Assembly: GCF_030408575.1 (NCBI RefSeq)
Contig: NZ_CP047047.1
Coordinates: forward strand, 620,001 to 684,000
From: Corynebacterium auris
GTDB taxonomy: Bacteria; Actinomycetota; Actinomycetes; Mycobacteriales; Mycobacteriaceae
Length of the DNA: 64,000 nt
Direction: 5' to 3'
The notes below the pieces were generated by a model. That model searched no databases. It was given only the letters and a program-made list of their open reading frames with translations, and was not told where the DNA came from. Below, in pieces: positions 1 to 64,000 of this stretch. The position numbers were made by a program, and so were the translations under genes. Positions within the stretch are counted from its first letter, which is position 1. Each line of letters begins with the position of its first letter.

Positions 1-1
1 C

Positions 2-2284
2 GGGCTGCTGTACCAGGAAAACGACATCTTCACCGGCGCGTCCTACACGGCGATCAACGCCTCCCTGCCGGCGAAGATCATCCTCATGGTCATTGCCATC
101 ATCGTGGCCGCGGCCTTCTTCGCCTCCATTGTCTACCGCGACCTGCGCATCCCGGTGCTGGCCACCGTCCTCATGCTGGTCTCTTCCCTCGTCGTCGGCG
201 GCGTGTGGCCGGCCCTGCTGGAGCAGTTCTCCGTCAAGCCGAACCGCCAGGCCAAGGAGTACGACTACATCGGTCGCAACATCGAGGCCACCCGCCAGGC
301 GTACGGGCTGACCGAGGAGAACGTGACCTACGACAGGGATTGGGGTGCGGGCGGCACCTCGAACGACGAGGTCGCCGCCGACGCCGCGACGCTCAGCAAC
401 ATCCGCTTGCTCGATCCGGACATCATCGCGCCGACGTTTACGCAGAACCAGCAGCTGCGCAACTTCTACGGCTTCCCCGAAACACTCGCGATGGACCGTT
501 ACATGGTTGACGGCGAGCTGCGCGACTTCGTCGTCGCCGCCCGCGAGCTCGACCCGAACGCGCTGCAGGAAAACCAGCAGGACTGGATTAACCGCCACAC
601 CGTGTACACCCACGGCAACGGCTTCGTCGCCGCGCAGGCGAACACCGTCGACGAGGCGGCGCAGGACGCCGGCTCGACCCGTGGTGGTCTGCCCATCTTC
701 ACCGTCTCCGACCTGCAGACCAACGCCCAGGCAGAGGCCAGCGACGAGGCGGAAGAGTTGGGGATCCGCGTCGACGAGCCGCGCATCTACTACGGCCCCG
801 TCATCGCCAGTGCCCAGGACGGCCTGGACTACGCCATCGTCGGCGACAACGGTCAGGGCCCGGTGGAGTACGACACCGACAACTCCACCTACACCTACTC
901 CGGTGAGGGCGGCGTCAACGTGGGCAACGTGATCAACCGGCTGGCGTACGCGATTAAGTACCAGGAGCTCAACCTGCTGCTGTCGGACCGCGTTGGCTCC
1001 GAGTCGAAGATCCTCTACGACCGCGACCCGCGCACGCGCGTGGAGCGCGTCGCGCCCTGGCTGACGACGGATTCGAAGACCTACCCGACGGTCGTCGACG
1101 GCCGCATCAAGTGGGTCGTGGACGGCTACACCACCCTGTCGGAGTTGCCGTACTCCACCCGCACCTCGCTCACGGACACCACGCAGGACGCCCTCAACCC
1201 GGACGGCACCACCCAGCGCCTGGTGAACAACAACCTGGGCTACATCCGCAACTCCGTGAAGGCCACCGTCGACGCCTACGACGGCACCGTCGACCTGTAT
1301 GCCTTCGACGAATCCGACCCGGTTCTGCAGGCGTGGATGAAGGTCTTCCCCGACACCGTCCGCCCCGCCGCGGACATCTCCGACAACCTGCGCGAGCACC
1401 TGCGCTACCCGGAGGACCTGTTCAAGGTGCAGCGTGAGCTGCTCGCCCGCTACCACGTCGACGACCCAGGCGTGTTCTTCAACAACGACGCCTTTTGGTC
1501 GGTGCCGAACGACCCGACGGCCCCGGAGGGCCGCCAGGAGCTGAACCAGCCGCCGTACTACGTCGTCGCCGCCGACCCGGAGACGAACGAGCCTTCGTTC
1601 CAGCTCATCACCCCGTACCGCGGCCTGAACCGTGAGTTCCTCTCCGCGCACATGTCCGTGGCCTCCGACCCGGACAACTACGGCCAGATCACGGTCCGGG
1701 TGCTGCCCACGAACACGCAGACGCAGGGCCCGAAGCAGGCGCAGGACGCGCTGATGTCTTCGGACCAGGTGGCCCGCGACCGCACCCTGTGGGAGGGCTC
1801 GAACGACCTGAAGAACGGCAACCTGCTCACTCTGCCGGTCGGCGACAGCGACATCCTCTACGTCGAGCCGATCTACTCGCAGCGCAAGGACCAGGCCTCG
1901 GCGTTCCCGAAGCTGCTGCGCGTGCTCGTGTTCTACCGCGGTCAGGTGGGCTACGCGCCGACGGTGTCCCAGGCGCTGAACCAGGTCGGCATCGACTCCT
2001 CGGCAGCCCAGCAGATCGACATCGTCGACGAGGGAGCCACCGACTCCGGTGCCGGAGCGGGCTCCGACTCCGCCCCGGTCGAAAGCGCCGAGGCCGAGGG
2101 CGACAACCAGCCCGAGGACGCGGGAGAGGCCTCTCCCGCCCCGGCCAACCTCGACGAGGCGCTGTCGCGTATCGACGACGCACTGACCGGCCTGGACAAC
2201 GCGCGCGACGGCTCCTTCGAGGAGTACGGCCGCGCCCTCGACGAGCTGGATAGGGCGGTGGAAAGCTACCGCAACGCCCAGTAA
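2..2284 (+). CDS. UPF0182 family membrane protein, C-terminal part (5' end outside window)
   Basis: The reading frame is open from base 2, so the start codon and N-terminal membrane segments lie upstream; about 760 residues are visible. Two hydrophobic segments near the window edge (around 90-160 and 150-230) lead into a long extracytoplasmic domain rich in Asp, Asn and Tyr, as in the large UPF0182 proteins of actinobacteria. The C-terminus has an acidic Ala/Pro/Glu-rich linker (about 2030-2150) and ends in a short amphipathic helical region. Family function is unknown; an envelope role is inferred from topology only. A tRNA gene with its own promoter follows. Confidence 0.88.
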   Translation, partial: GLLYQENDIFTGASYTAINASLPAKIILMVIAIIVAAAFFASIVYRDLRIPVLATVLMLVSSLVVGGVWPALLEQFSVKPNRQAKEYDYIGRNIEATRQAYGLTEENVTYDRDWGAGGTSNDEVAADAATLSNIRLLDPDIIAPTFTQNQQLRNFYGFPETLAMDRYMVDGELRDFVVAARELDPNALQENQQDWINRHTVYTHGNGFVAAQANTVDEAAQDAGSTRGGLPIFTVSDLQTNAQAEASDEAEELGIRVDEPRIYYGPVIASAQDGLDYAIVGDNGQGPVEYDTDNSTYTYSGEGGVNVGNVINRLAYAIKYQELNLLLSDRVGSESKILYDRDPRTRVERVAPWLTTDSKTYPTVVDGRIKWVVDGYTTLSELPYSTRTSLTDTTQDALNPDGTTQRLVNNNLGYIRNSVKATVDAYDGTVDLYAFDESDPVLQAWMKVFPDTVRPAADISDNLREHLRYPEDLFKVQRELLARYHVDDPGVFFNNDAFWSVPNDPTAPEGRQELNQPPYYVVAADPETNEPSFQLITPYRGLNREFLSAHMSVASDPDNYGQITVRVLPTNTQTQGPKQAQDALMSSDQVARDRTLWEGSNDLKNGNLLTLPVGDSDILYVEPIYSQRKDQASAFPKLLRVLVFYRGQVGYAPTVSQALNQVGIDSSAAQQIDIVDEGATDSGAGAGSDSAPVESAEAEGDNQPEDAGEASPAPANLDEALSRIDDALTGLDNARDGSFEEYGRALDELDRAVESYRNAQ

Positions 2285-2305
2285 ATCGCGCTCCTACCAG
2301 GCGAT

Positions 2306-2334
2306 TTGGCCTTTCCCGGCGACGACCCTATAGT
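2306..2334 (+). promoter_or_regulatory. Predicted promoter of the initiator tRNA gene
   Basis: TTGGCC (2306-2311) and TATAGT (2329-2334) are separated by 17 bases and sit about 50 bases before the tRNA. Both hexamers fit a housekeeping sigma factor in corynebacteria. Confidence 0.6.
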
Positions 2335-2383
2335 GATAACACGTTGCCGGGAAATGGCAGCAGGTGAAGTAAATATCACCCGT

Positions 2384-2457
2384 CGCGGGGTGGAGCAGCT
2401 CGGTAGCTCGCTGGGCTCATAACCCAGAGGTCGTAGGTTCGAATCCTGCCCCCGCTA
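2384..2457 (+). tRNA. Initiator tRNA-Met (anticodon CAU)
   Basis: The sequence folds as a 74-nt cloverleaf with anticodon CAU in the loop. The anticodon stem has the three consecutive G:C pairs (GGG/CCC) typical of initiator tRNA. Positions 1 and 72 (C and U) do not pair, another initiator hallmark. The T loop is GGTTCGAATCC. CCA is not fully encoded (AC then A). Confidence 0.95.
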
Positions 2458-2463
2458 CAAAGG

Positions 2464-2499
2464 AAACCCCCTACCAGCAAATCTGTTGATAGGGGGTTT
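2464..2499 (+). terminator. Terminator after tRNA-fMet
   Basis: An AAACCCCCTA / TAGGGGGTTT stem with a 16-base loop follows the tRNA directly. The 3' arm ends in TTT, so the hairpin may act as an intrinsic terminator. Confidence 0.75.
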
Positions 2500-2525
2500 C
2501 GCTTATGCGCTAGATTCTCGTTATG

Positions 2526-2547
2526 GGGTTAAGGGTCAAAATGTGTG
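2526..2547. repeat. Left terminal inverted repeat of the outer IS, with an inner direct copy
   Basis: This 22-mer starts GGGTTAAGGGTCAAAATG and is the exact reverse complement of 5359-5380. Bases 2547-2568 repeat it in direct orientation with three to four differences, so this end has two tandem copies where the right end has one. Confidence 0.85.
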
Positions 2548-2592
2548 GGTTAAACGACAAAATGTGTGTCTGGTGTCGGCGTGTCGCGGGGG

Positions 2593-3758
2593 TTAGATGT
2601 GGCCTTTTTGGATGCCGATTGAGTGGGTGTAGTTGGTGTCGATAGCGTTGTCGTAGAGGGCTGGTCGTCCTGTTTCGTGGTCGGCGTGGTTCTCGTTGTG
2701 GGGCAGGGTTGAAACTTTGGCGAGTTGGTCCTGACCCCAGTTGGACTGTCTGGCGATCTCGACTGGGTCGTCAGGCAGTTCTGTTTTCAGGTAAAGCCAC
2801 CAGTCGAGCATCCGGCGTTGATGCTCACCGTATCTGCCGCGATGGGTGCGGGCAAGCAGTTTCAGCTGGGCGTTGATCCCGCCTTCAAGACTGTTAGTCG
2901 TCGGTTTGATCCGCCCGGGGTTGATCACACCAGCGGGTGGGTCGAGGTAGACAAACAACAAGTTGTTGCGCCACAGGTGGTTGAGGCTGTTGTAGGCCTT
3001 GCGGGTGCGCTCATGCGTCCACGACCAGGTGCGTTGTTTCGTCAATGGGTCGGTTGTCCACGTTTTCTGGTTCATCCAGCCGCGGTAGACGTTGCCGTAT
3101 TCGTGGAGCTTGGCACCCCACGCGGCCGCCTCATCAAGATCGGTGATCTTCGTGAGGTTAAGCGCGAGTTGGTAGATCGCTCGTCCAGCATCCGTGCGCG
3201 GGCGGGAGGTGGTGTAGCGGCGCACCACACGTTGGGCGTGGACAAGGCAGCGTTGGATCTTGGTGTTAGGCCAGCACTTTTTGATTGCGCTGGCTGCGCC
3301 TTGTCCACCGTCGATCACGGCGATCAGGGGCGCGGGGATGCGTTCACACAGTTGCTGGTAGTCGCGGGTGGTTTCGTGTGTGCACCAGTGCCAGGCGATG
3401 ACGTGATCCAAGGTGGCGGCAACTATGAGACATCCGCCAGCGGTGTAGGTGCCGTCGATGAACACCTGGTCGTATACCCGCCCGGTATGCGCGAGTGTGG
3501 GATCGGGCACATCAATGAGCCAGCACCACGAAAACCGCCGTTTCATGGTGGAGTGGCTGATCCCAGCGTCTCCTGCGATCTGCCTCAGGGCGGTGGTCGA
3601 TGTGCAGTGCTCGATGAATTGTCGAAACACCGCTTGGTTGGTGATATCGCTGCGGGTTTTGGTGGTTGATGCACCGCAGATTTTGCAGCGCCACCGAGCG
3701 GTGCCCTTGGATGTGGTTCCGTTGCGTTTCATTTCCCCACCGCAGTGGCAGCGTGGTC
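2593..3758 (-). pseudogene. IS1249-type transposase, interrupted near its 5' end
   Basis: This frame encodes a C-x-C zinc-ribbon-like start (CHCGGEMKRNG then WRCKICG), a DDE-type core with the Asp in DGTYTAGG and the Asp in VIDGGQG, and a NSLEGG motif near the C-terminus. The frame stays open to 3879, but codons above 3759 come from the inserted IS256-type element. The original start is on the far side of the insert. On the minus strand at 5235-5200 a GTG opens after an in-frame TAG, and its codons (V V W W L N A E E P P R) join in frame to this segment when the insert and one target copy are removed. The gene is therefore disrupted about 12 codons in. It could still be expressed from within the insert as a chimera, which is untested. 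Confidence 0.85.
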
Positions 3759-5199
3759 GAGAGTGTCCGTTTGTTTGTGTGTGGGGGCTTGGTTTACAGG
3801 TAGTTGGCGAACCGGTCTGGGTAGGCCACGGATAGTTGGTTGATGGCTTGTTTCCACCCTGCGGTTTTCGCCCCTTCAATATAGCCGTTGCAGTCGATTG
3901 CCCGCTTCGCTTTCTTCGCGCGTTGGGCGGCGCGTTTGTCCTCGATGTTGCAGACCATCAACCACAGCGTCTTCAACGCCGCAGCATCCGTGGGGAATTG
4001 GCCACGGTTGCGGGTCGCTTTCCGCAGCTCAGCGTTAAGCGACTCGATGGCATTGGTGGTATAGAGCACCCGGCGAGCAGCCGGCGGGAACTGCAGAAAC
4101 GGTATAAACCTCTCCCACGCATCACGCCAGACCTTCACCGACTGGGGGTACTTCCGCCCCAGTTCCGAGGCTTCGAAGGCATCGAGGGCGGCGCAAGCGG
4201 CGTCCTGATTCGGTGCGGTGTAGACCTTGCGCAGTGCGCTGGATACAGATTTGCGGTCCTTATAGGACACCCACCTGTTGGCAGCCCGGATCAGGTGCAC
4301 GATGCAGGTTTGTACCATCGAGTTCGGCCAGGTCGCTTCCACGGCCTCAGGCAGGCCTTTCAGCCCGTCGCAGCAGACGATGAACACGTCATTGACTCCA
4401 CGGTTCGCCAGGTCCGCGCACACGGATGCCCAGAATGCAGCCCCTTCATTGTCGGCGATCCATAGTCCCAGGATGTGTTTGGTCCCGTCGATGTCGATGC
4501 CGACAGCCATGTAGCAGGCTTTATTGACCACACGGTGGCCGTCGCGGATTTTCACCCGCAGCGCGTCGAGGAAAATGACCGGGTAGAACTCGTCGAGCTG
4601 ACGGTTTTGCCACACCATCACCTCATCGAGGACCGCATCGGTGATGGTACTGATGGTATCCGGGCTGATGTCTACCGCCAGGGTCGATGCCAGGTGGTGC
4701 TGGATATCGCGTACCGTCATTCCGCCGGCGTAGAGCGAGACGATCATGTCGTCGAGCTCGGTCAGCCGGCGTGCCCCTTTCGGCACCATGACCGGGTGAA
4801 ACGTGCCCGCTCTATCCCGAGGCACTGTGATGTCCACCGGGCCGTAGCCGGTGCCCACAGTTTTGGTGTACGACCCGTTACGGTGATTGCCACCGTTTGA
4901 GGGGCTTACCTGGGCTTTCGCCGCGCGATCTGAGTGTCCGTACCCCAAATGGGCGTCCATCTCCGCCTGCAGACCCGCGTTGATCGAGGCTTGCAATAGA
5001 CCTTTGACCAGGTCGCTGGCATCGTCGACGGAGGTCGACAGCTCGCCGATCAGTGCGGCGATTTCCGGGTTTTCCATCAGCTTCGCGCTGATCTCATTGA
5101 CCCTGCTCGGGTCATGGCCTTTCTTCGGTGACACGGTAGTCATTATCAGTGAAACTCCTTCTGGATCAGAGCCTCACACACAAAACACCTGACACCCTC
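3759..5199. mobile_element. Complete IS256-type insertion sequence nested in the outer IS
   Basis: Imperfect 32-bp inverted ends lie at 3759-3790 and 5168-5199, matching at 23 of 32 positions. Flanking octamers GCGTGGTC (3751-3758) and GCGTGGCG (5200-5207) agree at six of eight positions and look like a slightly diverged 8-bp target duplication, the size usual for IS256-type elements. The element is 1,441 bp with one intact transposase gene on the minus strand. Confidence 0.82.
3794..5143 (-). CDS. IS256 family (mutator-type) transposase
   Basis: The 449-residue protein is full length for an IS256-family transposase. The catalytic triad is visible: Asp in VIFLDALRVK, Asp in VCCDGLKGL and Glu in TTNAIESLN, with the C/H region QTCIVHLIR between. 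The N-terminus has the usual MDAHLGY segment and the GNHRNGSYTKT stretch before the core. The gene is intact, so this copy may still be active. Its 3' end lies inside the outer transposase gene, which it interrupts. The start ATG at 5143 lies 56 bases inside the right end of the element. Confidence 0.93.
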   Translation of the reverse strand: MTTVSPKKGHDPSRVNEISAKLMENPEIAALIGELSTSVDDASDLVKGLLQASINAGLQAEMDAHLGYGHSDRAAKAQVSPSNGGNHRNGSYTKTVGTGYGPVDITVPRDRAGTFHPVMVPKGARRLTELDDMIVSLYAGGMTVRDIQHHLASTLAVDISPDTISTITDAVLDEVMVWQNRQLDEFYPVIFLDALRVKIRDGHRVVNKACYMAVGIDIDGTKHILGLWIADNEGAAFWASVCADLANRGVNDVFIVCCDGLKGLPEAVEATWPNSMVQTCIVHLIRAANRWVSYKDRKSVSSALRKVYTAPNQDAACAALDAFEASELGRKYPQSVKVWRDAWERFIPFLQFPPAARRVLYTTNAIESLNAELRKATRNRGQFPTDAAALKTLWLMVCNIEDKRAAQRAKKAKRAIDCNGYIEGAKTAGWKQAINQLSVAYPDRFANYL

Positions 5200-5358
5200 G
5201 CGTGGCGGTTCTTCGGCATTGAGCCACCACACCACCGGCCCCTACCACATCAACCACGCCACACCGGGGATATACGACCACCACAGCGGATATACGCTCT
5301 TGGGGCATATACTTCCGGAAATCGCCGAGGTCAGATACCGGAAATCACCAATTCCGGA

Positions 5359-5380
5359 CACACATTTTGACCCTTAACCC
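5359..5380. repeat. Right terminal inverted repeat of the outer IS
   Basis: This is the exact reverse complement of 2526-2547. It lies 17 bases before the ATG of the next gene, so the insertion probably removed or replaced that gene's upstream region. Confidence 0.85.
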
Positions 5381-5396
5381 TACTAGAACAGCCTTT

Positions 5397-5789
5397 ATGT
5401 CAGGCGGGGGAGACGGCTATCGGATTGTCGGGAAGTGGGACGACAAGAATGGCCGACGAGTAGTGATGCGTGAGCGTGCTCGATCAAAGATTCAGTCAAA
5501 ACACGGGCTTAGTGCTAATGCGCCGCGAGTAGTTACCCAGTATGCTCCCAAGGTTGAAACTTTTAACGGCGGAGATAGGGTCGAATACCGATTGCCGATG
5601 GATCATATTCGATGTGAGGGATGGGGGCCGACCAGGAAATGCCAGAAACTGGAGACTCGGGATGTTCTGGCAGTAGTCGGGTTCAACAAGGTTACCGATG
5701 GGCAACCATATGGTGTTGTTACAACATACTGTCCATGGGTACAGGGACGCTGTCCTGACTGGGTAGTCAATTCTCCTCAGCTGAAGTAG
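5397..5789 (+). CDS. Hypothetical protein, possibly the C-terminal domain of a larger gene cut by the IS
   Basis: The 130-residue protein from the ATG at 5397 matches no family I can name. It is basic in its first half (KWDDKNGRRVV, RERARSKIQSKHG) and has four Cys in its second half (RCEGWGPTRKC, TYCPWVQGRC). The frame stays open into the IS end (to 5367) and there is no ribosome binding site before the ATG, so this may be the 3' piece of a longer gene truncated by the insertion. G+C is near 48%, far below neighbouring genes. A pentapeptide-repeat gene starts seven bases after the stop. A severed polymorphic-toxin tip with a partner gene is one reading, without direct proof. Confidence 0.55.
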   Translation: MSGGGDGYRIVGKWDDKNGRRVVMRERARSKIQSKHGLSANAPRVVTQYAPKVETFNGGDRVEYRLPMDHIRCEGWGPTRKCQKLETRDVLAVVGFNKVTDGQPYGVVTTYCPWVQGRCPDWVVNSPQLK

Positions 5790-5796
5790 GTGCTCG

Positions 5797-6150
5797 ATGT
5801 ACAGAGAAATGTCTGAATCCTCTCGTCGAGAATTACGAGGAAAAGACCTGAGGGGTAAAGATTTCTCAAACTATGATTTATCCGCCGTTGATTTTGAAGG
5901 TTCCCAGTGCCAGGGATGCTCATTCCGGGGAGCAATGCTGGCGTGGTCTAGTATGAGAAATGCGAATCTAATTGATGCAGACTTTGAAGGCGCATTCCTT
6001 AACGAGGTTGATTTTCGGGGTGCGGTACTCGATGGAGCGAAGTTTTTCGGCGCTTGTCTTCTACCGGTTTATGCTGAACCTGAGCAGTTTCGAAACAGCA
6101 TAGGACTGGCCACAGCCTCCGTTGATATACACAGTCCAGATGTAAAATAG
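5797..6150 (+). CDS. Pentapeptide-repeat protein
   Basis: The 117-residue product has a run of A(D/N)LxX-like units across residues about 13-90 (LRGKDLRGKDF, YDLSAVDF, CSFRGAML, ANLIDADFEGAFL, VDFRGAVLDGAKF), which fold as a right-handed quadrilateral beta-helix. Such proteins act as protein-binding or DNA-mimic modules, including immunity and topoisomerase-protection factors; the role here is unknown. ATG 5797 or ATG 5809 could be the start, and neither has a clear ribosome binding site. It sits seven bases after the previous gene, shares its low G+C, and probably forms an operon with it. Confidence 0.72.
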   Translation: MYREMSESSRRELRGKDLRGKDFSNYDLSAVDFEGSQCQGCSFRGAMLAWSSMRNANLIDADFEGAFLNEVDFRGAVLDGAKFFGACLLPVYAEPEQFRNSIGLATASVDIHSPDVK

Positions 6151-6156
6151 CGAGTG

Positions 6157-6452
6157 TTAGCTGTACTTTCCCGTGACGTTGTGAACGCGTTGTGCGGGGG
6201 TTAGGCCGTCGGTGGCGGTGTGGGCTCATGGTAGTTGTAGTCGTGGATAAATTCCGCGTACGTTTGCTGTCGGGCTTTTTCGCTGCTGTAGGGGCGTGCG
6301 TAGGCCCATTCCTGCATCAGGGCGCGGTTAAACCGCTCGACCTTGCCGTTGGTCTGCGGGCGGTACGGCTTGGTGTAGATATGCTTAATCGTGCCCAGGG
6401 CAGCGTTGAACGCCGTGGAACGGTAGCACGCACCGTTGTCGGTCATCATCGG
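6157..6452 (-). pseudogene. IS481-type transposase, C-terminal remnant with a frameshift
   Basis: The fragment encodes MTDNGACYRS, then KPYRPQTNGKVERFNR, the second Asp and the Glu of the DDE domain of IS481/IS3-type transposases. The frame stops at 6201 after YNYHEP. A one-base shift near 6222-6227 restores the expected end (HTATDGLTPAQRVHNVTGKYS) to a stop at 6157-6159. The N-terminal part is missing above about 6452, where an in-frame stop occurs. This is a dead remnant. Confidence 0.8.
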
Positions 6453-6663
6453 TCAAGTCCTGGGTGGTGGTGTATCTGGTTTCGAATTGTGGTGATGTTT
6501 GGGGGCTTGTTGTCACGGCCTGGCTCGGGGCTGGGGTGGGGGTGTGAACATGCGGCGGTTTCGTTTCCTTCTGCTGGGGCGGCATCGATCGTGCCGGCAG
6601 CAGCGATGCCTGTGGTCTGCTCGAGACTAGCCAGTTACATGCAGCGTTTCTGTTTGATCCTTC

Positions 6664-6846
6664 TCACTTGTGTCGCTCGGCGAGTACCGCCCCGACCAGA
6701 CGCATGACGGCGTCGCGGTTGGGGAAGATCCCCACGACGTCGGTGCGGCGTCTGATCTCCCGGTTGAGCCTTTCGGTGGGGTTGTGTGACCACACCTTCG
6801 TCCACACCGCTTTCGGGGCGTTCGTAAACGCCAACAGACGCAACCT
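6664..6846 (-). pseudogene. IS256-type transposase, C-terminal remnant
   Basis: About 55 residues match the C-terminus of a mutator-type transposase ([20 protein letters not shown] then [20 protein letters not shown]), including the NPTERLN segment with the catalytic Glu. It differs in sequence from the intact inner element. The frame stays open upstream to 8076, but that part runs antisense to the dehydrogenase gene and is not coding. The remnant ends near 6846. Confidence 0.8.
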
Positions 6847-7076
6847 ACCCCGCCCCTTCGTGTGGCCCGGCGAGCGAGCAGTTGCTCGCCGAGGCCGAGG
6901 TGCGGGGCGGCCGCCCGGATCCTTTGCCCGCGACCGGGGACCAGGCTCGCGGCATCGCTGACCTATGGGAGATGTGAGCATCCTGCCGGAAGGCGCGGTG
7001 GCGGGGCGCTCACGATACGGGGGCGACCTCAGACACGATGGTGGACGGTGTGAAGGTGAAGGAAGTCCTGATGTTG
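6847..7076. other. Spacer between IS remnants and the dehydrogenase promoter
   Basis: No gene is seen. A perfect 8-bp-stem hairpin (CGGCGAGC / GCTCGCCG, 6868-6891) is present without a T tract. The neighbouring interval 6453-6663, between the two transposase remnants, also shows no gene and is probably decayed IS sequence. Confidence 0.4.
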
Positions 7077-7106
7077 TTGCGAGATGGTGACTGACACGCC
7101 TAGCGT
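7077..7106 (+). promoter_or_regulatory. Predicted promoter of the first dehydrogenase paralogue
   Basis: TTGCGA (7077-7082), an 18-base spacer and TAGCGT (7101-7106). The same arrangement with the same spacing (TTGCAG, 18, TAGCGT) precedes the second paralogue, and the TAGCGTGG core is identical. Confidence 0.5.
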
Positions 7107-7146
7107 GGTGGTGTAAGCAAAAACACGCATTCAAGGAGATTGATCC

Positions 7147-8025
7147 ATGACTGACATTAAGAAAGTGACCGTTCTGGGCGCCGGCGTCCTCGGCGCCCAG
7201 ATTGCCTTCCAGATCGCTTACAAGGGCTTCGATGTTATTTCGTGGGACATCGACGATGACGCGGTGGAGGCAGCGAAGAAGCGCTTCGATTCCTTCGAGG
7301 ACCGTTACCTGCGCGACGTCGAGGATTCGACAAAGGAAGGGATCGCCGAGGCTCGCGAGCGCCTGAGCCAGACTACGGACCTGGAGGAGGCCGTGAAGGA
7401 GGCTGACCTCATTATTGAGGCCGTGCCGGAGAAGGCCGACATCAAGGACGATGTGTGGTCCAAGGTGGGCAAGGCCGCCAAGGAGGGGGCGATCTTTGCC
7501 TCCAACTCCTCGACCATGGTTCCCTCCGACATTGCGCCGGCCAGCGGGCGCGAGGAGGACTTCCTCAACCTGCACTTTGCCAACAACATCTGGGTGCGCA
7601 ACATCGCCGAGATTATGCCGCACGAGGGCACCAAGGACGGGCTCGTGGAGACGCTGACCGAGTTCGCCGAGGAAATCGGAATGATCCCGGCGGTACTGGA
7701 AAAGGAAAAGGACGGCTATATCCTCAACTCCCTGCTCATTCCGTGGCTGCGGGCGGGCGCGCAGCTGTGGATCGAAGGCTATGCAAAGATCGAGGACATC
7801 GACACCGACTGGAGGGTCTCCACGGGCATGCTGAAGGGCCCGTTCGAGGCAATGGACATGATTGGACTGCGGACCTACTACGCCATTGAGTCCAATGCGG
7901 TGGAAAAGGGCGATGCGCCGGAGTGGCAGCAGCGCTTCGTTAAGACGCTGAAGGAAGACTACCTGGACCAGGGCCGCTACGGCTCGGAGAACGGCAAGGG
8001 CTTCTACGACGACGCCTCCAAGTAA
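7147..8025 (+). CDS. 3-hydroxyacyl-CoA dehydrogenase family protein (paralogue 1)
   Basis: The 292-residue protein has an N-terminal Rossmann fold with GAGVLGAQ at residues 11-18 and a C-terminal all-helical domain, the layout of single-domain 3-hydroxybutyryl-CoA dehydrogenases. LHFANN supplies the probable catalytic His and the Glu of [11 protein letters not shown] its partner; SNSSTM is the conserved Ser segment. The usual reaction is NAD-dependent oxidation of 3-hydroxyacyl-CoA; the substrate is unproven. AAGGAG precedes the ATG. Its tandem neighbour is about 85% similar by eye, but this copy differs in likely substrate-facing stretches (PWLRAGAQ versus [19 protein letters not shown] versus APMGPFEFMDM), so the two may differ in specificity. 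Confidence 0.88.
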
Positions 8026-8134
8026 TGTCCCCAAAGAGGCAGACGCGCGGGTCTTTGGCAGAGGGAAAAACGACACCCTCTGGCGAAGGCCCGCTCGGTT
8101 TGGCGCTTACTGAACAGGCGTTTCGTTAAAAACG

Positions 8135-8164
8135 TTGCAGAGTGCACGATGACGGACATAGCGT
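8135..8164 (+). promoter_or_regulatory. Predicted promoter of the second dehydrogenase paralogue
   Basis: TTGCAG (8135-8140), 18 bases, TAGCGT (8159-8164). It parallels the site upstream of paralogue 1, so the duplication probably included the promoter and each gene is transcribed on its own. Confidence 0.5.
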
Positions 8165-8205
8165 GGCAGTGTCCGACAAATTAGCAAAGCTAAGGAGACT
8201 GATTA

Positions 8206-9111
8206 ATGACTGACATCAAGAAAGTGACCGTTCTTGGCGCTGGCGTCCTCGGCGCTCAGATTGCCTTCCAGATCGCTTACAAGGGCTTCAACGTGACGTC
8301 GTGGGACATCGACGATGACGCGGTGGAGGCTGCGAAGAAGCGCTTCGATTCTTTCGAGGATCGCTACCTGCGCGACGTCGAGGACGCGACGAAGGAAGGC
8401 GTCGCCGAGGCCCGTGAGCGTCTGACCCAGTCCACGGACCTGGAGGAGGCCGTGAAGGAGGCCGACCTCATCATCGAGGCCGTGCCGGAGAAGGCCGACA
8501 TCAAGGACGATGTGTGGTCCAAGGTGGGCAAGGCCGCCAAGGAGGGCGCCATCCTCGCCTCTAACTCCTCGACCATGCTGCCGTCCCAGATTGCGCCGAC
8601 CAGCGGGCGCGAGGAGGACTTCCTCAACTTCCACTTCGCTAACAACATCTGGGTGCTCAACATCGCTGAGGTCATGCCGCACGAGGGCACCAAGGACGGC
8701 CTGGTGGACATCATGAAGGAGTTCGCCGAGGAGATCGGCATGGTGCCGGCCGTGCTGGAGAAGGAGAAGGGCGGCTACATCCTCAACTCCCTGCTCATCC
8801 CGTTCCACCGAGCTGCACTGCAACTCTGGATCGAGGGGTACGCCACCATCGAGGACATCGACAAGGACTGGAAGGTCTCCACGGGCGCACCGATGGGCCC
8901 CTTCGAGTTCATGGACATGGTCGGGCTGCGCACGCTGTATGCCATTAACTCCAACACTGTCGAAAAGGGCAACGCGGAGGAGTGGCAGGAGCGCCTCGTC
9001 AAGACTCTGAAGGAAGAATACCTGGACAAGGGCCGCTACGGCTGGGAGTCCGGCAAGGGCTTCTACGACGAGACCGGCCCGGACAAGAACAACCCGAAGA
9101 AGGGCAACTAG
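8206..9111 (+). CDS. 3-hydroxyacyl-CoA dehydrogenase family protein (paralogue 2)
   Basis: This 301-residue protein is a close tandem copy of the preceding gene, with the same GAGVLGAQ dinucleotide motif, catalytic HFANN, SNSSTM and a GKGFYD end. It has nine extra C-terminal residues (DKNNPKKGN). A ribosome binding site (AAGGAG) lies before the ATG. Two bases separate its stop from the stop of the convergent gene at 9114, leaving little room for a terminator. Fatty-acid or hydroxybutyrate metabolism is the likely setting. Confidence 0.88.
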   Translation: MTDIKKVTVLGAGVLGAQIAFQIAYKGFNVTSWDIDDDAVEAAKKRFDSFEDRYLRDVEDATKEGVAEARERLTQSTDLEEAVKEADLIIEAVPEKADIKDDVWSKVGKAAKEGAILASNSSTMLPSQIAPTSGREEDFLNFHFANNIWVLNIAEVMPHEGTKDGLVDIMKEFAEEIGMVPAVLEKEKGGYILNSLLIPFHRAALQLWIEGYATIEDIDKDWKVSTGAPMGPFEFMDMVGLRTLYAINSNTVEKGNAEEWQERLVKTLKEEYLDKGRYGWESGKGFYDETGPDKNNPKKGN

Positions 9112-9113
9112 TC

Positions 9114-10010
9114 CTAGCGTGAGCTGAGCTGGGCTAGGTCAAGGGCCCGCGCGGCGGCATCGTTGATGCTGGCGTGCGGGCCCTTTGCTGCGTCGCGCAC
9201 GGTCCGGGCCGCGGGCGCGGAGGAGCCGAGCGCGCCGGCCAGCGCGTCTGTAGCGTTATCCACGGCGGCGTGGGCCGCGGCGGCGACGTCCGTGATCGCG
9301 CGCTCGGCTGGCGACGCCGCGGGCGGGGCGTCGAAGGCCGCGGCCACGTCGGCCGTGAGCTGGGCCGCGGGGCCGTACGTGTGGGCAGCGACGGTGAAGT
9401 CAGTGCCGTAGGAGACGCTGGCGTGGGCGCTGGTGCGGTCGTCGGACCAGCCCCACTTTGTGCCGATCACCCCGGGGAGTTGGGCGGTGCCATAGTCCTG
9501 CCGGTAGCCGTCGGCGGCGACAGGCGTCGCGGTGGCTAGGGCGGCGAGGATCGGATCGCCGAGTCCGTGGTTGCGCTTGCGGGCCTCGAGGAACGCAGCA
9601 GCGTCGTGGGTCGAGGTTGTGCTGTACCCCCGGGAGCCACCCGCGTGGGTGTTGCGCAGCCCGTATTTGCGGGCGGTGGCGGCGATGGAGTCGGGGTAGC
9701 GCGCGTACAGCGCGGAGGCGATCGCGTCGTCGGAGGTGCGCAGCATCTGCACGGCCGCTGCTTGGTCGGCGCTCGAACCGTGGTCGAAAACGTAGTCGGC
9801 GATGTAGAGCTTCACTATGGATAGCCCGGAGCGGGCCTCGTGCTGGTTCGGGGTGCCGGCCTGAAAGCCGGAGGGGGAGTGCGTAAACGAGATGGCCGTG
9901 CGCGGCGGGGTCTGCCCGATGCGGTCGGGGAATGGCGCGGCCTGGGCCGGGGTGGCCAGGGCCGCGGTAGCGAGGACGGCCGTGAGCAGAGCAATGGCGG
10001 GGCGGGACAT
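9114..10010 (-). CDS. Secreted serine-hydrolase-like protein (beta-lactamase fold, putative)
   Basis: A clear signal peptide (residues 1-25, ending AQAAP) opens a 298-residue protein. S64-I-V-K67 in RSGLSIVKLYIADY resembles the S-x-x-K catalytic motif of penicillin-recognising hydrolases. RTSDDAIASALY at 91-102 sits where an SDN motif would be, and GTKWGW at 183-188 resembles the K-x-G motif. Order and spacing support a divergent class-A-type fold. An Ala-rich tail (about residues 215-298) follows the catalytic region. Substrate unknown; it could be a non-antibiotic envelope hydrolase. Confidence 0.62.
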   Translation of the reverse strand: MSRPAIALLTAVLATAALATPAQAAPFPDRIGQTPPRTAISFTHSPSGFQAGTPNQHEARSGLSIVKLYIADYVFDHGSSADQAAAVQMLRTSDDAIASALYARYPDSIAATARKYGLRNTHAGGSRGYSTTSTHDAAAFLEARKRNHGLGDPILAALATATPVAADGYRQDYGTAQLPGVIGTKWGWSDDRTSAHASVSYGTDFTVAAHTYGPAAQLTADVAAAFDAPPAASPAERAITDVAAAAHAAVDNATDALAGALGSSAPAARTVRDAAKGPHASINDAAARALDLAQLSSR

Positions 10011-10047
10011 GGGGGTTATCCTAGCGGGAAGTTCTGCCGGCCGGGGG

Positions 10048-10971
10048 TTACGCCCACATCGGACCGACCTGGGTTTTTACTCCCAGCGGCTCGATGTGCA
10101 CGACGGTTTCGGCGCCGCCGAGTTCCGTGGCAATGCCGGCTTCGACGAGGTCGGCGTAGTCGTGAGAGCGCTCCACGCTCCAGGACCCGGGGACCTGCAT
10201 GACCACGTTGACGAGGCGGTCGCGGCCGAAGGCGACGGTGCGCACGCTGGTGAAGGTGACGCCGTGGGCGGAGGCGAAGCGCTCGAGGAAGGCGTCGATA
10301 AGCGAAAGCTCGTCTTCGGGCAGTGCCTGGGAGAGCAGGCCGAGGATGGAGTTTTTGAGCAGGCTGTAGCCGGTGAACAGGATGTTGATGCCGACGGCGA
10401 GGGCGATGATCGGGTCGAGGACCTGCCACCCCGTGAGGGTGACAACAGCGATGCCGACGATGACCCCGGCTGTTGTCCAGACGTCGGTGATGAGGTGGCG
10501 CCCGTCGGCGTCGAGGGTGGCGGAGCGGTAGATTTTGCCCGCGCGCATCAAGATGAGGCCGACCGCGAGGTTGATGAGGGCCGCGACGCCGGAGAACACG
10601 AGGCCGAGGCCAGGCTGCTCGATGGGCTGGGGATTGATGATGCGCTCGATGGCCGTGTAGATGATCACGACGGAAGCGAGGAGGATCATCGCCCCCTCGA
10701 CCTGCGCGGAGAAGTACTCGGCTTTGGCGTGGCCGAAGTTGTGGTTGTCGTCGGCGGGCTTCGCCGCGACTTTCAGCGCCCAAAGGCCGACGATCGCGGC
10801 GATGACGTTGATGATGGACTCGATGGCGTCGGAAAGAAAACCGACAGAGCCCGTGACCAGGGCCGCGGCGAATTTGAGCGCGATCGTGGCCAGAGAGGCG
10901 GCGATGGACAGCCACATGAAGCGTTCAAGGAGCTTCTGCTCCTGCTGTGGCGTGCGTACCGGGTCTGACAA
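10048..10971 (-). CDS. Cation diffusion facilitator (CDF) transporter, likely Mn(II) exporter
   Basis: Six membrane helices are followed by a cytoplasmic C-terminal domain. The family motifs are present: SDAIES in TM2, HNFGHAKAEYFSA after TM2, and DGRHLITDVWTT in TM5, whose His and Asp are metal ligands. Length is about 307 residues. TTG at 10971 is chosen over TTG at 10977 because a GGAGG lies six bases before it. CDF proteins export divalent metals in exchange for protons. The upstream leader resembles a yybP-ykoY riboswitch, pointing to manganese. Confidence 0.9.
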   Translation of the reverse strand: MSDPVRTPQQEQKLLERFMWLSIAASLATIALKFAAALVTGSVGFLSDAIESIINVIAAIVGLWALKVAAKPADDNHNFGHAKAEYFSAQVEGAMILLASVVIIYTAIERIINPQPIEQPGLGLVFSGVAALINLAVGLILMRAGKIYRSATLDADGRHLITDVWTTAGVIVGIAVVTLTGWQVLDPIIALAVGINILFTGYSLLKNSILGLLSQALPEDELSLIDAFLERFASAHGVTFTSVRTVAFGRDRLVNVVMQVPGSWSVERSHDYADLVEAGIATELGGAETVVHIEPLGVKTQVGPMWA

Positions 10972-11034
10972 GGGCAACCTCCGGGTCGGGGCGCCGCACG
11001 GCCAGGAAATGACCTTTCGGCGCCGCGGTCATGC

Positions 11035-11165
11035 GGGCCGAAGGTCTCGTTCACCCGCGCCGCGCGGCGGCGTCGAGCTGGCGGGCCGGGCGCGAACGCC
11101 AGTGTGTCGACCAGCCACAACCGCCCGGCTGGCTGCCGCGCGGAGGGAGCTACTCCCCTTCATCG
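11035..11165 (-). ncRNA. yybP-ykoY-type (Mn2+) riboswitch upstream of the CDF gene
   Basis: Read on the minus strand, the leader starts with GAAGGGGAGTAGCT, the conserved 5' strand of yybP-ykoY aptamers. It contains GTCGACACACTGG in the middle and ends with GGGTGAACGAGACCTT, the conserved 3' strand. Just downstream, GACCTTCGGC can pair with GCCGAAAGGTC (about 10994-11045), a stem that shares the GACC of the aptamer and could be the expression switch. The family senses Mn2+ and controls Mn exporters. Confidence 0.72.
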
Positions 11166-11201
11166 GGCGTCATCCTAGCACGCGTGTCAAGGCCCGCTCG
11201 C

Positions 11202-12314
11202 TCAGATGTCGTGGCCGTGGGCGTTCGCCCCGCCCGGCAGGTTACGCAGCGTGATGCCGCGTTCGGCGAAGTCCTTTTCAAACCGCTCGACAAAGCGCGC
11301 CGAGCGTGCCCCGGAGGCGCAGTAGACGGTGACCTCGTCGCCCGCGTCGAAGCGCGCGGCCAGACCGACCGCCTCCTGCGGGTTGTCCTCCCACACGCTC
11401 GTGGGCAGGTTCACCCCGGGCCGCGCGATGTCGCGCAGCGCCTTTTCATGCGGCTCACGCACGTCGATCGAGGGCAGGAGCAGGAGCTTATCGACGTCCT
11501 CCTCGTCCGCCCCGGGCATCGCGCACGCCGCGGGCTCGTACTCGGAGAACTCTCGGACCAGCGCTCGCTGCGGGTCGCGGGGAACAGTAAACGCCCTGAC
11601 GCTCGCGGTCAGCGCGTCGTAGATGTGGAGCCGCCCCACCTTCGATTCGCCCACGCCGGCGATGTGCTTGACGGTCTCGGTGGCCATAAGCCCGCCCACG
11701 ACGGAGGTGGTCACGCCCAGCACGCCGGCCGTGGCGCAGTCGGGGACGGAGTCGGCCGCCGGCTGGGTGGGGTAGAGATCGCGCAGACCGGCCCCGCCGT
11801 CAGGGGCGCCCGGGCCGGTCCACCACAGGGCGACGTCGCCCCGGTAGCGCAGCACGGACCCCCACACAAGGGGGGTCCCGGTGATCTCGGCGGCGTCGGC
11901 GGCGAGGAATTTGGTGGCAAACGTATCTGAGCCGTCGATAAGCACATCGACGCCCTCGAGCAGCTCGACGGCGTTGGCGGGAGTGAAACGGTCCCGGTAA
12001 AGCCCCAGTTCAATGCCAGGCTGCAGCTGGCGAAGTCGCTCTCCGGCCACCTCGACCTTTGGGCGGCCGACGTCTGCGGCCCCGAAAAGGATCTGGCGGT
12101 GGATGTTGCTGATGTTCACAAGGTCGTCATCGATGACGGAAATCCGTCCGATCCCCGTGGCAGCAAGCGTCTGCATGACGGGGCACCCCAGGCCCCCGGC
12201 GCCGATGACGAAAACATGGGCGTTGTGCAGGGATTTTTGCTGGTCCAGGCCGAAGCCCGGGAGGTTCATCTGGCGAGCGGTGCGGCGCAGCTCGCTATGC
12301 GGCAAGTCACTCAC
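11202..12314 (-). CDS. thiF: ThiF/MoeB-type sulfur-carrier adenylyltransferase with rhodanese domain
   Basis: The N-terminal E1-like domain has GAGGLGCP (ATP binding) and the NIHRQILF arginine region. DGSDTFATKF lies where the conserved Asp of the family occurs. A C-terminal rhodanese domain (about residues 280-370) has SIDVREPHE and the active-site loop VYCASGARSAR with its Cys. It would adenylate ThiS and supply sulfur for thiazole synthesis. Zinc-binding Cys pairs of the family are not obvious. GTG at 12314 is preferred because AAGG lies eight bases before it; GTG 12323 is possible. It is divergent from the BCCT gene and separated by that gene from the other thi genes. A MoeB-like role in molybdopterin synthesis is possible. 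Confidence 0.8.
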   Translation of the reverse strand: MSDLPHSELRRTARQMNLPGFGLDQQKSLHNAHVFVIGAGGLGCPVMQTLAATGIGRISVIDDDLVNISNIHRQILFGAADVGRPKVEVAGERLRQLQPGIELGLYRDRFTPANAVELLEGVDVLIDGSDTFATKFLAADAAEITGTPLVWGSVLRYRGDVALWWTGPGAPDGGAGLRDLYPTQPAADSVPDCATAGVLGVTTSVVGGLMATETVKHIAGVGESKVGRLHIYDALTASVRAFTVPRDPQRALVREFSEYEPAACAMPGADEEDVDKLLLLPSIDVREPHEKALRDIARPGVNLPTSVWEDNPQEAVGLAARFDAGDEVTVYCASGARSARFVERFEKDFAERGITLRNLPGGANAHGHDI

Positions 12315-12355
12315 CGGTTCCACCTTAGTACGGGTCTTAGGTAAGCTTCGCTGTC

Positions 12356-14170
12356 ATGGCAACACAGAACGCAGGGAAGCGCCGGCGGCTGCAAGCCGAC
12401 CCGCTCATCCTATTTACATCCACGGGCTTCATCGCCCTCTTCGTTATTATCACCCTCGCTTTCGGGGAGCGGGCCCGCGAGGCTTACTCCTCCGTCTCCG
12501 AGGTGCTGATGAACAACCTCGCGTGGCTCTACATCGGCGGAATCTCCGCGGTGTTCATCTTCCTCATCGTGGTCTTCGTGTCCAGGTACGGCAACCTGCG
12601 TCTCGGGGAGGATGACGAGGAACCCGAGTATAGCGTCCCTGTGTGGTTCGCCATGCTCTTCGCTGCTGGCATGGGCGCCTCGCTGCTGTTCTGGGGTGCC
12701 GCCGAGCCGCTGCACCACGCCTTCAACCCACCGCGGGGGGAAGTTGAGTCGATGAGCCGCGGCGCGATCACCCAGGCGTTCGAGTTCTCCTACTACCACT
12801 TCGGCATCCACATGTGGGTCATTTTTGCCCTGCCGGGCCTGGCCATGGGCTACTTCAGCTACAAGCGCAAGATGCCCGCCCGCCTGTCCTCCCTGTTCTC
12901 CCCGCTGCTGGGGCGCCGCATCTACGAGTGGCCGGGCAAGCTGCTCGACGCCCTCGGCATCATCGGCACCGTGTTCGGCATCGGCGTCTCCGTCGGCCTC
13001 GGCGTCCTGCAGATCTCGGCCGGTATGAACATCATGTGGGACGTGCCGCTGGTCACCCCGGTCCAGCTGCTCATCATCCTCGCGATCACCGTCGCGGCCT
13101 GCATATCCGTTGCGTCGGGCCTGGACCGAGGCATTAAGATCCTCTCCAACGTCAACATTGGTGCCAGCATCGCGCTGATGATTTTCGTCCTGCTCACCGG
13201 GCCCACGCTGCGGCTCATCGGGCAGGTCACCGAGTCCTTCGGTATGTACATCGACTCCTTGCCCGAGCTGATGTTCTGGGTGGACTCCTTCAACGACAAC
13301 CCCGGCTGGCACGCGACGTGGACCGCGTTCTACTGGGCGTGGACGATCTGCTGGGCCCCGTTCGTGGGCATGTTCTTCGCCCGCATCTCCAGGGGGCGCA
13401 CTGTGCGCTCCTTCATCGGCGGCACGCTGCTTCTGCCCACCGCCTTCGTCCTGGTGTGGTTCTCCATCTTCGGCCGCGCCGCCATTGAGGAAGAGGAGCA
13501 GAACCCGGGTATCCTCACCCAGCCGGTCGTCGTCGAGGACGACACCCCGCAGGCCCTGTTCACCCTGCTGGAGCAGTACCCGCTCTACGGCATCGTTGGC
13601 ACCGTCGCGCTGATCACGCTCATCCTGTACTTCGTCACCTCTATGGACTCCGCCGCAATGGTCATGGACATGTTCTCCGCCGGCGAGGAGAACAAGACGC
13701 CGGTGTACTACCGGGTCGGTTGGGTGATTGCCATCGCGTTGGTCACCGCCGCGCTGCTGTTCATCAACGACTCCGGCATCGATGCTTTGCAGGAAGTGGT
13801 GATCATCATCGCCCTGCCGTTCTTCTTCGCCTACTTTTTCATCATGTTCGCCCTCATCAAGGCCATGAACGACGACTCGGCGGCCAACCGCCGGGTGCGC
13901 ACCCGCCAGTGGGAGAAGACCGACAGCCCCGAGAAGCTGGAGGCGGGCGAGAACAAGCCCGCCCCGGGCTACGACGCGGACGGCAACGAGCTCGACCTGC
14001 CGGAGCTTGTCTACGACGAGGACCAGGGCCGCTGGAAGCTCAGCGAGTCCCTCATCATCGAGGGCGACCTCGCCATCGGCGGTGAGGTCGACAACGACTG
14101 GGACCCGAACACCGGGGCGGACCCCGGTTTCACCATCGTGAACGAGCAGTCCCCGCGCAAACACGACTAG
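12356..14170 (+). CDS. BCCT-family betaine/carnitine/choline-type transporter
   Basis: The 604-residue protein has 12 predicted membrane helices. Family features include the glycine-rich stretch FAAGMGASLLFWGAAEPLHH in TM3 and the tryptophan-rich segment FYWAWTICWAPFVGMFFARIS RG in TM8 (the central aromatic box). The C-terminal tail after residue about 495 is long, charged and acidic, as in osmoregulated corynebacterial carriers. Uptake of a quaternary-amine osmolyte by Na+ or H+ symport is likely; the substrate cannot be read. Only 41 bases separate it from the divergent thiF start. It sits amid thiamin genes without a functional link. Confidence 0.92.
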   Translation: MATQNAGKRRRLQADPLILFTSTGFIALFVIITLAFGERAREAYSSVSEVLMNNLAWLYIGGISAVFIFLIVVFVSRYGNLRLGEDDEEPEYSVPVWFAMLFAAGMGASLLFWGAAEPLHHAFNPPRGEVESMSRGAITQAFEFSYYHFGIHMWVIFALPGLAMGYFSYKRKMPARLSSLFSPLLGRRIYEWPGKLLDALGIIGTVFGIGVSVGLGVLQISAGMNIMWDVPLVTPVQLLIILAITVAACISVASGLDRGIKILSNVNIGASIALMIFVLLTGPTLRLIGQVTESFGMYIDSLPELMFWVDSFNDNPGWHATWTAFYWAWTICWAPFVGMFFARISRGRTVRSFIGGTLLLPTAFVLVWFSIFGRAAIEEEEQNPGILTQPVVVEDDTPQALFTLLEQYPLYGIVGTVALITLILYFVTSMDSAAMVMDMFSAGEENKTPVYYRVGWVIAIALVTAALLFINDSGIDALQEVVIIIALPFFFAYFFIMFALIKAMNDDSAANRRVRTRQWEKTDSPEKLEAGENKPAPGYDADGNELDLPELVYDEDQGRWKLSESLIIEGDLAIGGEVDNDWDPNTGADPGFTIVNEQSPRKHD

Positions 14171-14234
14171 GTGTACTTCCCCGCTGTGGGGAGGGGGCTT
14201 TGTTCGTGTGGGTTGGCGCTGCAGTTTGGTATGC

Positions 14235-14550
14235 GCTGGGGTCGACCGTGGTCGACCGCAAGGAAATCTCGGGGGTAAAACCCCAGGTGGCGTGGCCCTG
14301 AAGCACGCTGGGGTCGACCGTGGTCGACCGCAAGGAAAACCTGGGGGCGAAACCCCAGGTGGCGTGACCTTGAAACACGCTGGGGTCGACCGCAAGGAAA
14401 TCCCGGGGGCAAAACCCCAGGTGGCGTAACCCAGAAACACGCTGGGGTCGACCGTGGTCGACCGCAAGGAAATCCCGGGGGCAAAACCCCAGGTGGCGGA
14501 ACCCAGAAACACGCTGAGGTCGACCGTAACGAAAACCTGGCACGCGCCAG
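14235..14550. repeat. Tandem 72-bp repeat cluster, 4 copies plus a partial
   Basis: Units start at 14235, 14307, 14379, 14441 and 14513. Units 1, 2 and 4 are 72 bp, and unit 3 is 62 bp after losing one of two GGTCGACC palindromes. Each unit holds GGTCGACCGTGGTCGACC, a GCAAGGAAA stretch and an inverted repeat of the form CTGGGGG..CCCCAG. The fifth is cut to about 38 bp. Unit variation is concentrated in the spacer between the palindromes and the hairpin. A minus-strand frame with 24-residue periodicity exists, but the 62-bp unit breaks it, so no gene is called. Confidence 0.85.
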
Positions 14551-14551
14551 G
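14532..14551 (-). terminator. Terminator of the thi operon
   Basis: On the minus strand, CCTGGCGCGTGCCAGG forms a 6-bp stem with a 4-base loop, followed by TTTT. It lies eight bases past the thiG stop and overlaps the last partial repeat. Confidence 0.6.
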
Positions 14552-14559
14552 GCCAGCCC

Positions 14560-15548
<989 letters not shown>

Positions 15549-15564
15549 AACAACCTCCAAATGT

Positions 15565-16650
15565 TTACGCGTGACGCACGACGGTACACGCAGCCAAGTC
15601 TAGGGAGGGCGACTGCTTCTCGACGAGCTCAGCACCGCACCTGGCCGCCACCGAGGCGAGCAGGATGCCGTGGCGGAAGTACCCGGTGGAGACGACTACC
15701 TTGTCGTTGACGCGGCCGAGGTAGGGCAGGTCGTCGGGGGTGCCGGGGCGTGCCCCGGTGGTTGCCTCGATGAAGTCGCAGTCCTCGATGGCGGGGACGA
15801 TCTCGATGGCGTCGCGAAGCAGCTGGTGCACCCCGCCCGCCTGGGGGTGCGGGCGCTCGTCCTCGCGGCTGGTCGCCCCGATGGTCAGCGTGCCGTCGCC
15901 GCGCGGGATGAGGTAGACGGGGCGCGACTCCACGTACCCGCGCACAACGTGGCCGAGGAGCGGGTGCTGGTGGGCGGGCACGCGCAGCTGCAGCACGTCG
16001 CCGTAGACGGGGCGCAGCCGCAGCGGGTTGGAGCCTTCGTACCACCCGGTGATGTCGCGTGCGCCGAGGCCGGCGCAGATGACCACCTGCTCGGCGGGCA
16101 GGTCACGCACGTCCGTGACGGCCTCGGAGACGAAGCGCACACCGGCCGCGGCGCAGGCGGCGAGAAGCGCCCGGGTGAACTGCCGCGGCTGGACCTGGCG
16201 GTCGCCGGGCAGCCGGACCACCCCGGCCAGGGCGGGGGAGAGCGCTGGCTCCAAAGAACGCGCCTGGCGCAGCGTCAGGGGGTCCACGTCCATCCCGTGC
16301 TCGTGCTGGTAGGCGCGCAGGTTGTCCAGGTGCTCGCGGTCGGCGCGGTCGCGGGCGACAACGAGGGTGCCCTCGATGCGGTAGCCCGTGTGGGCGGGGG
16401 AGTACTTGCCCGTCAGCTCAATGAGCTCCGGGTACCACTCGGCGGCGCGCAGCATGAGCGGAAACAGCGGCTCTTGCTTGTACACCACCTCGGCCGCGGG
16501 AGCGAGCATCCCGCCCGCGTGGTGCGAGGCGCCGGACAGCGGCGCGGGGTCGTAGACGGTGACGCTGTGCCCGCGGTCGGCGAGGGTCAGTGCCGTGGAT
16601 AGGCCGATAATGCCTGCCCCGATGACCGCGACGTCGAGCTCGCGCGTCAT
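15565..16650 (-). CDS. thiO: Glycine oxidase ThiO
   Basis: The 361-residue FAD protein begins with the dinucleotide motif VIGAGIIGLSTALTLA and contains SGASHHAGGMLAPAAE near the flavin. The C-terminus has DDLPYLGRV and the conserved GYFRHGILLA segment of ThiO. It oxidises glycine to dehydroglycine with O2, the aerobic route to thiazole. ATG at 16650 starts just before the FAD motif. It follows the MFS gene by 64 bases and precedes thiS. Confidence 0.93.
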   Translation of the reverse strand: MTRELDVAVIGAGIIGLSTALTLADRGHSVTVYDPAPLSGASHHAGGMLAPAAEVVYKQEPLFPLMLRAAEWYPELIELTGKYSPAHTGYRIEGTLVVARDRADREHLDNLRAYQHEHGMDVDPLTLRQARSLEPALSPALAGVVRLPGDRQVQPRQFTRALLAACAAAGVRFVSEAVTDVRDLPAEQVVICAGLGARDITGWYEGSNPLRLRPVYGDVLQLRVPAHQHPLLGHVVRGYVESRPVYLIPRGDGTLTIGATSREDERPHPQAGGVHQLLRDAIEIVPAIEDCDFIEATTGARPGTPDDLPYLGRVNDKVVVSTGYFRHGILLASVAARCGAELVEKQSPSLDLAACTVVRHA

Positions 16651-16714
16651 GCGCCCCACCGTCGCTGGGGGTGAAACCAATCAAGCGCAGATAAGGAAAT
16701 CATCCCGTCTTATT

Positions 16715-17872
16715 CTACGCCCGCGCGAGGTAACCCGAGCGGATCTGCCACGTGCGCAGCAGAGCCGCCGCGGCCGCCCCGCCGGCGAGAACGAAGTAGG
16801 GCAGGGTGGGGCCAGTGTAGGGCTCGATGGATTCCAAAAGCGGAGGCAGGCCGAAACCAATGTAGGTGGCCGCGTAGTAGGCGCCGAGGACGCGGCCGCG
16901 GTACGCGGGAGGGGAGTAGGCGTTGACGTCGAGGAGCCCGTCGCGAAGGCACAGGCCGTAGGCCCCGCCCAGCAACACGGTGGCGACGAAGAACAGCAGC
17001 AGGGAAGGTTCCTGCCCGCCTGCGGCCACGAGGAGGAAGCCGCCGGTGGCCAGGACGATACCGATCACCCCGGAAAGGGGGCCCCAGTTGTAGGCGCGCC
17101 CGAGCGCCTGCACGATCATGCCCGTGCCGAAGCCGCACACCGCCGCCACGCCCGGCAAAAAGACCCCGGTGGAGAAGTAGCCGGAGACGCGGGAGGCCAA
17201 AACGACGACGGAGGAGATGATCGCCGCGAAGACCCACATGGCAACCGGCACGGCGGTGGCCAGAGCCTTACCCGGCGAGGCCCCCGGCTCGAGCGGGGTG
17301 GGGGCGCCCTCCTGCACCCCCGTCGCGCCGAGGGGGAGATCCCCCGTGGTGGCGGAGAAAGCGATGGCGGCGATGGACGCCGCGATGCTGAGTGCAAAAG
17401 GCAGCCAGATGGGGGCCGAGAACGTCGCCACGGCGCCAGAGACGACGGGGCCGATGGCGAACCCGGAGGTCAGGGCGATGCCGGCGACAGTGGCGCCGCC
17501 CGCCCCGCGAAGGCGCGCCGCCCATGCGGTGCCGGGGCTGACCACCAGTCCCACGCCGAGGCCGACGACGAGGCGCCCCACGAGGAGGCCGGCGGGGCCG
17601 TGGAACATCATCAGCGCCAGGTTGCCCAGCAGGGCGATGGTGCTGCCGGTGATCACCACGGGGCGCCCGCCGAAGCGGTCGGCGAGCACGCCGCCGACCA
17701 GCAGGGAGGGAAGAAGGCCCAGAGCGTAGATGCCGTAGGCGCCGTTGACCAGCAGCGCGGAGAGGTTAAGCTCCTCGCGCAAAAGGACGATCACGGAGGC
17801 GAAGTGGTTCGCCGCCCAGCCAGCGGCAACCAAAAAAGCCAGGACGCTGGCGAAGACTCTGCGGCTACTCAT
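16715..17872 (-). CDS. MFS transporter within the thiamin operon
   Basis: The 385-residue protein has 12 membrane helices and the MFS loop motif GGVLADRFGGRPVV between TM2 and TM3. It overlaps thiE by eight bases and lies 64 bases before thiO, so it is co-transcribed with thiamin biosynthesis genes under the thiC riboswitch. Uptake of thiamin or a pyrimidine or thiazole precursor, or export, is inferred from context only. It is not of the PnuT, ThiXYZ or EcfT types. Confidence 0.85.
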   Translation of the reverse strand: MSSRRVFASVLAFLVAAGWAANHFASVIVLLREELNLSALLVNGAYGIYALGLLPSLLVGGVLADRFGGRPVVITGSTIALLGNLALMMFHGPAGLLVGRLVVGLGVGLVVSPGTAWAARLRGAGGATVAGIALTSGFAIGPVVSGAVATFSAPIWLPFALSIAASIAAIAFSATTGDLPLGATGVQEGAPTPLEPGASPGKALATAVPVAMWVFAAIISSVVVLASRVSGYFSTGVFLPGVAAVCGFGTGMIVQALGRAYNWGPLSGVIGIVLATGGFLLVAAGGQEPSLLLFFVATVLLGGAYGLCLRDGLLDVNAYSPPAYRGRVLGAYYAATYIGFGLPPLLESIEPYTGPTLPYFVLAGGAAAAALLRTWQIRSGYLARA

Positions 17873-18542
17873 GTGTTCTATTTAACACCCGGTGCCCGCG
17901 CTCGAACTCACTGACGACTCGTTGCGCGTAGTCGCGCGCGTCGGGGGCGTGCATGATGGCGCGCACGAGCGCCACCCCGGACACACCGGTGGCGGCGAGG
18001 TCTGCGGCGTCCTCGGCGGTCACGTCGCCGATGGCGACGACGGGGACCTTCGAGGCGCGCACCAGCTCCGGGTAGCCGCTCAGCCCGAGGGGCGCGCGCC
18101 CGGAATCCTTCGTGGGGGTGGCGCGGAAGGGCCCGGCGCCGATGTAATCGATGAGGCCTGCGACCTCGTTGGCCGCGCGCACCAGTTCGAGCGTGCCCGT
18201 GGTCAGGCCGATGACGGCTTCGGGGCCCAGCAGCTTCCGGGCGAGGCGGACGTCGAGGTCGTCCTGGCCCAAGTGGACGCCGGCCACCCCGTGTTCGCGC
18301 AGGGCCAAGGCGACGTCGATTCGGTCGTCGATAAGCACGCGTGCGGTCGGGCTGACCTCGCGCACCGCTGTGGCCACCTCGCGACCGAGGTGGTAGAGAT
18401 CGCGCGCCGAGATCGGCTTGCTGCGGACCTGGATCAGGCCCGCCCCGCCAAGCGCCGCCGCGCGCGCCCGGTCGACTACATCGGCGCCCGGGCCCGCGCC
18501 GGTGACAAAGTAGCAGCGCAGGTCAAGGCCGCTATTGACCAT
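17865..18542 (-). CDS. thiE: Thiamin-phosphate synthase ThiE
   Basis: This 225-residue TIM-barrel protein has the family features VRSKPISARDLYHLG, LIDDRIDVALA, GVHLGQDDL and YIGAGPFRATPTKDSG with the pyrophosphate-binding TPTK. It joins HMP-pyrophosphate and thiazole phosphate to thiamin phosphate. The start ATG lies inside the end of the preceding DUF7218 gene (11-base overlap) and its own end overlaps the MFS gene start, indicating tight coupling. Confidence 0.95.
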   Translation of the reverse strand: MVNSGLDLRCYFVTGAGPGADVVDRARAAALGGAGLIQVRSKPISARDLYHLGREVATAVREVSPTARVLIDDRIDVALALREHGVAGVHLGQDDLDVRLARKLLGPEAVIGLTTGTLELVRAANEVAGLIDYIGAGPFRATPTKDSGRAPLGLSGYPELVRASKVPVVAIGDVTAEDAADLAATGVSGVALVRAIMHAPDARDYAQRVVSEFERGHRVLNRTHE

Positions 18543-18822
18543 CGCGCAGCGCCTTGATCAGCTCGTCTTTCGTCATGGAGGAGCGCCCCTCGATCTCGAG
18601 CTCCTGGGCGCGCTCGTAGAGCTCGTCGCGCGTCCAGTCCTCGTAGGAGTCCGCCTTGCCACCCTTCTTGCCCACTGCGGAGCGGGAGGTGGCGGCGGCC
18701 TGGTTGGCAATAGCCGCCGCTTTCGACTTCGAGTTTCCCTCGTCGCGCAGCTTCTCGTAGAGCTTGCCGTCCTTGACGCTCGGCCCGCCGGCGGTGTTTT
18801 CCGGGTGTGTGTCCTTAGTCAT
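18532..18822 (-). CDS. DUF7218 / Rho-N-type small protein in the thi operon
   Basis: The 96-residue protein has the family pattern VKDGKLYEKLRDEGNSKSKA, then SRSAVGKKGGKADSYEDWT and a C-terminal SAP/Rho-N-like helix pair (DELYERAQELEIEGRSSMTK, DELIKALRDG). Such domains bind nucleic acid; here function is unknown. It lies between thiC (20 bases) and thiE (11-base overlap), so it should respond to the same riboswitch. It is unlikely to have a direct thiamin role. Confidence 0.85.
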   Translation of the reverse strand: MTKDTHPENTAGGPSVKDGKLYEKLRDEGNSKSKAAAIANQAAATSRSAVGKKGGKADSYEDWTRDELYERAQELEIEGRSSMTKDELIKALRDGQ

Positions 18823-18842
18823 GACGGCAAGTGTACGAGCGC

Positions 18843-20651
<1,809 letters not shown>

Positions 20652-20654
20652 TCA

Positions 20655-20749
20655 ACTTCCTTCGCTGGTGCTAACCAGACAGGTTCAAACGGTGCCCGCG
20701 CGAGCAGTAGCGCGGTCTCAGCCCCTCGCCGTGGGGCGCCCGTGTTCGG
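20655..20749 (-). ncRNA. TPP riboswitch (THI element) of thiC
   Basis: On the minus strand the leader carries GGGGCTGAGACCGCG, the CUGAGA pyrimidine-binding loop, and GAACCTGTCTGGTTAGCACC, the pyrophosphate-binding part. A GAAGGAAG segment follows. It ends within 15 bases of the thiC start, so the switch probably controls access to the ribosome binding site. Confidence 0.96.
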
Positions 20750-20756
20750 TCATAGG

Positions 20757-22058
20757 TCAGGGTAGCTGCTTCGGGTCGTTTTGCGCAGCCGAGTTTTGTT
20801 CAGCCGAGTTTTCAGCCGAGTAGGGCTCGATCCGCTCGGCGCGCCCGTAGGCGAGCCTGCGGTGCACCTTCTCGAAGGGACCCTGCCAGCCCGCGGCTTC
20901 AAGCGCGCATGCGAGAAGCAGGGTGATCAGCCAGATCAACGCGCCGACCGCGGTCTTGCCGGCGATGGAGGATTCCGCGCCCCATCCCAGGGCGAAGGGC
21001 ATGGTCAGGCCGATGAAGAGGAAGGACTGCGCGAGGTAGCCCGACATCGAGCGCTTGCCCAGCGCCACAAAGGGGTAGGCCCACGCAGGGGCGGAGGCGT
21101 CACCGCTTTCCGCGTATCGGCGGTGCATCTCCTTTTGCACCGGGTTGACCACGAGCGCCAGCGCGGCGAGGATGCCCGGCCCGGTCAATAGGCCCCACCC
21201 GTAGTTGAGGGTGGAGAAGGCGAGCTCGTAGCCCGGGTCGATCACCCCGATCGCGGACAGGCCCAGCGGCAGCCCCACCAGGATGACCACCGCCGCAGCC
21301 ACGATCACCCAGTTGACCAGGACCCGGCGGTGCTTGTCGACGTCCACAAGGTAGCCCTCCCGGGCCCAAATGAAGCCGATGAGAACGAGGCCGCCGAGCA
21401 TGAACGCGCTCACCGGCTGGCTGGTGAGGACAAGGAGGCTGAAGGCGGCGTTTTCCTGCAGGTATTCCGGCAGCGAGTCGATCTCGGTGGTGGGCATAAT
21501 GATCTCGTCGAGAACGATGCCGAGGTCCATCACCGCGAGCAGTCCCGCGCTGGCGGTGAACATCACGACCGAAAGGGCAATCAGGGCGTAGGCGATGATG
21601 CGCAGCGCATTCGTGGAAAGCGTGAGCATGAGCGCGACGATCGCCCCGGCGATGCCGTAGGTCGTCATAATGTCGCCGTAGAAGAGCGCGACGAGGTGGA
21701 TCACGCCGAACGCGGCGAGCCAGAGGTAGCGCCGCAGCAACACCGAGCGCGCGGCCTTTGCCGGGTAGTTCTTCCGGTAGAGGCTCGCGGCGATCAGCCC
21801 GATGCCGAAGCCGAGAAGCGTGGAGAACATCGGCAGGCCGCGCACGTGCACGAACATCGCGGACAGTACCGCGAGCACCTGATCTAGGGCGCTGTCCGGG
21901 CGGACCCCGCCGAGGGTCGAGCCGGGGGTGGAGTCCATGCTGTAGTCGTTGATAATCCACGCCTGGCTTGCGTTCGCCACAGCGATGCCGAGGAGTGCGA
22001 GGCCACGCGCGAGGTCGGGGACGATAAGCCGGGGGCTGTTTTTCCGTGCTGCTTCCAC
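20757..22058 (-). CDS. DUF418 family membrane protein
   Basis: The protein has roughly ten hydrophobic segments, begins with PDLARGLALLGIAVANA (the RG-xA-LLGI motif of the DUF418 N-terminal region) and has the GKRSMSGYLAQS segment near the C-terminus typical of the family. Family members are linked to small-molecule or acyl transport; function unproven. GTG at 22058 is favoured because AGG lies before it; the frame is open to ATG 22136. The C-terminus is unusual: a run of Ser-Ala-Glu-Asn-type repeats (YSAENSAEQNSAAQN), encoded by 20775-20822. Confidence 0.8.
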   Translation of the reverse strand: MEAARKNSPRLIVPDLARGLALLGIAVANASQAWIINDYSMDSTPGSTLGGVRPDSALDQVLAVLSAMFVHVRGLPMFSTLLGFGIGLIAASLYRKNYPAKAARSVLLRRYLWLAAFGVIHLVALFYGDIMTTYGIAGAIVALMLTLSTNALRIIAYALIALSVVMFTASAGLLAVMDLGIVLDEIIMPTTEIDSLPEYLQENAAFSLLVLTSQPVSAFMLGGLVLIGFIWAREGYLVDVDKHRRVLVNWVIVAAAVVILVGLPLGLSAIGVIDPGYELAFSTLNYGWGLLTGPGILAALALVVNPVQKEMHRRYAESGDASAPAWAYPFVALGKRSMSGYLAQSFLFIGLTMPFALGWGAESSIAGKTAVGALIWLITLLLACALEAAGWQGPFEKVHRRLAYGRAERIEPYSAENSAEQNSAAQNDPKQLP

Positions 22059-22184
22059 AAAGGACAACCTAACAGGATTTTCAGGCGGGGGGAGCCGGGG
22101 GAGAAAAGGGGGAACAAAGTGGCCCGAGTGTGGCAAAGTGAATGTTGTTCAGACGCGGGAGACCAAACGAGGAAAGCGGGATCA

Positions 22185-23279
22185 ATGGGCCACCGTTTCC
22201 GCGGGCGCAGCCTGAAGCTGGCGCTCGCCGCTGCAATTGCGACAGTTACAACCGGCGCGGCGGGCGCTCCCGCTGCGCAGGCGCAGCAGATACAGCTGCC
22301 GTCAGCGTCGCAGGTGGTTGAGGCCCTTCACGGCGCGTTCGACGTTCCTGAGCTGCCTGAGCTGCCGGAGCTACCCGCATTACCCGCACTGCCCGAACTC
22401 CCCACGCTGCCAGAGCTGCCGGGGCCGCCTGCGCCGCCTGAGCCGGCACGCGAACCGGAGGTTCCGGCGGCTGCCGATACCTACGCGGACCCCGCCGCGC
22501 CCGCCAGCGCCCAGGAGGCCGACTTCGTCGACCCCAACTACGTCTGGCGCACCGGCTTGCCGGCCCGGATACTGGCGGGCAAGCCCTTCAGTGAGAGGGT
22601 GCTCCACCGCGTCCCCGGCTCCTTCCACGACGCGCCGGCGATCCCAGCCGAGTCGGAGCAGGCGCGCGGGCGCGGTACCTCCCTCTACGGGCCGGGCACC
22701 CCGGTGTACGTCGGGGACAGTATGTGCACCGTCGCTGCGGCGGGCTACGACGAAGCCGGGCGCAAAGTCGCCATCACGGCCGGGCACTGCGGTGCGCCGG
22801 GCACCCCGGTCGCCTCGGCGGACTCGCCGCAGGTGGGTGTGTCGGGGACCGTGGTGTCCACCAACCCGGCGCTCGACTACTCCGTCATCGAGCTCGGGTC
22901 GAACAGCGAGGTCACCCGCACCTACAACGGCGTGACCGTCAACTCCCTCGGCGGGGCGCCGCAACGCCCGGGTGCCATCGTGTGCAAAAACGGCGTCGCC
23001 TCGGGCCACACGTGCGGCATGACCTTCCACGAGGGGGGCCGTGCCAACATTAGCCAGGTGTGCGCGATGTACGGTGATTCCGGCGCCCCCCTCATGGTCG
23101 GCGACAGGCTGGTGGGCCTGGTCACCGGGGGCGCCCTGCCAGCCGAGGCAAACCTCGCGTGCTACACCCCGCTGCAGGGCGCGCTGCACGCCCCGACGGT
23201 GAGTACCCGCATGGATTCAGTTCTCAGCGACATGGACGCGCGCCCCGCGCCGGGCCGGGGATTCCACCTGCCGAACTGA
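22185..23279 (+). CDS. Secreted trypsin-like (S1) serine protease
   Basis: A signal peptide (residues 1-33, ending AQAQQ) is followed by a Pro-Glu-Leu-rich segment (about 55-90) in which LPELPELPALPALPELPTLP repeats a three-residue unit. The protease domain shows the full triad: His in ITAGHCG, Asp in LDYSVIEL and Ser in YGDSGAPLM. Two Cys pairs may form disulfides. The ATG at 22185 has GAGGAAAGC upstream. The Pro-rich stretch may span the envelope; the target is unknown. Diverges from the DUF418 gene. Confidence 0.88.
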   Translation: MGHRFRGRSLKLALAAAIATVTTGAAGAPAAQAQQIQLPSASQVVEALHGAFDVPELPELPELPALPALPELPTLPELPGPPAPPEPAREPEVPAAADTYADPAAPASAQEADFVDPNYVWRTGLPARILAGKPFSERVLHRVPGSFHDAPAIPAESEQARGRGTSLYGPGTPVYVGDSMCTVAAAGYDEAGRKVAITAGHCGAPGTPVASADSPQVGVSGTVVSTNPALDYSVIELGSNSEVTRTYNGVTVNSLGGAPQRPGAIVCKNGVASGHTCGMTFHEGGRANISQVCAMYGDSGAPLMVGDRLVGLVTGGALPAEANLACYTPLQGALHAPTVSTRMDSVLSDMDARPAPGRGFHLPN

Positions 23280-23361
23280 TTAAAAGCCCCGCTGCCTCGC
23301 GGACCACGAAGCGGACCACGCAGCGGAAAGCCTCGCGCAAAACGGTAGAGGGAGAGGCGCG

Positions 23362-24159
23362 CTAGCGCCGTGAAAGGGCCTCGAGTGCGGCTTCGTGCAG
23401 GTGCCCGTTGGTGGCCACGGCATCGCCGCCGTGGGGGCCATCGACACCTTCCAGCGAACTGAAGCGCCCGCCCGCCTCCTCTACCAAGACGGACAGGGCG
23501 GCGAGGTCCCACAGCGAGACCTCCGGTTCCGCGGCGATGTCCACGGCACCCTCGGCGACGAAGCAGTAAGACAGGAAGTCGCCGTAGCCGCGCAGCCGCC
23601 ACGTCTTTTCCGTCAGGGCGAGGAAGTTTTCCTGCAGCCCGCGCTTGTCCCAGCCGGCGAGGGAGGACATGGACAGGGAGGCGTCGGAAAGCTCGGTGAC
23701 GCCGGAGACGGCGAGCTGCTTCAGGGGCCCGCCGTTGAAGGTGCGCCACGCGCCGGTGCCGGAGGAGGCGTACCAGCGGCGGGCCAGGGCGGGCGCGGAG
23801 ACGACCCCGACGACTGGGGTGGCGTCGACAAGCAATGCGATGAGCGTGGCGTAGACGGGAACGCCGCGCACGAAGTTCTTGGTGCCGTCGATGGGGTCGA
23901 TGACCCACTGGCGGCCCTCGAAGGCGGCCTGGCCCCCGAACTCTTCGCCGATCACGGCGTCGGCGGGGCGGGCCTCGTCGAGTCGGGCGCGCAGGGCCTT
24001 CTCGACGGCAAGATCGGCGTCCGAGACCGGAGTCATGTCGGGTTTGGCCTCAATGTGCAGGTCGGCGGCCTCGAATCGGTCCAGGGTGATCGCGTCGGCG
24101 ATATCGGCCAATTCGAGCGCGAGGGCGAGGTCGTCTGCGTAACTCGGGGTGTTAGACAT
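23362..24159 (-). CDS. hisN: Histidinol-phosphate phosphatase HisN (inositol monophosphatase family)
   Basis: The 265-residue protein carries the metal-binding motifs of the family: IGEEFGG (motif 1), [12 protein letters not shown] (motif 2) and the C-terminal [17 protein letters not shown] (motif 3). In corynebacteria the gene next to prfB of this type is the histidinol-phosphatase for histidine synthesis, so I use hisN. Its start at 24159 overlaps the end of the upstream family member by eight bases. A general inositol-phosphatase activity is an alternative. Confidence 0.82.
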
Positions 24160-24958
24160 GCCCGCCAAGCCTAGCCGCAATGTCCTCGACGATCTGGCGG
24201 TTGCCCGCGACGCACCAGGTCACCCCGCCGGCGTCGACCTTGATCGCAGCCCCTCCCGCCGCCTCGACCAGGGCCTTGCCGGGCAGCCAGTCCCAGTCCG
24301 CGACGCTGTGCTGCAGCCACGCGCCGAGCTGGCCGGAGGCGATGTTGGCCAGGTCAACCGAGCCGGCGCCGAGCATGCGCACCGTGGCCGCATCCCGCGC
24401 GGCGCGCAGCCACGTTTCGCGGATGGCGTCGTCGCGCATGGAGGTGGGGTGGAGGTAGGTGGCCAGGCCCTTTTCCTGCAGCGGTGCCTCCGGGAGCGGG
24501 GCGAGCGGTTCGCCATTGCGGGTGGCGGTGCCGTCTGCGGCGACCCAGGTGGTGTCCGTCGCCGGGCGGTGCACCGCGGAGAGCAAAATATCGTCGTCGC
24601 GGGTCAGCGCGACAGCGGAGCAGAAGTAGTCCGAGCCCTGGAGGAAGTTGAAGGTCCCGTCCACCGGGTCGATCACCCACACCCGCCCGCTCCGCGAGTC
24701 CCGTGAGGCACCTTCCTCTCCGAGGATGCCATCCTCCGGCCGCAGCGCGGCGAGCGCTTCGGCGACGAACTCCTCGGCGGCGCGGTCGGCGTCGCTGACC
24801 ACGTCAGAGACGGAGGTTTTGTAGTCGGTCTCAAGACCCGCCGCGCGCATGCGCAGCGCGAGCGAGCCCGCGTGCGTGACCAGCGCGGCGGCGAGCTCTG
24901 CATCGGTGGAGGAGGAGTGGGCGCGGATGAACTCTCGGGAGGTTGGCATGATTCCCAT
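24152..24958 (-). CDS. Inositol monophosphatase family protein
   Basis: The protein of about 268 residues has [23 protein letters not shown] and [16 protein letters not shown], the three metal and substrate motifs. It is paralogous to hisN and forms a two-gene operon with it. Candidate substrates are inositol phosphates or sulfur-pathway nucleotides. Start is ATG 24958 (GGAG eight bases upstream) or ATG 24949. It diverges from prfB. Confidence 0.83.
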
Positions 24959-24972
24959 TATGGGTGCTCCGC

Positions 24973-24978
24973 TACAGT
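24973..24978 (+). promoter_or_regulatory. Predicted -10 element of prfB (leaderless transcript)
   Basis: TACAGT fits the TANANT consensus and ends eight bases before the prfB ATG. There is no ribosome binding site before the ATG, so transcription probably starts at or next to the start codon. Confidence 0.45.
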
Positions 24979-24986
24979 GGGGCCTT

Positions 24987-26087
24987 ATGCATCCCGAGAC
25001 TTCTTCGCGCATTCAGGACCTCGATTCGACGTTGACGACGATTGAGAAGGTCATGGATCTTGACGCCCTCGGGGCGCGGGCGCGCGAGCTGGAGCAGCAG
25101 GCGGGGGATCCTTCCCTGTGGGACGACCCGGATCACGCGCAGAAAGTCACCACCGAGCTATCCAACGTCCAGGCCCGCCTGCGTAAGGTCACCTCCCTGC
25201 GCTCCCGGCTCGACGATCTCCCCGTCATGTACGAGCTCGCCGAGGAAGAAGGGGAGGCATCGCTTGCCGACGACGAACTCGCCGCCCTGGAAGAAGCGGT
25301 CTCCTCCCTGGAGGTCCAGACCATGCTCTCCGGCGAGTACGACGAGCGCGAGGCGGTGGTGAACATCCGCTCCGGCGCGGGCGGCGTCGACGCGGCCGAC
25401 TGGGCTGAGATGCTCATGCGCATGTACGTGCGCTGGGCGGAAAAGAACGATCACAAGGTAGATGTGTACGACATCTCCTACGCGGAGGAGGCGGGCATCA
25501 AGTCCGCTACCTTCGTCGTCCATGGCGATTACATGTACGGCCAGCTCTCGGTGGAGCAGGGCGCGCACCGCCTGGTGCGCATTTCTCCCTTCGACAACCA
25601 GGGCCGCCGCCAAACCTCCTTCGCCGAGGTGGAGGTGCTGCCGGTGGTGGAGCAGACGGACCACATCGACATCCCAGATTCGGACATCCGCGTCGACGTC
25701 TACCGCTCCTCGGGCCCCGGCGGGCAGTCGGTGAACACCACCGACTCCGCCGTGCGCATCACTCACCTGCCCACCGGGATCGTGGTGACCTGCCAGAACG
25801 AGAAGTCGCAGATTCAAAACAAGGCCTCGGCGCTCAACGTGCTGCAGTCGAAGCTCCTGGAGCGCAAGCGCCAGGAGGAAAAGGCCGAGCTCGACGCCCT
25901 GGGCGCGGGCGGCAACGCCTCCTGGGGCAACCAGATGCGCTCCTACGTTTTGCACCCGTACCAAATGGTCAAGGACCTGCGGACGAACTACGAGGTGGGG
26001 GACCCGCAGAAGGTGCTCGACGGCGACATCGACGGCTTTTTGGAGTCCGGCATCCGCTGGCGTATGGCGGAGCAGCAGGAGAGCTAG
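24987..26087 (+). CDS. prfB: Peptide chain release factor 2 (RF2)
   Basis: The 366-residue protein has the SPF anticodon-like tripeptide (in [10 protein letters not shown]) that reads UGA/UAA, and the GGQ loop ([15 protein letters not shown]) that triggers peptide release. The frame is continuous from the start, so the programmed +1 frameshift found in many bacteria is absent. ATG 24987 gives the usual N-terminus ([20 protein letters not shown]). No ribosome binding site is seen, consistent with a leaderless mRNA. Confidence 0.97.
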
Positions 26088-26144
26088 CGGAGCTTCCTCA
26101 TTGCGCTGCACACGCCTTCCGCGCGCCTGGTGTCGCCCCGCTTC

Positions 26145-27473
26145 TTAGGCGTCACGCAGGTCGATGCCCTTCGTCTCCGGCAGGATCTTCATGCTGACGA
26201 GGGTGAGAACGCACAGCACCACGACGTAGGTGCCGGAAATGTGCGTCAGGTCATGGGTGGTAAACCACTGGAAGATGTACGGGGCGGTACCGCCGAAGAC
26301 AGCGACCGACAGCGAGTACGCGAAACCGATGCTGCTGGTGCGCTGTGAAGTGGGGAAGACTTCGGCCATCACCGGGGCAAGTAGCGCTCCGCCGGCCGCG
26401 ACCGCGATGACGGCGGCGGTGGCGGAAACAAGCAACGTCCATGGCTGCGCGTCGATGAACCCCATCAGCGGGATTTGCAGGACGCCGACTGCGATGGCGA
26501 AGGTGTACATCACCGGTTTACGGCCGATGCGGTCGGACAGCGCGCCCCACAGGGGCAGGGCGATCAGACCGCAGGTCTGCGCGAAGACCGAGACCCAGTA
26601 GGCTCCCTGGGTGGACATGCCCTCGTGGGTGATGGCGTAGGTGGAGATGTAGGAGGTCCACGTGTAGTGGGCTGAGGTGACCCCGGAAACCATGCCGATG
26701 ACCAGCAGGATGTTCACCCAGTTCGGGCGCTGCGGTGTCTTGGGGCGGGCTGCAGCGAGGTTGTCGTAGGAGTCAACGCCTCCTTCTTGGAGCTCCGCGA
26801 AGTGCTCGGATTCCTGCATATGGCGGCGCAGGTAGAGGGCAACGAGCGCCGCTGCTGCGCCCAGCCAGAACGGGATACGCCAGCCCCAAGCGCCGATTTG
26901 GTCGTCGCTAAGCACGAGCGTGATCACGCCGCCGAGCGTGTAGGCGATGACGGAGCCGCCGAAAATGGACATGTAGACCATCGATCCCCACATGCCGCGC
27001 CGGTTTTTTGGGGCGATCTCCGGGATGTAGCTGTTTGCGGTGGCGGACTCGCCCCCGTGGGCAAAGCCCTGCACCACTCGGGCGAAGAGCAGGACGACAG
27101 AGGCCCAGATGCCGATCTGCCCGTAGGTCGGCATGACGCCGATGAGCACTGCAGACAGCGCCATGATGACAATGGTGCTCAGGAGCACGTTCTTACGGCC
27201 CACCCGGTCGGCGATGCGCCCGAAGACGATGCCGCCCAGCGGGCGGACGAGGAAGCCGATAGCAAAGACCCCGAATGTGGAAAGTAGGGCCGAGGTGGGG
27301 TCCGTTTTGTCGAAGAAAGCTGCGGCAATGAATGGGGCGAAGACCGCGTAGGAGCTCCATTCGAACCACTCGAGCAGCTGGCCGATGAGGCTGGCGCCGA
27401 GGGACTTCTTGTCGGCGGGGCGTTCTGCCTCGATGTGTGTGGTGCCCATGTCGAAGCGCTGTGTGACGCTCAT
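26145..27473 (-). CDS. MFS transporter, metabolite:H+ symporter (MHS) type
   Basis: The 442-residue protein has 12 helices and the motif FGRIADRVGRKNVL between TM2 and TM3; FARVVQGFAHGGESA in TM4 and the GMWGSMV loop are typical of the MHS group (alpha-ketoglutarate, citrate and shikimate permeases). It is a likely organic-acid importer. AGGAGG precedes the ATG. It diverges from the split biotin carboxylase operon across a 372-bp region with a palindromic operator, which suggests a shared inducer and that the imported acid feeds the cluster. Confidence 0.88.
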   Translation of the reverse strand: MSVTQRFDMGTTHIEAERPADKKSLGASLIGQLLEWFEWSSYAVFAPFIAAAFFDKTDPTSALLSTFGVFAIGFLVRPLGGIVFGRIADRVGRKNVLLSTIVIMALSAVLIGVMPTYGQIGIWASVVLLFARVVQGFAHGGESATANSYIPEIAPKNRRGMWGSMVYMSIFGGSVIAYTLGGVITLVLSDDQIGAWGWRIPFWLGAAAALVALYLRRHMQESEHFAELQEGGVDSYDNLAAARPKTPQRPNWVNILLVIGMVSGVTSAHYTWTSYISTYAITHEGMSTQGAYWVSVFAQTCGLIALPLWGALSDRIGRKPVMYTFAIAVGVLQIPLMGFIDAQPWTLLVSATAAVIAVAAGGALLAPVMAEVFPTSQRTSSIGFAYSLSVAVFGGTAPYIFQWFTTHDLTHISGTYVVVLCVLTLVSMKILPETKGIDLRDA

Positions 27474-27845
27474 GTGTCCTCCTTTGGACGTCCTCTGGAC
27501 GCCACGGTGTGTTTCGGCGGAACTGTATAGACCGCATCACTGTTATGTGACAAAAATGATTTATGTCACATTCTTGAGCTGGTTGCGCGTCTTTTTGGGG
27601 GGATAGGAAACCTTAGCGCCCGGAAATATTTCTACGTGCGCAAATGTGCGGACGAAGAGCCCTTCCGTGGCCCCTGCCCTACCCTAATGTGGGGGTGGAC
27701 ACCTCAGTTCGGCGGGGGGCAGTGAGTGTGATCCGACAACTTTGTTCCAGAATGAGTCGCGCATCACAGTTTTGTGCGCGTACATTTAGCGCAACGGCGG
27801 CTTGCCATTCGGCACTGCCCCGTCCGGCTTTTCCAAGGAGGAACC
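27474..27845. promoter_or_regulatory. Divergent control region between the MHS transporter and the carboxylase operon
   Basis: The 372 bases hold no gene. The prominent element is the palindrome at 27545-27571 described separately. AACTTTGTTCC and TTTTGTGCGCGTACATT occur toward the carboxylase side; TACATT near 27792 could be a -10 element. AAGGAGG precedes the carboxylase ATG, and an AGGAGG precedes the transporter start. Confidence 0.5.
27545..27571. promoter_or_regulatory. Palindromic operator ATGTGACA-N11-TGTCACAT
   Basis: Perfect 8-bp arms, an A/T-rich 11-base centre, 74 bases upstream of the MHS transporter start. The half-sites resemble GlxR/CRP-type halves but the spacing is wider than the usual TGTGA-N6-TCACA, so a GntR-type or other local regulator is as likely. 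Confidence 0.6.
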
Positions 27846-29408
27846 ATGGCTGCACTCAGTCCGGAAGAACTGAGCACGGAAAGCCTCGCTGAAATTTTTG
27901 CCGCGGGTGGTCGACCCGCCGACAGCGAGCGCGAAATCAAGATCATCGACACCACGTTGCGCGATGCCCACCAGTCCATCTGGGCGACGCGCATGCGCAC
28001 CGAACACATCCTCGAACTGCTTGACGACGTCACAAACGCTGGCTTCGAACACGTGGACCTGGTTGCTCCGATCCAGTTCGACGTGCCGGTGCGCTACCTC
28101 CGGGAAGACCCGTGGGAGCGCGTGCGCCTCGTTCACGAGAAAGCGGCGCCGGGAACGAAGTTTCGCGCGATGGTGCGCTCCCGCAACCTCGCATCCTTCG
28201 ACTTCCTGCCGGACGACGTCATCCACACGTGGGTTGAACGCCTTTACGCCCACGGCTTCCGCGTCATCGGCGCCTTCGACGGGCTCAACGACATCGACAA
28301 CATCGCGGACACCCTGATCCTGGCGAAGGAGCTTGGGGCCGAGACCTACGGCTGTTTGTCCTACTGCTTGAGCCCGGTACACACCGACCAGCTCTATATC
28401 GATAAAGCACAGGAGCTGGTGGAGCGCACGGATGTAGACCGCATCATGCTCAAGGACGCCGGCGGGCTGCTCACCCCGGACCGCATGAAGACGCTGATTC
28501 CGGCTATCCGCGGGGCGGTTGGGGATGAGCTGCCGCTGGAAATCCACACCCACTCACTGACCGGCCTGTCCCCGCTGACCTACATCTACGCGGCCGAGCT
28601 CGGGGCGGATTCGATCCACACCTCCATCGCCCCACTGGCAAATGGCCAGGGGCAGCCGGCGACGCAGGCACTCGCGCGCGACCTCCGCGCTCTCGGGTAC
28701 ACCGTCAACATTGACGACGAGCGCGTGGACAGCGCCAGCAAGAAGCTTGAGGCGATCGCGGAGCGCGAGGGCAAGCCTGTGGGAAAGCCCCGCGCTTTTG
28801 ACGGCGTCCACTACATGCACCAGCTCCCGGGTGGGATGCTCACCAACTTCGAGTCCCAGCTGGCTACCGCCGGCCTGTCCGACAGGTTCGAGGACCTGCT
28901 CTATGAGACCGCCCGCGTCCGGCAGGAGCTGGCATATCCGATCATGATCACACCCTTCGCCCAGTTCGTGGGGACCCAGGCTGTGATGAACGTGATTTCC
29001 GGCGAGCGCTACTCGGTGGTGCCCAATGAGATCAAGAAGTATGCGCTCGGCTACTACGGCGAACCGCTCGCCCCGCTCGACCCAGAGGCGTTGGAAAAGA
29101 TCAAGGCCAACGGGTCGTCCGAAATTAAAGAGGGCCGACCCGACCTCGAACCGGCCCTGCCGGGCCTGAAAGAGCAGTATCCGGACGACGACATCGATAC
29201 GTTGCTGCTGCGCGCCAATATCCCGGGAAACAACGTGGATGAGATGCGGCGCTTTGTTGCCGAAGGCCGAGCTGGCCAGGGCGAAGGCGCGCCGGGCGGC
29301 GCGCTGACCAAGCTGGTGCAGCAGATCTACGACACCGCCACCACAGGCGTGTTCCGCCTCAAGACCAACGACCTCGAAATCAACCTCACCAAAAAAGGAG
29401 AGCAGTAA
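27846..29408 (+). CDS. Biotin-dependent carboxyltransferase subunit (pyruvate carboxylase B / transcarboxylase 5S type)
   Basis: The 520-residue protein has a TIM-barrel (HMGL-like) domain with DTTLRDAHQS (metal and substrate Asp), the metal ligands in EIHTHSLTG, the lysine in MLKDAGG expected to be carbamylated, and a C-terminal PYC/OADA-type domain (GGMLTNFESQL, QFVGTQAVMNV). It has no biotin attachment site of its own, so it works with the two following genes. Substrates of this enzyme class are 2-oxo acids such as pyruvate, oxaloacetate or 2-oxoglutarate. AAGGAGG precedes ATG 27846. Sodium-pump subunits are absent. Confidence 0.88.
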   Translation: MAALSPEELSTESLAEIFAAGGRPADSEREIKIIDTTLRDAHQSIWATRMRTEHILELLDDVTNAGFEHVDLVAPIQFDVPVRYLREDPWERVRLVHEKAAPGTKFRAMVRSRNLASFDFLPDDVIHTWVERLYAHGFRVIGAFDGLNDIDNIADTLILAKELGAETYGCLSYCLSPVHTDQLYIDKAQELVERTDVDRIMLKDAGGLLTPDRMKTLIPAIRGAVGDELPLEIHTHSLTGLSPLTYIYAAELGADSIHTSIAPLANGQGQPATQALARDLRALGYTVNIDDERVDSASKKLEAIAEREGKPVGKPRAFDGVHYMHQLPGGMLTNFESQLATAGLSDRFEDLLYETARVRQELAYPIMITPFAQFVGTQAVMNVISGERYSVVPNEIKKYALGYYGEPLAPLDPEALEKIKANGSSEIKEGRPDLEPALPGLKEQYPDDDIDTLLLRANIPGNNVDEMRRFVAEGRAGQGEGAPGGALTKLVQQIYDTATTGVFRLKTNDLEINLTKKGEQ

Positions 29409-29410
29409 AC

Positions 29411-29923
29411 GTGTCGCACCCCACCAACTTCAATGAACTGAAATCCCTCCTCGAGTGGGTTAAGCAATCCGGTGACCTCGAAGAGCTGAGCATCAAGTAC
29501 GGCGATATCGAGCTGGCGATGTCCAAAACCCCGGGCGGGCTGAGCCGCCGCGCGGCTGCTCCGGCGGCGCCCGCTGCTCCCGCCCCGGACGCTCCCCGGG
29601 CTGAGCCTCCCGCCCCAACTCCCGCCCCAGCTACGCAGGAGGAGGCGCCCGCACGGCAGGCTCCCGCCGCGCCCACCGGCAGCGGTGTTGCGGTCACGGC
29701 GCCGATGGTGGGCACCTTCTACGCCGCTCCGAAGCCGGGCGCTGACCCGTTTGTAAAGGTCGGCGACGCCGTGGAGGTCGGGCAGGTGCTCTGCATCGTC
29801 GAGGTGATGAAGCTGATGAACAACATCGAGGCCAAAACCGCCGGAACCGTGACGGACATCCTCGTGGCCAACGAGGAAGCAGTCGAGCACGGCCAGACGC
29901 TCATGGTCATCGAGCCGAAGTAG
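29411..29923 (+). CDS. Biotin carboxyl carrier protein (AccB-like)
   Basis: The 170-residue protein has an N-terminal AccB-like helix domain, a Pro/Ala-rich linker (residues about 52-90) and a C-terminal biotinyl domain with EVMKLMN, whose Lys is biotinylated. GTG at 29411 starts two bases after the preceding stop, with GGAG inside that gene's end. With the neighbours it forms a three-subunit enzyme. Confidence 0.9.
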   Translation: MSHPTNFNELKSLLEWVKQSGDLEELSIKYGDIELAMSKTPGGLSRRAAAPAAPAAPAPDAPRAEPPAPTPAPATQEEAPARQAPAAPTGSGVAVTAPMVGTFYAAPKPGADPFVKVGDAVEVGQVLCIVEVMKLMNNIEAKTAGTVTDILVANEEAVEHGQTLMVIEPK

Positions 29924-29930
29924 GTCACTC

Positions 29931-31298
29931 ATGGCGGATTCTGAAAAACTGCTGGACAGCGTGCTCATCGCCAACCGCGGGGAGATCGCGCTGCGCGTTA
30001 TCCGAGCCTGCAAGGAGCTCGGCATCAAGAGCATCCTCGCGTACTCGGAGGGAGACCGGGACTCGCTGCCGGTGAGGGAGGCGGACAAGGCGGTGTGCGT
30101 CGGCCCGGCGAACGCGGCAAAAAGCTACAACAGCCCCGAGATGATCGTCTCGGCGGCGCTGGCGTTCAAGGCTGCCGCCATCCACCCCGGCTATGGTTTC
30201 CTTTCTGAGAAGGCCGACTTCGTCAAAATGGTCGAGGAAGAAAACATCGGCTTCGTCGGCCCATCGTCGGAGCACATCCGGCGTATGGGTGACAAGATTG
30301 AGGCGAAGAAAATCGCCCAGGCTGCCGGAGTACCCACCGTGCCGGGCTCAGACGGGGTAGTCACCGAGTTTGCCGAGGCCCTCGCCGTGGCCAAAGAAAC
30401 TGGCTTCCCCCTCTTGATCAAGGCCGCAGCCGGCGGCGGTGGCCGCGGTATGCGCGTGGTGGAAGCGGAAGAGACGCTGGAAAAGGACCTCAACGAGATC
30501 ATGAACGAGGCGCAATCGGCGTTTAACGACTCCTCGGTCTACATCGAGCGCTACCTCACCGATATTCGCCACATTGAGATCCAGGTGCTCGCGGACGGCG
30601 AAAATGCTATTGCACTCGGCGAGCGCGACTGTACGTCCCAGCGACGCAACCAGAAGCTCATCGAGGAGGCGCCCTCGCCCGCAATCGACGATGAGCTCCG
30701 GGCGGGCCTCCAGCAGGCCGCGATCAATCTGTGCAAGGAGGTGGGGTACACCAACGCCGGTACCGTCGAGTTTGTCTTCGATAACATCGAGCGCAAGTAC
30801 TACTTCATCGAAATGAACACACGCATCCAGGTGGAGCACCCCGTGACGGAGATGATCACCGGCGTGGACCTGATCCAAGAGCAGCTGCGGATCGCCTCCG
30901 GGCAGAAGCTCAGGCTCACCCAGGACGACATCGGGATTCGCGGTCACGCGATCGAATGCCGCATCAATGCCGAGGACCCGAACGAAAACTTTGCCCCGCG
31001 CCCCGGCACCATCACCCACTACCGCGCCCCGGGCGGGTTCGGCGTGCGGATGGACACGCACATCGAGACGGGATACACCATTCCGCCCTTCTACGACTCG
31101 ATGGTGGGCAAGCTAATCTGCTGGGCGGAGACGCGAGAGGATGCGATAGCGCGCACCCTGCGCGCCCTGGGCGAGCTCACAGTCGAGGGCGTCGTCACCA
31201 CCGCACCGTTCCAGGCTCAGCTGATCGGCAGCGAGCAGTTTCGCAGCGGGGAGTTCAATACCGGCTACGTGGGCAAGATGCTGGAGAAGAAAGGCTAG
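29931..31298 (+). CDS. Biotin carboxylase subunit (AccC-like)
   Basis: The 455-residue protein has the three-domain ATP-grasp fold: N-terminal LIANRGEIALRVIRA, glycine-rich AAAGGGGRGMR for ATP binding, EMNTRIQVEHPVTE for metal and bicarbonate, and a C-terminal domain ending in the segment around GYVGKMLEKK. It carboxylates biotin on the carrier protein. Starts seven bases after the carrier gene. The monofunctional biotin carboxylase lacks the fused carrier of corynebacterial AccBC acyl-CoA carboxylase chains. Confidence 0.93.
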   Translation: MADSEKLLDSVLIANRGEIALRVIRACKELGIKSILAYSEGDRDSLPVREADKAVCVGPANAAKSYNSPEMIVSAALAFKAAAIHPGYGFLSEKADFVKMVEEENIGFVGPSSEHIRRMGDKIEAKKIAQAAGVPTVPGSDGVVTEFAEALAVAKETGFPLLIKAAAGGGGRGMRVVEAEETLEKDLNEIMNEAQSAFNDSSVYIERYLTDIRHIEIQVLADGENAIALGERDCTSQRRNQKLIEEAPSPAIDDELRAGLQQAAINLCKEVGYTNAGTVEFVFDNIERKYYFIEMNTRIQVEHPVTEMITGVDLIQEQLRIASGQKLRLTQDDIGIRGHAIECRINAEDPNENFAPRPGTITHYRAPGGFGVRMDTHIETGYTIPPFYDSMVGKLICWAETREDAIARTLRALGELTVEGVVTTAPFQAQLIGSEQFRSGEFNTGYVGKMLEKKG

Positions 31299-31314
31299 GG
31301 GCCGGCCGGCGGGG

Positions 31315-32448
31315 TCATCCGCGCACGTTCTTCCACCTTTCCAGGGTGAGTGCCGGGGAATGGGAGCGGGAGACGCACGTGGCAAAGGCCCCGTTTTCGT
31401 GCTGCTCCTCCGTGAAGATGCTGTCGCGGTGGTCCGGGGTCCCGGCGATCACGCGCATGACACAGGTTCCGCAGGTTCCTTCGGCGCACTGCGACATGAT
31501 CGGGACGCCCTCGTCCTCGAGCACGTCGAGGACGGACGTGCCCGCCGGCACGGTGTAGCTCTCCCCGTTGAGACTCACCTCGAAGGGGCCATCCGCGTGG
31601 TGGTTGCCCGCCAGTGTCTCCTGGGTAGCGCGAAAAGCCTCTACGTGGATGTTGGCTCGGGGGACGAAGGAAGCCGCAGCCTCGATAACGCCGTCCATGA
31701 ATCCCTGCGGCCCGCACACGTAAAGATGAGTGCTCTCGGGCGCAACGCTAGATGCGTCGAGCACTTCCGCGATGTAGGCGGACTGCTTCTCGCGTTCACC
31801 AGAGGCGAAGATGCTGCGAGTCTGCCCGTGAAGGTAGGTGTCGATGAGATGGCGCATCAGAGCCCGTTCACGGCTGGACGCGAAGTAGAGGACCGCGTAG
31901 TCGGCCCGCTGGATCTGTAGTTCGCGGGCCAGTGAAAAGATGGGGGCAATTCCCACCCCGGCGCCCACGAGGACCGAGCGCTGAGCGCCCGTCGCCAAGC
32001 GGAAATTGCTTCGTGGCGGGAGGATGCGAACGGTGTCCCCCGGCTGGATTCTGTGCGCGGCGAGGGAGCCGCCGCGTGAATCGCGCTCGAGTGTCACCTC
32101 GATGCCGTACTGCGCGGGAGTCTGCCCCTCCGAGCCGAGGTGGTGCATGGGGAAAAGCGAGTATTGGCGGACAATCTCTACGCCATCGGGCGACCGCAGG
32201 AAAAAGTCGGCATGGCAGCCGGGCTCGTAGCCGGGGAGGGGAGAGCCGTCATCGGTTTCGAACGTGATGAGCACTACGCCGTGGGCGCGCTCGACATGGG
32301 TGGCTACGAGCTCGATATGAGCGCCACTGGGGCTGCGCCCTTGCCTGGCCTGCAAAGCTGCCTGGCGGTCGGCGGCGTTCGGGTCGGACCGGTCCCGAGT
32401 GGCCCGCAACAAGGACGAAAAACGCCCGATTCCTGCGCCGTGCCTCAT
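31315..32448 (-). CDS. PDR/VanB-type flavin and 2Fe-2S oxidoreductase
   Basis: The 377-residue protein has an FMN-binding domain (RQYSLFPMHH near the flavin), an NAD domain (GAGVGIAPIFSLAREL, YVCGPQGFMDGV) and a C-terminal plant-type ferredoxin domain with CAEGTCGTC plus a later Cys in FATCVSR. ATG 32448 has GGAGGG upstream. It would pass electrons from NAD(P)H to a terminal oxygenase. It is divergent from the two Lcp/MpaB-like oxygenase genes, so they are its likely partners, though no Rieske oxygenase is seen. Confidence 0.88.
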   Translation of the reverse strand: MRHGAGIGRFSSLLRATRDRSDPNAADRQAALQARQGRSPSGAHIELVATHVERAHGVVLITFETDDGSPLPGYEPGCHADFFLRSPDGVEIVRQYSLFPMHHLGSEGQTPAQYGIEVTLERDSRGGSLAAHRIQPGDTVRILPPRSNFRLATGAQRSVLVGAGVGIAPIFSLARELQIQRADYAVLYFASSRERALMRHLIDTYLHGQTRSIFASGEREKQSAYIAEVLDASSVAPESTHLYVCGPQGFMDGVIEAAASFVPRANIHVEAFRATQETLAGNHHADGPFEVSLNGESYTVPAGTSVLDVLEDEGVPIMSQCAEGTCGTCVMRVIAGTPDHRDSIFTEEQHENGAFATCVSRSHSPALTLERWKNVRG

Positions 32449-32672
32449 GTGCCCTCCAGTGCGGAATGTTCGTGGCAATTGACCAGCGGAAGTGCTTGCC
32501 AAGACTATATGTAAGGGATACCATAACTCCACGGAAAAGTGATCTGCTACACAGCAGGGTTGATTCTGGCTCTGGGTAACAACAGCCGCTTTCCGTCCAT
32601 CACATACTTCGCAGGCGGCGGCTGCGCACTGGGCCGGCGCCGGAAACGGGCCTTTCCCGAGGAAGGAAAAAT

Positions 32673-34049
32673 ATGACTGCCAGCACGGGTGTCTGGGACG
32701 GTCATTATCGTCTGCAGCAGAATCCGGAGATCCTTCCGATGTCGGATAACCCTTACGGGGATTTCCGCTACTTCTACCGCGATGGCATGCCGCTGCGCCC
32801 AGCTCCGAAACGTCGGACGCGCAAACCGGGGTGGGCTATTTTGCGCCGCAACCTCTTCGAAAAGTGGCACGCCGTCGCCTCTGAGTGGGAAGACTTCACA
32901 AGCTTTCAAGCAAAGCTTCTCGACGACCACATGTGGCAGACCGATGAGACCGGCTGGAAGCTTGCCGAGGCGTTCCGCCGAGACGGCGCAGCGAAGTCCC
33001 GCGCGGACTTCGAAAAGGCGCTGAACGAGGGGATCGACACCGTCGACGACCCCTCGCCTGAGCTCGTAGCCTTTTTCGCAGAGGTGGACAACATCCCGGA
33101 CTGGATCGACCTGGAGGCCGCGGAGCGCGGACGCGTCGCCTACTACAACGTCACCCCGTCGGCGGAGCTGCTCTCCATTGCCTTTGCCTTCTGGGCCACG
33201 ACGATGGAGGACCGCACCTCGGCGGCGACGGGTGAGACGGGAATGTTTGAGATCGAGTCCTTCACCCGCATCATCGAGACGGTGAAGTTCTTCGTCGACC
33301 TGGGCCGGGACGGCGTGTTCCACCGCTACAGCGACGGGCTGAAGGCGGCCGTGCGCGTGCGGCTTCTGCACGCGCAGGCCAACCGCGGCTTGGAAAAACT
33401 CTGGGGGCCCGAACACTACAACGAGTTCGGTCGGCCGATCGGGTCGTCTTTCCTTGTCTCGGGCGAGGGCTGGTTTGCCCTCATGCCCATCGGCGTGGAT
33501 GAGTTCTTTGGTCGGCCCCACAGTGGGCAGGAGTGGGACGACGTCGCGATGTACTGGGCTTGGGTGCTCTACCTCATGGGGGCGGAGGAGCGCCTCATCC
33601 CGAAAACGGGTGATGAGATGCGCAAGATGACCGACTTTATCTACGCCAACGGCGGGTATTCCTCCGAGTACCACGTGCGCGTCGCTACCGCTTTGATGGG
33701 CATTCTCGAGGACTTGGATCCGAAGATGCCTGGGCAGGTGCTTGGCGCGCTGTCGCTGATCATTGGCGATGAGGACACGAAGTTCATGGTGAAGGGCTCC
33801 CGCTTTGAGGGGACTAAGTATCTGCACTGGAAGGTGCCGTTCTTGCTGAAAGCGAAGGCGGAGGCCGCCCTCTACCGGCTGCGGGATGCCCTGCCGGGCG
33901 CGTGGGCGGCGAAGGTAGCGAAGGCCGCCGACGGCAAGCCGCCGTGGTCAGACGTGTTCAAACAGATCGAGGATTACGTCGCGGAAAAGGCCCCGCACGT
34001 AAAGGCCGAATACACCCTGCACGACACCTCGAAGGAAGGCCTGCGTTAG
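32673..34049 (+). CDS. Lcp/MpaB-like (DUF2236) heme oxygenase 1
   Basis: The 458-residue protein belongs to the family of rubber oxygenase Lcp and fungal MpaB. R199-x3-T203-x29-H233 (in SFTRIIET and RVRLLHAQ) has the same spacing as the heme-pocket residues R164, T168 and H198 I recall for Lcp of Streptomyces strain K30. No signal peptide is seen, so it is cytoplasmic and unlikely to cleave extracellular rubber. AGGAAGG precedes the ATG. It pairs with the next gene (35 bases), and the reductase is divergent. Substrate unknown. Confidence 0.8.
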   Translation: MTASTGVWDGHYRLQQNPEILPMSDNPYGDFRYFYRDGMPLRPAPKRRTRKPGWAILRRNLFEKWHAVASEWEDFTSFQAKLLDDHMWQTDETGWKLAEAFRRDGAAKSRADFEKALNEGIDTVDDPSPELVAFFAEVDNIPDWIDLEAAERGRVAYYNVTPSAELLSIAFAFWATTMEDRTSAATGETGMFEIESFTRIIETVKFFVDLGRDGVFHRYSDGLKAAVRVRLLHAQANRGLEKLWGPEHYNEFGRPIGSSFLVSGEGWFALMPIGVDEFFGRPHSGQEWDDVAMYWAWVLYLMGAEERLIPKTGDEMRKMTDFIYANGGYSSEYHVRVATALMGILEDLDPKMPGQVLGALSLIIGDEDTKFMVKGSRFEGTKYLHWKVPFLLKAKAEAALYRLRDALPGAWAAKVAKAADGKPPWSDVFKQIEDYVAEKAPHVKAEYTLHDTSKEGLR

Positions 34050-34084
34050 CGCGCGGCGAGGACTCTACGGAAAAGAGGAAAACT

Positions 34085-35317
34085 ATGACTGCGACACAGA
34101 CATACACCGAACAGCCGCTGGCGCGGGACCACTACAACCGCGCGGACTGGCCAGCAGCTCGCGGTAGCCGCGAAGACTTCGTGGCGCGGTTCGGCGAGAC
34201 GCGCGCTCGGCGGTTTGAGCAGGCGTTCTGGGCGATGGACCCCGTTGCGGACGCGCTATACACTAGCGGCAACAAGAGCAGGATTATCATGCCGAACCTG
34301 CGCGAGGCGCTGGCGCGGGGGGAGGCGGGCGAGGACACCCTGCCCGAAGTAAAGGCGCTTATCGACGACATGAATGCCGCCCTCGACGGGGTCGACTGGG
34401 AGCGCCTTGAGCGGGGGCAGAGGGCCGCGCTGGCAATCCCGGTTCTGGCGCAGAACCTCTCACTGGGGCCTGGGGCGCTGCTGCATACCTACTCCACGCC
34501 GCCGATCGCGAACATCCTCGTCAACACCGGCGAGCTGACCGAGGGGGCGGTACAGCGCCTCGCCTACACCACCAACTGGATCTACTCGGTGTATCTGAAG
34601 GACGGGTTGAAACCAGGCAGCGTGAGCTACATACATACCGGCATGGTCCGCGCCATGCACGCCCATGTGCGCCGCGTGCAAACGCAGCTCGGGCTAGACC
34701 ATTCCGACTGGGGTGCGCCGATCAGTGAGCTAGACATGCTCCGCACGTGGTTCGACTTCACCTACATCGCCTTTACATACCTGCGCAATCTCGGTTACAG
34801 GCTGACCCTGGAGGAGGAGCAGGACCTGTTCTACCTCTGGAAGATTGTGGGCCTCATGCTGGGAATCCCGGGCGACATCCTGGAGCCGGAGACTGATATC
34901 GACGCCTCCCAGGAAACCATCGACGCGATCCACTTCGTGGGCGGCGATCCGAACGACGCCTCGCGAGCCCTCGTGCAGGCGCTGTTCAACGGGTTCCGCG
35001 TCAACGTCCAGTCCCTGTTGCCTTTCTCTGACGAGGCCGTCGAGGACTGGATGTACGCGGCCACCCGCATCATGCACGGGGATGCCGTAGCCGACGTGTT
35101 CGACGTCCCGCACGCCGCCTCGCGGCCGTTCACCGAGCTGGAGCTGCCTCTCGTGCAGCAGCGCTTCGACCTGTTGCGCGCCAACCCGCAGGCGCTGGGG
35201 GAGGAAGTGCAGAGAAATCACCAAGCATTGCTCGACGCGTTGACCCACGACACTCCCTACATGGGGCAAGACGAGGGCATAAAAATGAGTGATGGGTCAT
35301 ATCGGACCGCATCTTGA
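34085..35317 (+). CDS. Lcp/MpaB-like (DUF2236) heme oxygenase 2
   Basis: The 410-residue protein shares the family core with the preceding gene but is widely diverged: R158-x3-T162-x29-H192 (in QRLAYTTN and RAMHAHVRR) reproduces the same heme-pocket spacing. The segment FDFTYIAFTYLRNLGY is the hydrophobic helix after the core. AAGAGGAAAAC precedes ATG 34085, giving 35 bases between genes. No signal peptide. Two paralogues side by side may form a heteromer or act on successive intermediates. Confidence 0.78.
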   Translation: MTATQTYTEQPLARDHYNRADWPAARGSREDFVARFGETRARRFEQAFWAMDPVADALYTSGNKSRIIMPNLREALARGEAGEDTLPEVKALIDDMNAALDGVDWERLERGQRAALAIPVLAQNLSLGPGALLHTYSTPPIANILVNTGELTEGAVQRLAYTTNWIYSVYLKDGLKPGSVSYIHTGMVRAMHAHVRRVQTQLGLDHSDWGAPISELDMLRTWFDFTYIAFTYLRNLGYRLTLEEEQDLFYLWKIVGLMLGIPGDILEPETDIDASQETIDAIHFVGGDPNDASRALVQALFNGFRVNVQSLLPFSDEAVEDWMYAATRIMHGDAVADVFDVPHAASRPFTELELPLVQQRFDLLRANPQALGEEVQRNHQALLDALTHDTPYMGQDEGIKMSDGSYRTAS

Positions 35318-35363
35318 GTTATAGTTCACATCCAAGACCACTTTCCCTACCGAAAGGAAACCA

Positions 35364-36737
35364 ATGTCCCACAAGTACCGCGTCCAAAACCCGGTGAACA
35401 ACGAGGTCCTCGAGACCTTCGAGACCGCGACCGACGAGCAGATCCAAGACATCCTGAACCGCTCCGAGAAGGCGTTCGAGACGTGGCGCCGGACCTCCTA
35501 CGAGGAGCGCGCGCAGATCGTCAGCAAGGCGGCGCAGCTTCTCAAGGAGCGCGCGAATGAGCTGGCGGAGATCGCGGCCAAGGAGATGGGCAAGCCCGTC
35601 CCTGAGGGCGCGTGGGAGATGGAGTTCTCCGGCGACATCCTGCAGTTCTACGCGGACCACGCCGCGGAGCACTCCGCCGACAAGAAGGTGGACATCCCCG
35701 GGGGTAAGGCCGTCGTCCGCCGCCTGCCGCTGGGCACGCTTCTGGGCATCATGCCGTGGAACTACCCGATCTACCAGATCGCGCGTTTCGCGGGCCCGAA
35801 CCTCATGAACGGTAACTGCATCATCCTCAAGCACGCGGATATCACGCCGAAGTCCGCCGCAGCCTTCGAGCAGCTGCTGAAGGACGCCGGCCTGCCGGAC
35901 GGCGTGTACATCAACGTCTACGCCACGCACGACCAGATTTCGACGATCATCGCGCACCCGAGCGTCCAGGGAGTGTCCCTCACCGGCTCCGAGCGCGCCG
36001 GGCAGAAGATCGCGGAGATCGCGGGCCGGAACCTGAAGAAGGTCGTCCTCGAGCTCGGCGGCACGGACCCGTACATCATCCTCGACGCCGCAGACGTCAA
36101 GGCTGCGGCCCAGGACGCGTGGGACAAGCGCGTTTCCAACGCCGGCCAGGCGTGCACCTCCAACAAGCGCATCATTGTCATGGAGGACATCTACGATCAG
36201 TTCGTCGATGAGATGGTTGCCATCGCCCAGAGCTACACCAAGGGTGACCCCAGCACCCCGGGCGCGGGCGAGTACTTCCCGATGTCCTCGCGCCACGCGG
36301 CCGAGGGGCTCCACGAGCAGGTGCAGCGCGCGGTGGGCGCGGGGGCGAACCTGCGCACCGGCGGCGAGATCGACGACTCGACGGCGTACTTCTCCCCGGC
36401 GGTCCTCACCGACGTGCCGGTGGGCAGCGAGTCCTACTACGAGGAGTTCTTCGGCCCCGTCGCCGAGATCTACAAGGTCTCCTCGGAGGAGGAAGCCGTC
36501 TCGCTGGCGAACGATTCCCTGTACGGCCTCGGCGGCGCCGTGTTCTCGGAGGACACTGACCGCGCGGTCAAGGTCGCGGACCAGATCGAGACCGGCATGA
36601 TCCACGTGAACCTCGGCCAGGCCTTCTCGCCGGTGCTGCCCTTCGGTGGCGTGAAGCGCTCCGGCTTCGGCCGTGAGCTGTCGGTGTTTGCTCTCGACGA
36701 GTTCGTGAACAAGCAGTACCTCTACGTCAACGACTAG
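35364..36737 (+). CDS. NAD(P)-dependent aldehyde dehydrogenase (semialdehyde dehydrogenase type)
   Basis: The 457-residue protein has the ALDH residues N133 in PWNYP, E230 in VLELGG and catalytic C264 in NAGQACTSNKR. Length and pattern fit the short mycobacterial/corynebacterial GabD-type succinate-semialdehyde dehydrogenases. Its start lies 46 bases after the second oxygenase, with AAAGGAAACC upstream, so it could be in the same operon. It would oxidise an aldehyde made by the oxygenases. Followed by a strong terminator. Confidence 0.9.
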   Translation: MSHKYRVQNPVNNEVLETFETATDEQIQDILNRSEKAFETWRRTSYEERAQIVSKAAQLLKERANELAEIAAKEMGKPVPEGAWEMEFSGDILQFYADHAAEHSADKKVDIPGGKAVVRRLPLGTLLGIMPWNYPIYQIARFAGPNLMNGNCIILKHADITPKSAAAFEQLLKDAGLPDGVYINVYATHDQISTIIAHPSVQGVSLTGSERAGQKIAEIAGRNLKKVVLELGGTDPYIILDAADVKAAAQDAWDKRVSNAGQACTSNKRIIVMEDIYDQFVDEMVAIAQSYTKGDPSTPGAGEYFPMSSRHAAEGLHEQVQRAVGAGANLRTGGEIDDSTAYFSPAVLTDVPVGSESYYEEFFGPVAEIYKVSSEEEAVSLANDSLYGLGGAVFSEDTDRAVKVADQIETGMIHVNLGQAFSPVLPFGGVKRSGFGRELSVFALDEFVNKQYLYVND

Positions 36738-36756
36738 AGCAGCCAGCCCGCTTCTG

Positions 36757-36814
36757 CGCGCCCCGCCTCCCGCACTGAAAAGTAGTCACGTGCCGGGGGC
36801 GGGGCGCTTTTCAA
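36757..36814 (+). terminator. Strong intrinsic terminator after the aldehyde dehydrogenase
   Basis: GCGCCCCGCC...GGGGCGGGGCGC forms a G+C-rich stem followed by TTTTC. It closes the oxygenase/ALDH unit just before ftsE. Confidence 0.8.
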
Positions 36815-36853
36815 TTAACTACCGGCCCACCCGTAACAGGTAGGGTGAAACGG

Positions 36854-37546
36854 GTGATTAGGTTTTCGGACGTTACCAAGATCTACCCGACCTCGACCAG
36901 GCCGGCGCTGGACAACGTCTCCTTCGAGATCGGGGACGGCGAGTTCGTCTTCCTCATCGGCCCGTCCGGCTCGGGAAAGTCCACCTTCCTGCAGCTGATG
37001 ATCCGTGAGGAGAACCTCACCAGCGGCGACATCTACTTCAACGACTTCCACGTCAACGAGCTCAAGGGCCGCGAGATCAACCGGCTGCGCCAATCCATCG
37101 GCTACGTCTTCCAGGACTTCCGCCTGCTGCCCAAGCTCAGCGTCTACGACAACGTGGCGTTCGCGCTGGAGGTGACGGGCAAGTCCAAGGCGAAGATCGC
37201 CAAGCTCGTGCCCGAGGCGCTGGAGCTCGTCGGCCTCGACGCCAAGGCGACACGCATGCCCAACGAGCTCTCCGGCGGTGAGCAGCAGCGCGTGGCTATC
37301 GCCCGCGCCTTCGTCGATAGGCCGCCGCTCGTGCTTGCCGACGAACCCACGGGCAACCTGGATCCCGCCACCGCCGACGAGATCATGGTCCTTCTGGCGC
37401 GCATCAACCGCCTTGGTTCGACGGTGGTGATGTCCACCCACAACGCGCGCGCCGTCGACGACATGCGCCGGCGCGTCATGGAGCTGCACCTGGGCAAGCT
37501 GGTCCGCGATGACGCCCACGGGGTCTACGGAACGGAGGGACGCTGA
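36854..37546 (+). CDS. ftsE: Cell-division ABC ATPase FtsE
   Basis: The ATPase of about 230 residues has Walker [10 protein letters not shown], signature [14 protein letters not shown], Walker [14 protein letters not shown] and the [12 protein letters not shown] start typical of FtsE. With FtsX it activates peptidoglycan hydrolases at division. GTG 36854 (VIRFSDV) fits relatives; GTG 36845 is an alternative. TAGGGT at 36841-36846 may be a -10 element of a leaderless transcript. The last base of its stop is the first base of the ftsX ATG. Confidence 0.96.
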
Positions 37547-38448
37547 TGAACTGGGGGTTTATCTTCCGCGAGGGTGCGCGCGGCCTGGGCCGCAACATCA
37601 CGATGACGATCGCCCTGGTGATCACCACGGCGCTGTCGCTGACCCTGGTGGGGGCCGGCATCATGATCTCCCAGGCCACCGCGGATACGAAGGACCTCTA
37701 CCTCGACCGCGTGGAGGTCATGATCGAGCTCGACGAGGCGACCTCGGCCACCGACACCGAGTGCTCGAGCGCGGAGTGCCAGGAAGTGCGCGACCAGTTG
37801 CAGGGCGACGAGCGCGTGGAGCAGGTGACCTTCCGCTCGCGCGAGCAGTCCTACGAGCGCTTCGTGGAGCTGTTCCAAGATACTGAGCCCGAGCTCGTGC
37901 GCGAGACGAGCCCTGAGGCTCTGCCGGCGGCGCTGCACGTGCGGCTGGTGGACCCCTCGGATACGGCGCCCATCGACGAGATCCGCGACCTGCCCCAGGT
38001 GGCCACCGTCACCGACCAGGCCGATACGGTGCGCGAAGCCGCGGGGACCATGGACACCTTCCGCAACGTCGCCTTCCTCGTCGCGGCGGCGCAGGCGCTC
38101 GCCGCGGTCCTGCTCATCGCCAATATGGTGCAGTTGGCAGCGTTTAACCGGCGCGAGCAAATCAGCATCATGCGCATGGTCGGCGCCTCCCGCTGGTTCA
38201 CGCAGGCTCCCTTCGTCCTTGAGGCGGTTCTCTCCGTGCTCATCGGCGGCGTGCTGGGCACGCTGCTGGCGTGGGCGGGCAAGCGTTTCGTGGTGGATCC
38301 TATGCTGAGCGACCTGTACGCGGCACAGTTGATTGCTCCCACCCCGGATTCAGCGGTGTGGGTGATCATGCCGCTGGTTACCCTCGCCGCCGTGGTTATC
38401 GGCGGGGTCGCAGCGCAGGTGGCACTGCGTAGTTACGTGCGCAAGTAA
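37546..38448 (+). CDS. ftsX: Cell-division permease-like FtsX
   Basis: The 300-residue protein has a cytoplasmic N-terminus ([17 protein letters not shown]), four membrane helices and a large extracytoplasmic domain between the first two, with two Cys (DTECSSAECQE) near residue 70 that may form a disulfide. It partners FtsE, whose stop it overlaps (TGATG). Confidence 0.96.
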   Translation: MNWGFIFREGARGLGRNITMTIALVITTALSLTLVGAGIMISQATADTKDLYLDRVEVMIELDEATSATDTECSSAECQEVRDQLQGDERVEQVTFRSREQSYERFVELFQDTEPELVRETSPEALPAALHVRLVDPSDTAPIDEIRDLPQVATVTDQADTVREAAGTMDTFRNVAFLVAAAQALAAVLLIANMVQLAAFNRREQISIMRMVGASRWFTQAPFVLEAVLSVLIGGVLGTLLAWAGKRFVVDPMLSDLYAAQLIAPTPDSAVWVIMPLVTLAAVVIGGVAAQVALRSYVRK

Positions 38449-38469
38449 GCCGGTAAACTGGCACGGACC

Positions 38470-38961
38470 ATGGCCAAGAAGAAGATAAAGAAGACGCCTG
38501 GGGCGGTGATCGCCTCCAACCGGAAGGCGCGCCACGACTACACCATCCTGGACACCTACGAGGCAGGGATCGCGCTCGTGGGCACGGAGATCAAGTCCCT
38601 GCGTGAGGGACGTGCCAGCCTCGTGGAGGCCTTCGCCACTGTGGACAAGGGCGAGGTGTGGCTGCGCAATCTCCATATCCCGGAGTATTCGCGCGGTTCG
38701 TGGACGAACCACAGCCCGCGGCGGACCCGCAAGCTCTTGCTGCACCGCCGCGAGATTGACTCGCTCGAGGGCAGGATCAAGGACGGCAACCGCACGCTCG
38801 TGCCCCTCTCCCTCTACCTCAAGGAGGGCAAGGTGAAGGTCGAGCTGGGCCTCGCCCAAGGCAAGCAGGACTACGACAAGCGCCAGGCCATCAAGCGCCG
38901 CACCGAGGACCGGGAGATCGCCCGCGACCTCGGGCGCAAGTTCAAGGGGATTAAGGCATGA
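38470..38961 (+). CDS. smpB: SsrA-binding protein SmpB
   Basis: The 163-residue protein has the OB-fold sequence ASNRKARHDYTILDTYEAGI and GTEIKSLREGRASL, and the basic tail DKRQAIKRRTEDREIARDL that binds tmRNA. It works with the ssrA RNA 680 bases downstream to rescue stalled ribosomes. Starts 21 bases after ftsX. Its stop overlaps the next start (ATGA). Confidence 0.97.
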   Translation: MAKKKIKKTPGAVIASNRKARHDYTILDTYEAGIALVGTEIKSLREGRASLVEAFATVDKGEVWLRNLHIPEYSRGSWTNHSPRRTRKLLLHRREIDSLEGRIKDGNRTLVPLSLYLKEGKVKVELGLAQGKQDYDKRQAIKRRTEDREIARDLGRKFKGIKA

Positions 38962-39590
38962 AGAAGGCACTCATCACGGGGGCGTCGCGAGGCATCGGCC
39001 GCGCGATCGCCGAGGAACTGGGACGCGACCACCACATCTACGCTGGGGCGAGCAGCGACGCGAGCGAGATCGTGGCCGCGCTGCCGTCCGCGGAGCCCTT
39101 CGAGGTGGATCTGCGCGACGCGGCCGCCATCCGCCGCGCCGCCGCCGACATAGATTCCCTCGACGTGCTTATCCACGCCGCCGGGTTGTTTCCCAAGGGG
39201 AGCTTCGCAGAGCTTTCCGACGCCCAATGGCGCGAGACTTTCGAGGTCAACGTCTTCGCCGGTATCGAGCTCACCCGCGCCCTGCTGCCCGCGCTGCGGC
39301 GCTCGAACGGGCTGCTGCTCACCATCAACTCGGGTGCGGGCTTTATGGGGGTCGACGGCGGGACTGCCTACTGCGCCTCCAAGTTCGCGCTGCGCGGTTT
39401 TACCGAGGCGCTGCGCCTGGAGGAAAAGAGGCGCATCCGCGTCACGTCCCTCCACCCCGGCCGCACGGATACGGACATGATCGCCGCCGATCAGTCGGGC
39501 TCGAAGATGTCGGCTACAGAGGTGGCCAAGGCCGCCCGCTTGGCGGTTGACGCGGAGGCGACCGTCGAGTTCTTGCGTATTGCTCCCTGA
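38958..39590 (+). CDS. Short-chain dehydrogenase/reductase (SDR)
   Basis: The 210-residue protein has TGASRGIGRAIAEEL for dinucleotide binding, IHAAG in place of NNAG, and the catalytic Ser (INSGAG) with YCASKFAL (Y-x3-K). It overlaps smpB by four bases (ATGA). Substrate unknown. Confidence 0.9.
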   Translation: MKKALITGASRGIGRAIAEELGRDHHIYAGASSDASEIVAALPSAEPFEVDLRDAAAIRRAAADIDSLDVLIHAAGLFPKGSFAELSDAQWRETFEVNVFAGIELTRALLPALRRSNGLLLTINSGAGFMGVDGGTAYCASKFALRGFTEALRLEEKRRIRVTSLHPGRTDTDMIAADQSGSKMSATEVAKAARLAVDAEATVEFLRIAP

Positions 39591-39641
39591 CGGGTTAGAG
39601 TTATCTCTCCTACGGTTCATGCATGACCCGCCGTAGGCAAT

Positions 39642-40018
39642 GGGGATGATTTTGGTTTCGACTCCGTTGACCAAACCAGGGGAAGCGTGCCGGTGCAGGC
39701 TGGAGACCACCGTGAGCGTCGCAGCAAACAATAAACGCAGAGAAGAACTCTCAGCGTGACTACGCCCTCGCTGCCTAAGTAGCGACCGCGTGTCTGTCAG
39801 GCCGGGCTCGTCCCCGTCCCGGTACCTGGCATCGACTTAGGGGACTAGCCTTCCGGCCTTGTTGGTGGGGCTCGGAAGGGACACCTCACGCCAACTGGGC
39901 CCGTCATCCGGACATGTTTGCCTGATCCGGAGGGCCGAGTAGAGGCGCAGTGCAAACTGCGCACGGAGAAGCCCTGGTGCGGTGACGGAGGACCCGGGTT
40001 CAATTCCCGGCATCTCCA
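39642..40018 (+). ncRNA. ssrA: tmRNA
   Basis: GGGGATG at 39642 pairs with CATCTCC before 40018 as the tRNA-like acceptor stem, and GGGTTCAATTCCCGG is the T arm. The tag frame 39737-39778 starts at GCA and encodes AEKNSQRDYALAA then TAA, with the usual ALAA degradation end. It follows smpB in the common actinobacterial order. Confidence 0.96.
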
Positions 40019-40024
40019 CGCGTG

Positions 40025-40060
40025 AAGCAGCCCCAGGCCAGCAATGGCCTGGGGCTGCTT
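40025..40060 (+). terminator. Terminator after tmRNA
   Basis: AGCAGCCCCAGGCCA / TGGCCTGGGGCTGCTT gives a 15-bp perfect stem with a four-base loop, ending in TTCT. Confidence 0.85.
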
Positions 40061-40124
40061 CTATTTGGGCCGGCCGGGGGAGACTTCGAAAAGCGTTGGC
40101 CCCGGTTGCTCGTATCCTGGCCCT

Positions 40125-41114
40125 ATGGTTGAGACGAACCCGCTTTTTACGCTGTCGGACCTTTCGCACACGCAGCTGCCCGGCTTCGCCCGGACGTTCC
40201 GGCGCGGCGAGCTGACGGTGGGGCTGACGCTGCCGATCGAGGCCGGTGCGGAGGCGGACCCGCTCGACGGCCTGGAAAACCAGGTGCGGCTGGTGCGCAA
40301 GGCGGAACAGGCGGGCTTTGCGGCTGTGTGGGTGCGCGACATCCCGTTGCGGGTGGAGACCTTCGGCGACGTCGGCCAGGTGTGGGACCCGTGGATGTAC
40401 CTGTCGTACCTAGCGGCGCGCACGCGCGAGATCGCTCTGGGGACGGCGGCGATCGTGGTGCCCTTCCAGCATCCGCTCTTGCTGGCGAAGAGGGCCGCGA
40501 CGCTCGACCGCCTCTCCGCTGGGCGCTTCCTCATGGGGGTCGCCACCGGCGACCGGCCCGAGGAGTTCCCGGCGTTCGGGCAGGACCGGGGGACCAGGGG
40601 CGACGTGCTCGCGGAGCACCTGCGCGTTTACACCGAGGCGCTGACCACCAGCTGGACGCCGCTGCGCTGGTCGGGCGGGAAGATGGGAGGCGCGGATGTG
40701 GTGCCGAAGCCCCTGGCGCGCGAGGTGCCGCTTTTGGCAACGGGTTCGCTCCAGCAGTCGATGCGCTGGCGCGCCGAGAATACGCACGGCTGGCTGATGT
40801 ACCACAAAGGCCTTGAGGTGCAGAAGGTGAACGTGCGCAACTGGAACGAGGCGGTGGTCGAGGCCGGCGGGCAGTGGAAGCCCTTCGCGGAATCGCTGTG
40901 GGTGGACCTCCACCCGGACCCCGACGCGCCGGCGGAGGGGCACACCTTCGGGTACCGGCTGGGGCGCAACGCGCTGCGGCGGCTGCTCGAGGCGCAGCGC
41001 GAGATCGGCATGAGCCACGTGATGGTCAACTTCCGGGCGTCCGCGCGTGACGCGGAGGAGCAGATCGAGGAGTTCGCCGAGCACGTCCTGCCGGCCTTTA
41101 CCCCCGCACGTTGA
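40125..41114 (+). CDS. Luciferase-like monooxygenase (LLM class) oxidoreductase
   Basis: The 329-residue protein has the TIM-barrel pattern of flavin- or F420-dependent LLM proteins: RKAEQAGFAAVWVRDIPL, AARTREIALGTAAIVVPF, KRAATLDRLSAGRFLMGVATGDRPEEF and a SHVMVNFR end. The ATG at 40125 has no ribosome binding site; TATCCT at 40113-40118 may be the -10 element of a leaderless mRNA. Substrate unknown. Confidence 0.88.
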   Translation: MVETNPLFTLSDLSHTQLPGFARTFRRGELTVGLTLPIEAGAEADPLDGLENQVRLVRKAEQAGFAAVWVRDIPLRVETFGDVGQVWDPWMYLSYLAARTREIALGTAAIVVPFQHPLLLAKRAATLDRLSAGRFLMGVATGDRPEEFPAFGQDRGTRGDVLAEHLRVYTEALTTSWTPLRWSGGKMGGADVVPKPLAREVPLLATGSLQQSMRWRAENTHGWLMYHKGLEVQKVNVRNWNEAVVEAGGQWKPFAESLWVDLHPDPDAPAEGHTFGYRLGRNALRRLLEAQREIGMSHVMVNFRASARDAEEQIEEFAEHVLPAFTPAR

Positions 41115-41158
41115 TTTTAGAAACACTCGTGTACTGTAAATACGTATCCCGCCGGCGG

Positions 41159-41177
41159 TAAGGTTTGGCTTAGCTAT
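41159..41177. promoter_or_regulatory. DtxR-type iron box overlapping the promoter of the siderophore operon
   Basis: TAAGGTTTGGCTTAGCTAT matches the DtxR consensus TTAGGTTAGGCTAACCTAA at 14 of 19 positions. It covers the -35 hexamer (TTGGCT, 41165-41170), whose -10 partner TAAGTT is at 41188-41193 with a 17-base spacer. Repression by iron-loaded DtxR is expected. Confidence 0.75.
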
Positions 41178-41241
41178 GGCGGGGCTGTAAGTTTTGCTGG
41201 GTAGTTACTACTCACCTGTACGAAAAGAAGGAGTACGATCC

Positions 41242-42261
41242 ATGTCTCGTTTCCCTAAGCGCATGGCGCTGCTGGCGGTTGCCGTCGCAACCTCGCTCGG
41301 CCTGGCCAGCTGCGCCGACGATGGTGCGCAGCAGCAGGCGGAGCCGACCACGTCGAGCGCCGAGGAGCAGGGCGCCGAAGCCCAGGGCACCGTCACCGTC
41401 GAAGACAACACCGGCACCAAGGAGGTGCCCAGCCCGCCGGAGCGCGTCGTCGCCCTGGATAACCGCTCCTTCGAGATCCTCGACAACTGGGGCATCCAGC
41501 CCGTCGCTGCCGCGCGCGCCATCGTGCCCACCACGATCCCGGGCATCGGCGACGACGAGGACATCGTCGACATCGGCAACCACCGCGAGCCGAACCTGGA
41601 GGCCATCGTGGCCGCCGACCCGGACGTCGTGGTCTCCGGCCAGCGCTTCCAGCAGCACAACGAGGAGATCGAGCGCCTCGTCCCCGAGACCGCGGTGATC
41701 GACTTCGAGCCGCGCGACGGCGAGCCCTTCGACGCCGAGCTCATCCGCCACGCCCAGGCCCTCGGCGAGGTCTTCGACAAGCAGGAGGAGGCCCAGAAGC
41801 TTGTCGACGACTTCAATGCCGCCATCGAACGAGCCAAGGACGCCTACAACCCCGAGCAGACCGTCATGGCCCTGAACGTCTCCGGCGGCGAGATCGGCTA
41901 CGTCGCCCCGACCGTCGGCCGCACCTGGGGGCCGATCTTCGACCTGCTCGGCCTGACGCCGGCCCTCGAGGTCGAAAACGCCACCGACGATCACCAGGGT
42001 GATGACATCTCCGTGGAGACCATCGCCCAGTCCAACCCGGACTGGCTGCTCATCCTCGACCGCGACGCCGGCACCCGGACGGACGAGGGCTCCCCGGCGG
42101 CCCTGCAGGTCATCTCGGATTCCGCTCCGCTGCAGAACGTGACCGCCGTGCAGGATGGCCAGATCTACGTGGCCCCGAACGACACCTACACCAACGAGTC
42201 GATCATCACCTACACTGAGATCCTCAACGCACTGGCTGAGGCTTTCGAATCCGCTAACTAA
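41242..42261 (+). CDS. Iron-siderophore ABC substrate-binding lipoprotein
   Basis: The 339-residue lipoprotein has a signal peptide and lipobox LASC with Cys24. The FecB/FhuD-type fold shows in VEDNTGTKEVPSPPERVVAL and the domain-linking helix. GAAGGAG precedes the ATG. Its stop overlaps the permease start (TAATG), and the operon is under the DtxR box. Confidence 0.92.
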   Translation: MSRFPKRMALLAVAVATSLGLASCADDGAQQQAEPTTSSAEEQGAEAQGTVTVEDNTGTKEVPSPPERVVALDNRSFEILDNWGIQPVAAARAIVPTTIPGIGDDEDIVDIGNHREPNLEAIVAADPDVVVSGQRFQQHNEEIERLVPETAVIDFEPRDGEPFDAELIRHAQALGEVFDKQEEAQKLVDDFNAAIERAKDAYNPEQTVMALNVSGGEIGYVAPTVGRTWGPIFDLLGLTPALEVENATDDHQGDDISVETIAQSNPDWLLILDRDAGTRTDEGSPAALQVISDSAPLQNVTAVQDGQIYVAPNDTYTNESIITYTEILNALAEAFESAN

Positions 42262-43226
42262 TGTCACGCACGACCACCACCGACACCCGCTGGAAGCTTC
42301 CAGCGGGTGTTGCCGCTGTTGTCGCCCTGCTCGCCGTCTCCCTGTTCGTGGGCCAGTACGACATCTGGCGTAACGCCGACGGCTGGGAGATGTTCCAGGC
42401 CACGCGCGTCCCGCGCACCATTGCGCTCGTGCTCGCGGGCGCCGCGATGGCGATGAGCGGGCTGATCATGCAGATGCTCACCCAGAACCGCTTTGTCGAG
42501 CCGACGACCACCGGCACGACCGAGTGGGCCGGGCTGGGCCTGTTGACCACCCTGATCCTGCTGCCCGGGGCATCGATCCTCACGCGCATGATCGTGGCCG
42601 TCGCCTTCGCGTTCGTGGGCACGATGGTGTTCTTCGCGTTTTTGCGCCGGGTGAAGCTGCGCTCCTCGCTCATCGTGCCCATCGTGGGCATCATGCTCGG
42701 GGCCGTGGTCAGCTCGGTGTCCACGTTCTTCGCGCTGCAGACGAACCTGCTGCAGTCGCTCGGCGTGTGGTTCGCCGGCTCGTTCACCAGCGTGATCACC
42801 GGGCAGTACGAGGTGCTGTGGATCGTGCTCATCGTGGTGGTGGCCGTGTTCTTCTACGCCGACAAGCTCACCGTCGCCGGGCTGGGGGAGGACGTGGCCA
42901 CCAACGTGGGGCTGAACTACAACCGCGTGGTGCTCGTGGGTACGGGCCTTGTCGCCGTGGCCACCGGCGTGGTCACGGTCGTGGTGGGCAACCTGCCCTT
43001 CCTCGGGCTCATCGTGCCCAACCTCATCTCGATGGCGCGTGGCGACGACCTGCGTTCCAACCTGCCGTGGGTGTGCCTGCTCGGTATCGCCATCGTGACG
43101 GTGTGTGACCTGCTCGGAAGGACAATCATCGCCCCCTTCGAGATGCCGGTTTCGGTGATCCTCGGGGTCGTCGGTGCTGTCGTGTTCGTCGTCTTGATTG
43201 TGAGGAAGACGCGTCGTGGGAAGTAG
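42261..43226 (+). CDS. Iron-siderophore ABC permease 1 (FecCD family)
   Basis: The 321-residue protein has nine to ten membrane helices with the family segment RVPRTIALVLAGAAMAMSG and the loop GNLPFLGLIVPNLISM, where the ATPase couples. It overlaps the neighbours at both ends, consistent with a polycistron. Confidence 0.93.
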   Translation: MSRTTTTDTRWKLPAGVAAVVALLAVSLFVGQYDIWRNADGWEMFQATRVPRTIALVLAGAAMAMSGLIMQMLTQNRFVEPTTTGTTEWAGLGLLTTLILLPGASILTRMIVAVAFAFVGTMVFFAFLRRVKLRSSLIVPIVGIMLGAVVSSVSTFFALQTNLLQSLGVWFAGSFTSVITGQYEVLWIVLIVVVAVFFYADKLTVAGLGEDVATNVGLNYNRVVLVGTGLVAVATGVVTVVVGNLPFLGLIVPNLISMARGDDLRSNLPWVCLLGIAIVTVCDLLGRTIIAPFEMPVSVILGVVGAVVFVVLIVRKTRRGK

Positions 43227-44229
43227 CGTGAGGAATGTCGGCGCCTTTCAGACGTCGACAAGCAAGAGGCGGTACTGGGTCGTCTTCGGGCTCCTGGTGC
43301 TCCTGGCCGTGTTTTTCGTCGTCGGGCTGATCGCGTACGAAAACCCGGTGGAGTACGGCACCGCCGGCTACTGGCTCATCGTGGAGCGGCGGATGAACTC
43401 GGTGGTGGCCATGGCGATCGTGGCCTTGTGCCAGGCCGTGGCCACGGTGGCCTTCCAAACCGTGACCAACAATCGGATCCTCACCCCTTCCATCATGGGG
43501 TTCGAAGCGCTGTACGTGACCATCCACACAGCCACCGTCTACTTCTTCGGTGCCGCCGGTCTGATCAACGCCCGTACGACGACCACCTTCGTCGTGCAGC
43601 TCGTGCTCATGGTGGGGCTTTCGCTGATCTTGTACACGTGGCTGTTGCTGGATTCGAACTCGAACATGCACGCCATGCTCCTGGTCGGCGTGGTGCTCGG
43701 CGGCGGCCTGGCCTCGCTGTCGACGTTTATGCAGCGCATGCTCACCCCCAGCGAGTTCGACGTGCTGACGGCCCGGATGTTCGGCTCGGTCAACAACGCC
43801 GACCCGGATTACTACCCGGTCGCCGTGCCGCTTGTCATCGTCGCGGTGGCGCTGATGTACGCCAACTCGCGCCGACTCAACGTTCTTGCGCTGGGGCGCG
43901 ACGTAGCGCTCAACCTGGGGGTTAACCACCGGGGCCACGCGATTTTCACACTGGTGCTCGTCGCGGTGCTCATGGCCGTTTCCACCGCCCTGGTGGGGCC
44001 GATGACCTTCCTCGGGTTCCTCGTGGCGACCCTTGCGTACCAGTTCAGCGACACTTACGATCACCGCTATATCTTGCCGATGGCCTTCCTACTCGGGTTC
44101 GTCATCCTCTCGGGCGCGTACTTCATCATGAACCACATCTTTTACGCGCAGGGCGTGGTGTCCATCATCATCGAGCTCGTCGGGGGCCTTACCTTCCTCG
44201 TCGTCATCCTCAGAAAGGGCCGCTTGTGA
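43216..44229 (+). CDS. Iron-siderophore ABC permease 2 (FecCD family)
   Basis: The 337-residue protein is the second half of the permease heterodimer: nine to ten helices, FQTVTNNRILTPSIMGF and VGPMTFLGFLVATLA. GTG 43216 overlaps permease 1; GTG 43228 with GGGAAG upstream is the alternative. Its stop overlaps the ATPase GTG. Confidence 0.92.
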   Translation: MGSSVRNVGAFQTSTSKRRYWVVFGLLVLLAVFFVVGLIAYENPVEYGTAGYWLIVERRMNSVVAMAIVALCQAVATVAFQTVTNNRILTPSIMGFEALYVTIHTATVYFFGAAGLINARTTTTFVVQLVLMVGLSLILYTWLLLDSNSNMHAMLLVGVVLGGGLASLSTFMQRMLTPSEFDVLTARMFGSVNNADPDYYPVAVPLVIVAVALMYANSRRLNVLALGRDVALNLGVNHRGHAIFTLVLVAVLMAVSTALVGPMTFLGFLVATLAYQFSDTYDHRYILPMAFLLGFVILSGAYFIMNHIFYAQGVVSIIIELVGGLTFLVVILRKGRL

Positions 44230-44981
44230 TTACGCTTACCGACGTCCGCAAGGACTACGGCGACGACGTCGCCATCGGGCCGGTCAACCTGCAGATCCCC
44301 GCCGGGGGCATCACGGCCCTGGTCGGGCCGAACGGCGCGGGGAAATCGACGCTGCTCACGATGATCGGGCGCCTGCTCGCCGTCGACTCCGGCACCGTGG
44401 AGATCGCCCAGATGGACGTGACGTCCACCAAGTCGAAAGACCTGGCCAAGATCATCTCGATCCTGCGGCAGGAAAACCACTTCGTCACCCGCCTGACGGT
44501 GCGCCAGCTCGTCGGCTTCGGCCGCTTCCCCTACACGCAGGGGCGGCTCAACGCCGAAGACGAGCAAATCATCTCGAAATACATCGACTTCCTCGGGCTA
44601 AAGCCGCTGGAGAACCGCTACCTCGACCAGCTCTCCGGCGGTCAGCGCCAGCGCGCCTACGTAGCGATGGTGCTGTGCCAGGAAACCGAGTACGTCCTGC
44701 TCGACGAGCCGCTGAACAACCTGGACATCGCCCACTCCGTGGACATGATGCGCCACCTCTACGACGCGGCGCGTGACCTGGGGCGCACGATCATCATCGT
44801 GCTGCACGACATCAACTACGCCGCGCGCTACGCCGACTACATCTGCGCGGCGAAGGACGGGCAGATCGCCGCCTTTGGCACCCCCGCCGAGATCATGCGC
44901 GACGACCTGCTCACGGAGATCTTCAACACCGAGATCAAAGTGATCGACGGGCCGCACGGCCCCATCGCCGCGTACCACTGA
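44226..44981 (+). CDS. Iron-siderophore ABC ATPase
   Basis: The 251-residue protein has Walker A GPNGAGKST, signature LSGGQRQRAYVAM, Walker B YVLLDEPLNNLD and the switch His in IVLHDINYA. The layout is that of FecE/FepC importers. GTG start overlaps the previous stop (GTGA). It ends the DtxR-controlled operon. Confidence 0.95.
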   Translation: MITLTDVRKDYGDDVAIGPVNLQIPAGGITALVGPNGAGKSTLLTMIGRLLAVDSGTVEIAQMDVTSTKSKDLAKIISILRQENHFVTRLTVRQLVGFGRFPYTQGRLNAEDEQIISKYIDFLGLKPLENRYLDQLSGGQRQRAYVAMVLCQETEYVLLDEPLNNLDIAHSVDMMRHLYDAARDLGRTIIIVLHDINYAARYADYICAAKDGQIAAFGTPAEIMRDDLLTEIFNTEIKVIDGPHGPIAAYH

Positions 44982-45572
44982 GCCCTCGCTTGTCGACGTG
45001 GTGTGTGGTGTGTTGTTTTTTGTGGGTTGTGCTGGGGGTTTGTGTTGTGTGTGGGGTGGGGGTTAGTGTTTTGTTTCGTCGCCGTGAGGCGAGTGAGGGT
45101 TGATAATTACAGAGTTGGTTGCCGGAGTTAACGTTGAGTTTGACTTGTGGTTACCGGTTGTGTAGATTGACTCTTTGCTGCTTGGGTGGCCCGGTTGGGT
45201 TGCTTGGGTGTGCGTGTGTTGTGTGAGAACTCGATAGTGTGCCAATGTACTTTTGTTTGTGGGTTGGTTGTGTGCTGCTTGCGCTGGCTGCTGCTGTTTT
45301 GTGGTGGTGGTTGGTGTGTGCCGGCGGGTGGTGTCTGAACCATTGATGGGATGCTGCTTTGTTGGTGTTTGTGGTGCGTGATTGATTCGCGTTTTTGCAG
45401 ATACTTTGTGCCGCCCCCCGTTTTTTGTTGTGCCCTCGTCGGGTTGGGGGGTGGTTGGTAATTTTTGGATGGCCAGTTCTGCTGTAGTCCTGCCTGTGTT
45501 GGTGGGGTTGTGGTGGTGTTGGTTTGTTTTGGTTGGGTTTGGGCTTTTCACGGCCTGTTTCTTGTCGAAACT
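44982..45572. other. Intergenic region and rRNA leader
   Basis: This G/T-rich stretch of 590 bases shows no convincing gene. It holds the strong promoter at 45140-45168, a long leader, and a GTGAGAACTCGATAGTG element (about 45220-45238) also found in the 16S-23S spacer. Confidence 0.6.
45140..45168 (+). promoter_or_regulatory. rRNA operon promoter
   Basis: TTGACT (45140-45145), a 17-base spacer and TAGATT (45163-45168) closely match the consensus. It lies about 400 bases before the mature 16S start; other promoters may exist upstream. Confidence 0.7.
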
Positions 45573-50515
<4,943 letters not shown>

Positions 50516-50550
50516 CAACCCAAACAAAAAGAACACGACGAACCGTGCAC

Positions 50551-50579
50551 GCGTCCACTATGCAGTATCTGACACACCA
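50551..50579 (+). other. 3' arm of the 23S processing stem
   Basis: This stretch pairs with spacer bases about 47375-47403 over roughly 25 positions with a few mismatches. It is a likely RNase III substrate. Confidence 0.65.
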
Positions 50580-50641
50580 CCCCTATACACACGCGGGCCA
50601 ACAAAAAACACATCATGGTGTTCATAGAGTCCCACGACTGT

Positions 50642-50758
50642 GTCGGTGGTTGATGGCGGCGGGGAAACGCCCGGACCCATTCCGAACCCGGAAGCTAAGC
50701 CCGCCCGCGCTGATGGTACTGCCCCCGGGAGGGGGTGGGAGAGTAAGTTACCGCCGAC
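50642..50758 (+). rRNA. rrf: 5S ribosomal RNA
   Basis: GTCGGTGGT at the 5' end pairs with ACCGCCGAC at the 3' end. The CCCATTCCGAACCCGGAAGC core and GATGGTACTG segment are the family signature. Confidence 0.95.
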
Positions 50759-50779
50759 CCAACAACTTCACAAAAACAC

Positions 50780-50818
50780 AAGGCAGCGGAAAACCCCAAC
50801 CGGGTGACCGCTGCCTTT
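50780..50818 (+). terminator. rRNA operon terminator
   Basis: AGGCAGCGG / CCGCTGCCT stem followed by TTTTG, 22 bases after 5S. Confidence 0.8.
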
Positions 50819-50827
50819 TGTTGTGTC

Positions 50828-51121
50828 TCACCCCGCGTAGCCGGGTGTCGACACGCTAACGTTTTCACCTGAGAGCGGGTCGGTAAAAGAAAGGCCCACC
50901 GCGCACAGAAGCATCGGTGCGGAAAAGTCCTCCTCACCGAAACCACGCACCGTGGGGACACGTTCATCATTGGCGCGCTGAAGGAAACCTCGATGCAACA
51001 CGAGGAGCGCGCTGGTCTTGTTCGTGATACGGCGGTCGCTCCCAAAAACCGCTAGCACGTCAGCGCTCCTCGTAAAGAGCGCCCTGCGGTCGACCATTTT
51101 GGGGCTGAAGTGACACGTCAT
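50828..51121 (-). pseudogene. Hypothetical 97-residue frame, possible C-terminal remnant of an RluA-type pseudouridine synthase
   Basis: The frame has coding-like base use (G/C favoured in third positions). Its last 35 residues (EEDFSAPMLLCAVGLSFTDP then LSGENVSVSTPG) resemble the C-terminal strand pair of RluA-type synthases, where APLxLHAxxLxFxHP...GE is typical. The catalytic domain is missing. The rest (VDRRALFTRSADVLAVFG) is unrecognised. No ribosome binding site precedes ATG 51121. It may be a truncated gene or not translated. Confidence 0.35.
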
Positions 51122-51356
51122 CGGTGCCGGGCTAAGCCCACGCCGCTGGTAGGACGCGCGAGTCGTGCGGGGCCGGGGGGGGGGGCGTCGTGAAGCACCT
51201 CGTGCGCTTGGACAAAGTTATGGGAATGTTATTTGGAATTGAGCGGGGTTAACTTCGTGGCCACCGCCAGTTCGCTCGTTCACTCTACGGTGGGGGGCGA
51301 CCGGGCCGAGTGAACAAAAGTGAAAAGCTCGGCAATAACTTTGTGAAGGGCCTAAC
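51122..51356. other. Control region of the metallophosphoesterase gene
   Basis: It contains an 11-base G run (51175-51185) and two GTGAA-type direct repeats one turn apart (AGTGAACAAA, AGTGAAAAGC; 51310-51329) that resemble a phosphate-regulator box. No gene is seen. Confidence 0.4.
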
Positions 51357-53183
51357 GTGTTTACGAAATCCAAGTACGTGAAAACGATTGCTCTCCTCAC
51401 CGGCTCAGCGCTGTTCCTTGCGGCGTGCGCCGATGAAGGGGAGGACACAGAGAACCAAGCTGAGGAGACGGTGACGGAGACCGAGGCCGTCGAGGTCGAC
51501 CCGGTGTACGGGGAGGAAAACGGGCTGGACCTCATCGAGTTGCAGGACACGAAGCCGGCGGTCGCCGAGGTTGAGGTCGACAACGAACCCGATCGCATCG
51601 CCATGAACCTCATGGAGGACACCTCCACGGAGATGGGCTTCAACTGGTACACCAAGGACGCCCTCGAGGATTCGATGCTGCGCGTCTCCGAGCAGGAGGA
51701 CATGTCCAGCGCGATGGAGTTCGTCGCCGAGGCCACCGAGGTGACCAACCGCTACGCGGAGCGCGACGAAGACGGCTACTACATCTACGCCGCCGTCACC
51801 TTCGACGAGGAAGGGGACATGCTTGTCGACGACCAGGGCAACCCCGAGGAGATCCAGGGCTACTTCACCGACGAGCAGATCGATCGCGAGAACTCGCAGT
51901 GGACCTCGGAGGGCTCGAAGCTCGCGCACCTGTCGCTCGTCGACGTCACCGAGCACTCCAATAAGGCGACCGCTACCGGCCTGCAGCCGGGCACCACCTA
52001 CTACTTTCAGGTCGGCTCCGAGTCCGAGGGTTTCTCCGAGACCGGTAGCTTCACCACCTCGGACCCTAACGAGGAGTCCTTCCAGTTTATCCACTACACG
52101 GATACCCAGAACGCGTACTGGAACGAGCACGTCAACAACGAGGCCGCCTACGGCGCCGACACCCTCGAGCACGCGATGGAGGTCGCCCCGGACGCGAACT
52201 TCGCGCTGCACACCGGCGATTTCGTCGAGACGGCCGCAGTGGAGGACGAGTGGGTGGACAACCTGAACGCCTCGCGCGACGCCAACCTGAACCTGCCGCA
52301 CGCCTACACCCCCGGCAACCACGACGAGTACAACCTGCGCTGGGAGGACGGCGTTCACGAGACCTCGTTCAACGAGCACACCAACGTTCCCGTCACCAAC
52401 GACAAGATCGACGGTGGCTCCTACTACTCCTTCGACTACTCCGGTGCCCACTTCGTGGTGATGAACACCAACGACAACAAGGAGTCCGAGGACAACCCGG
52501 ACCAGGGCGCCGTTGGCCGCGAACAGATGGAATGGGCGAAGGAAGACATCCGCCAGGCGCGTGAGAACGGCGCCAACTGGATCATCCTGGCCTACCACAA
52601 GCCGGTGTACTCCGCGTCCTACCACTCGTTGCAGGACGAAGACGTCCAGGTCACCCGCGAGGAGTTCGTGCAGATGGCCGACGAGCTCGATGTCGACATC
52701 GTCCTCCAGGGCCACGACCACAACCTGACCCGTACCAAGTCGTTGACGTACAGCCCCGATAACTTCTCCTACGGAGAGGTCGAGGAGACCGAGAAGCGCG
52801 ACATCGACGGCGTGGAGCACCACGTCAACCCGGACGGGGTCACCTACGTCATCCCGAACACCTCCGGCACCAAGACCTACGACGCGATCTACCAGAAGGG
52901 CGCCGACCACGTGCACAACGTCCGCCCGAAGCTGGACTGGATGACCCAGGACGACGTTGACCTGTGGAACAGCCTCTTCGACGTCGCGGAGCAGCCGGAG
53001 GACAGCCCCAAGTTCGACCACAAGCACGAGAACTACCGGCAGTCCACCATCCAGAGCTTTGCGGTCTACTCGGTCACGCCGACCACCTTTAAGATCGACT
53101 TCTACCAAGTCGAAGGCGACCTGCACAACGGCGAGGACCGCGAAGTCACGCTGTACAACTCCTACGGCATCACGAAGGAGTAA
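51357..53183 (+). CDS. Metallophosphoesterase lipoprotein (purple acid phosphatase-like)
   Basis: The 608-residue protein has a lipobox LAAC with Cys24 and an acidic linker. An N-terminal Fn3-like domain (about residues 75-235) ends in ATGLQPGTTYYFQVG. The catalytic domain follows with HYTDTQ, HTGDFVE, TPGNHDEY and QGHDHNLTR, the ligands of a dinuclear metal site. It is membrane-anchored outside the cell and probably releases phosphate from organic esters. GTG 51357 has GAAGGG upstream. Confidence 0.92.
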   Translation: MFTKSKYVKTIALLTGSALFLAACADEGEDTENQAEETVTETEAVEVDPVYGEENGLDLIELQDTKPAVAEVEVDNEPDRIAMNLMEDTSTEMGFNWYTKDALEDSMLRVSEQEDMSSAMEFVAEATEVTNRYAERDEDGYYIYAAVTFDEEGDMLVDDQGNPEEIQGYFTDEQIDRENSQWTSEGSKLAHLSLVDVTEHSNKATATGLQPGTTYYFQVGSESEGFSETGSFTTSDPNEESFQFIHYTDTQNAYWNEHVNNEAAYGADTLEHAMEVAPDANFALHTGDFVETAAVEDEWVDNLNASRDANLNLPHAYTPGNHDEYNLRWEDGVHETSFNEHTNVPVTNDKIDGGSYYSFDYSGAHFVVMNTNDNKESEDNPDQGAVGREQMEWAKEDIRQARENGANWIILAYHKPVYSASYHSLQDEDVQVTREEFVQMADELDVDIVLQGHDHNLTRTKSLTYSPDNFSYGEVEETEKRDIDGVEHHVNPDGVTYVIPNTSGTKTYDAIYQKGADHVHNVRPKLDWMTQDDVDLWNSLFDVAEQPEDSPKFDHKHENYRQSTIQSFAVYSVTPTTFKIDFYQVEGDLHNGEDREVTLYNSYGITKE

Positions 53184-53202
53184 CTTACGCACGACGCGCG
53201 CA

Positions 53203-53231
53203 GAAAAGCCGGGCTGTTGCCCGGCTTTTCT
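53203..53231. terminator. Terminator between convergent genes
   Basis: AGAAAAGCCGGGC / GCCCGGCTTTTCT is a near-perfect stem with T runs on both strands, so it can stop transcription from both sides. Confidence 0.85.
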
Positions 53232-53257
53232 GTGGTGATGGAGTGTCCCCGGGGTAC

Positions 53258-55381
53258 TTAGTAGGTCACGGAGGTCAGCGGCTCCTCGCCGAGGCGCTTC
53301 TCGCGGCGGTCCTCCTCCAGCTCCTCGGCGGCGCCGTGGCGGCGGGCGTTGTAGATAACCACCGAGGCGATCAGCGGCACCACAATGAACGCGAGCAGAA
53401 CCACGAGCGCGACCCAGAAAGTGCTGTCGTAGATTCCGTCGGTGGCGCGGATGAAGGCGTAGCGCGCGTAGCTCATCGGGTGCAGGGCGTGGAAGAACTG
53501 CAGCGGGCCCGGGATCGTCGGCAGCGGCCAGACGCCGCCGAAGACGAACAAGCCGAGGGCGAAGAACTCGATGGAGAACAACCCGCCGACGAGGCGGCCG
53601 AAGAGGACGCGGAAGAACTGGAACAGAGCCGCACCGTTCGCGGCGATGAGCGCGACAACGAGCGCCATCGTGGCCCAGTTGTCCGGGCGCCACCCGGTAA
53701 TCACCGAGATGGCGGTGAACACGGCGAGCACACCCAGGTTGATCAGGAAGATCAGGCCGAAGGCGCGCAGGACGGGGCCGGCGTCGGTACGGCTGTCGGA
53801 GCGGCGGCCCACGATGTGGGGCAGCAGCGCGGACAGGACGGCCATGACGAGGTACCCGAAGATGAGCATGATGATGAGGGAGAAACCGCTTTCGACGGTC
53901 TTGACGGTGGGGTTGGACTCGTCGACAACCGCCTGCGTCGGGTGCATATTGGCTTCCTCGAAGATGATCGGAACAGCCATCTGGCGCGCCGAATCGGACA
54001 GCTTGGACACGACCGGGGCGTTCTCGGCGCCCTCGACGAGCTTGTCCGAAAGCTCGGTGGAACCGTCCTTGAGCTGGGCGACGCCGTCGCTGAGCTGTGC
54101 GCCGCCGTCGACGAGCTGGACGGTGCCGTCCTTCAGCCGCACCGTGCCGTCCTTGAGCTGGACGGTGCCGTCCTTCAGCCGCACCGTGCCGTCGAGTAGT
54201 TGGTCGGTGCCCGAGCGCAGCTCGGTGGAGCCGTCGGCGAGCTGCTGGGAGCCGTCGAGGAGGCGGTTCACGCCGTCGAGGTAGGGGGCCTCGGGGCTGT
54301 TGAGGTTCCAGCTCAGCTCCGCCGTGCCGTCGCGCAGGCGGTTCAGCTGCGCCACCATGTTCTCGGCGTTGGCGGGATCGAGCTTGGACAGGGTGCCGGC
54401 AAGCTGATCGGCCTGCGCGGTCAGGCCCACCGCGTAGAGGGTGTCCACGATGGGGCCGGCCTGGCCGACGACGCCCTGGACGCGCTCCAGAAGCGGGATC
54501 AGTGTGCCGGTGAGCTGCTGGACACCGCCGTCGATTTGGGCGGCGCCGTCGCCAAGCTGGCGGGTGCCGTCCTTCAGGGTGACCATGCCGTCGCTCAGCT
54601 CGTGGGCGCCGGCCTCGAGCCGTTTCGCGCCGTCGTTGAGCTGCCCGGCGCCGTTGTTGAGCTCCGTGGCGCCGTTGTCGAGCTGGCTGGCGCCGTCGTT
54701 GAGCTGGGTGGCACCGTTGTCGAGCTGGCCGATACCGTCGACCGCGCGTCCGGTACCGTCCTGGAGGCGGCCGAGGCCGTCGTCGATCTGGGTGGCGCCG
54801 TCGGCGGCGCGGCGGATGCCGTCGCCAAGCTGGTTCATGCCGGAGAGCGTTTCGTTGGCGTAGGTCTCGGTGATCTGCGCTGCGATCTCAGCCTGCAGCT
54901 GGGGGACGAGGCCGGCGGTAAGGACGGCGCCGTTTGTCCCGCCGTAGTCGTTGTAGTCGACCCGGACCTCGGACTGCTGCGGGTTATCGGAGATGAGGGA
55001 GACGGTCCGCGCGGAGAAGTCCTTGGGGATGGTGACCACGAAGAGGTAGTCGCCCTTGGTCAGGCCCAGGCGCGCCTCCTCGGCGTCGGTCTCCCGGAAG
55101 TCCAGGTATTCGGTTTCAAGCAGGCCCTGGACCACCTGGTCGCCGACCGCCATGAACTCGCCGTTGTTCTCGGCCCCCTCGTCCTCGTTGACGATGGCGA
55201 GGGGGACGTTGGGCAGGGTCTTGCTGGGGTCCCACATGGCCCACATGTAGGTCGCCGAGATGAGCAACGGGACGACGAGGGCGAGGACGATGAGAATGCG
55301 CGCCAGGATGCTGGCGGGGCGCCAGTCCAGGACGCGGTGGAACCTGCCTCCCGAAGAAGGTGCGGTGGTGGACGTCGACAA
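53258..55381 (-). CDS. YhgE/Pip-type membrane protein with heptad-like repeats
   Basis: The 707-residue protein starts with one membrane helix (residues about 27-47), has a long extracytoplasmic domain and ends with about five helices, the YhgE/Pip (ABC-2-like) topology. Two blocks consist of a seven-residue unit of the form L-x-D/N-G-x-x-x (for example QLNDGASQLDNGATELNNGA; about 175-275 and 365-450), probably a coiled coil or beta-solenoid. The start is TTG 55381 with AAAGGAAA upstream. Pip-type proteins serve as phage receptors or in type VII secretion; this one is unassigned. Confidence 0.88.
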   Translation of the reverse strand: MSTSTTAPSSGGRFHRVLDWRPASILARILIVLALVVPLLISATYMWAMWDPSKTLPNVPLAIVNEDEGAENNGEFMAVGDQVVQGLLETEYLDFRETDAEEARLGLTKGDYLFVVTIPKDFSARTVSLISDNPQQSEVRVDYNDYGGTNGAVLTAGLVPQLQAEIAAQITETYANETLSGMNQLGDGIRRAADGATQIDDGLGRLQDGTGRAVDGIGQLDNGATQLNDGASQLDNGATELNNGAGQLNDGAKRLEAGAHELSDGMVTLKDGTRQLGDGAAQIDGGVQQLTGTLIPLLERVQGVVGQAGPIVDTLYAVGLTAQADQLAGTLSKLDPANAENMVAQLNRLRDGTAELSWNLNSPEAPYLDGVNRLLDGSQQLADGSTELRSGTDQLLDGTVRLKDGTVQLKDGTVRLKDGTVQLVDGGAQLSDGVAQLKDGSTELSDKLVEGAENAPVVSKLSDSARQMAVPIIFEEANMHPTQAVVDESNPTVKTVESGFSLIIMLIFGYLVMAVLSALLPHIVGRRSDSRTDAGPVLRAFGLIFLINLGVLAVFTAISVITGWRPDNWATMALVVALIAANGAALFQFFRVLFGRLVGGLFSIEFFALGLFVFGGVWPLPTIPGPLQFFHALHPMSYARYAFIRATDGIYDSTFWVALVVLLAFIVVPLIASVVIYNARRHGAAEELEEDRREKRLGEEPLTSVTY

Positions 55382-55513
55382 AGCCGTTTCCTTTCACATC
55401 ACACCCGCCGTTGTGATCAATAACTGATATAGCCGGCGGGTCGCTTTTTGCTTAGGAAACTAAATTAATCGAAAAATGGTCCGGATTGGAAGTGAATCGG
55501 GGAATATTCCGGA

Positions 55514-55548
55514 AAAAATTGTATCGCGGGTCACAAAACGCGGTGACC
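55514..55548 (-). terminator. Possible terminator of the helicase/DUF3239 unit
   Basis: On the minus strand, GGTCACCGCGTTTTGTGACC (6-bp stem) is followed after nine bases by TTTTTT. The gap makes it a weak call. Confidence 0.4.
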
Positions 55549-55555
55549 TGGGCCG

Positions 55556-56212
55556 TTACTCCAGCGGCAGGAGGCGGTTCTTTGCCCCCTTGACCTCCCC
55601 GAGCCGGGGGCGGGCCTGATCAAGGATGTGCCACTGCTCGCGCGGCACGGCCTTCTTCGCGGCGTCCACCACCGCGGTGTTGGGGGTGCCCCAGGCAATA
55701 GGCATGGGGGTGATGACCTGCCAGCGGCCCTTTTCGTGAACCGAGCGGCGCCCCCCGACGGCCGCGACCGGGACCTTTGCGCCCACGGTCTCCGGGGTGT
55801 GTGGCAGCGAACGCACGTTCTGCGTGGTAAGCGCCCACTGGGCTGGCTCGTCCGGGTCCACCGTCGTGTTCACCAGCGCGAGCAGCGTGTAGTCGGTTCC
55901 CTTGTGCTCGGCGATGATGGCCGGGGCGAGGGGGTGGGCGCTGTAGAGGGACTGCGCCGTGCCCACGGAGCGGGGGATGAGCAGACCGACGATGAGCATC
56001 ATGACGCCGAACAGCGCGAGGCCGAGAGAGCCGAGGAGGCGCCAGGGCGAGGCGGGGTCGACGAAAAACCACACCGCCACGGCGCCGACGAGGCAGAGCA
56101 CGAAGAGCGCGACCCCCGAGATGACGAGGTAGCGGGTGTCGCGCAGCATCTCGTTGTGCTGCTTCGCGTACGCCTCGTCCACGTCGAATTGGAACACCTT
56201 CATCTCGCTCAT
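55556..56212 (-). CDS. DUF3239 family membrane protein
   Basis: The 218-residue protein has two membrane helices near residues 28-50 and 57-80 and a cytoplasmic C-terminal domain with WALTTQNVRSLPHTPETVG and VITPMPIAWGTP. Such proteins occur mainly in corynebacteria; function unknown. ATG 56212 or 56203. Ten bases separate it from the upstream helicase gene. Confidence 0.78.
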   Translation of the reverse strand: MSEMKVFQFDVDEAYAKQHNEMLRDTRYLVISGVALFVLCLVGAVAVWFFVDPASPWRLLGSLGLALFGVMMLIVGLLIPRSVGTAQSLYSAHPLAPAIIAEHKGTDYTLLALVNTTVDPDEPAQWALTTQNVRSLPHTPETVGAKVPVAAVGGRRSVHEKGRWQVITPMPIAWGTPNTAVVDAAKKAVPREQWHILDQARPRLGEVKGAKNRLLPLE

Positions 56213-56222
56213 GTGGACGATT

Positions 56223-57857
56223 CTATAGGTCGTCCTCGTCGACGAGCCGGTAGGCGTAACCCTGTTCCGCGAGGAAGCGCTGCCGGTGCAGCGCGTATTC
56301 CGCGTCGAGGGTGTCGCGGGCGACGATGGTGTAAAAACGCGCCTCGGTGCCGTCGTGTTTCGGGCGCAGTAGCCGTCCGAGCCGCTGCGCCTCCTCCTGC
56401 CGCGAGCCGAAGGTCCCCGAGACCTGGATCCCCACGGCCGCCTCAGGAAGGTCGATGGAGAAGTTCGCCACCTTCGACACCACCAGCGTCCGGATCTCAC
56501 CCGAGCGGAAGGCGGCGAAGGCCTCCTCGCGCTTCTTCGTGCTCGTTTTCCCGTCGACAAGCGGCGCGCCCGTGCGCTGCGCGATCTTCTCCAGCTGCTC
56601 GATGAAGGCCCCAATGATGAGGACCTGCTGGTCCGCGTGCTTTCGCAGAAGCTTATCGACGCCCCGCAGCTTGCCCGCCGAACACGCAGCCACCCGGTAG
56701 CGCTCGCGCGTCTCGGCGGTGGCGTAGGCGAGGCGTTCGTCCTCGTTGAGCGTGGTGCGCACCTCCACGCACTCGGCGGTGGCGATGTAGCCCGCCATCT
56801 CCAGTTCTTTCCAGGGGGCGTCGTAGCGCTTCGGTCCGATGAGCGAGAACACGTCCTCCTCCCGGCCGTCCTCGCGCACCAACGTCGCCGTCAGCCCGAG
56901 GCGCCGGCGCGACTGCAGGTCCGCGGCCATCCGGAACACAGGGGCGGGCAGGAGATGGACCTCGTCGTAGATAATGAGGCCCCAGTCGCGCGAATCGAAA
57001 AGCTCCAGCGCCTTGTACTCTCCCTTGGTCTTGCGGGTGACCACCTGATACGTCGCGATGGTCACCGGGCGGATCTCCTTCTTTTCCCCGGAGTACTCGC
57101 CGATCTCCTCCGGGGTGAGCGTTGTGCGGCGCACAAGCTCGTCGCGCCACTGCCTGCCAGCCACCGTGTTGGTGACCAGGATGAGGGTGGTGGTCTGCGC
57201 CTGGGCCATCGAGGCGGCACCCACCACCGTCTTGCCGGCCCCGCAGGGCAAAACGACAACTCCGGAGCCGCCCTGCCAGAAGGCCTCGGTGGCGTACTGC
57301 TGGTAGTCGCGCAGCTGCCAGCCATTGGTGTCCAGTGCGATCGGGTGGGCCTCGCCGTCGACGTAGCCGGCGCGGTCGTCGACGGGCCAGCCGATCTTGG
57401 TCAGCTCCTGTTTAATCCGCCCGCGCTCGGAGGGGTGCACGGCGATGGTGGTCTCGTCGATCGCCTGGCCCAGCAGCGGGCGGATCTTCTTGTGGCGCGT
57501 GATCTCGGTGAGCAGCACGGCCTCGTCGGCCTCCAGGATGAGGCCGTGGGCCGGGTGCTTGACCAGGCTGACGCGGCCGTAGCGGGCCATCGTCTCCGCG
57601 ACGTCGATAAGCAGCGGCTGCGGCACCGGGAAGCGCGAGTAGCGCTCGAGCACGTCTACTGCGGTCTCCGCGTCGAAGCCGGCGGCGCGGGCGTTCCACA
57701 GCGCTAAGGGAGTGATCCGGTAGGTGTGGACGTGCTCGGGGGCGCGCTCGAGTTCCGCGAACGGGGCGAGCGCGGCCCGGGCGAGGCCGGCCTGGGGGTG
57801 GGCGGTCTCCAAAAGCACGGTCTTGTCCGATTGAACGATGAGCGGGCCGTCGGGCAC
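56223..57857 (-). CDS. XPB/Rad25-like DNA helicase
   Basis: The protein of 544 residues from GTG 57857 has an N-terminal damage-recognition-like domain, Walker A LPCGAGKT (residues 203-210), the IIYDEVHLL box, LTATLVRED (motif III) and the C-terminal helicase motif QEEAQRLGRLLR. AAGGAA lies before the GTG. Bacterial XPB unwinds damaged DNA. The gene is near, but not adjacent to, the helicase-associated gene at 60148. Confidence 0.95.
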   Translation of the reverse strand: MPDGPLIVQSDKTVLLETAHPQAGLARAALAPFAELERAPEHVHTYRITPLALWNARAAGFDAETAVDVLERYSRFPVPQPLLIDVAETMARYGRVSLVKHPAHGLILEADEAVLLTEITRHKKIRPLLGQAIDETTIAVHPSERGRIKQELTKIGWPVDDRAGYVDGEAHPIALDTNGWQLRDYQQYATEAFWQGGSGVVVLPCGAGKTVVGAASMAQAQTTTLILVTNTVAGRQWRDELVRRTTLTPEEIGEYSGEKKEIRPVTIATYQVVTRKTKGEYKALELFDSRDWGLIIYDEVHLLPAPVFRMAADLQSRRRLGLTATLVREDGREEDVFSLIGPKRYDAPWKELEMAGYIATAECVEVRTTLNEDERLAYATAETRERYRVAACSAGKLRGVDKLLRKHADQQVLIIGAFIEQLEKIAQRTGAPLVDGKTSTKKREEAFAAFRSGEIRTLVVSKVANFSIDLPEAAVGIQVSGTFGSRQEEAQRLGRLLRPKHDGTEARFYTIVARDTLDAEYALHRQRFLAEQGYAYRLVDEDDL

Positions 57858-57872
57858 TGGGTTCCTTTCTCC

Positions 57873-57924
57873 GTTCCTGATCCCCGTTCGTGATCCCGGT
57901 TCCTGATCCCGGTTCCTAATCTCG
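57873..57924. repeat. Four 13-bp tandem repeats before the XPB-like gene
   Basis: GTTCCTGATCCCC, GTTCGTGATCCCG, GTTCCTGATCCCG and GTTCCTAATCTCG lie back to back in the region just upstream of the helicase ribosome binding site. Slipped-strand variation in copy number is possible. Confidence 0.85.
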
Positions 57925-57956
57925 GGGAAGACCACCCATTATGCTCCTGCCGGGCG

Positions 57957-59183
57957 CTAGGCGCGTAGTGCCCGGCCCCAGGAGAACTTGGAACCGTTGT
58001 TCAAGATGGTGCCGCGGTAGATACGCGCGGCCAGCCAGGTCACGGCGAGCGACGCGACGAGCGAAACGGCGAGGGAGGCCGCGAGCTGCAGCGGCGGCAT
58101 GTCCCCGGCCGCGTAGCTGATCGGCGCGGAGAAGATGGAAAACGGCGGAATCCAGCTGAGCACCTGCATCCATGTCTGGTCCGTGGCGGACCAGCCGAAG
58201 AAGGGGACGTACAGGGAGGCGATGAGGAGGATGAGAATGGGCACCTGCGTCGCCTCCAGGTCCTCCAAACGCTTCACCATGGCACCCGCCGCGGCGTAAA
58301 GGGTGCTGAAGAACAGCAGGGACAAGGAGAAGGGGATGAGCATGAGCGGAAGGATCGACCAGTCGAAGGGCACAGCGTCTGTGACCCCGCTGAGGGCGAG
58401 TGCGCCCGCCGTCACCGCGATGACGATGGCGCCGCTGATAAAGGCCATGGCAAAGTTGCCGAGAATCTTGCCCAGCAGAAAGTCGAACGGCCGGACCGTG
58501 GTCAACAGCAGCTCGACGACGTGGGAGTCCTTCTCGGTGGCCACCCTGTTGCCCACCTTCACGCAGAAGAAGATCACGGTCACCATGAGCAGAAGCGTCA
58601 CGCCGAGCGCGGTGACGAGGCGGGCGAGTTCAGCGGCGCTTCTGGAACTTCCCTCGGATTCCTCCTCCGGCCCCGACTCGGACCCCGCCTGAGGCTCCGT
58701 CAGGTCCACGGTGGTGATCTCGGTGTCCGGCGCCGCGGCAGCGAATTCGTCCGCGCTGAGGCCGAAGGCGTCCAGAGCCTGTGCCGTCGAGTATTCGTCG
58801 GCGACGATGGCGACCAGCGCTGCGACGGTCGGGGAGGGCGTACCGTTGGCCAACAGATCCCAGCCAGTATCGGTGCCCACGACAGCGGCGTCGGCCTCGC
58901 CGTCTCTCACCTGTTGCTCCGCGGCGGCGCGGTCCGCCACCTCGTCGGCCTGGGCCCCGGCGTCTTCGAAGGGCTCGGCGGGCACGCCCGCGACGGCCAA
59001 GCGTGTTGCCTCCGGCGGGTCCTGGTCGACCTGCCAGGAGATGAAGGCGACCGCAGCGACGATGACGACGAGCTGGAACAGCAGCGCGAACCAGGTTGAT
59101 TTGCTCCGCGCGAGGCCGCGGATCTCGCGCTCGGCCGTCGTCGCGGCGGCGCCGATCGGGGAGTAGGGCGGCAGGTCTTTCAC
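57957..59183 (-). CDS. ABC-2 type exporter permease (NatB-like)
   Basis: The 408-residue protein has one N-terminal helix, an extracytoplasmic domain of about 130 residues and then five to six helices; FFCVKVGNRVATEKDSHVVE precedes the helices. This is the ABC-2 permease layout. GTG 59183 overlaps the ATPase stop (GTGA), showing coupling. Substrate unknown. Confidence 0.9.
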   Translation of the reverse strand: MKDLPPYSPIGAAATTAEREIRGLARSKSTWFALLFQLVVIVAAVAFISWQVDQDPPEATRLAVAGVPAEPFEDAGAQADEVADRAAAEQQVRDGEADAAVVGTDTGWDLLANGTPSPTVAALVAIVADEYSTAQALDAFGLSADEFAAAAPDTEITTVDLTEPQAGSESGPEEESEGSSRSAAELARLVTALGVTLLLMVTVIFFCVKVGNRVATEKDSHVVELLLTTVRPFDFLLGKILGNFAMAFISGAIVIAVTAGALALSGVTDAVPFDWSILPLMLIPFSLSLLFFSTLYAAAGAMVKRLEDLEATQVPILILLIASLYVPFFGWSATDQTWMQVLSWIPPFSIFSAPISYAAGDMPPLQLAASLAVSLVASLAVTWLAARIYRGTILNNGSKFSWGRALRA

Positions 59184-60073
59184 GGCTGGACAGCCTCCTT
59201 GAACAGGTCGGTGAGATCGGGTGCGACGGGCGAGAAGGAACGCACCGGCCCGGCCGCCAGGGCGGCCTGGAGGATGCGCTGGTCAACGTCGGGTTCGGCG
59301 TTGTCCTGCGGTTCCAGGACAACGCTGTCCTCCTCCTCGGATACCACGTTCACGCCGTCCGGGTACCAGCCGCGGGCGCGGGTGCGCACCTCGAAGCGCA
59401 ACGGGCCGCGGGAGCGCAGCTCCGCGACAGTGCCCTCGGCCACCATGGCGCCCGCGGAGACGATGCCGACGCGGTCGCACAGCCTTTGCACCAGGTCGAG
59501 CTGGTGGGAGGAGAACAAAACGGGGATGTTGCGGGAGCGGGCCCTGGCGACCAGCATCGAGCTCATCGTGTCGACGGCGACGGGATCGAGGCCCGAAAAG
59601 GGCTCGTCCAGGATGAGGATGTCCGGGTCGTGGACCAGGCTCGCCGCCAGTTGCACCCGCTGCTGGTTGCCTAAGGACAGCGATTCGAGGGGGTCGTCCG
59701 CGCGCTCGGCGAGGCCGAGTTCTTCCAGCAGTGCGGTGGCGTTCGCGGTGGCCTCCTTCCGCTGCAGCCCGTGCAGCCGGGCGAAGAAGACCAGCTGCTC
59801 CAAAATCGCGTCCTTGCTGTAGAGGCCGCGTTCTTCCGGCATGTAGCCGATGCGGCGGCGGGTGTCGTTGTTCAACGGGGTGCCGTCGAAAAGCACCTCG
59901 CCCTCGTCGGCGGAGAGGACGCCGAGCGCGATGCGCATGGTGGTGGACTTCCCGGCGCCGTTGGAGCCGACGAAACCGTAGACCTCGCCGGGGCGCACGC
60001 TCAGACTCATCCCGGTAAGGGCCTGCACCTCGCCGAAGCGTTTATGCAGGTTATTGACGTCCAGAGTGGGCAT
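59180..60073 (-). CDS. ABC exporter ATPase (NatA-like)
   Basis: The 297-residue protein has Walker A GSNGAGKST, the degenerate signature LSLGNQQRVQLAASL, Walker B ILILDEPFSGLDP and the switch His in FSSHQLDL. A C-terminal extension of about 75 residues follows. It pairs with the overlapping ABC-2 permease. ATG 60073 fits. Confidence 0.93.
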   Translation of the reverse strand: MPTLDVNNLHKRFGEVQALTGMSLSVRPGEVYGFVGSNGAGKSTTMRIALGVLSADEGEVLFDGTPLNNDTRRRIGYMPEERGLYSKDAILEQLVFFARLHGLQRKEATANATALLEELGLAERADDPLESLSLGNQQRVQLAASLVHDPDILILDEPFSGLDPVAVDTMSSMLVARARSRNIPVLFSSHQLDLVQRLCDRVGIVSAGAMVAEGTVAELRSRGPLRFEVRTRARGWYPDGVNVVSEEEDSVVLEPQDNAEPDVDQRILQAALAAGPVRSFSPVAPDLTDLFKEAVQP

Positions 60074-60147
60074 GCGGGGATCTCCATAAGGGTAGGGGGC
60101 GGCGAGAAAGCTAAGGCAAGGATAACAAAGTCGCCAGCGCCGCTCAC

Positions 60148-62169
60148 CTACAGCGGCTCGGCCGCCGTTACCCGCGCCAGGGGTACCCGCACGACGCGCC
60201 CGCTGTCCACGTCCTGTCCGTCGAGCTGGCCCGCGGTGACGCTGAACGGCACGATGGTCAGGGTTCTTTGTGCCCCGGCGCTGTCCACGAACCCGAGGGT
60301 GACCCGGTGCCGCGCCCTGGCGGCGGCGCGGATGATGCCCAGCGCGTCCGTTGTCGGCGCCTCGCCGCGCGTGCGCAGCGCGCGCAGCACCTCCTCGGTG
60401 TCGCGCGGGGCCGGGGTGCGGGGCAGGCGCGCGGGGGTGGCGCGCACCAGCACCGGGTCCGGTGCGACATTGAGCACGGCCCCGGTGGAGTCCTCCGCGC
60501 TCGGCTGGAGCCCGGCCGCGCGCAGTTCGGCCATGAGCTTCGCAAGCGGCAGCTCCGAGACGGCCACGGTGGGTGCGAGCACGCGTAGCGACACCACCAC
60601 CCCCGCCGCCCTTGCCAAAAGTGCCGGGTCCTCGGTGCGCACGTAGCTCAGCGCCGCCCCGGCGCGCAACGCCCCGTGGTTGCGGGCGACGTCGTCGATG
60701 AGGAAGCTCAGCGCCTGGGGAACCTGCCCGATGCAGTGCTGGGAGAGCCACTCGTGCAGCTCGCGAGCGCCCCACCCGGCGCCGAGGGCGCGGCGCAGCG
60801 AGGCCTCGGAGATGCGGTAGACGCTGGCGAGCCCCGGCGACTCGAGGTCGGCGAAGGCCTCCACAGCGCGCGCCGTGTCGGGGGTGGGAGGGCCCGGGAT
60901 GAGAAGCGTCAGGTCGGCCTGCGCGATGACCTCCTCGACCTCCGGCGGTACGAGCTCCCCCGCGGAGGCCACGACGTCGCCGCCTGCCAAGAGAGCGCGC
61001 AGGGGAGTGGAGGCGTGCTCGCCGCCGAGCGCGCCAAAGTGGTGCGCCTCGCGCACAGCAGCCTCGATGAAGTCCTCCGACATACCGGCGGCCACCACCG
61101 GGGCGCGGTAGAACAGCGAGGCGGGGTCCTCGACAACCGTCGCCCGCGCGCTGTTGAGGCCGGGGGCGTGCGTGGTGTCGTCGAAAAGCCGGGCGTCCGT
61201 GTCGATGCGCCAGGGGGAGGCGACCCAGGCGCTCAAAAGGAGCGCCCACTGCTGCGCCAGCGGCGCGTCGAGCCAGAGCAGTCCCTCGCGCGTGGCGGCG
61301 AGGACCGGGCGCTCGGCGTCATCGTCGCCGCGTCCGAGGATCCCCGCGGCCTCGCCGGTGGTCATCACGAGCGAGGGGTCGAAGCCGAGCTGCTTCTTCA
61401 GGCCCTGGAGGGAGCGCACCCCGACGGTGGAGTCCTTGTTCAGCGGCAGCGGTTCGGCAAGCAGCCGCACCAGCAGCTGCCGCGTCTCGCGCACGGCGTC
61501 GAGGCCCTGGGCGGCGGCTTCTCGGTCCACCGCCTGCTGGTCCACGGGGTCGGTGGGCGGTGGGGCGAGGGGGTACTCGCGCGGCTGTTCGCCGCGCAGC
61601 GCCTCGCGCACGGGCCGGGGCAGGCGTACGGTGTTCGGGCCCTGCAGGACGAGAAGGTCGGCGTCGATGAGGGAGCGCACCGTCGGGTTCAAAGAGCGCA
61701 TCATGCCGACACCGCCAGCCTGCGCCAGCCTCTCCAGGACGCTGCGGGACTCGGCATCGAGCGCCTCCACCTGTGCGGTGAGCCCCTCCGGCGCGCGGTC
61801 GAGGATGCGCCATCCCGGGGGCAGCCCGGCCAGCGCGCCGGGCGCGACCCGCAGGCCGCTTTCGCCGTAGACGAGCCCCCACGCGCGCAGCTTTGCCACG
61901 CTCGCCGCGGCGTCGACGGGGAGGCCTTCGAGGTGTGCGGCGCTGACGGGGTCGAGCTCCGCGCCGTGGTCAACGAGTGTTTCCAGCACCGCGATGTCGG
62001 CGGCGTTGAGTCGGCGCAGCGCACGCGCCAGCGATGCCGGCAGGTTCAGCCGCGATGTCAGGGCGGCCAGCGAGGGCGGGGTGGGAAAGGTGGCGTCGGG
62101 GCGGGCCTGGATGAGCGTGCGCAGCTCCTCGTCCGACATCGCGGCGAGGGCGGAGATGAGATCGTCCAT
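60148..62169 (-). CDS. Helicase-associated domain protein (XPB-linked)
   Basis: The 673-residue protein has winged-helix-like N-terminal and middle parts (LTSRLNLPASLARALRRLNA, VLETLVDH) and the C-terminal Helicase_C_3-type region (YRISEASLRRALGAGW, LSFLIDDVARNHG, LRTRGEAPTT). It lacks an ATPase core. This family travels with XPB-type helicases in actinobacteria, and here the XPB gene lies 2.3 kb downstream on the same strand. A DNA-repair partner role is inferred. Confidence 0.85.
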   Translation of the reverse strand: MDDLISALAAMSDEELRTLIQARPDATFPTPPSLAALTSRLNLPASLARALRRLNAADIAVLETLVDHGAELDPVSAAHLEGLPVDAAASVAKLRAWGLVYGESGLRVAPGALAGLPPGWRILDRAPEGLTAQVEALDAESRSVLERLAQAGGVGMMRSLNPTVRSLIDADLLVLQGPNTVRLPRPVREALRGEQPREYPLAPPPTDPVDQQAVDREAAAQGLDAVRETRQLLVRLLAEPLPLNKDSTVGVRSLQGLKKQLGFDPSLVMTTGEAAGILGRGDDDAERPVLAATREGLLWLDAPLAQQWALLLSAWVASPWRIDTDARLFDDTTHAPGLNSARATVVEDPASLFYRAPVVAAGMSEDFIEAAVREAHHFGALGGEHASTPLRALLAGGDVVASAGELVPPEVEEVIAQADLTLLIPGPPTPDTARAVEAFADLESPGLASVYRISEASLRRALGAGWGARELHEWLSQHCIGQVPQALSFLIDDVARNHGALRAGAALSYVRTEDPALLARAAGVVVSLRVLAPTVAVSELPLAKLMAELRAAGLQPSAEDSTGAVLNVAPDPVLVRATPARLPRTPAPRDTEEVLRALRTRGEAPTTDALGIIRAAARARHRVTLGFVDSAGAQRTLTIVPFSVTAGQLDGQDVDSGRVVRVPLARVTAAEPL

Positions 62170-62222
62170 TATGGGGGTGAGTGTACGTGCGTTTTGGCGG
62201 CGGACGTGAAAGAATATGGGGT

Positions 62223-62414
62223 ATGGTTAAAGACGTAGAAAAGATCGGCCGCAAGAACCCGGCCTGGCCCGAATACACTCCCACGGGCCACCCCGTCACC
62301 GAGATCACTTCCTCCCTCGCCGGCGCATCCAGCCCCTTCGGGGACGACCTGATCCTTCCCCGCCCGTACGAGGAAACCGGCTACGTCCACCCCACCACGC
62401 GCATCAACCGTTAA
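62223..62414 (+). CDS. Conserved small protein of unknown function (63 residues)
   Basis: ATG 62223 opens a frame with good codon use and no ribosome binding site, 54 bases from the divergent gene, so it is likely leaderless. The product is Pro-rich and basic at the start (KIGRKNPAWPEYTPTGHPV) and contains FGDDLILPRPYEETG. A strong terminator follows. I do not recognise a family. Confidence 0.72.
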   Translation: MVKDVEKIGRKNPAWPEYTPTGHPVTEITSSLAGASSPFGDDLILPRPYEETGYVHPTTRINR

Positions 62415-62432
62415 ACGCGCCCAGAGCGCAGT

Positions 62433-62474
62433 AAACCGCCTGCCCCGGCGATAACGCCGGGGCAGGCGGTTTTT
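62433..62474. terminator. Terminator between convergent genes
   Basis: AAACCGCCTGCCCCGGCG / CGCCGGGGCAGGCGGTTT has an 18-bp perfect stem and T runs on both strands. Confidence 0.9.
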
Positions 62475-62498
62475 CGCGTAGCGCCCGTTGAGCCGTGC

Positions 62499-63305
<807 letters not shown>

Positions 63306-63535
63306 AGGTCTCGCCCGTATGGGCATGGCCGACACTTTATAGCTTTGTAACGATTGAGTCACGTAAGCGACACGGAACGGCCATCAAACCGTCCCATATG
63401 ACAGTGTTTTCGCAGGTCATGCGCGTAGTGTGAACTATGTCACGCGCAATGGAGGCTGCTCTTCTCTCCCGCCCCGCGCGCGGGTATGATAGGCGGTCTT
63501 TACAGGACTTATCGCAAAAGAAAGAGGGGACGGAC

Positions 63536-63919
63536 ATGCCGATTGGAAAGGTGAAGTGGTTCGACGCGGACAAGGGCTTCGGCTTTGCGTCCAACCCGGG
63601 CGACGAGGACGTCTTTATCAGCAAGTCCGTCCTGCCCGAAGGCGTGGAGGACCTCGTCGCAGGCCAGCGCATTGAGTTTGACTTCGCGGCCGGGCGCAAA
63701 GGCCCCCAGGCGCTGCGCGTCGCCGTGCTCGAAACGCCGAAGCGGCGCCCCGTCCACCGCCGCAAGCCCGAGGAGCTGGGCAGCATGCTTGCCGACGTCA
63801 TGACGCTCATCGAAACCCAGGTCCAGCCGGCACTGACCGCCGGGCGCTACCCCGAGCGCAAGGAAGCGCGCCAGGTGGCGGAGATCCTCCGTGCCGTGGC
63901 GAAGGAGCTCGACGCCTAA
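63536..63919 (+). CDS. Cold-shock domain protein (long CspB type)
   Basis: The 127-residue protein starts with GKVKWFDADKGFGFASN, which includes the RNA-binding RNP1-like KGFGF, and VFISKSVLP (RNP2-like). The C-terminal 60 residues extend beyond the canonical cold-shock domain, a form common in actinobacteria. AAAGAGGGG precedes ATG 63536. Confidence 0.93.
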   Translation: MPIGKVKWFDADKGFGFASNPGDEDVFISKSVLPEGVEDLVAGQRIEFDFAAGRKGPQALRVAVLETPKRRPVHRRKPEELGSMLADVMTLIETQVQPALTAGRYPERKEARQVAEILRAVAKELDA

Positions 63920-63934
63920 CTGAACGGCCGCGTC

Positions 63935-64000
63935 CTATTCGAAGGCGACCGACCACGTTGCCAGCACGGGGGTTTCCTCCCCGCCTGCGGCAGCGTCCAC
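63935..64000 (-). CDS. C-terminal 21 codons of a gene continuing beyond the window (possibly DUF2771)
   Basis: On the minus strand the frame is open from the window edge to TAG at 63937-63935, reading GGEETPVLATWSVAFE at the end. DUF2771-type lipoproteins follow csp genes in related genomes as I recall; the call is by context and is weak. Confidence 0.4.
   Translation of the reverse strand: MDAAAGGEETPVLATWSVAFE

Follow-up and report, generated by a model that had tools for sequence, protein, structure and literature searches.

The DNA analysed here, referred to as the window, is a stretch of 64,000 nt from Corynebacterium auris (GCF_030408575.1, contig NZ_CP047047.1, positions 620,001-684,000 of the forward strand). 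According to the gene calls, a block of eight genes is located in it between prfB and ftsE (Table 1). An initial annotation of this DNA had described a unit of four genes: a divergent flavin/2Fe-2S reductase, two tandem DUF2236 genes (Mpa1 and Mpa2) and a downstream aldehyde dehydrogenase (ALDH). Both DUF2236 open reading frames were found exactly where they had been placed, and the assignments of the reductase and the ALDH were confirmed. The four genes do form a conserved set, but the unit is larger than proposed, as the upstream MFS transporter gene and the genes of a biotin-dependent trio belong to it. Met at 32448 is the more likely start of the reductase, over GTG at 32532. For the carboxyltransferase a GTG start at 27774 is also possible; its relatives start at the Met encoded at 27846.

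Table 1. Genes of the block, with positions in the window
Gene product	Position	Strand	Basis or key residues
MFS transporter, metabolite/H+ symporter type	26145..27473	-	TIGR00883 356 bits; Arthrobacter plasmid relative 65% identical
Carboxyltransferase subunit, OadA/PycB-like, apparently outside the pyruvate/oxaloacetate group	27846..29408	+	PF02436 and HMGL-like domains, tree, motifs, shared columns
Biotin carboxyl carrier protein (BCCP), MKLM biotin site	29411..29923	+	TIGR00531 153 bits (cut-off 115)
Biotin carboxylase, AccC type	29931..31298	+	TIGR00514 660 bits (cut-off 626.5)
PDR-type reductase, flavin/NAD then C-terminal 2Fe-2S; probable electron donor	31315..32448	-	NAD_binding_1 and Fer2; 2pia
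Mpa1, divergent DUF2236/Lcp-like oxygenase (predicted)	32673..34049	+	R199, T203, H233; Glu202 at Lcp Lys167 position
Mpa2, DUF2236/Lcp-like oxygenase (predicted)	34085..35317	+	R158, T162, H192; Tyr161 at Lcp Lys167 position
Aldehyde dehydrogenase (ALDH), nearest to succinate-semialdehyde dehydrogenases	35364..36737	+	PF00171 438 bits

The putative oxygenases and their reductase

The Arg, Thr and His residues previously proposed for Mpa1 and Mpa2 (Table 1) were correct to the residue, and this heme-site triad was invariant in alignments of relatives (16 Mpa1 and 12 Mpa2 rows). When aligned by profile with the sequence of the LcpK30 crystal structure, the triad fell on R164, T168 and H198 of Lcp, the residues that the initial annotation had named, although for Mpa1 this profile match was weak (E 0.2-0.3); the residue numbering follows the available text of PMC6311187. 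His198 is described as the strictly conserved heme ligand in the available part of the Lcp paper. The exact spacing R-x3-T-x29-H was present in 82 of 98 DUF2236 relatives of 300-650 aa, compared with only 19 of 301 other genes in this size range from the same loci. When scored with the Pfam model PF09995 (MPAB_Lcp_cat, DUF2236; cut-off 23), Mpa2 was clearly recognized (61.4 bits), and Mpa1 was borderline (22.5 bits by hmmscan, 23.6 bits in a genome search that included the neighbours). Mpa1 is therefore assigned to the family less by its Pfam score than by its fold and its conserved residues. Structure prediction and alignments support the view that both proteins keep the triad and the Lcp fold.

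Comparison with LcpK30 rubber oxygenase (PDB 5o1l/5o1m) also revealed differences. Sequence identity is 15-16%, the Mpa genes are paired and accompanied by reductase and carboxylase genes, and Lys167, the distal heme ligand of Lcp, is replaced by Glu202 in 16/16 Mpa1 rows and by Tyr161 in 12/12 Mpa2 rows. Because this lysine is not conserved, Lcp chemistry is not simply transferable to Mpa1 and Mpa2. Moreover, Kyte-Doolittle hydropathy of the first 60 residues gave no sign of a hydrophobic N-terminus in Mpa1, Mpa2, the reductase or the ALDH (peak 19-residue means -0.69, -0.12, 0.62 and -0.43, respectively), in agreement with the earlier remark that signal peptides are absent. The third structural match was t-anethole oxygenase (PDB 8s1j, 302 residues); this enzyme and Nro1 (323 aa) are shorter single proteins, for which the parts of the literature consulted describe no separate PDR reductase. 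An enzyme also named t-anethole oxygenase was reported to need NADH and flavin, and is presented as a flavoprotein, with heme not mentioned, in the available text of PMC3774712. The dN/dS values of the reductase, Mpa1, Mpa2 and ALDH genes were 0.07-0.19.

The reductase contains NAD_binding_1 and Fer2 domains, with C320, C325, C328 and C357 invariant in 10 rows. Its matches in the structural database include phthalate dioxygenase reductase (2pia, E 3e-35) and the P450-fusion chains 6laa and 6kbh; all share the flavin-NAD-2Fe-2S order. In contrast to these systems, the reductase of the window adjoins DUF2236 genes, and no P450 match was obtained in its own genome, whereas 6 of the 18 Mpa1 genomes do carry one. 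Rieske matches were detected in all 36 genomes searched, at least two of them in 35. The C. auris genome had two, both low-scoring (42.8 and 38.9 bits); the top matches in G196, G025, G015 and G018, of which G025 and G196 are Mpa1 genomes, scored 56-82 bits. On these grounds neither a P450 nor a Rieske protein was retained as partner of the C. auris reductase, and service to an unrelated Rieske oxygenase, an objection foreseen in the initial annotation, is unlikely. The 16 top-scoring places for the reductase across 201 genomes were all within Mpa1 genomes. The proposed role as electron donor of the oxygenases faces no obvious P450 or Rieske alternative in the genome itself.

The biotin-dependent trio and the transporter

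In the trio, BCCP, biotin carboxylase and carboxyltransferase are each a subunit of their own, as in carboxylases of the HpeCBA type. The carboxyltransferase scored below the NCBIfam cut-offs of PRK09282 (390.7 of 402), TIGR01108 (342.8 of 756.5) and the 5S model (301.6 of 827), and its signatures are altered relative to pyruvate/oxaloacetate enzymes: WGGAT(F/Y)D, found in 7/7 canonical rows, reads VAPIQFD in place of WGGATFD, and FRxFDALND reads VIGxFDGLND. In an unrooted tree, from which row G001 had been removed beforehand as not being a carboxyltransferase, the OadA/5S/Pyc rows were split (100/100) from the clade of the window together with the Hpe-like and Acv-like rows. In 26 alignment columns the window clade agreed with both ketone-type groups and not with the canonical rows; in 12 it agreed with the canonical rows. 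Plain identity gave no separation (40-41% to Hpe-like sequences, 39% to a Streptococcus OadA). Taking the nearly equal identities and the unrooted tree into account, the sequence comparisons suggest that the carboxyltransferase is outside the pyruvate/oxaloacetate group and nearer to aryl methyl ketone carboxylases of the HpeCBA type. Ordinary anaplerosis by the trio is disfavoured: the genome has a separate 1138-aa open frame with a PYC_OADA domain, and the signature motifs differ.

The known aryl methyl ketone carboxylases HpeCBA, XccBCA and AcvCDE are likewise biotin-dependent and composed of three subunits. HpeCBA converts phospho-acetophenones to beta-keto acids by carboxylation, according to the available text of PMC9618137, in which attempts to obtain HpeCBA from E. 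coli are reported as unsuccessful. In contrast to this use of a phosphorylated aromatic ketone, the eight-gene block contains neither a kinase (HpeHI) nor a phosphatase gene, and the signature motifs are different; the ketone used by the trio of the window is probably another, non-aromatic one.

The MFS protein is only family-like by TIGR00883 (cut-off 443), and its relative on the Arthrobacter plasmid is located beside the same carboxylase trio. This carboxylate-type transporter is related to KgtP, TcuC, ProP and ShiA and is probably an importer of an organic acid.

Distribution and linkage of the block

Among 201 Corynebacterium genomes, Mpa1 was present in 18, Mpa2 in 17 (one a 48-residue remnant) and the carboxyltransferase in 17, these being the Mpa1 genomes minus one with an orphan Mpa1 only. 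The carboxyltransferase was 3.3-6.1 kb from Mpa1 in 17/17 genomes and was in no case found without it. Since these genomes are related, the linkage represents few independent events. It is this occurrence of the carboxyltransferase only in Mpa1 genomes, with MFS, BCCP and AccC genes beside it wherever the locus was read, that defines the larger unit, which explains more of the chemistry than the four genes alone. The four-gene set itself was found conserved in other genomes, a point that the initial annotation had regarded as decisive. At the corresponding site of a close relative (G067) the gene order is prfB, ALDH, ftsE, with no counterpart of about 26.08-35.28 kb of the window: the seven genes from MFS to Mpa2 are jointly missing. 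Intact blocks were found at more than one location in the chromosome. In another genome (G110) Mpa2 is decayed and Mpa1, the reductase (369 aa, divergent, on the opposite strand) and the carboxyltransferase are open frames; the block can therefore do without a complete oxygenase pair.

The ALDH is the loosest member of the set. It occurs without the oxygenases in 3 of the 201 genomes, and none of the 25 NCBIfam models listed for it reached its own cut-off. In 97 stretches around DUF2236 matches from other Mycobacteriales (oxygenase gene recovered in 94, not in L091, L125 and L186), an ALDH was near the match in two (L094 and L103), as gene calls and tblastn agreed, and two long DUF2236 genes were at most 3 kb apart in three (adjacent in L094, one gene between in L133 and L137). 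A general DUF2236-ALDH link and a general pairing of DUF2236 genes were thereby ruled out.

Of 15 other genomes examined that carry the block, 8 have genes for a 3-oxoacid CoA-transferase (PcaIJ/ScoAB-type) and a thiolase next to it; in the remaining 7 and in the window these genes are absent from the locus. The trio was also found on Arthrobacter, Cnuibacter and Caballeronia plasmids, on that of Cnuibacter with adjoining CoA-transferase and thiolase genes. Because no DUF2236 gene is among the neighbours listed there, the trio does not depend on one. When plasmids were searched with Mpa1 and Mpa2, 9 and 18 records were obtained, and in no record did the match span 80% of the query. Near the Caballeronia trio there are a carbonic anhydrase and a biotin-synthesis gene, a hint at carboxylation.

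A candidate pathway and its alternatives

Gene content, conservation, co-distribution, predicted fold, residues and tree position are the observations from which we infer substrate, heme and reactions. Our preferred reading, a tentative one with a probability of about 0.42, is that the locus is one catabolic island in which a C=C bond is cleaved and the aldehyde and methyl ketone halves are both consumed. The MFS symporter would bring in an organic acid. Electrons from NAD(P)H would pass through the flavin and the 2Fe-2S cluster of the reductase to Mpa1 and Mpa2 in the cytoplasm, globin-fold proteins of the DUF2236 family that would be heme oxygenases and probably act together, with Glu in one distal pocket and Tyr in the other. 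By analogy with Lcp, MpaB, Nro1 and t-anethole oxygenase, the pair would split a double bond, most likely methyl-branched and of isoprenoid type, to an aldehyde and a methyl ketone. The ALDH would convert the aldehyde to an acid, and the trio, judged by its likeness to the HpeCBA type, would carboxylate the methyl ketone to a 3-oxo acid, from which the CoA-transferase and thiolase, where present, would yield CoA esters. The version that would fit most parts leads from 4-oxopentanal by SSADH-like oxidation to levulinate (4-oxopentanoate) and on to 3-oxoadipate; the next would be acetone to acetoacetate. The full route, an undescribed pathway from cytoplasmic cleavage of an isoprenoid-type alkene through levulinate and 3-oxoadipate, formed by a new aliphatic ketone carboxylase, to succinyl-CoA and acetyl-CoA, is doubtful. 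It is weakened by the thiolase of L204, which falls under the cut-off for 3-oxoadipyl-CoA thiolase.

The trio on the Arthrobacter plasmid, alone with its 65%-identical MFS, and the retention of the trio in G110 despite the decayed Mpa2 could also mean that two independent modules travel together after one old acquisition, MFS and trio for keto-acid uptake and carboxylation, and reductase, Mpa1, Mpa2 and ALDH for another substrate. We regard this as rather unlikely, since the carboxyltransferase never occurs without Mpa1 in the 201 genomes, intact blocks occur at more than one site and the genes from MFS through Mpa2 are missing together from the G067 site. Somewhat less probable still is that the reductase-fed pair carries out a monooxygenation (hydroxylating, epoxidizing or demethylating its substrate) and is no C=C-cleaving dioxygenase, in which case the ALDH would use an aldehyde that is set free by demethylation or formed from an alcohol. 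The replaced distal Lys and a reductase type otherwise associated with P450 and phthalate dioxygenase would suit such an enzyme, but Lcp, MpaB, Nro1 and t-anethole oxygenase are all reported as C=C cleavers in the texts available, and a ketone-type carboxylase in the block better suits cleavage.

A narrower reading, close to that of the initial annotation, has two cytoplasmic oxygenases of isoprenoid or rubber type with the ALDH only; the reductase would merely re-reduce autoxidised heme, and the upstream genes would be unrelated. The initial annotation is supported in part: the set is conserved, triad and predicted fold agree with Lcp, and no obvious rival partner for the reductase was found in the C. 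auris genome. However, the unit is larger, the ALDH is loosely attached and Lys167 is not conserved, and restriction to the four genes, which leaves the 17/17 linkage of the carboxyltransferase unexplained, is improbable.

DUF2236 proteins were present in many of the Mycobacteriales genomes scanned, and to our knowledge few have a known function. A locus in which a pair of them is linked with reductase, ALDH and ketone-type carboxylase genes points to cofactors and to two product classes. If the one-island reading is true, it would add an aliphatic member to the ketone carboxylases, indicate that a reductase can drive heme oxygenases that cleave C=C bonds, and give some Corynebacterium species carbon from unsaturated lipids or terpenoids. 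Searches of an open-licence literature library listed no description of this gene set and no paper that combines Corynebacterium with an MpaB-family oxygenase.

In one locus (L095) an Mpa1-like gene has a lycopene-cyclase-like gene as its upstream neighbour, at a distance of 45 bp. A carotenoid role was considered and rejected: the other neighbours scanned were not carotenoid genes, and all 36 Corynebacterium genomes searched had SQS_PSY (PF00494) genes, including 18 that lack Mpa1.

The gene block and its conservation in Corynebacterium

Eight genes of the window, a 64 kb stretch of the 2.44 Mb single-contig genome, lie between two flanking genes which, from their sequences, we take to be prfB and ftsE: MFS (minus strand), carboxyltransferase, BCCP, AccC, PDR reductase (minus strand), Mpa1, Mpa2 and ALDH. 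The last four had been described correctly in the initial annotation. In many relatives a gene for a YdcZ-type membrane protein is found between accC and the reductase gene; the window does not have it, and the gap there is 17 bp. The ORFs following the LLM oxidoreductase gene presumably encode a siderophore ABC transporter.

Coordinates of features in the window and in compared loci
Sequence	Feature	Positions	Strand
Window	TPP riboswitch	20640-20753	minus
Window	prfB, flank of the block	24849-26087	
Window	Mpa1	32673-34049	
Window	Mpa2	34085-35317	
Window	ftsE, other flank of the block	from 36845	
Window	TIGR03571-type LLM oxidoreductase (above cut-off), then solute-binding-protein-like gene and further ORFs	40044-44981	
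Window	complete rRNA operon (SSU, LSU, 5S), near the block	45574-50759	
Window	c-di-AMP (ydaO) riboswitch	63136-63275	minus
L025, relative	YdcZ-type gene	5713-6633	
L094, genome G429	DUF2236 gene, Mpa1-like gene, different-type ALDH in succession	5908-10101	all on one strand
L095	Mpa1-like gene and neighbours	6207-8851	
L133	DUF2236 pair	3793-7214	same strand
L137	DUF2236 pair	3799-7213	same strand
L200, Pseudonocardia plasmid	Mpa2-like, MFS and PDR/VanB genes	7956-14851	

Mpa1 was found in 18 and Mpa2 in 17 of 201 Corynebacterium genomes, one Mpa2 being a 48-residue remnant. All 19 named loci encoding an Mpa1 relative are from Corynebacterium; PDR, Mpa1, ALDH and the three carboxylase subunits are present together in 18, with an intact Mpa2 in 17 of these, and the 19th (L043) carries an orphan Mpa1. 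Tandem duplication of Mpa1 in five loci (L033, L035, L036, L039, L040) gives blocks with three DUF2236 genes. The carboxyltransferase (E <= 1e-100) occurs in 17 of the 201 genomes, exactly those with Mpa1 minus G087, which has an orphan Mpa1 alone, and in 17/17 it lies 3.3-6.1 kb from Mpa1; treating the genomes as independent, which is not justified, such overlap would arise by chance with a probability of ~1e-23. MFS, BCCP and AccC adjoin it in those read loci that are long enough to show them. Reductase homologues occur in 87 of the 201 genomes, and the 16 top-scoring places are all in Mpa1 genomes, adjoining Mpa1 in the loci read; in the 17th block genome, G110, the reductase gene is intact, divergent and on the opposite strand. 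In G009 the genes for Mpa1, oadA and accC seem to be split, and so does ftsE; sequencing error looks likelier than decay as the cause.

Location, loss and relatives outside the genus

The block occupies the prfB-ftsE gap in the window's clade and other places in other clades, and in some genomes a tRNA-Asn or an integrase gene adjoins it. Three genomes (G067, G031, G193) have the ALDH (at least 69% identity, a threshold set by us; next matches at most 65%) and no Mpa1. The order in G067 is prfB-ALDH-ftsE, with nothing corresponding to ~26.08 to 35.28 kb of the window, and the far-side neighbours of the G031 ALDH are those of the ALDH in the L042 block. The broken ALDH of G193 and the orphan Mpa1 of G087 take one position amid common neighbours. 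This suggests that at this site, too, Mpa1 and ALDH were formerly together, and the two look like remnants of one ancestral set.

Judged from 249 genomes of the order plus plasmids, other Mycobacteriales do carry full-length Mpa1-like and Mpa2-like proteins. Among the 97 stretches read there, L094 alone approaches the arrangement, its twin-plus-ALDH set possibly having been assembled separately, and no stretch shows a gene for a PDR-type reductase at a distance of three genes or less. On the Pseudonocardia plasmid the Mpa2-like gene (34%) has the PDR/VanB reductase and aromatic-acid MFS genes ~3-5 kb off, the three spanning 7 kb with three P450 genes around. The DUF2236 pairs of L133 and L137 are ~0.7 kb apart with a single gene in between; in L095 the Mpa1-like gene lies 45 bp downstream of a lycopene-cyclase-like gene, with an alpha/beta hydrolase next.

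The carboxylase subunits and their neighbours

BCCP and biotin carboxylase score over their cut-offs, and the carboxyltransferase scores below every pyruvate/oxaloacetate/5S cut-off among the models listed. It retains the core residues and has two altered signatures, common to near relatives (60-63% identity) on Arthrobacter, Cnuibacter and Caballeronia plasmids. A 19-row unrooted tree separates (100/100) OadA/5S/Pyc from the window clade together with Hpe-like and Acv-like carboxyltransferases, the branching order among the latter three not being settled by it. Both labels are ours and were assigned by gene content (PEP-utilising or kinase-like genes, phosphatase or HAD genes, CoA ligase or thiolase). 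The window clade shares 26 columns with the ketone side versus 12 with the canonical side; plain identities are nearly equal (Hpe-like 40-41%, Acv-like 36-39%, OadA 39%, 5S 34-35%). HpeCBA is described as carboxylating, in experiments, 4-phospho-acetovanillone and 4-phospho-acetophenone to beta-keto acids (PMC9618137).

Among 15 block genomes examined past MFS (the window's genome and one more fall outside this set), the block is bordered by genes for thiolase and for the A and B subunits of 3-oxoacid CoA-transferase in eight and by prfB in seven. A regulator-sized gene of similar sequence stands beside the thiolase in all six of the eight that had genes called. In L204, the one locus scanned, a PcaR-type regulator, PcaI/ScoA and PcaJ/ScoB exceed NCBIfam cut-offs, and the thiolase is over the acetyl-CoA C-acetyltransferase cut-off and below that of PcaF. 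In C. glaucum (L201) the thiolase and CoA-transferase genes are present at the corresponding prfB site, so the window's subclade has probably lost them. After the trio, Cnuibacter has BioY, the two CoA-transferase genes and a thiolase. Both layouts fit a 3-oxo acid as the trio's product.

A possible pathway

Lcp, MpaB and Nro1, characterised relatives of the oxygenases, are described as cleaving C=C bonds to carbonyls, MpaB with release of acetone from the prenyl end. The t-anethole oxygenase of P. putida, which by its name would belong to the protein family of the crystallised 8s1j, reportedly requires NADH and flavin (PMC3774712), so a dedicated PDR reductase would make sense. The genome gave no P450 match, and its two Rieske matches are clearly below the top scores in other genomes. 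Cleavage by the oxygenase pair would yield an aldehyde, on which the ALDH would act, and a methyl ketone as the substrate of the trio; to this general scheme of cleavage, oxidation and carboxylation we assign a probability of about 0.4. Several findings speak against the scheme: the trio is found alone elsewhere, G110 has a decayed Mpa2 and retains the remainder of the block, the ALDH is only loosely tied to the set, and CoA-transferase and thiolase are missing from the window's locus. Linkage of the trio to the oxygenases by hitchhiking is a less likely alternative.

Within the general scheme, a substrate with two isoprene double bonds would give 4-oxopentanal as the internal piece, which the SSADH-like ALDH could oxidize to levulinate and the trio could carboxylate on the methyl group to 3-oxoadipate, the substrate of PcaIJ and the signal of PcaR. 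This version, taken with all other parts of the scheme, we consider unlikely. The thiolase score would favor acetoacetate as the product, and the family of the MFS protein a carboxylate as the transported compound.
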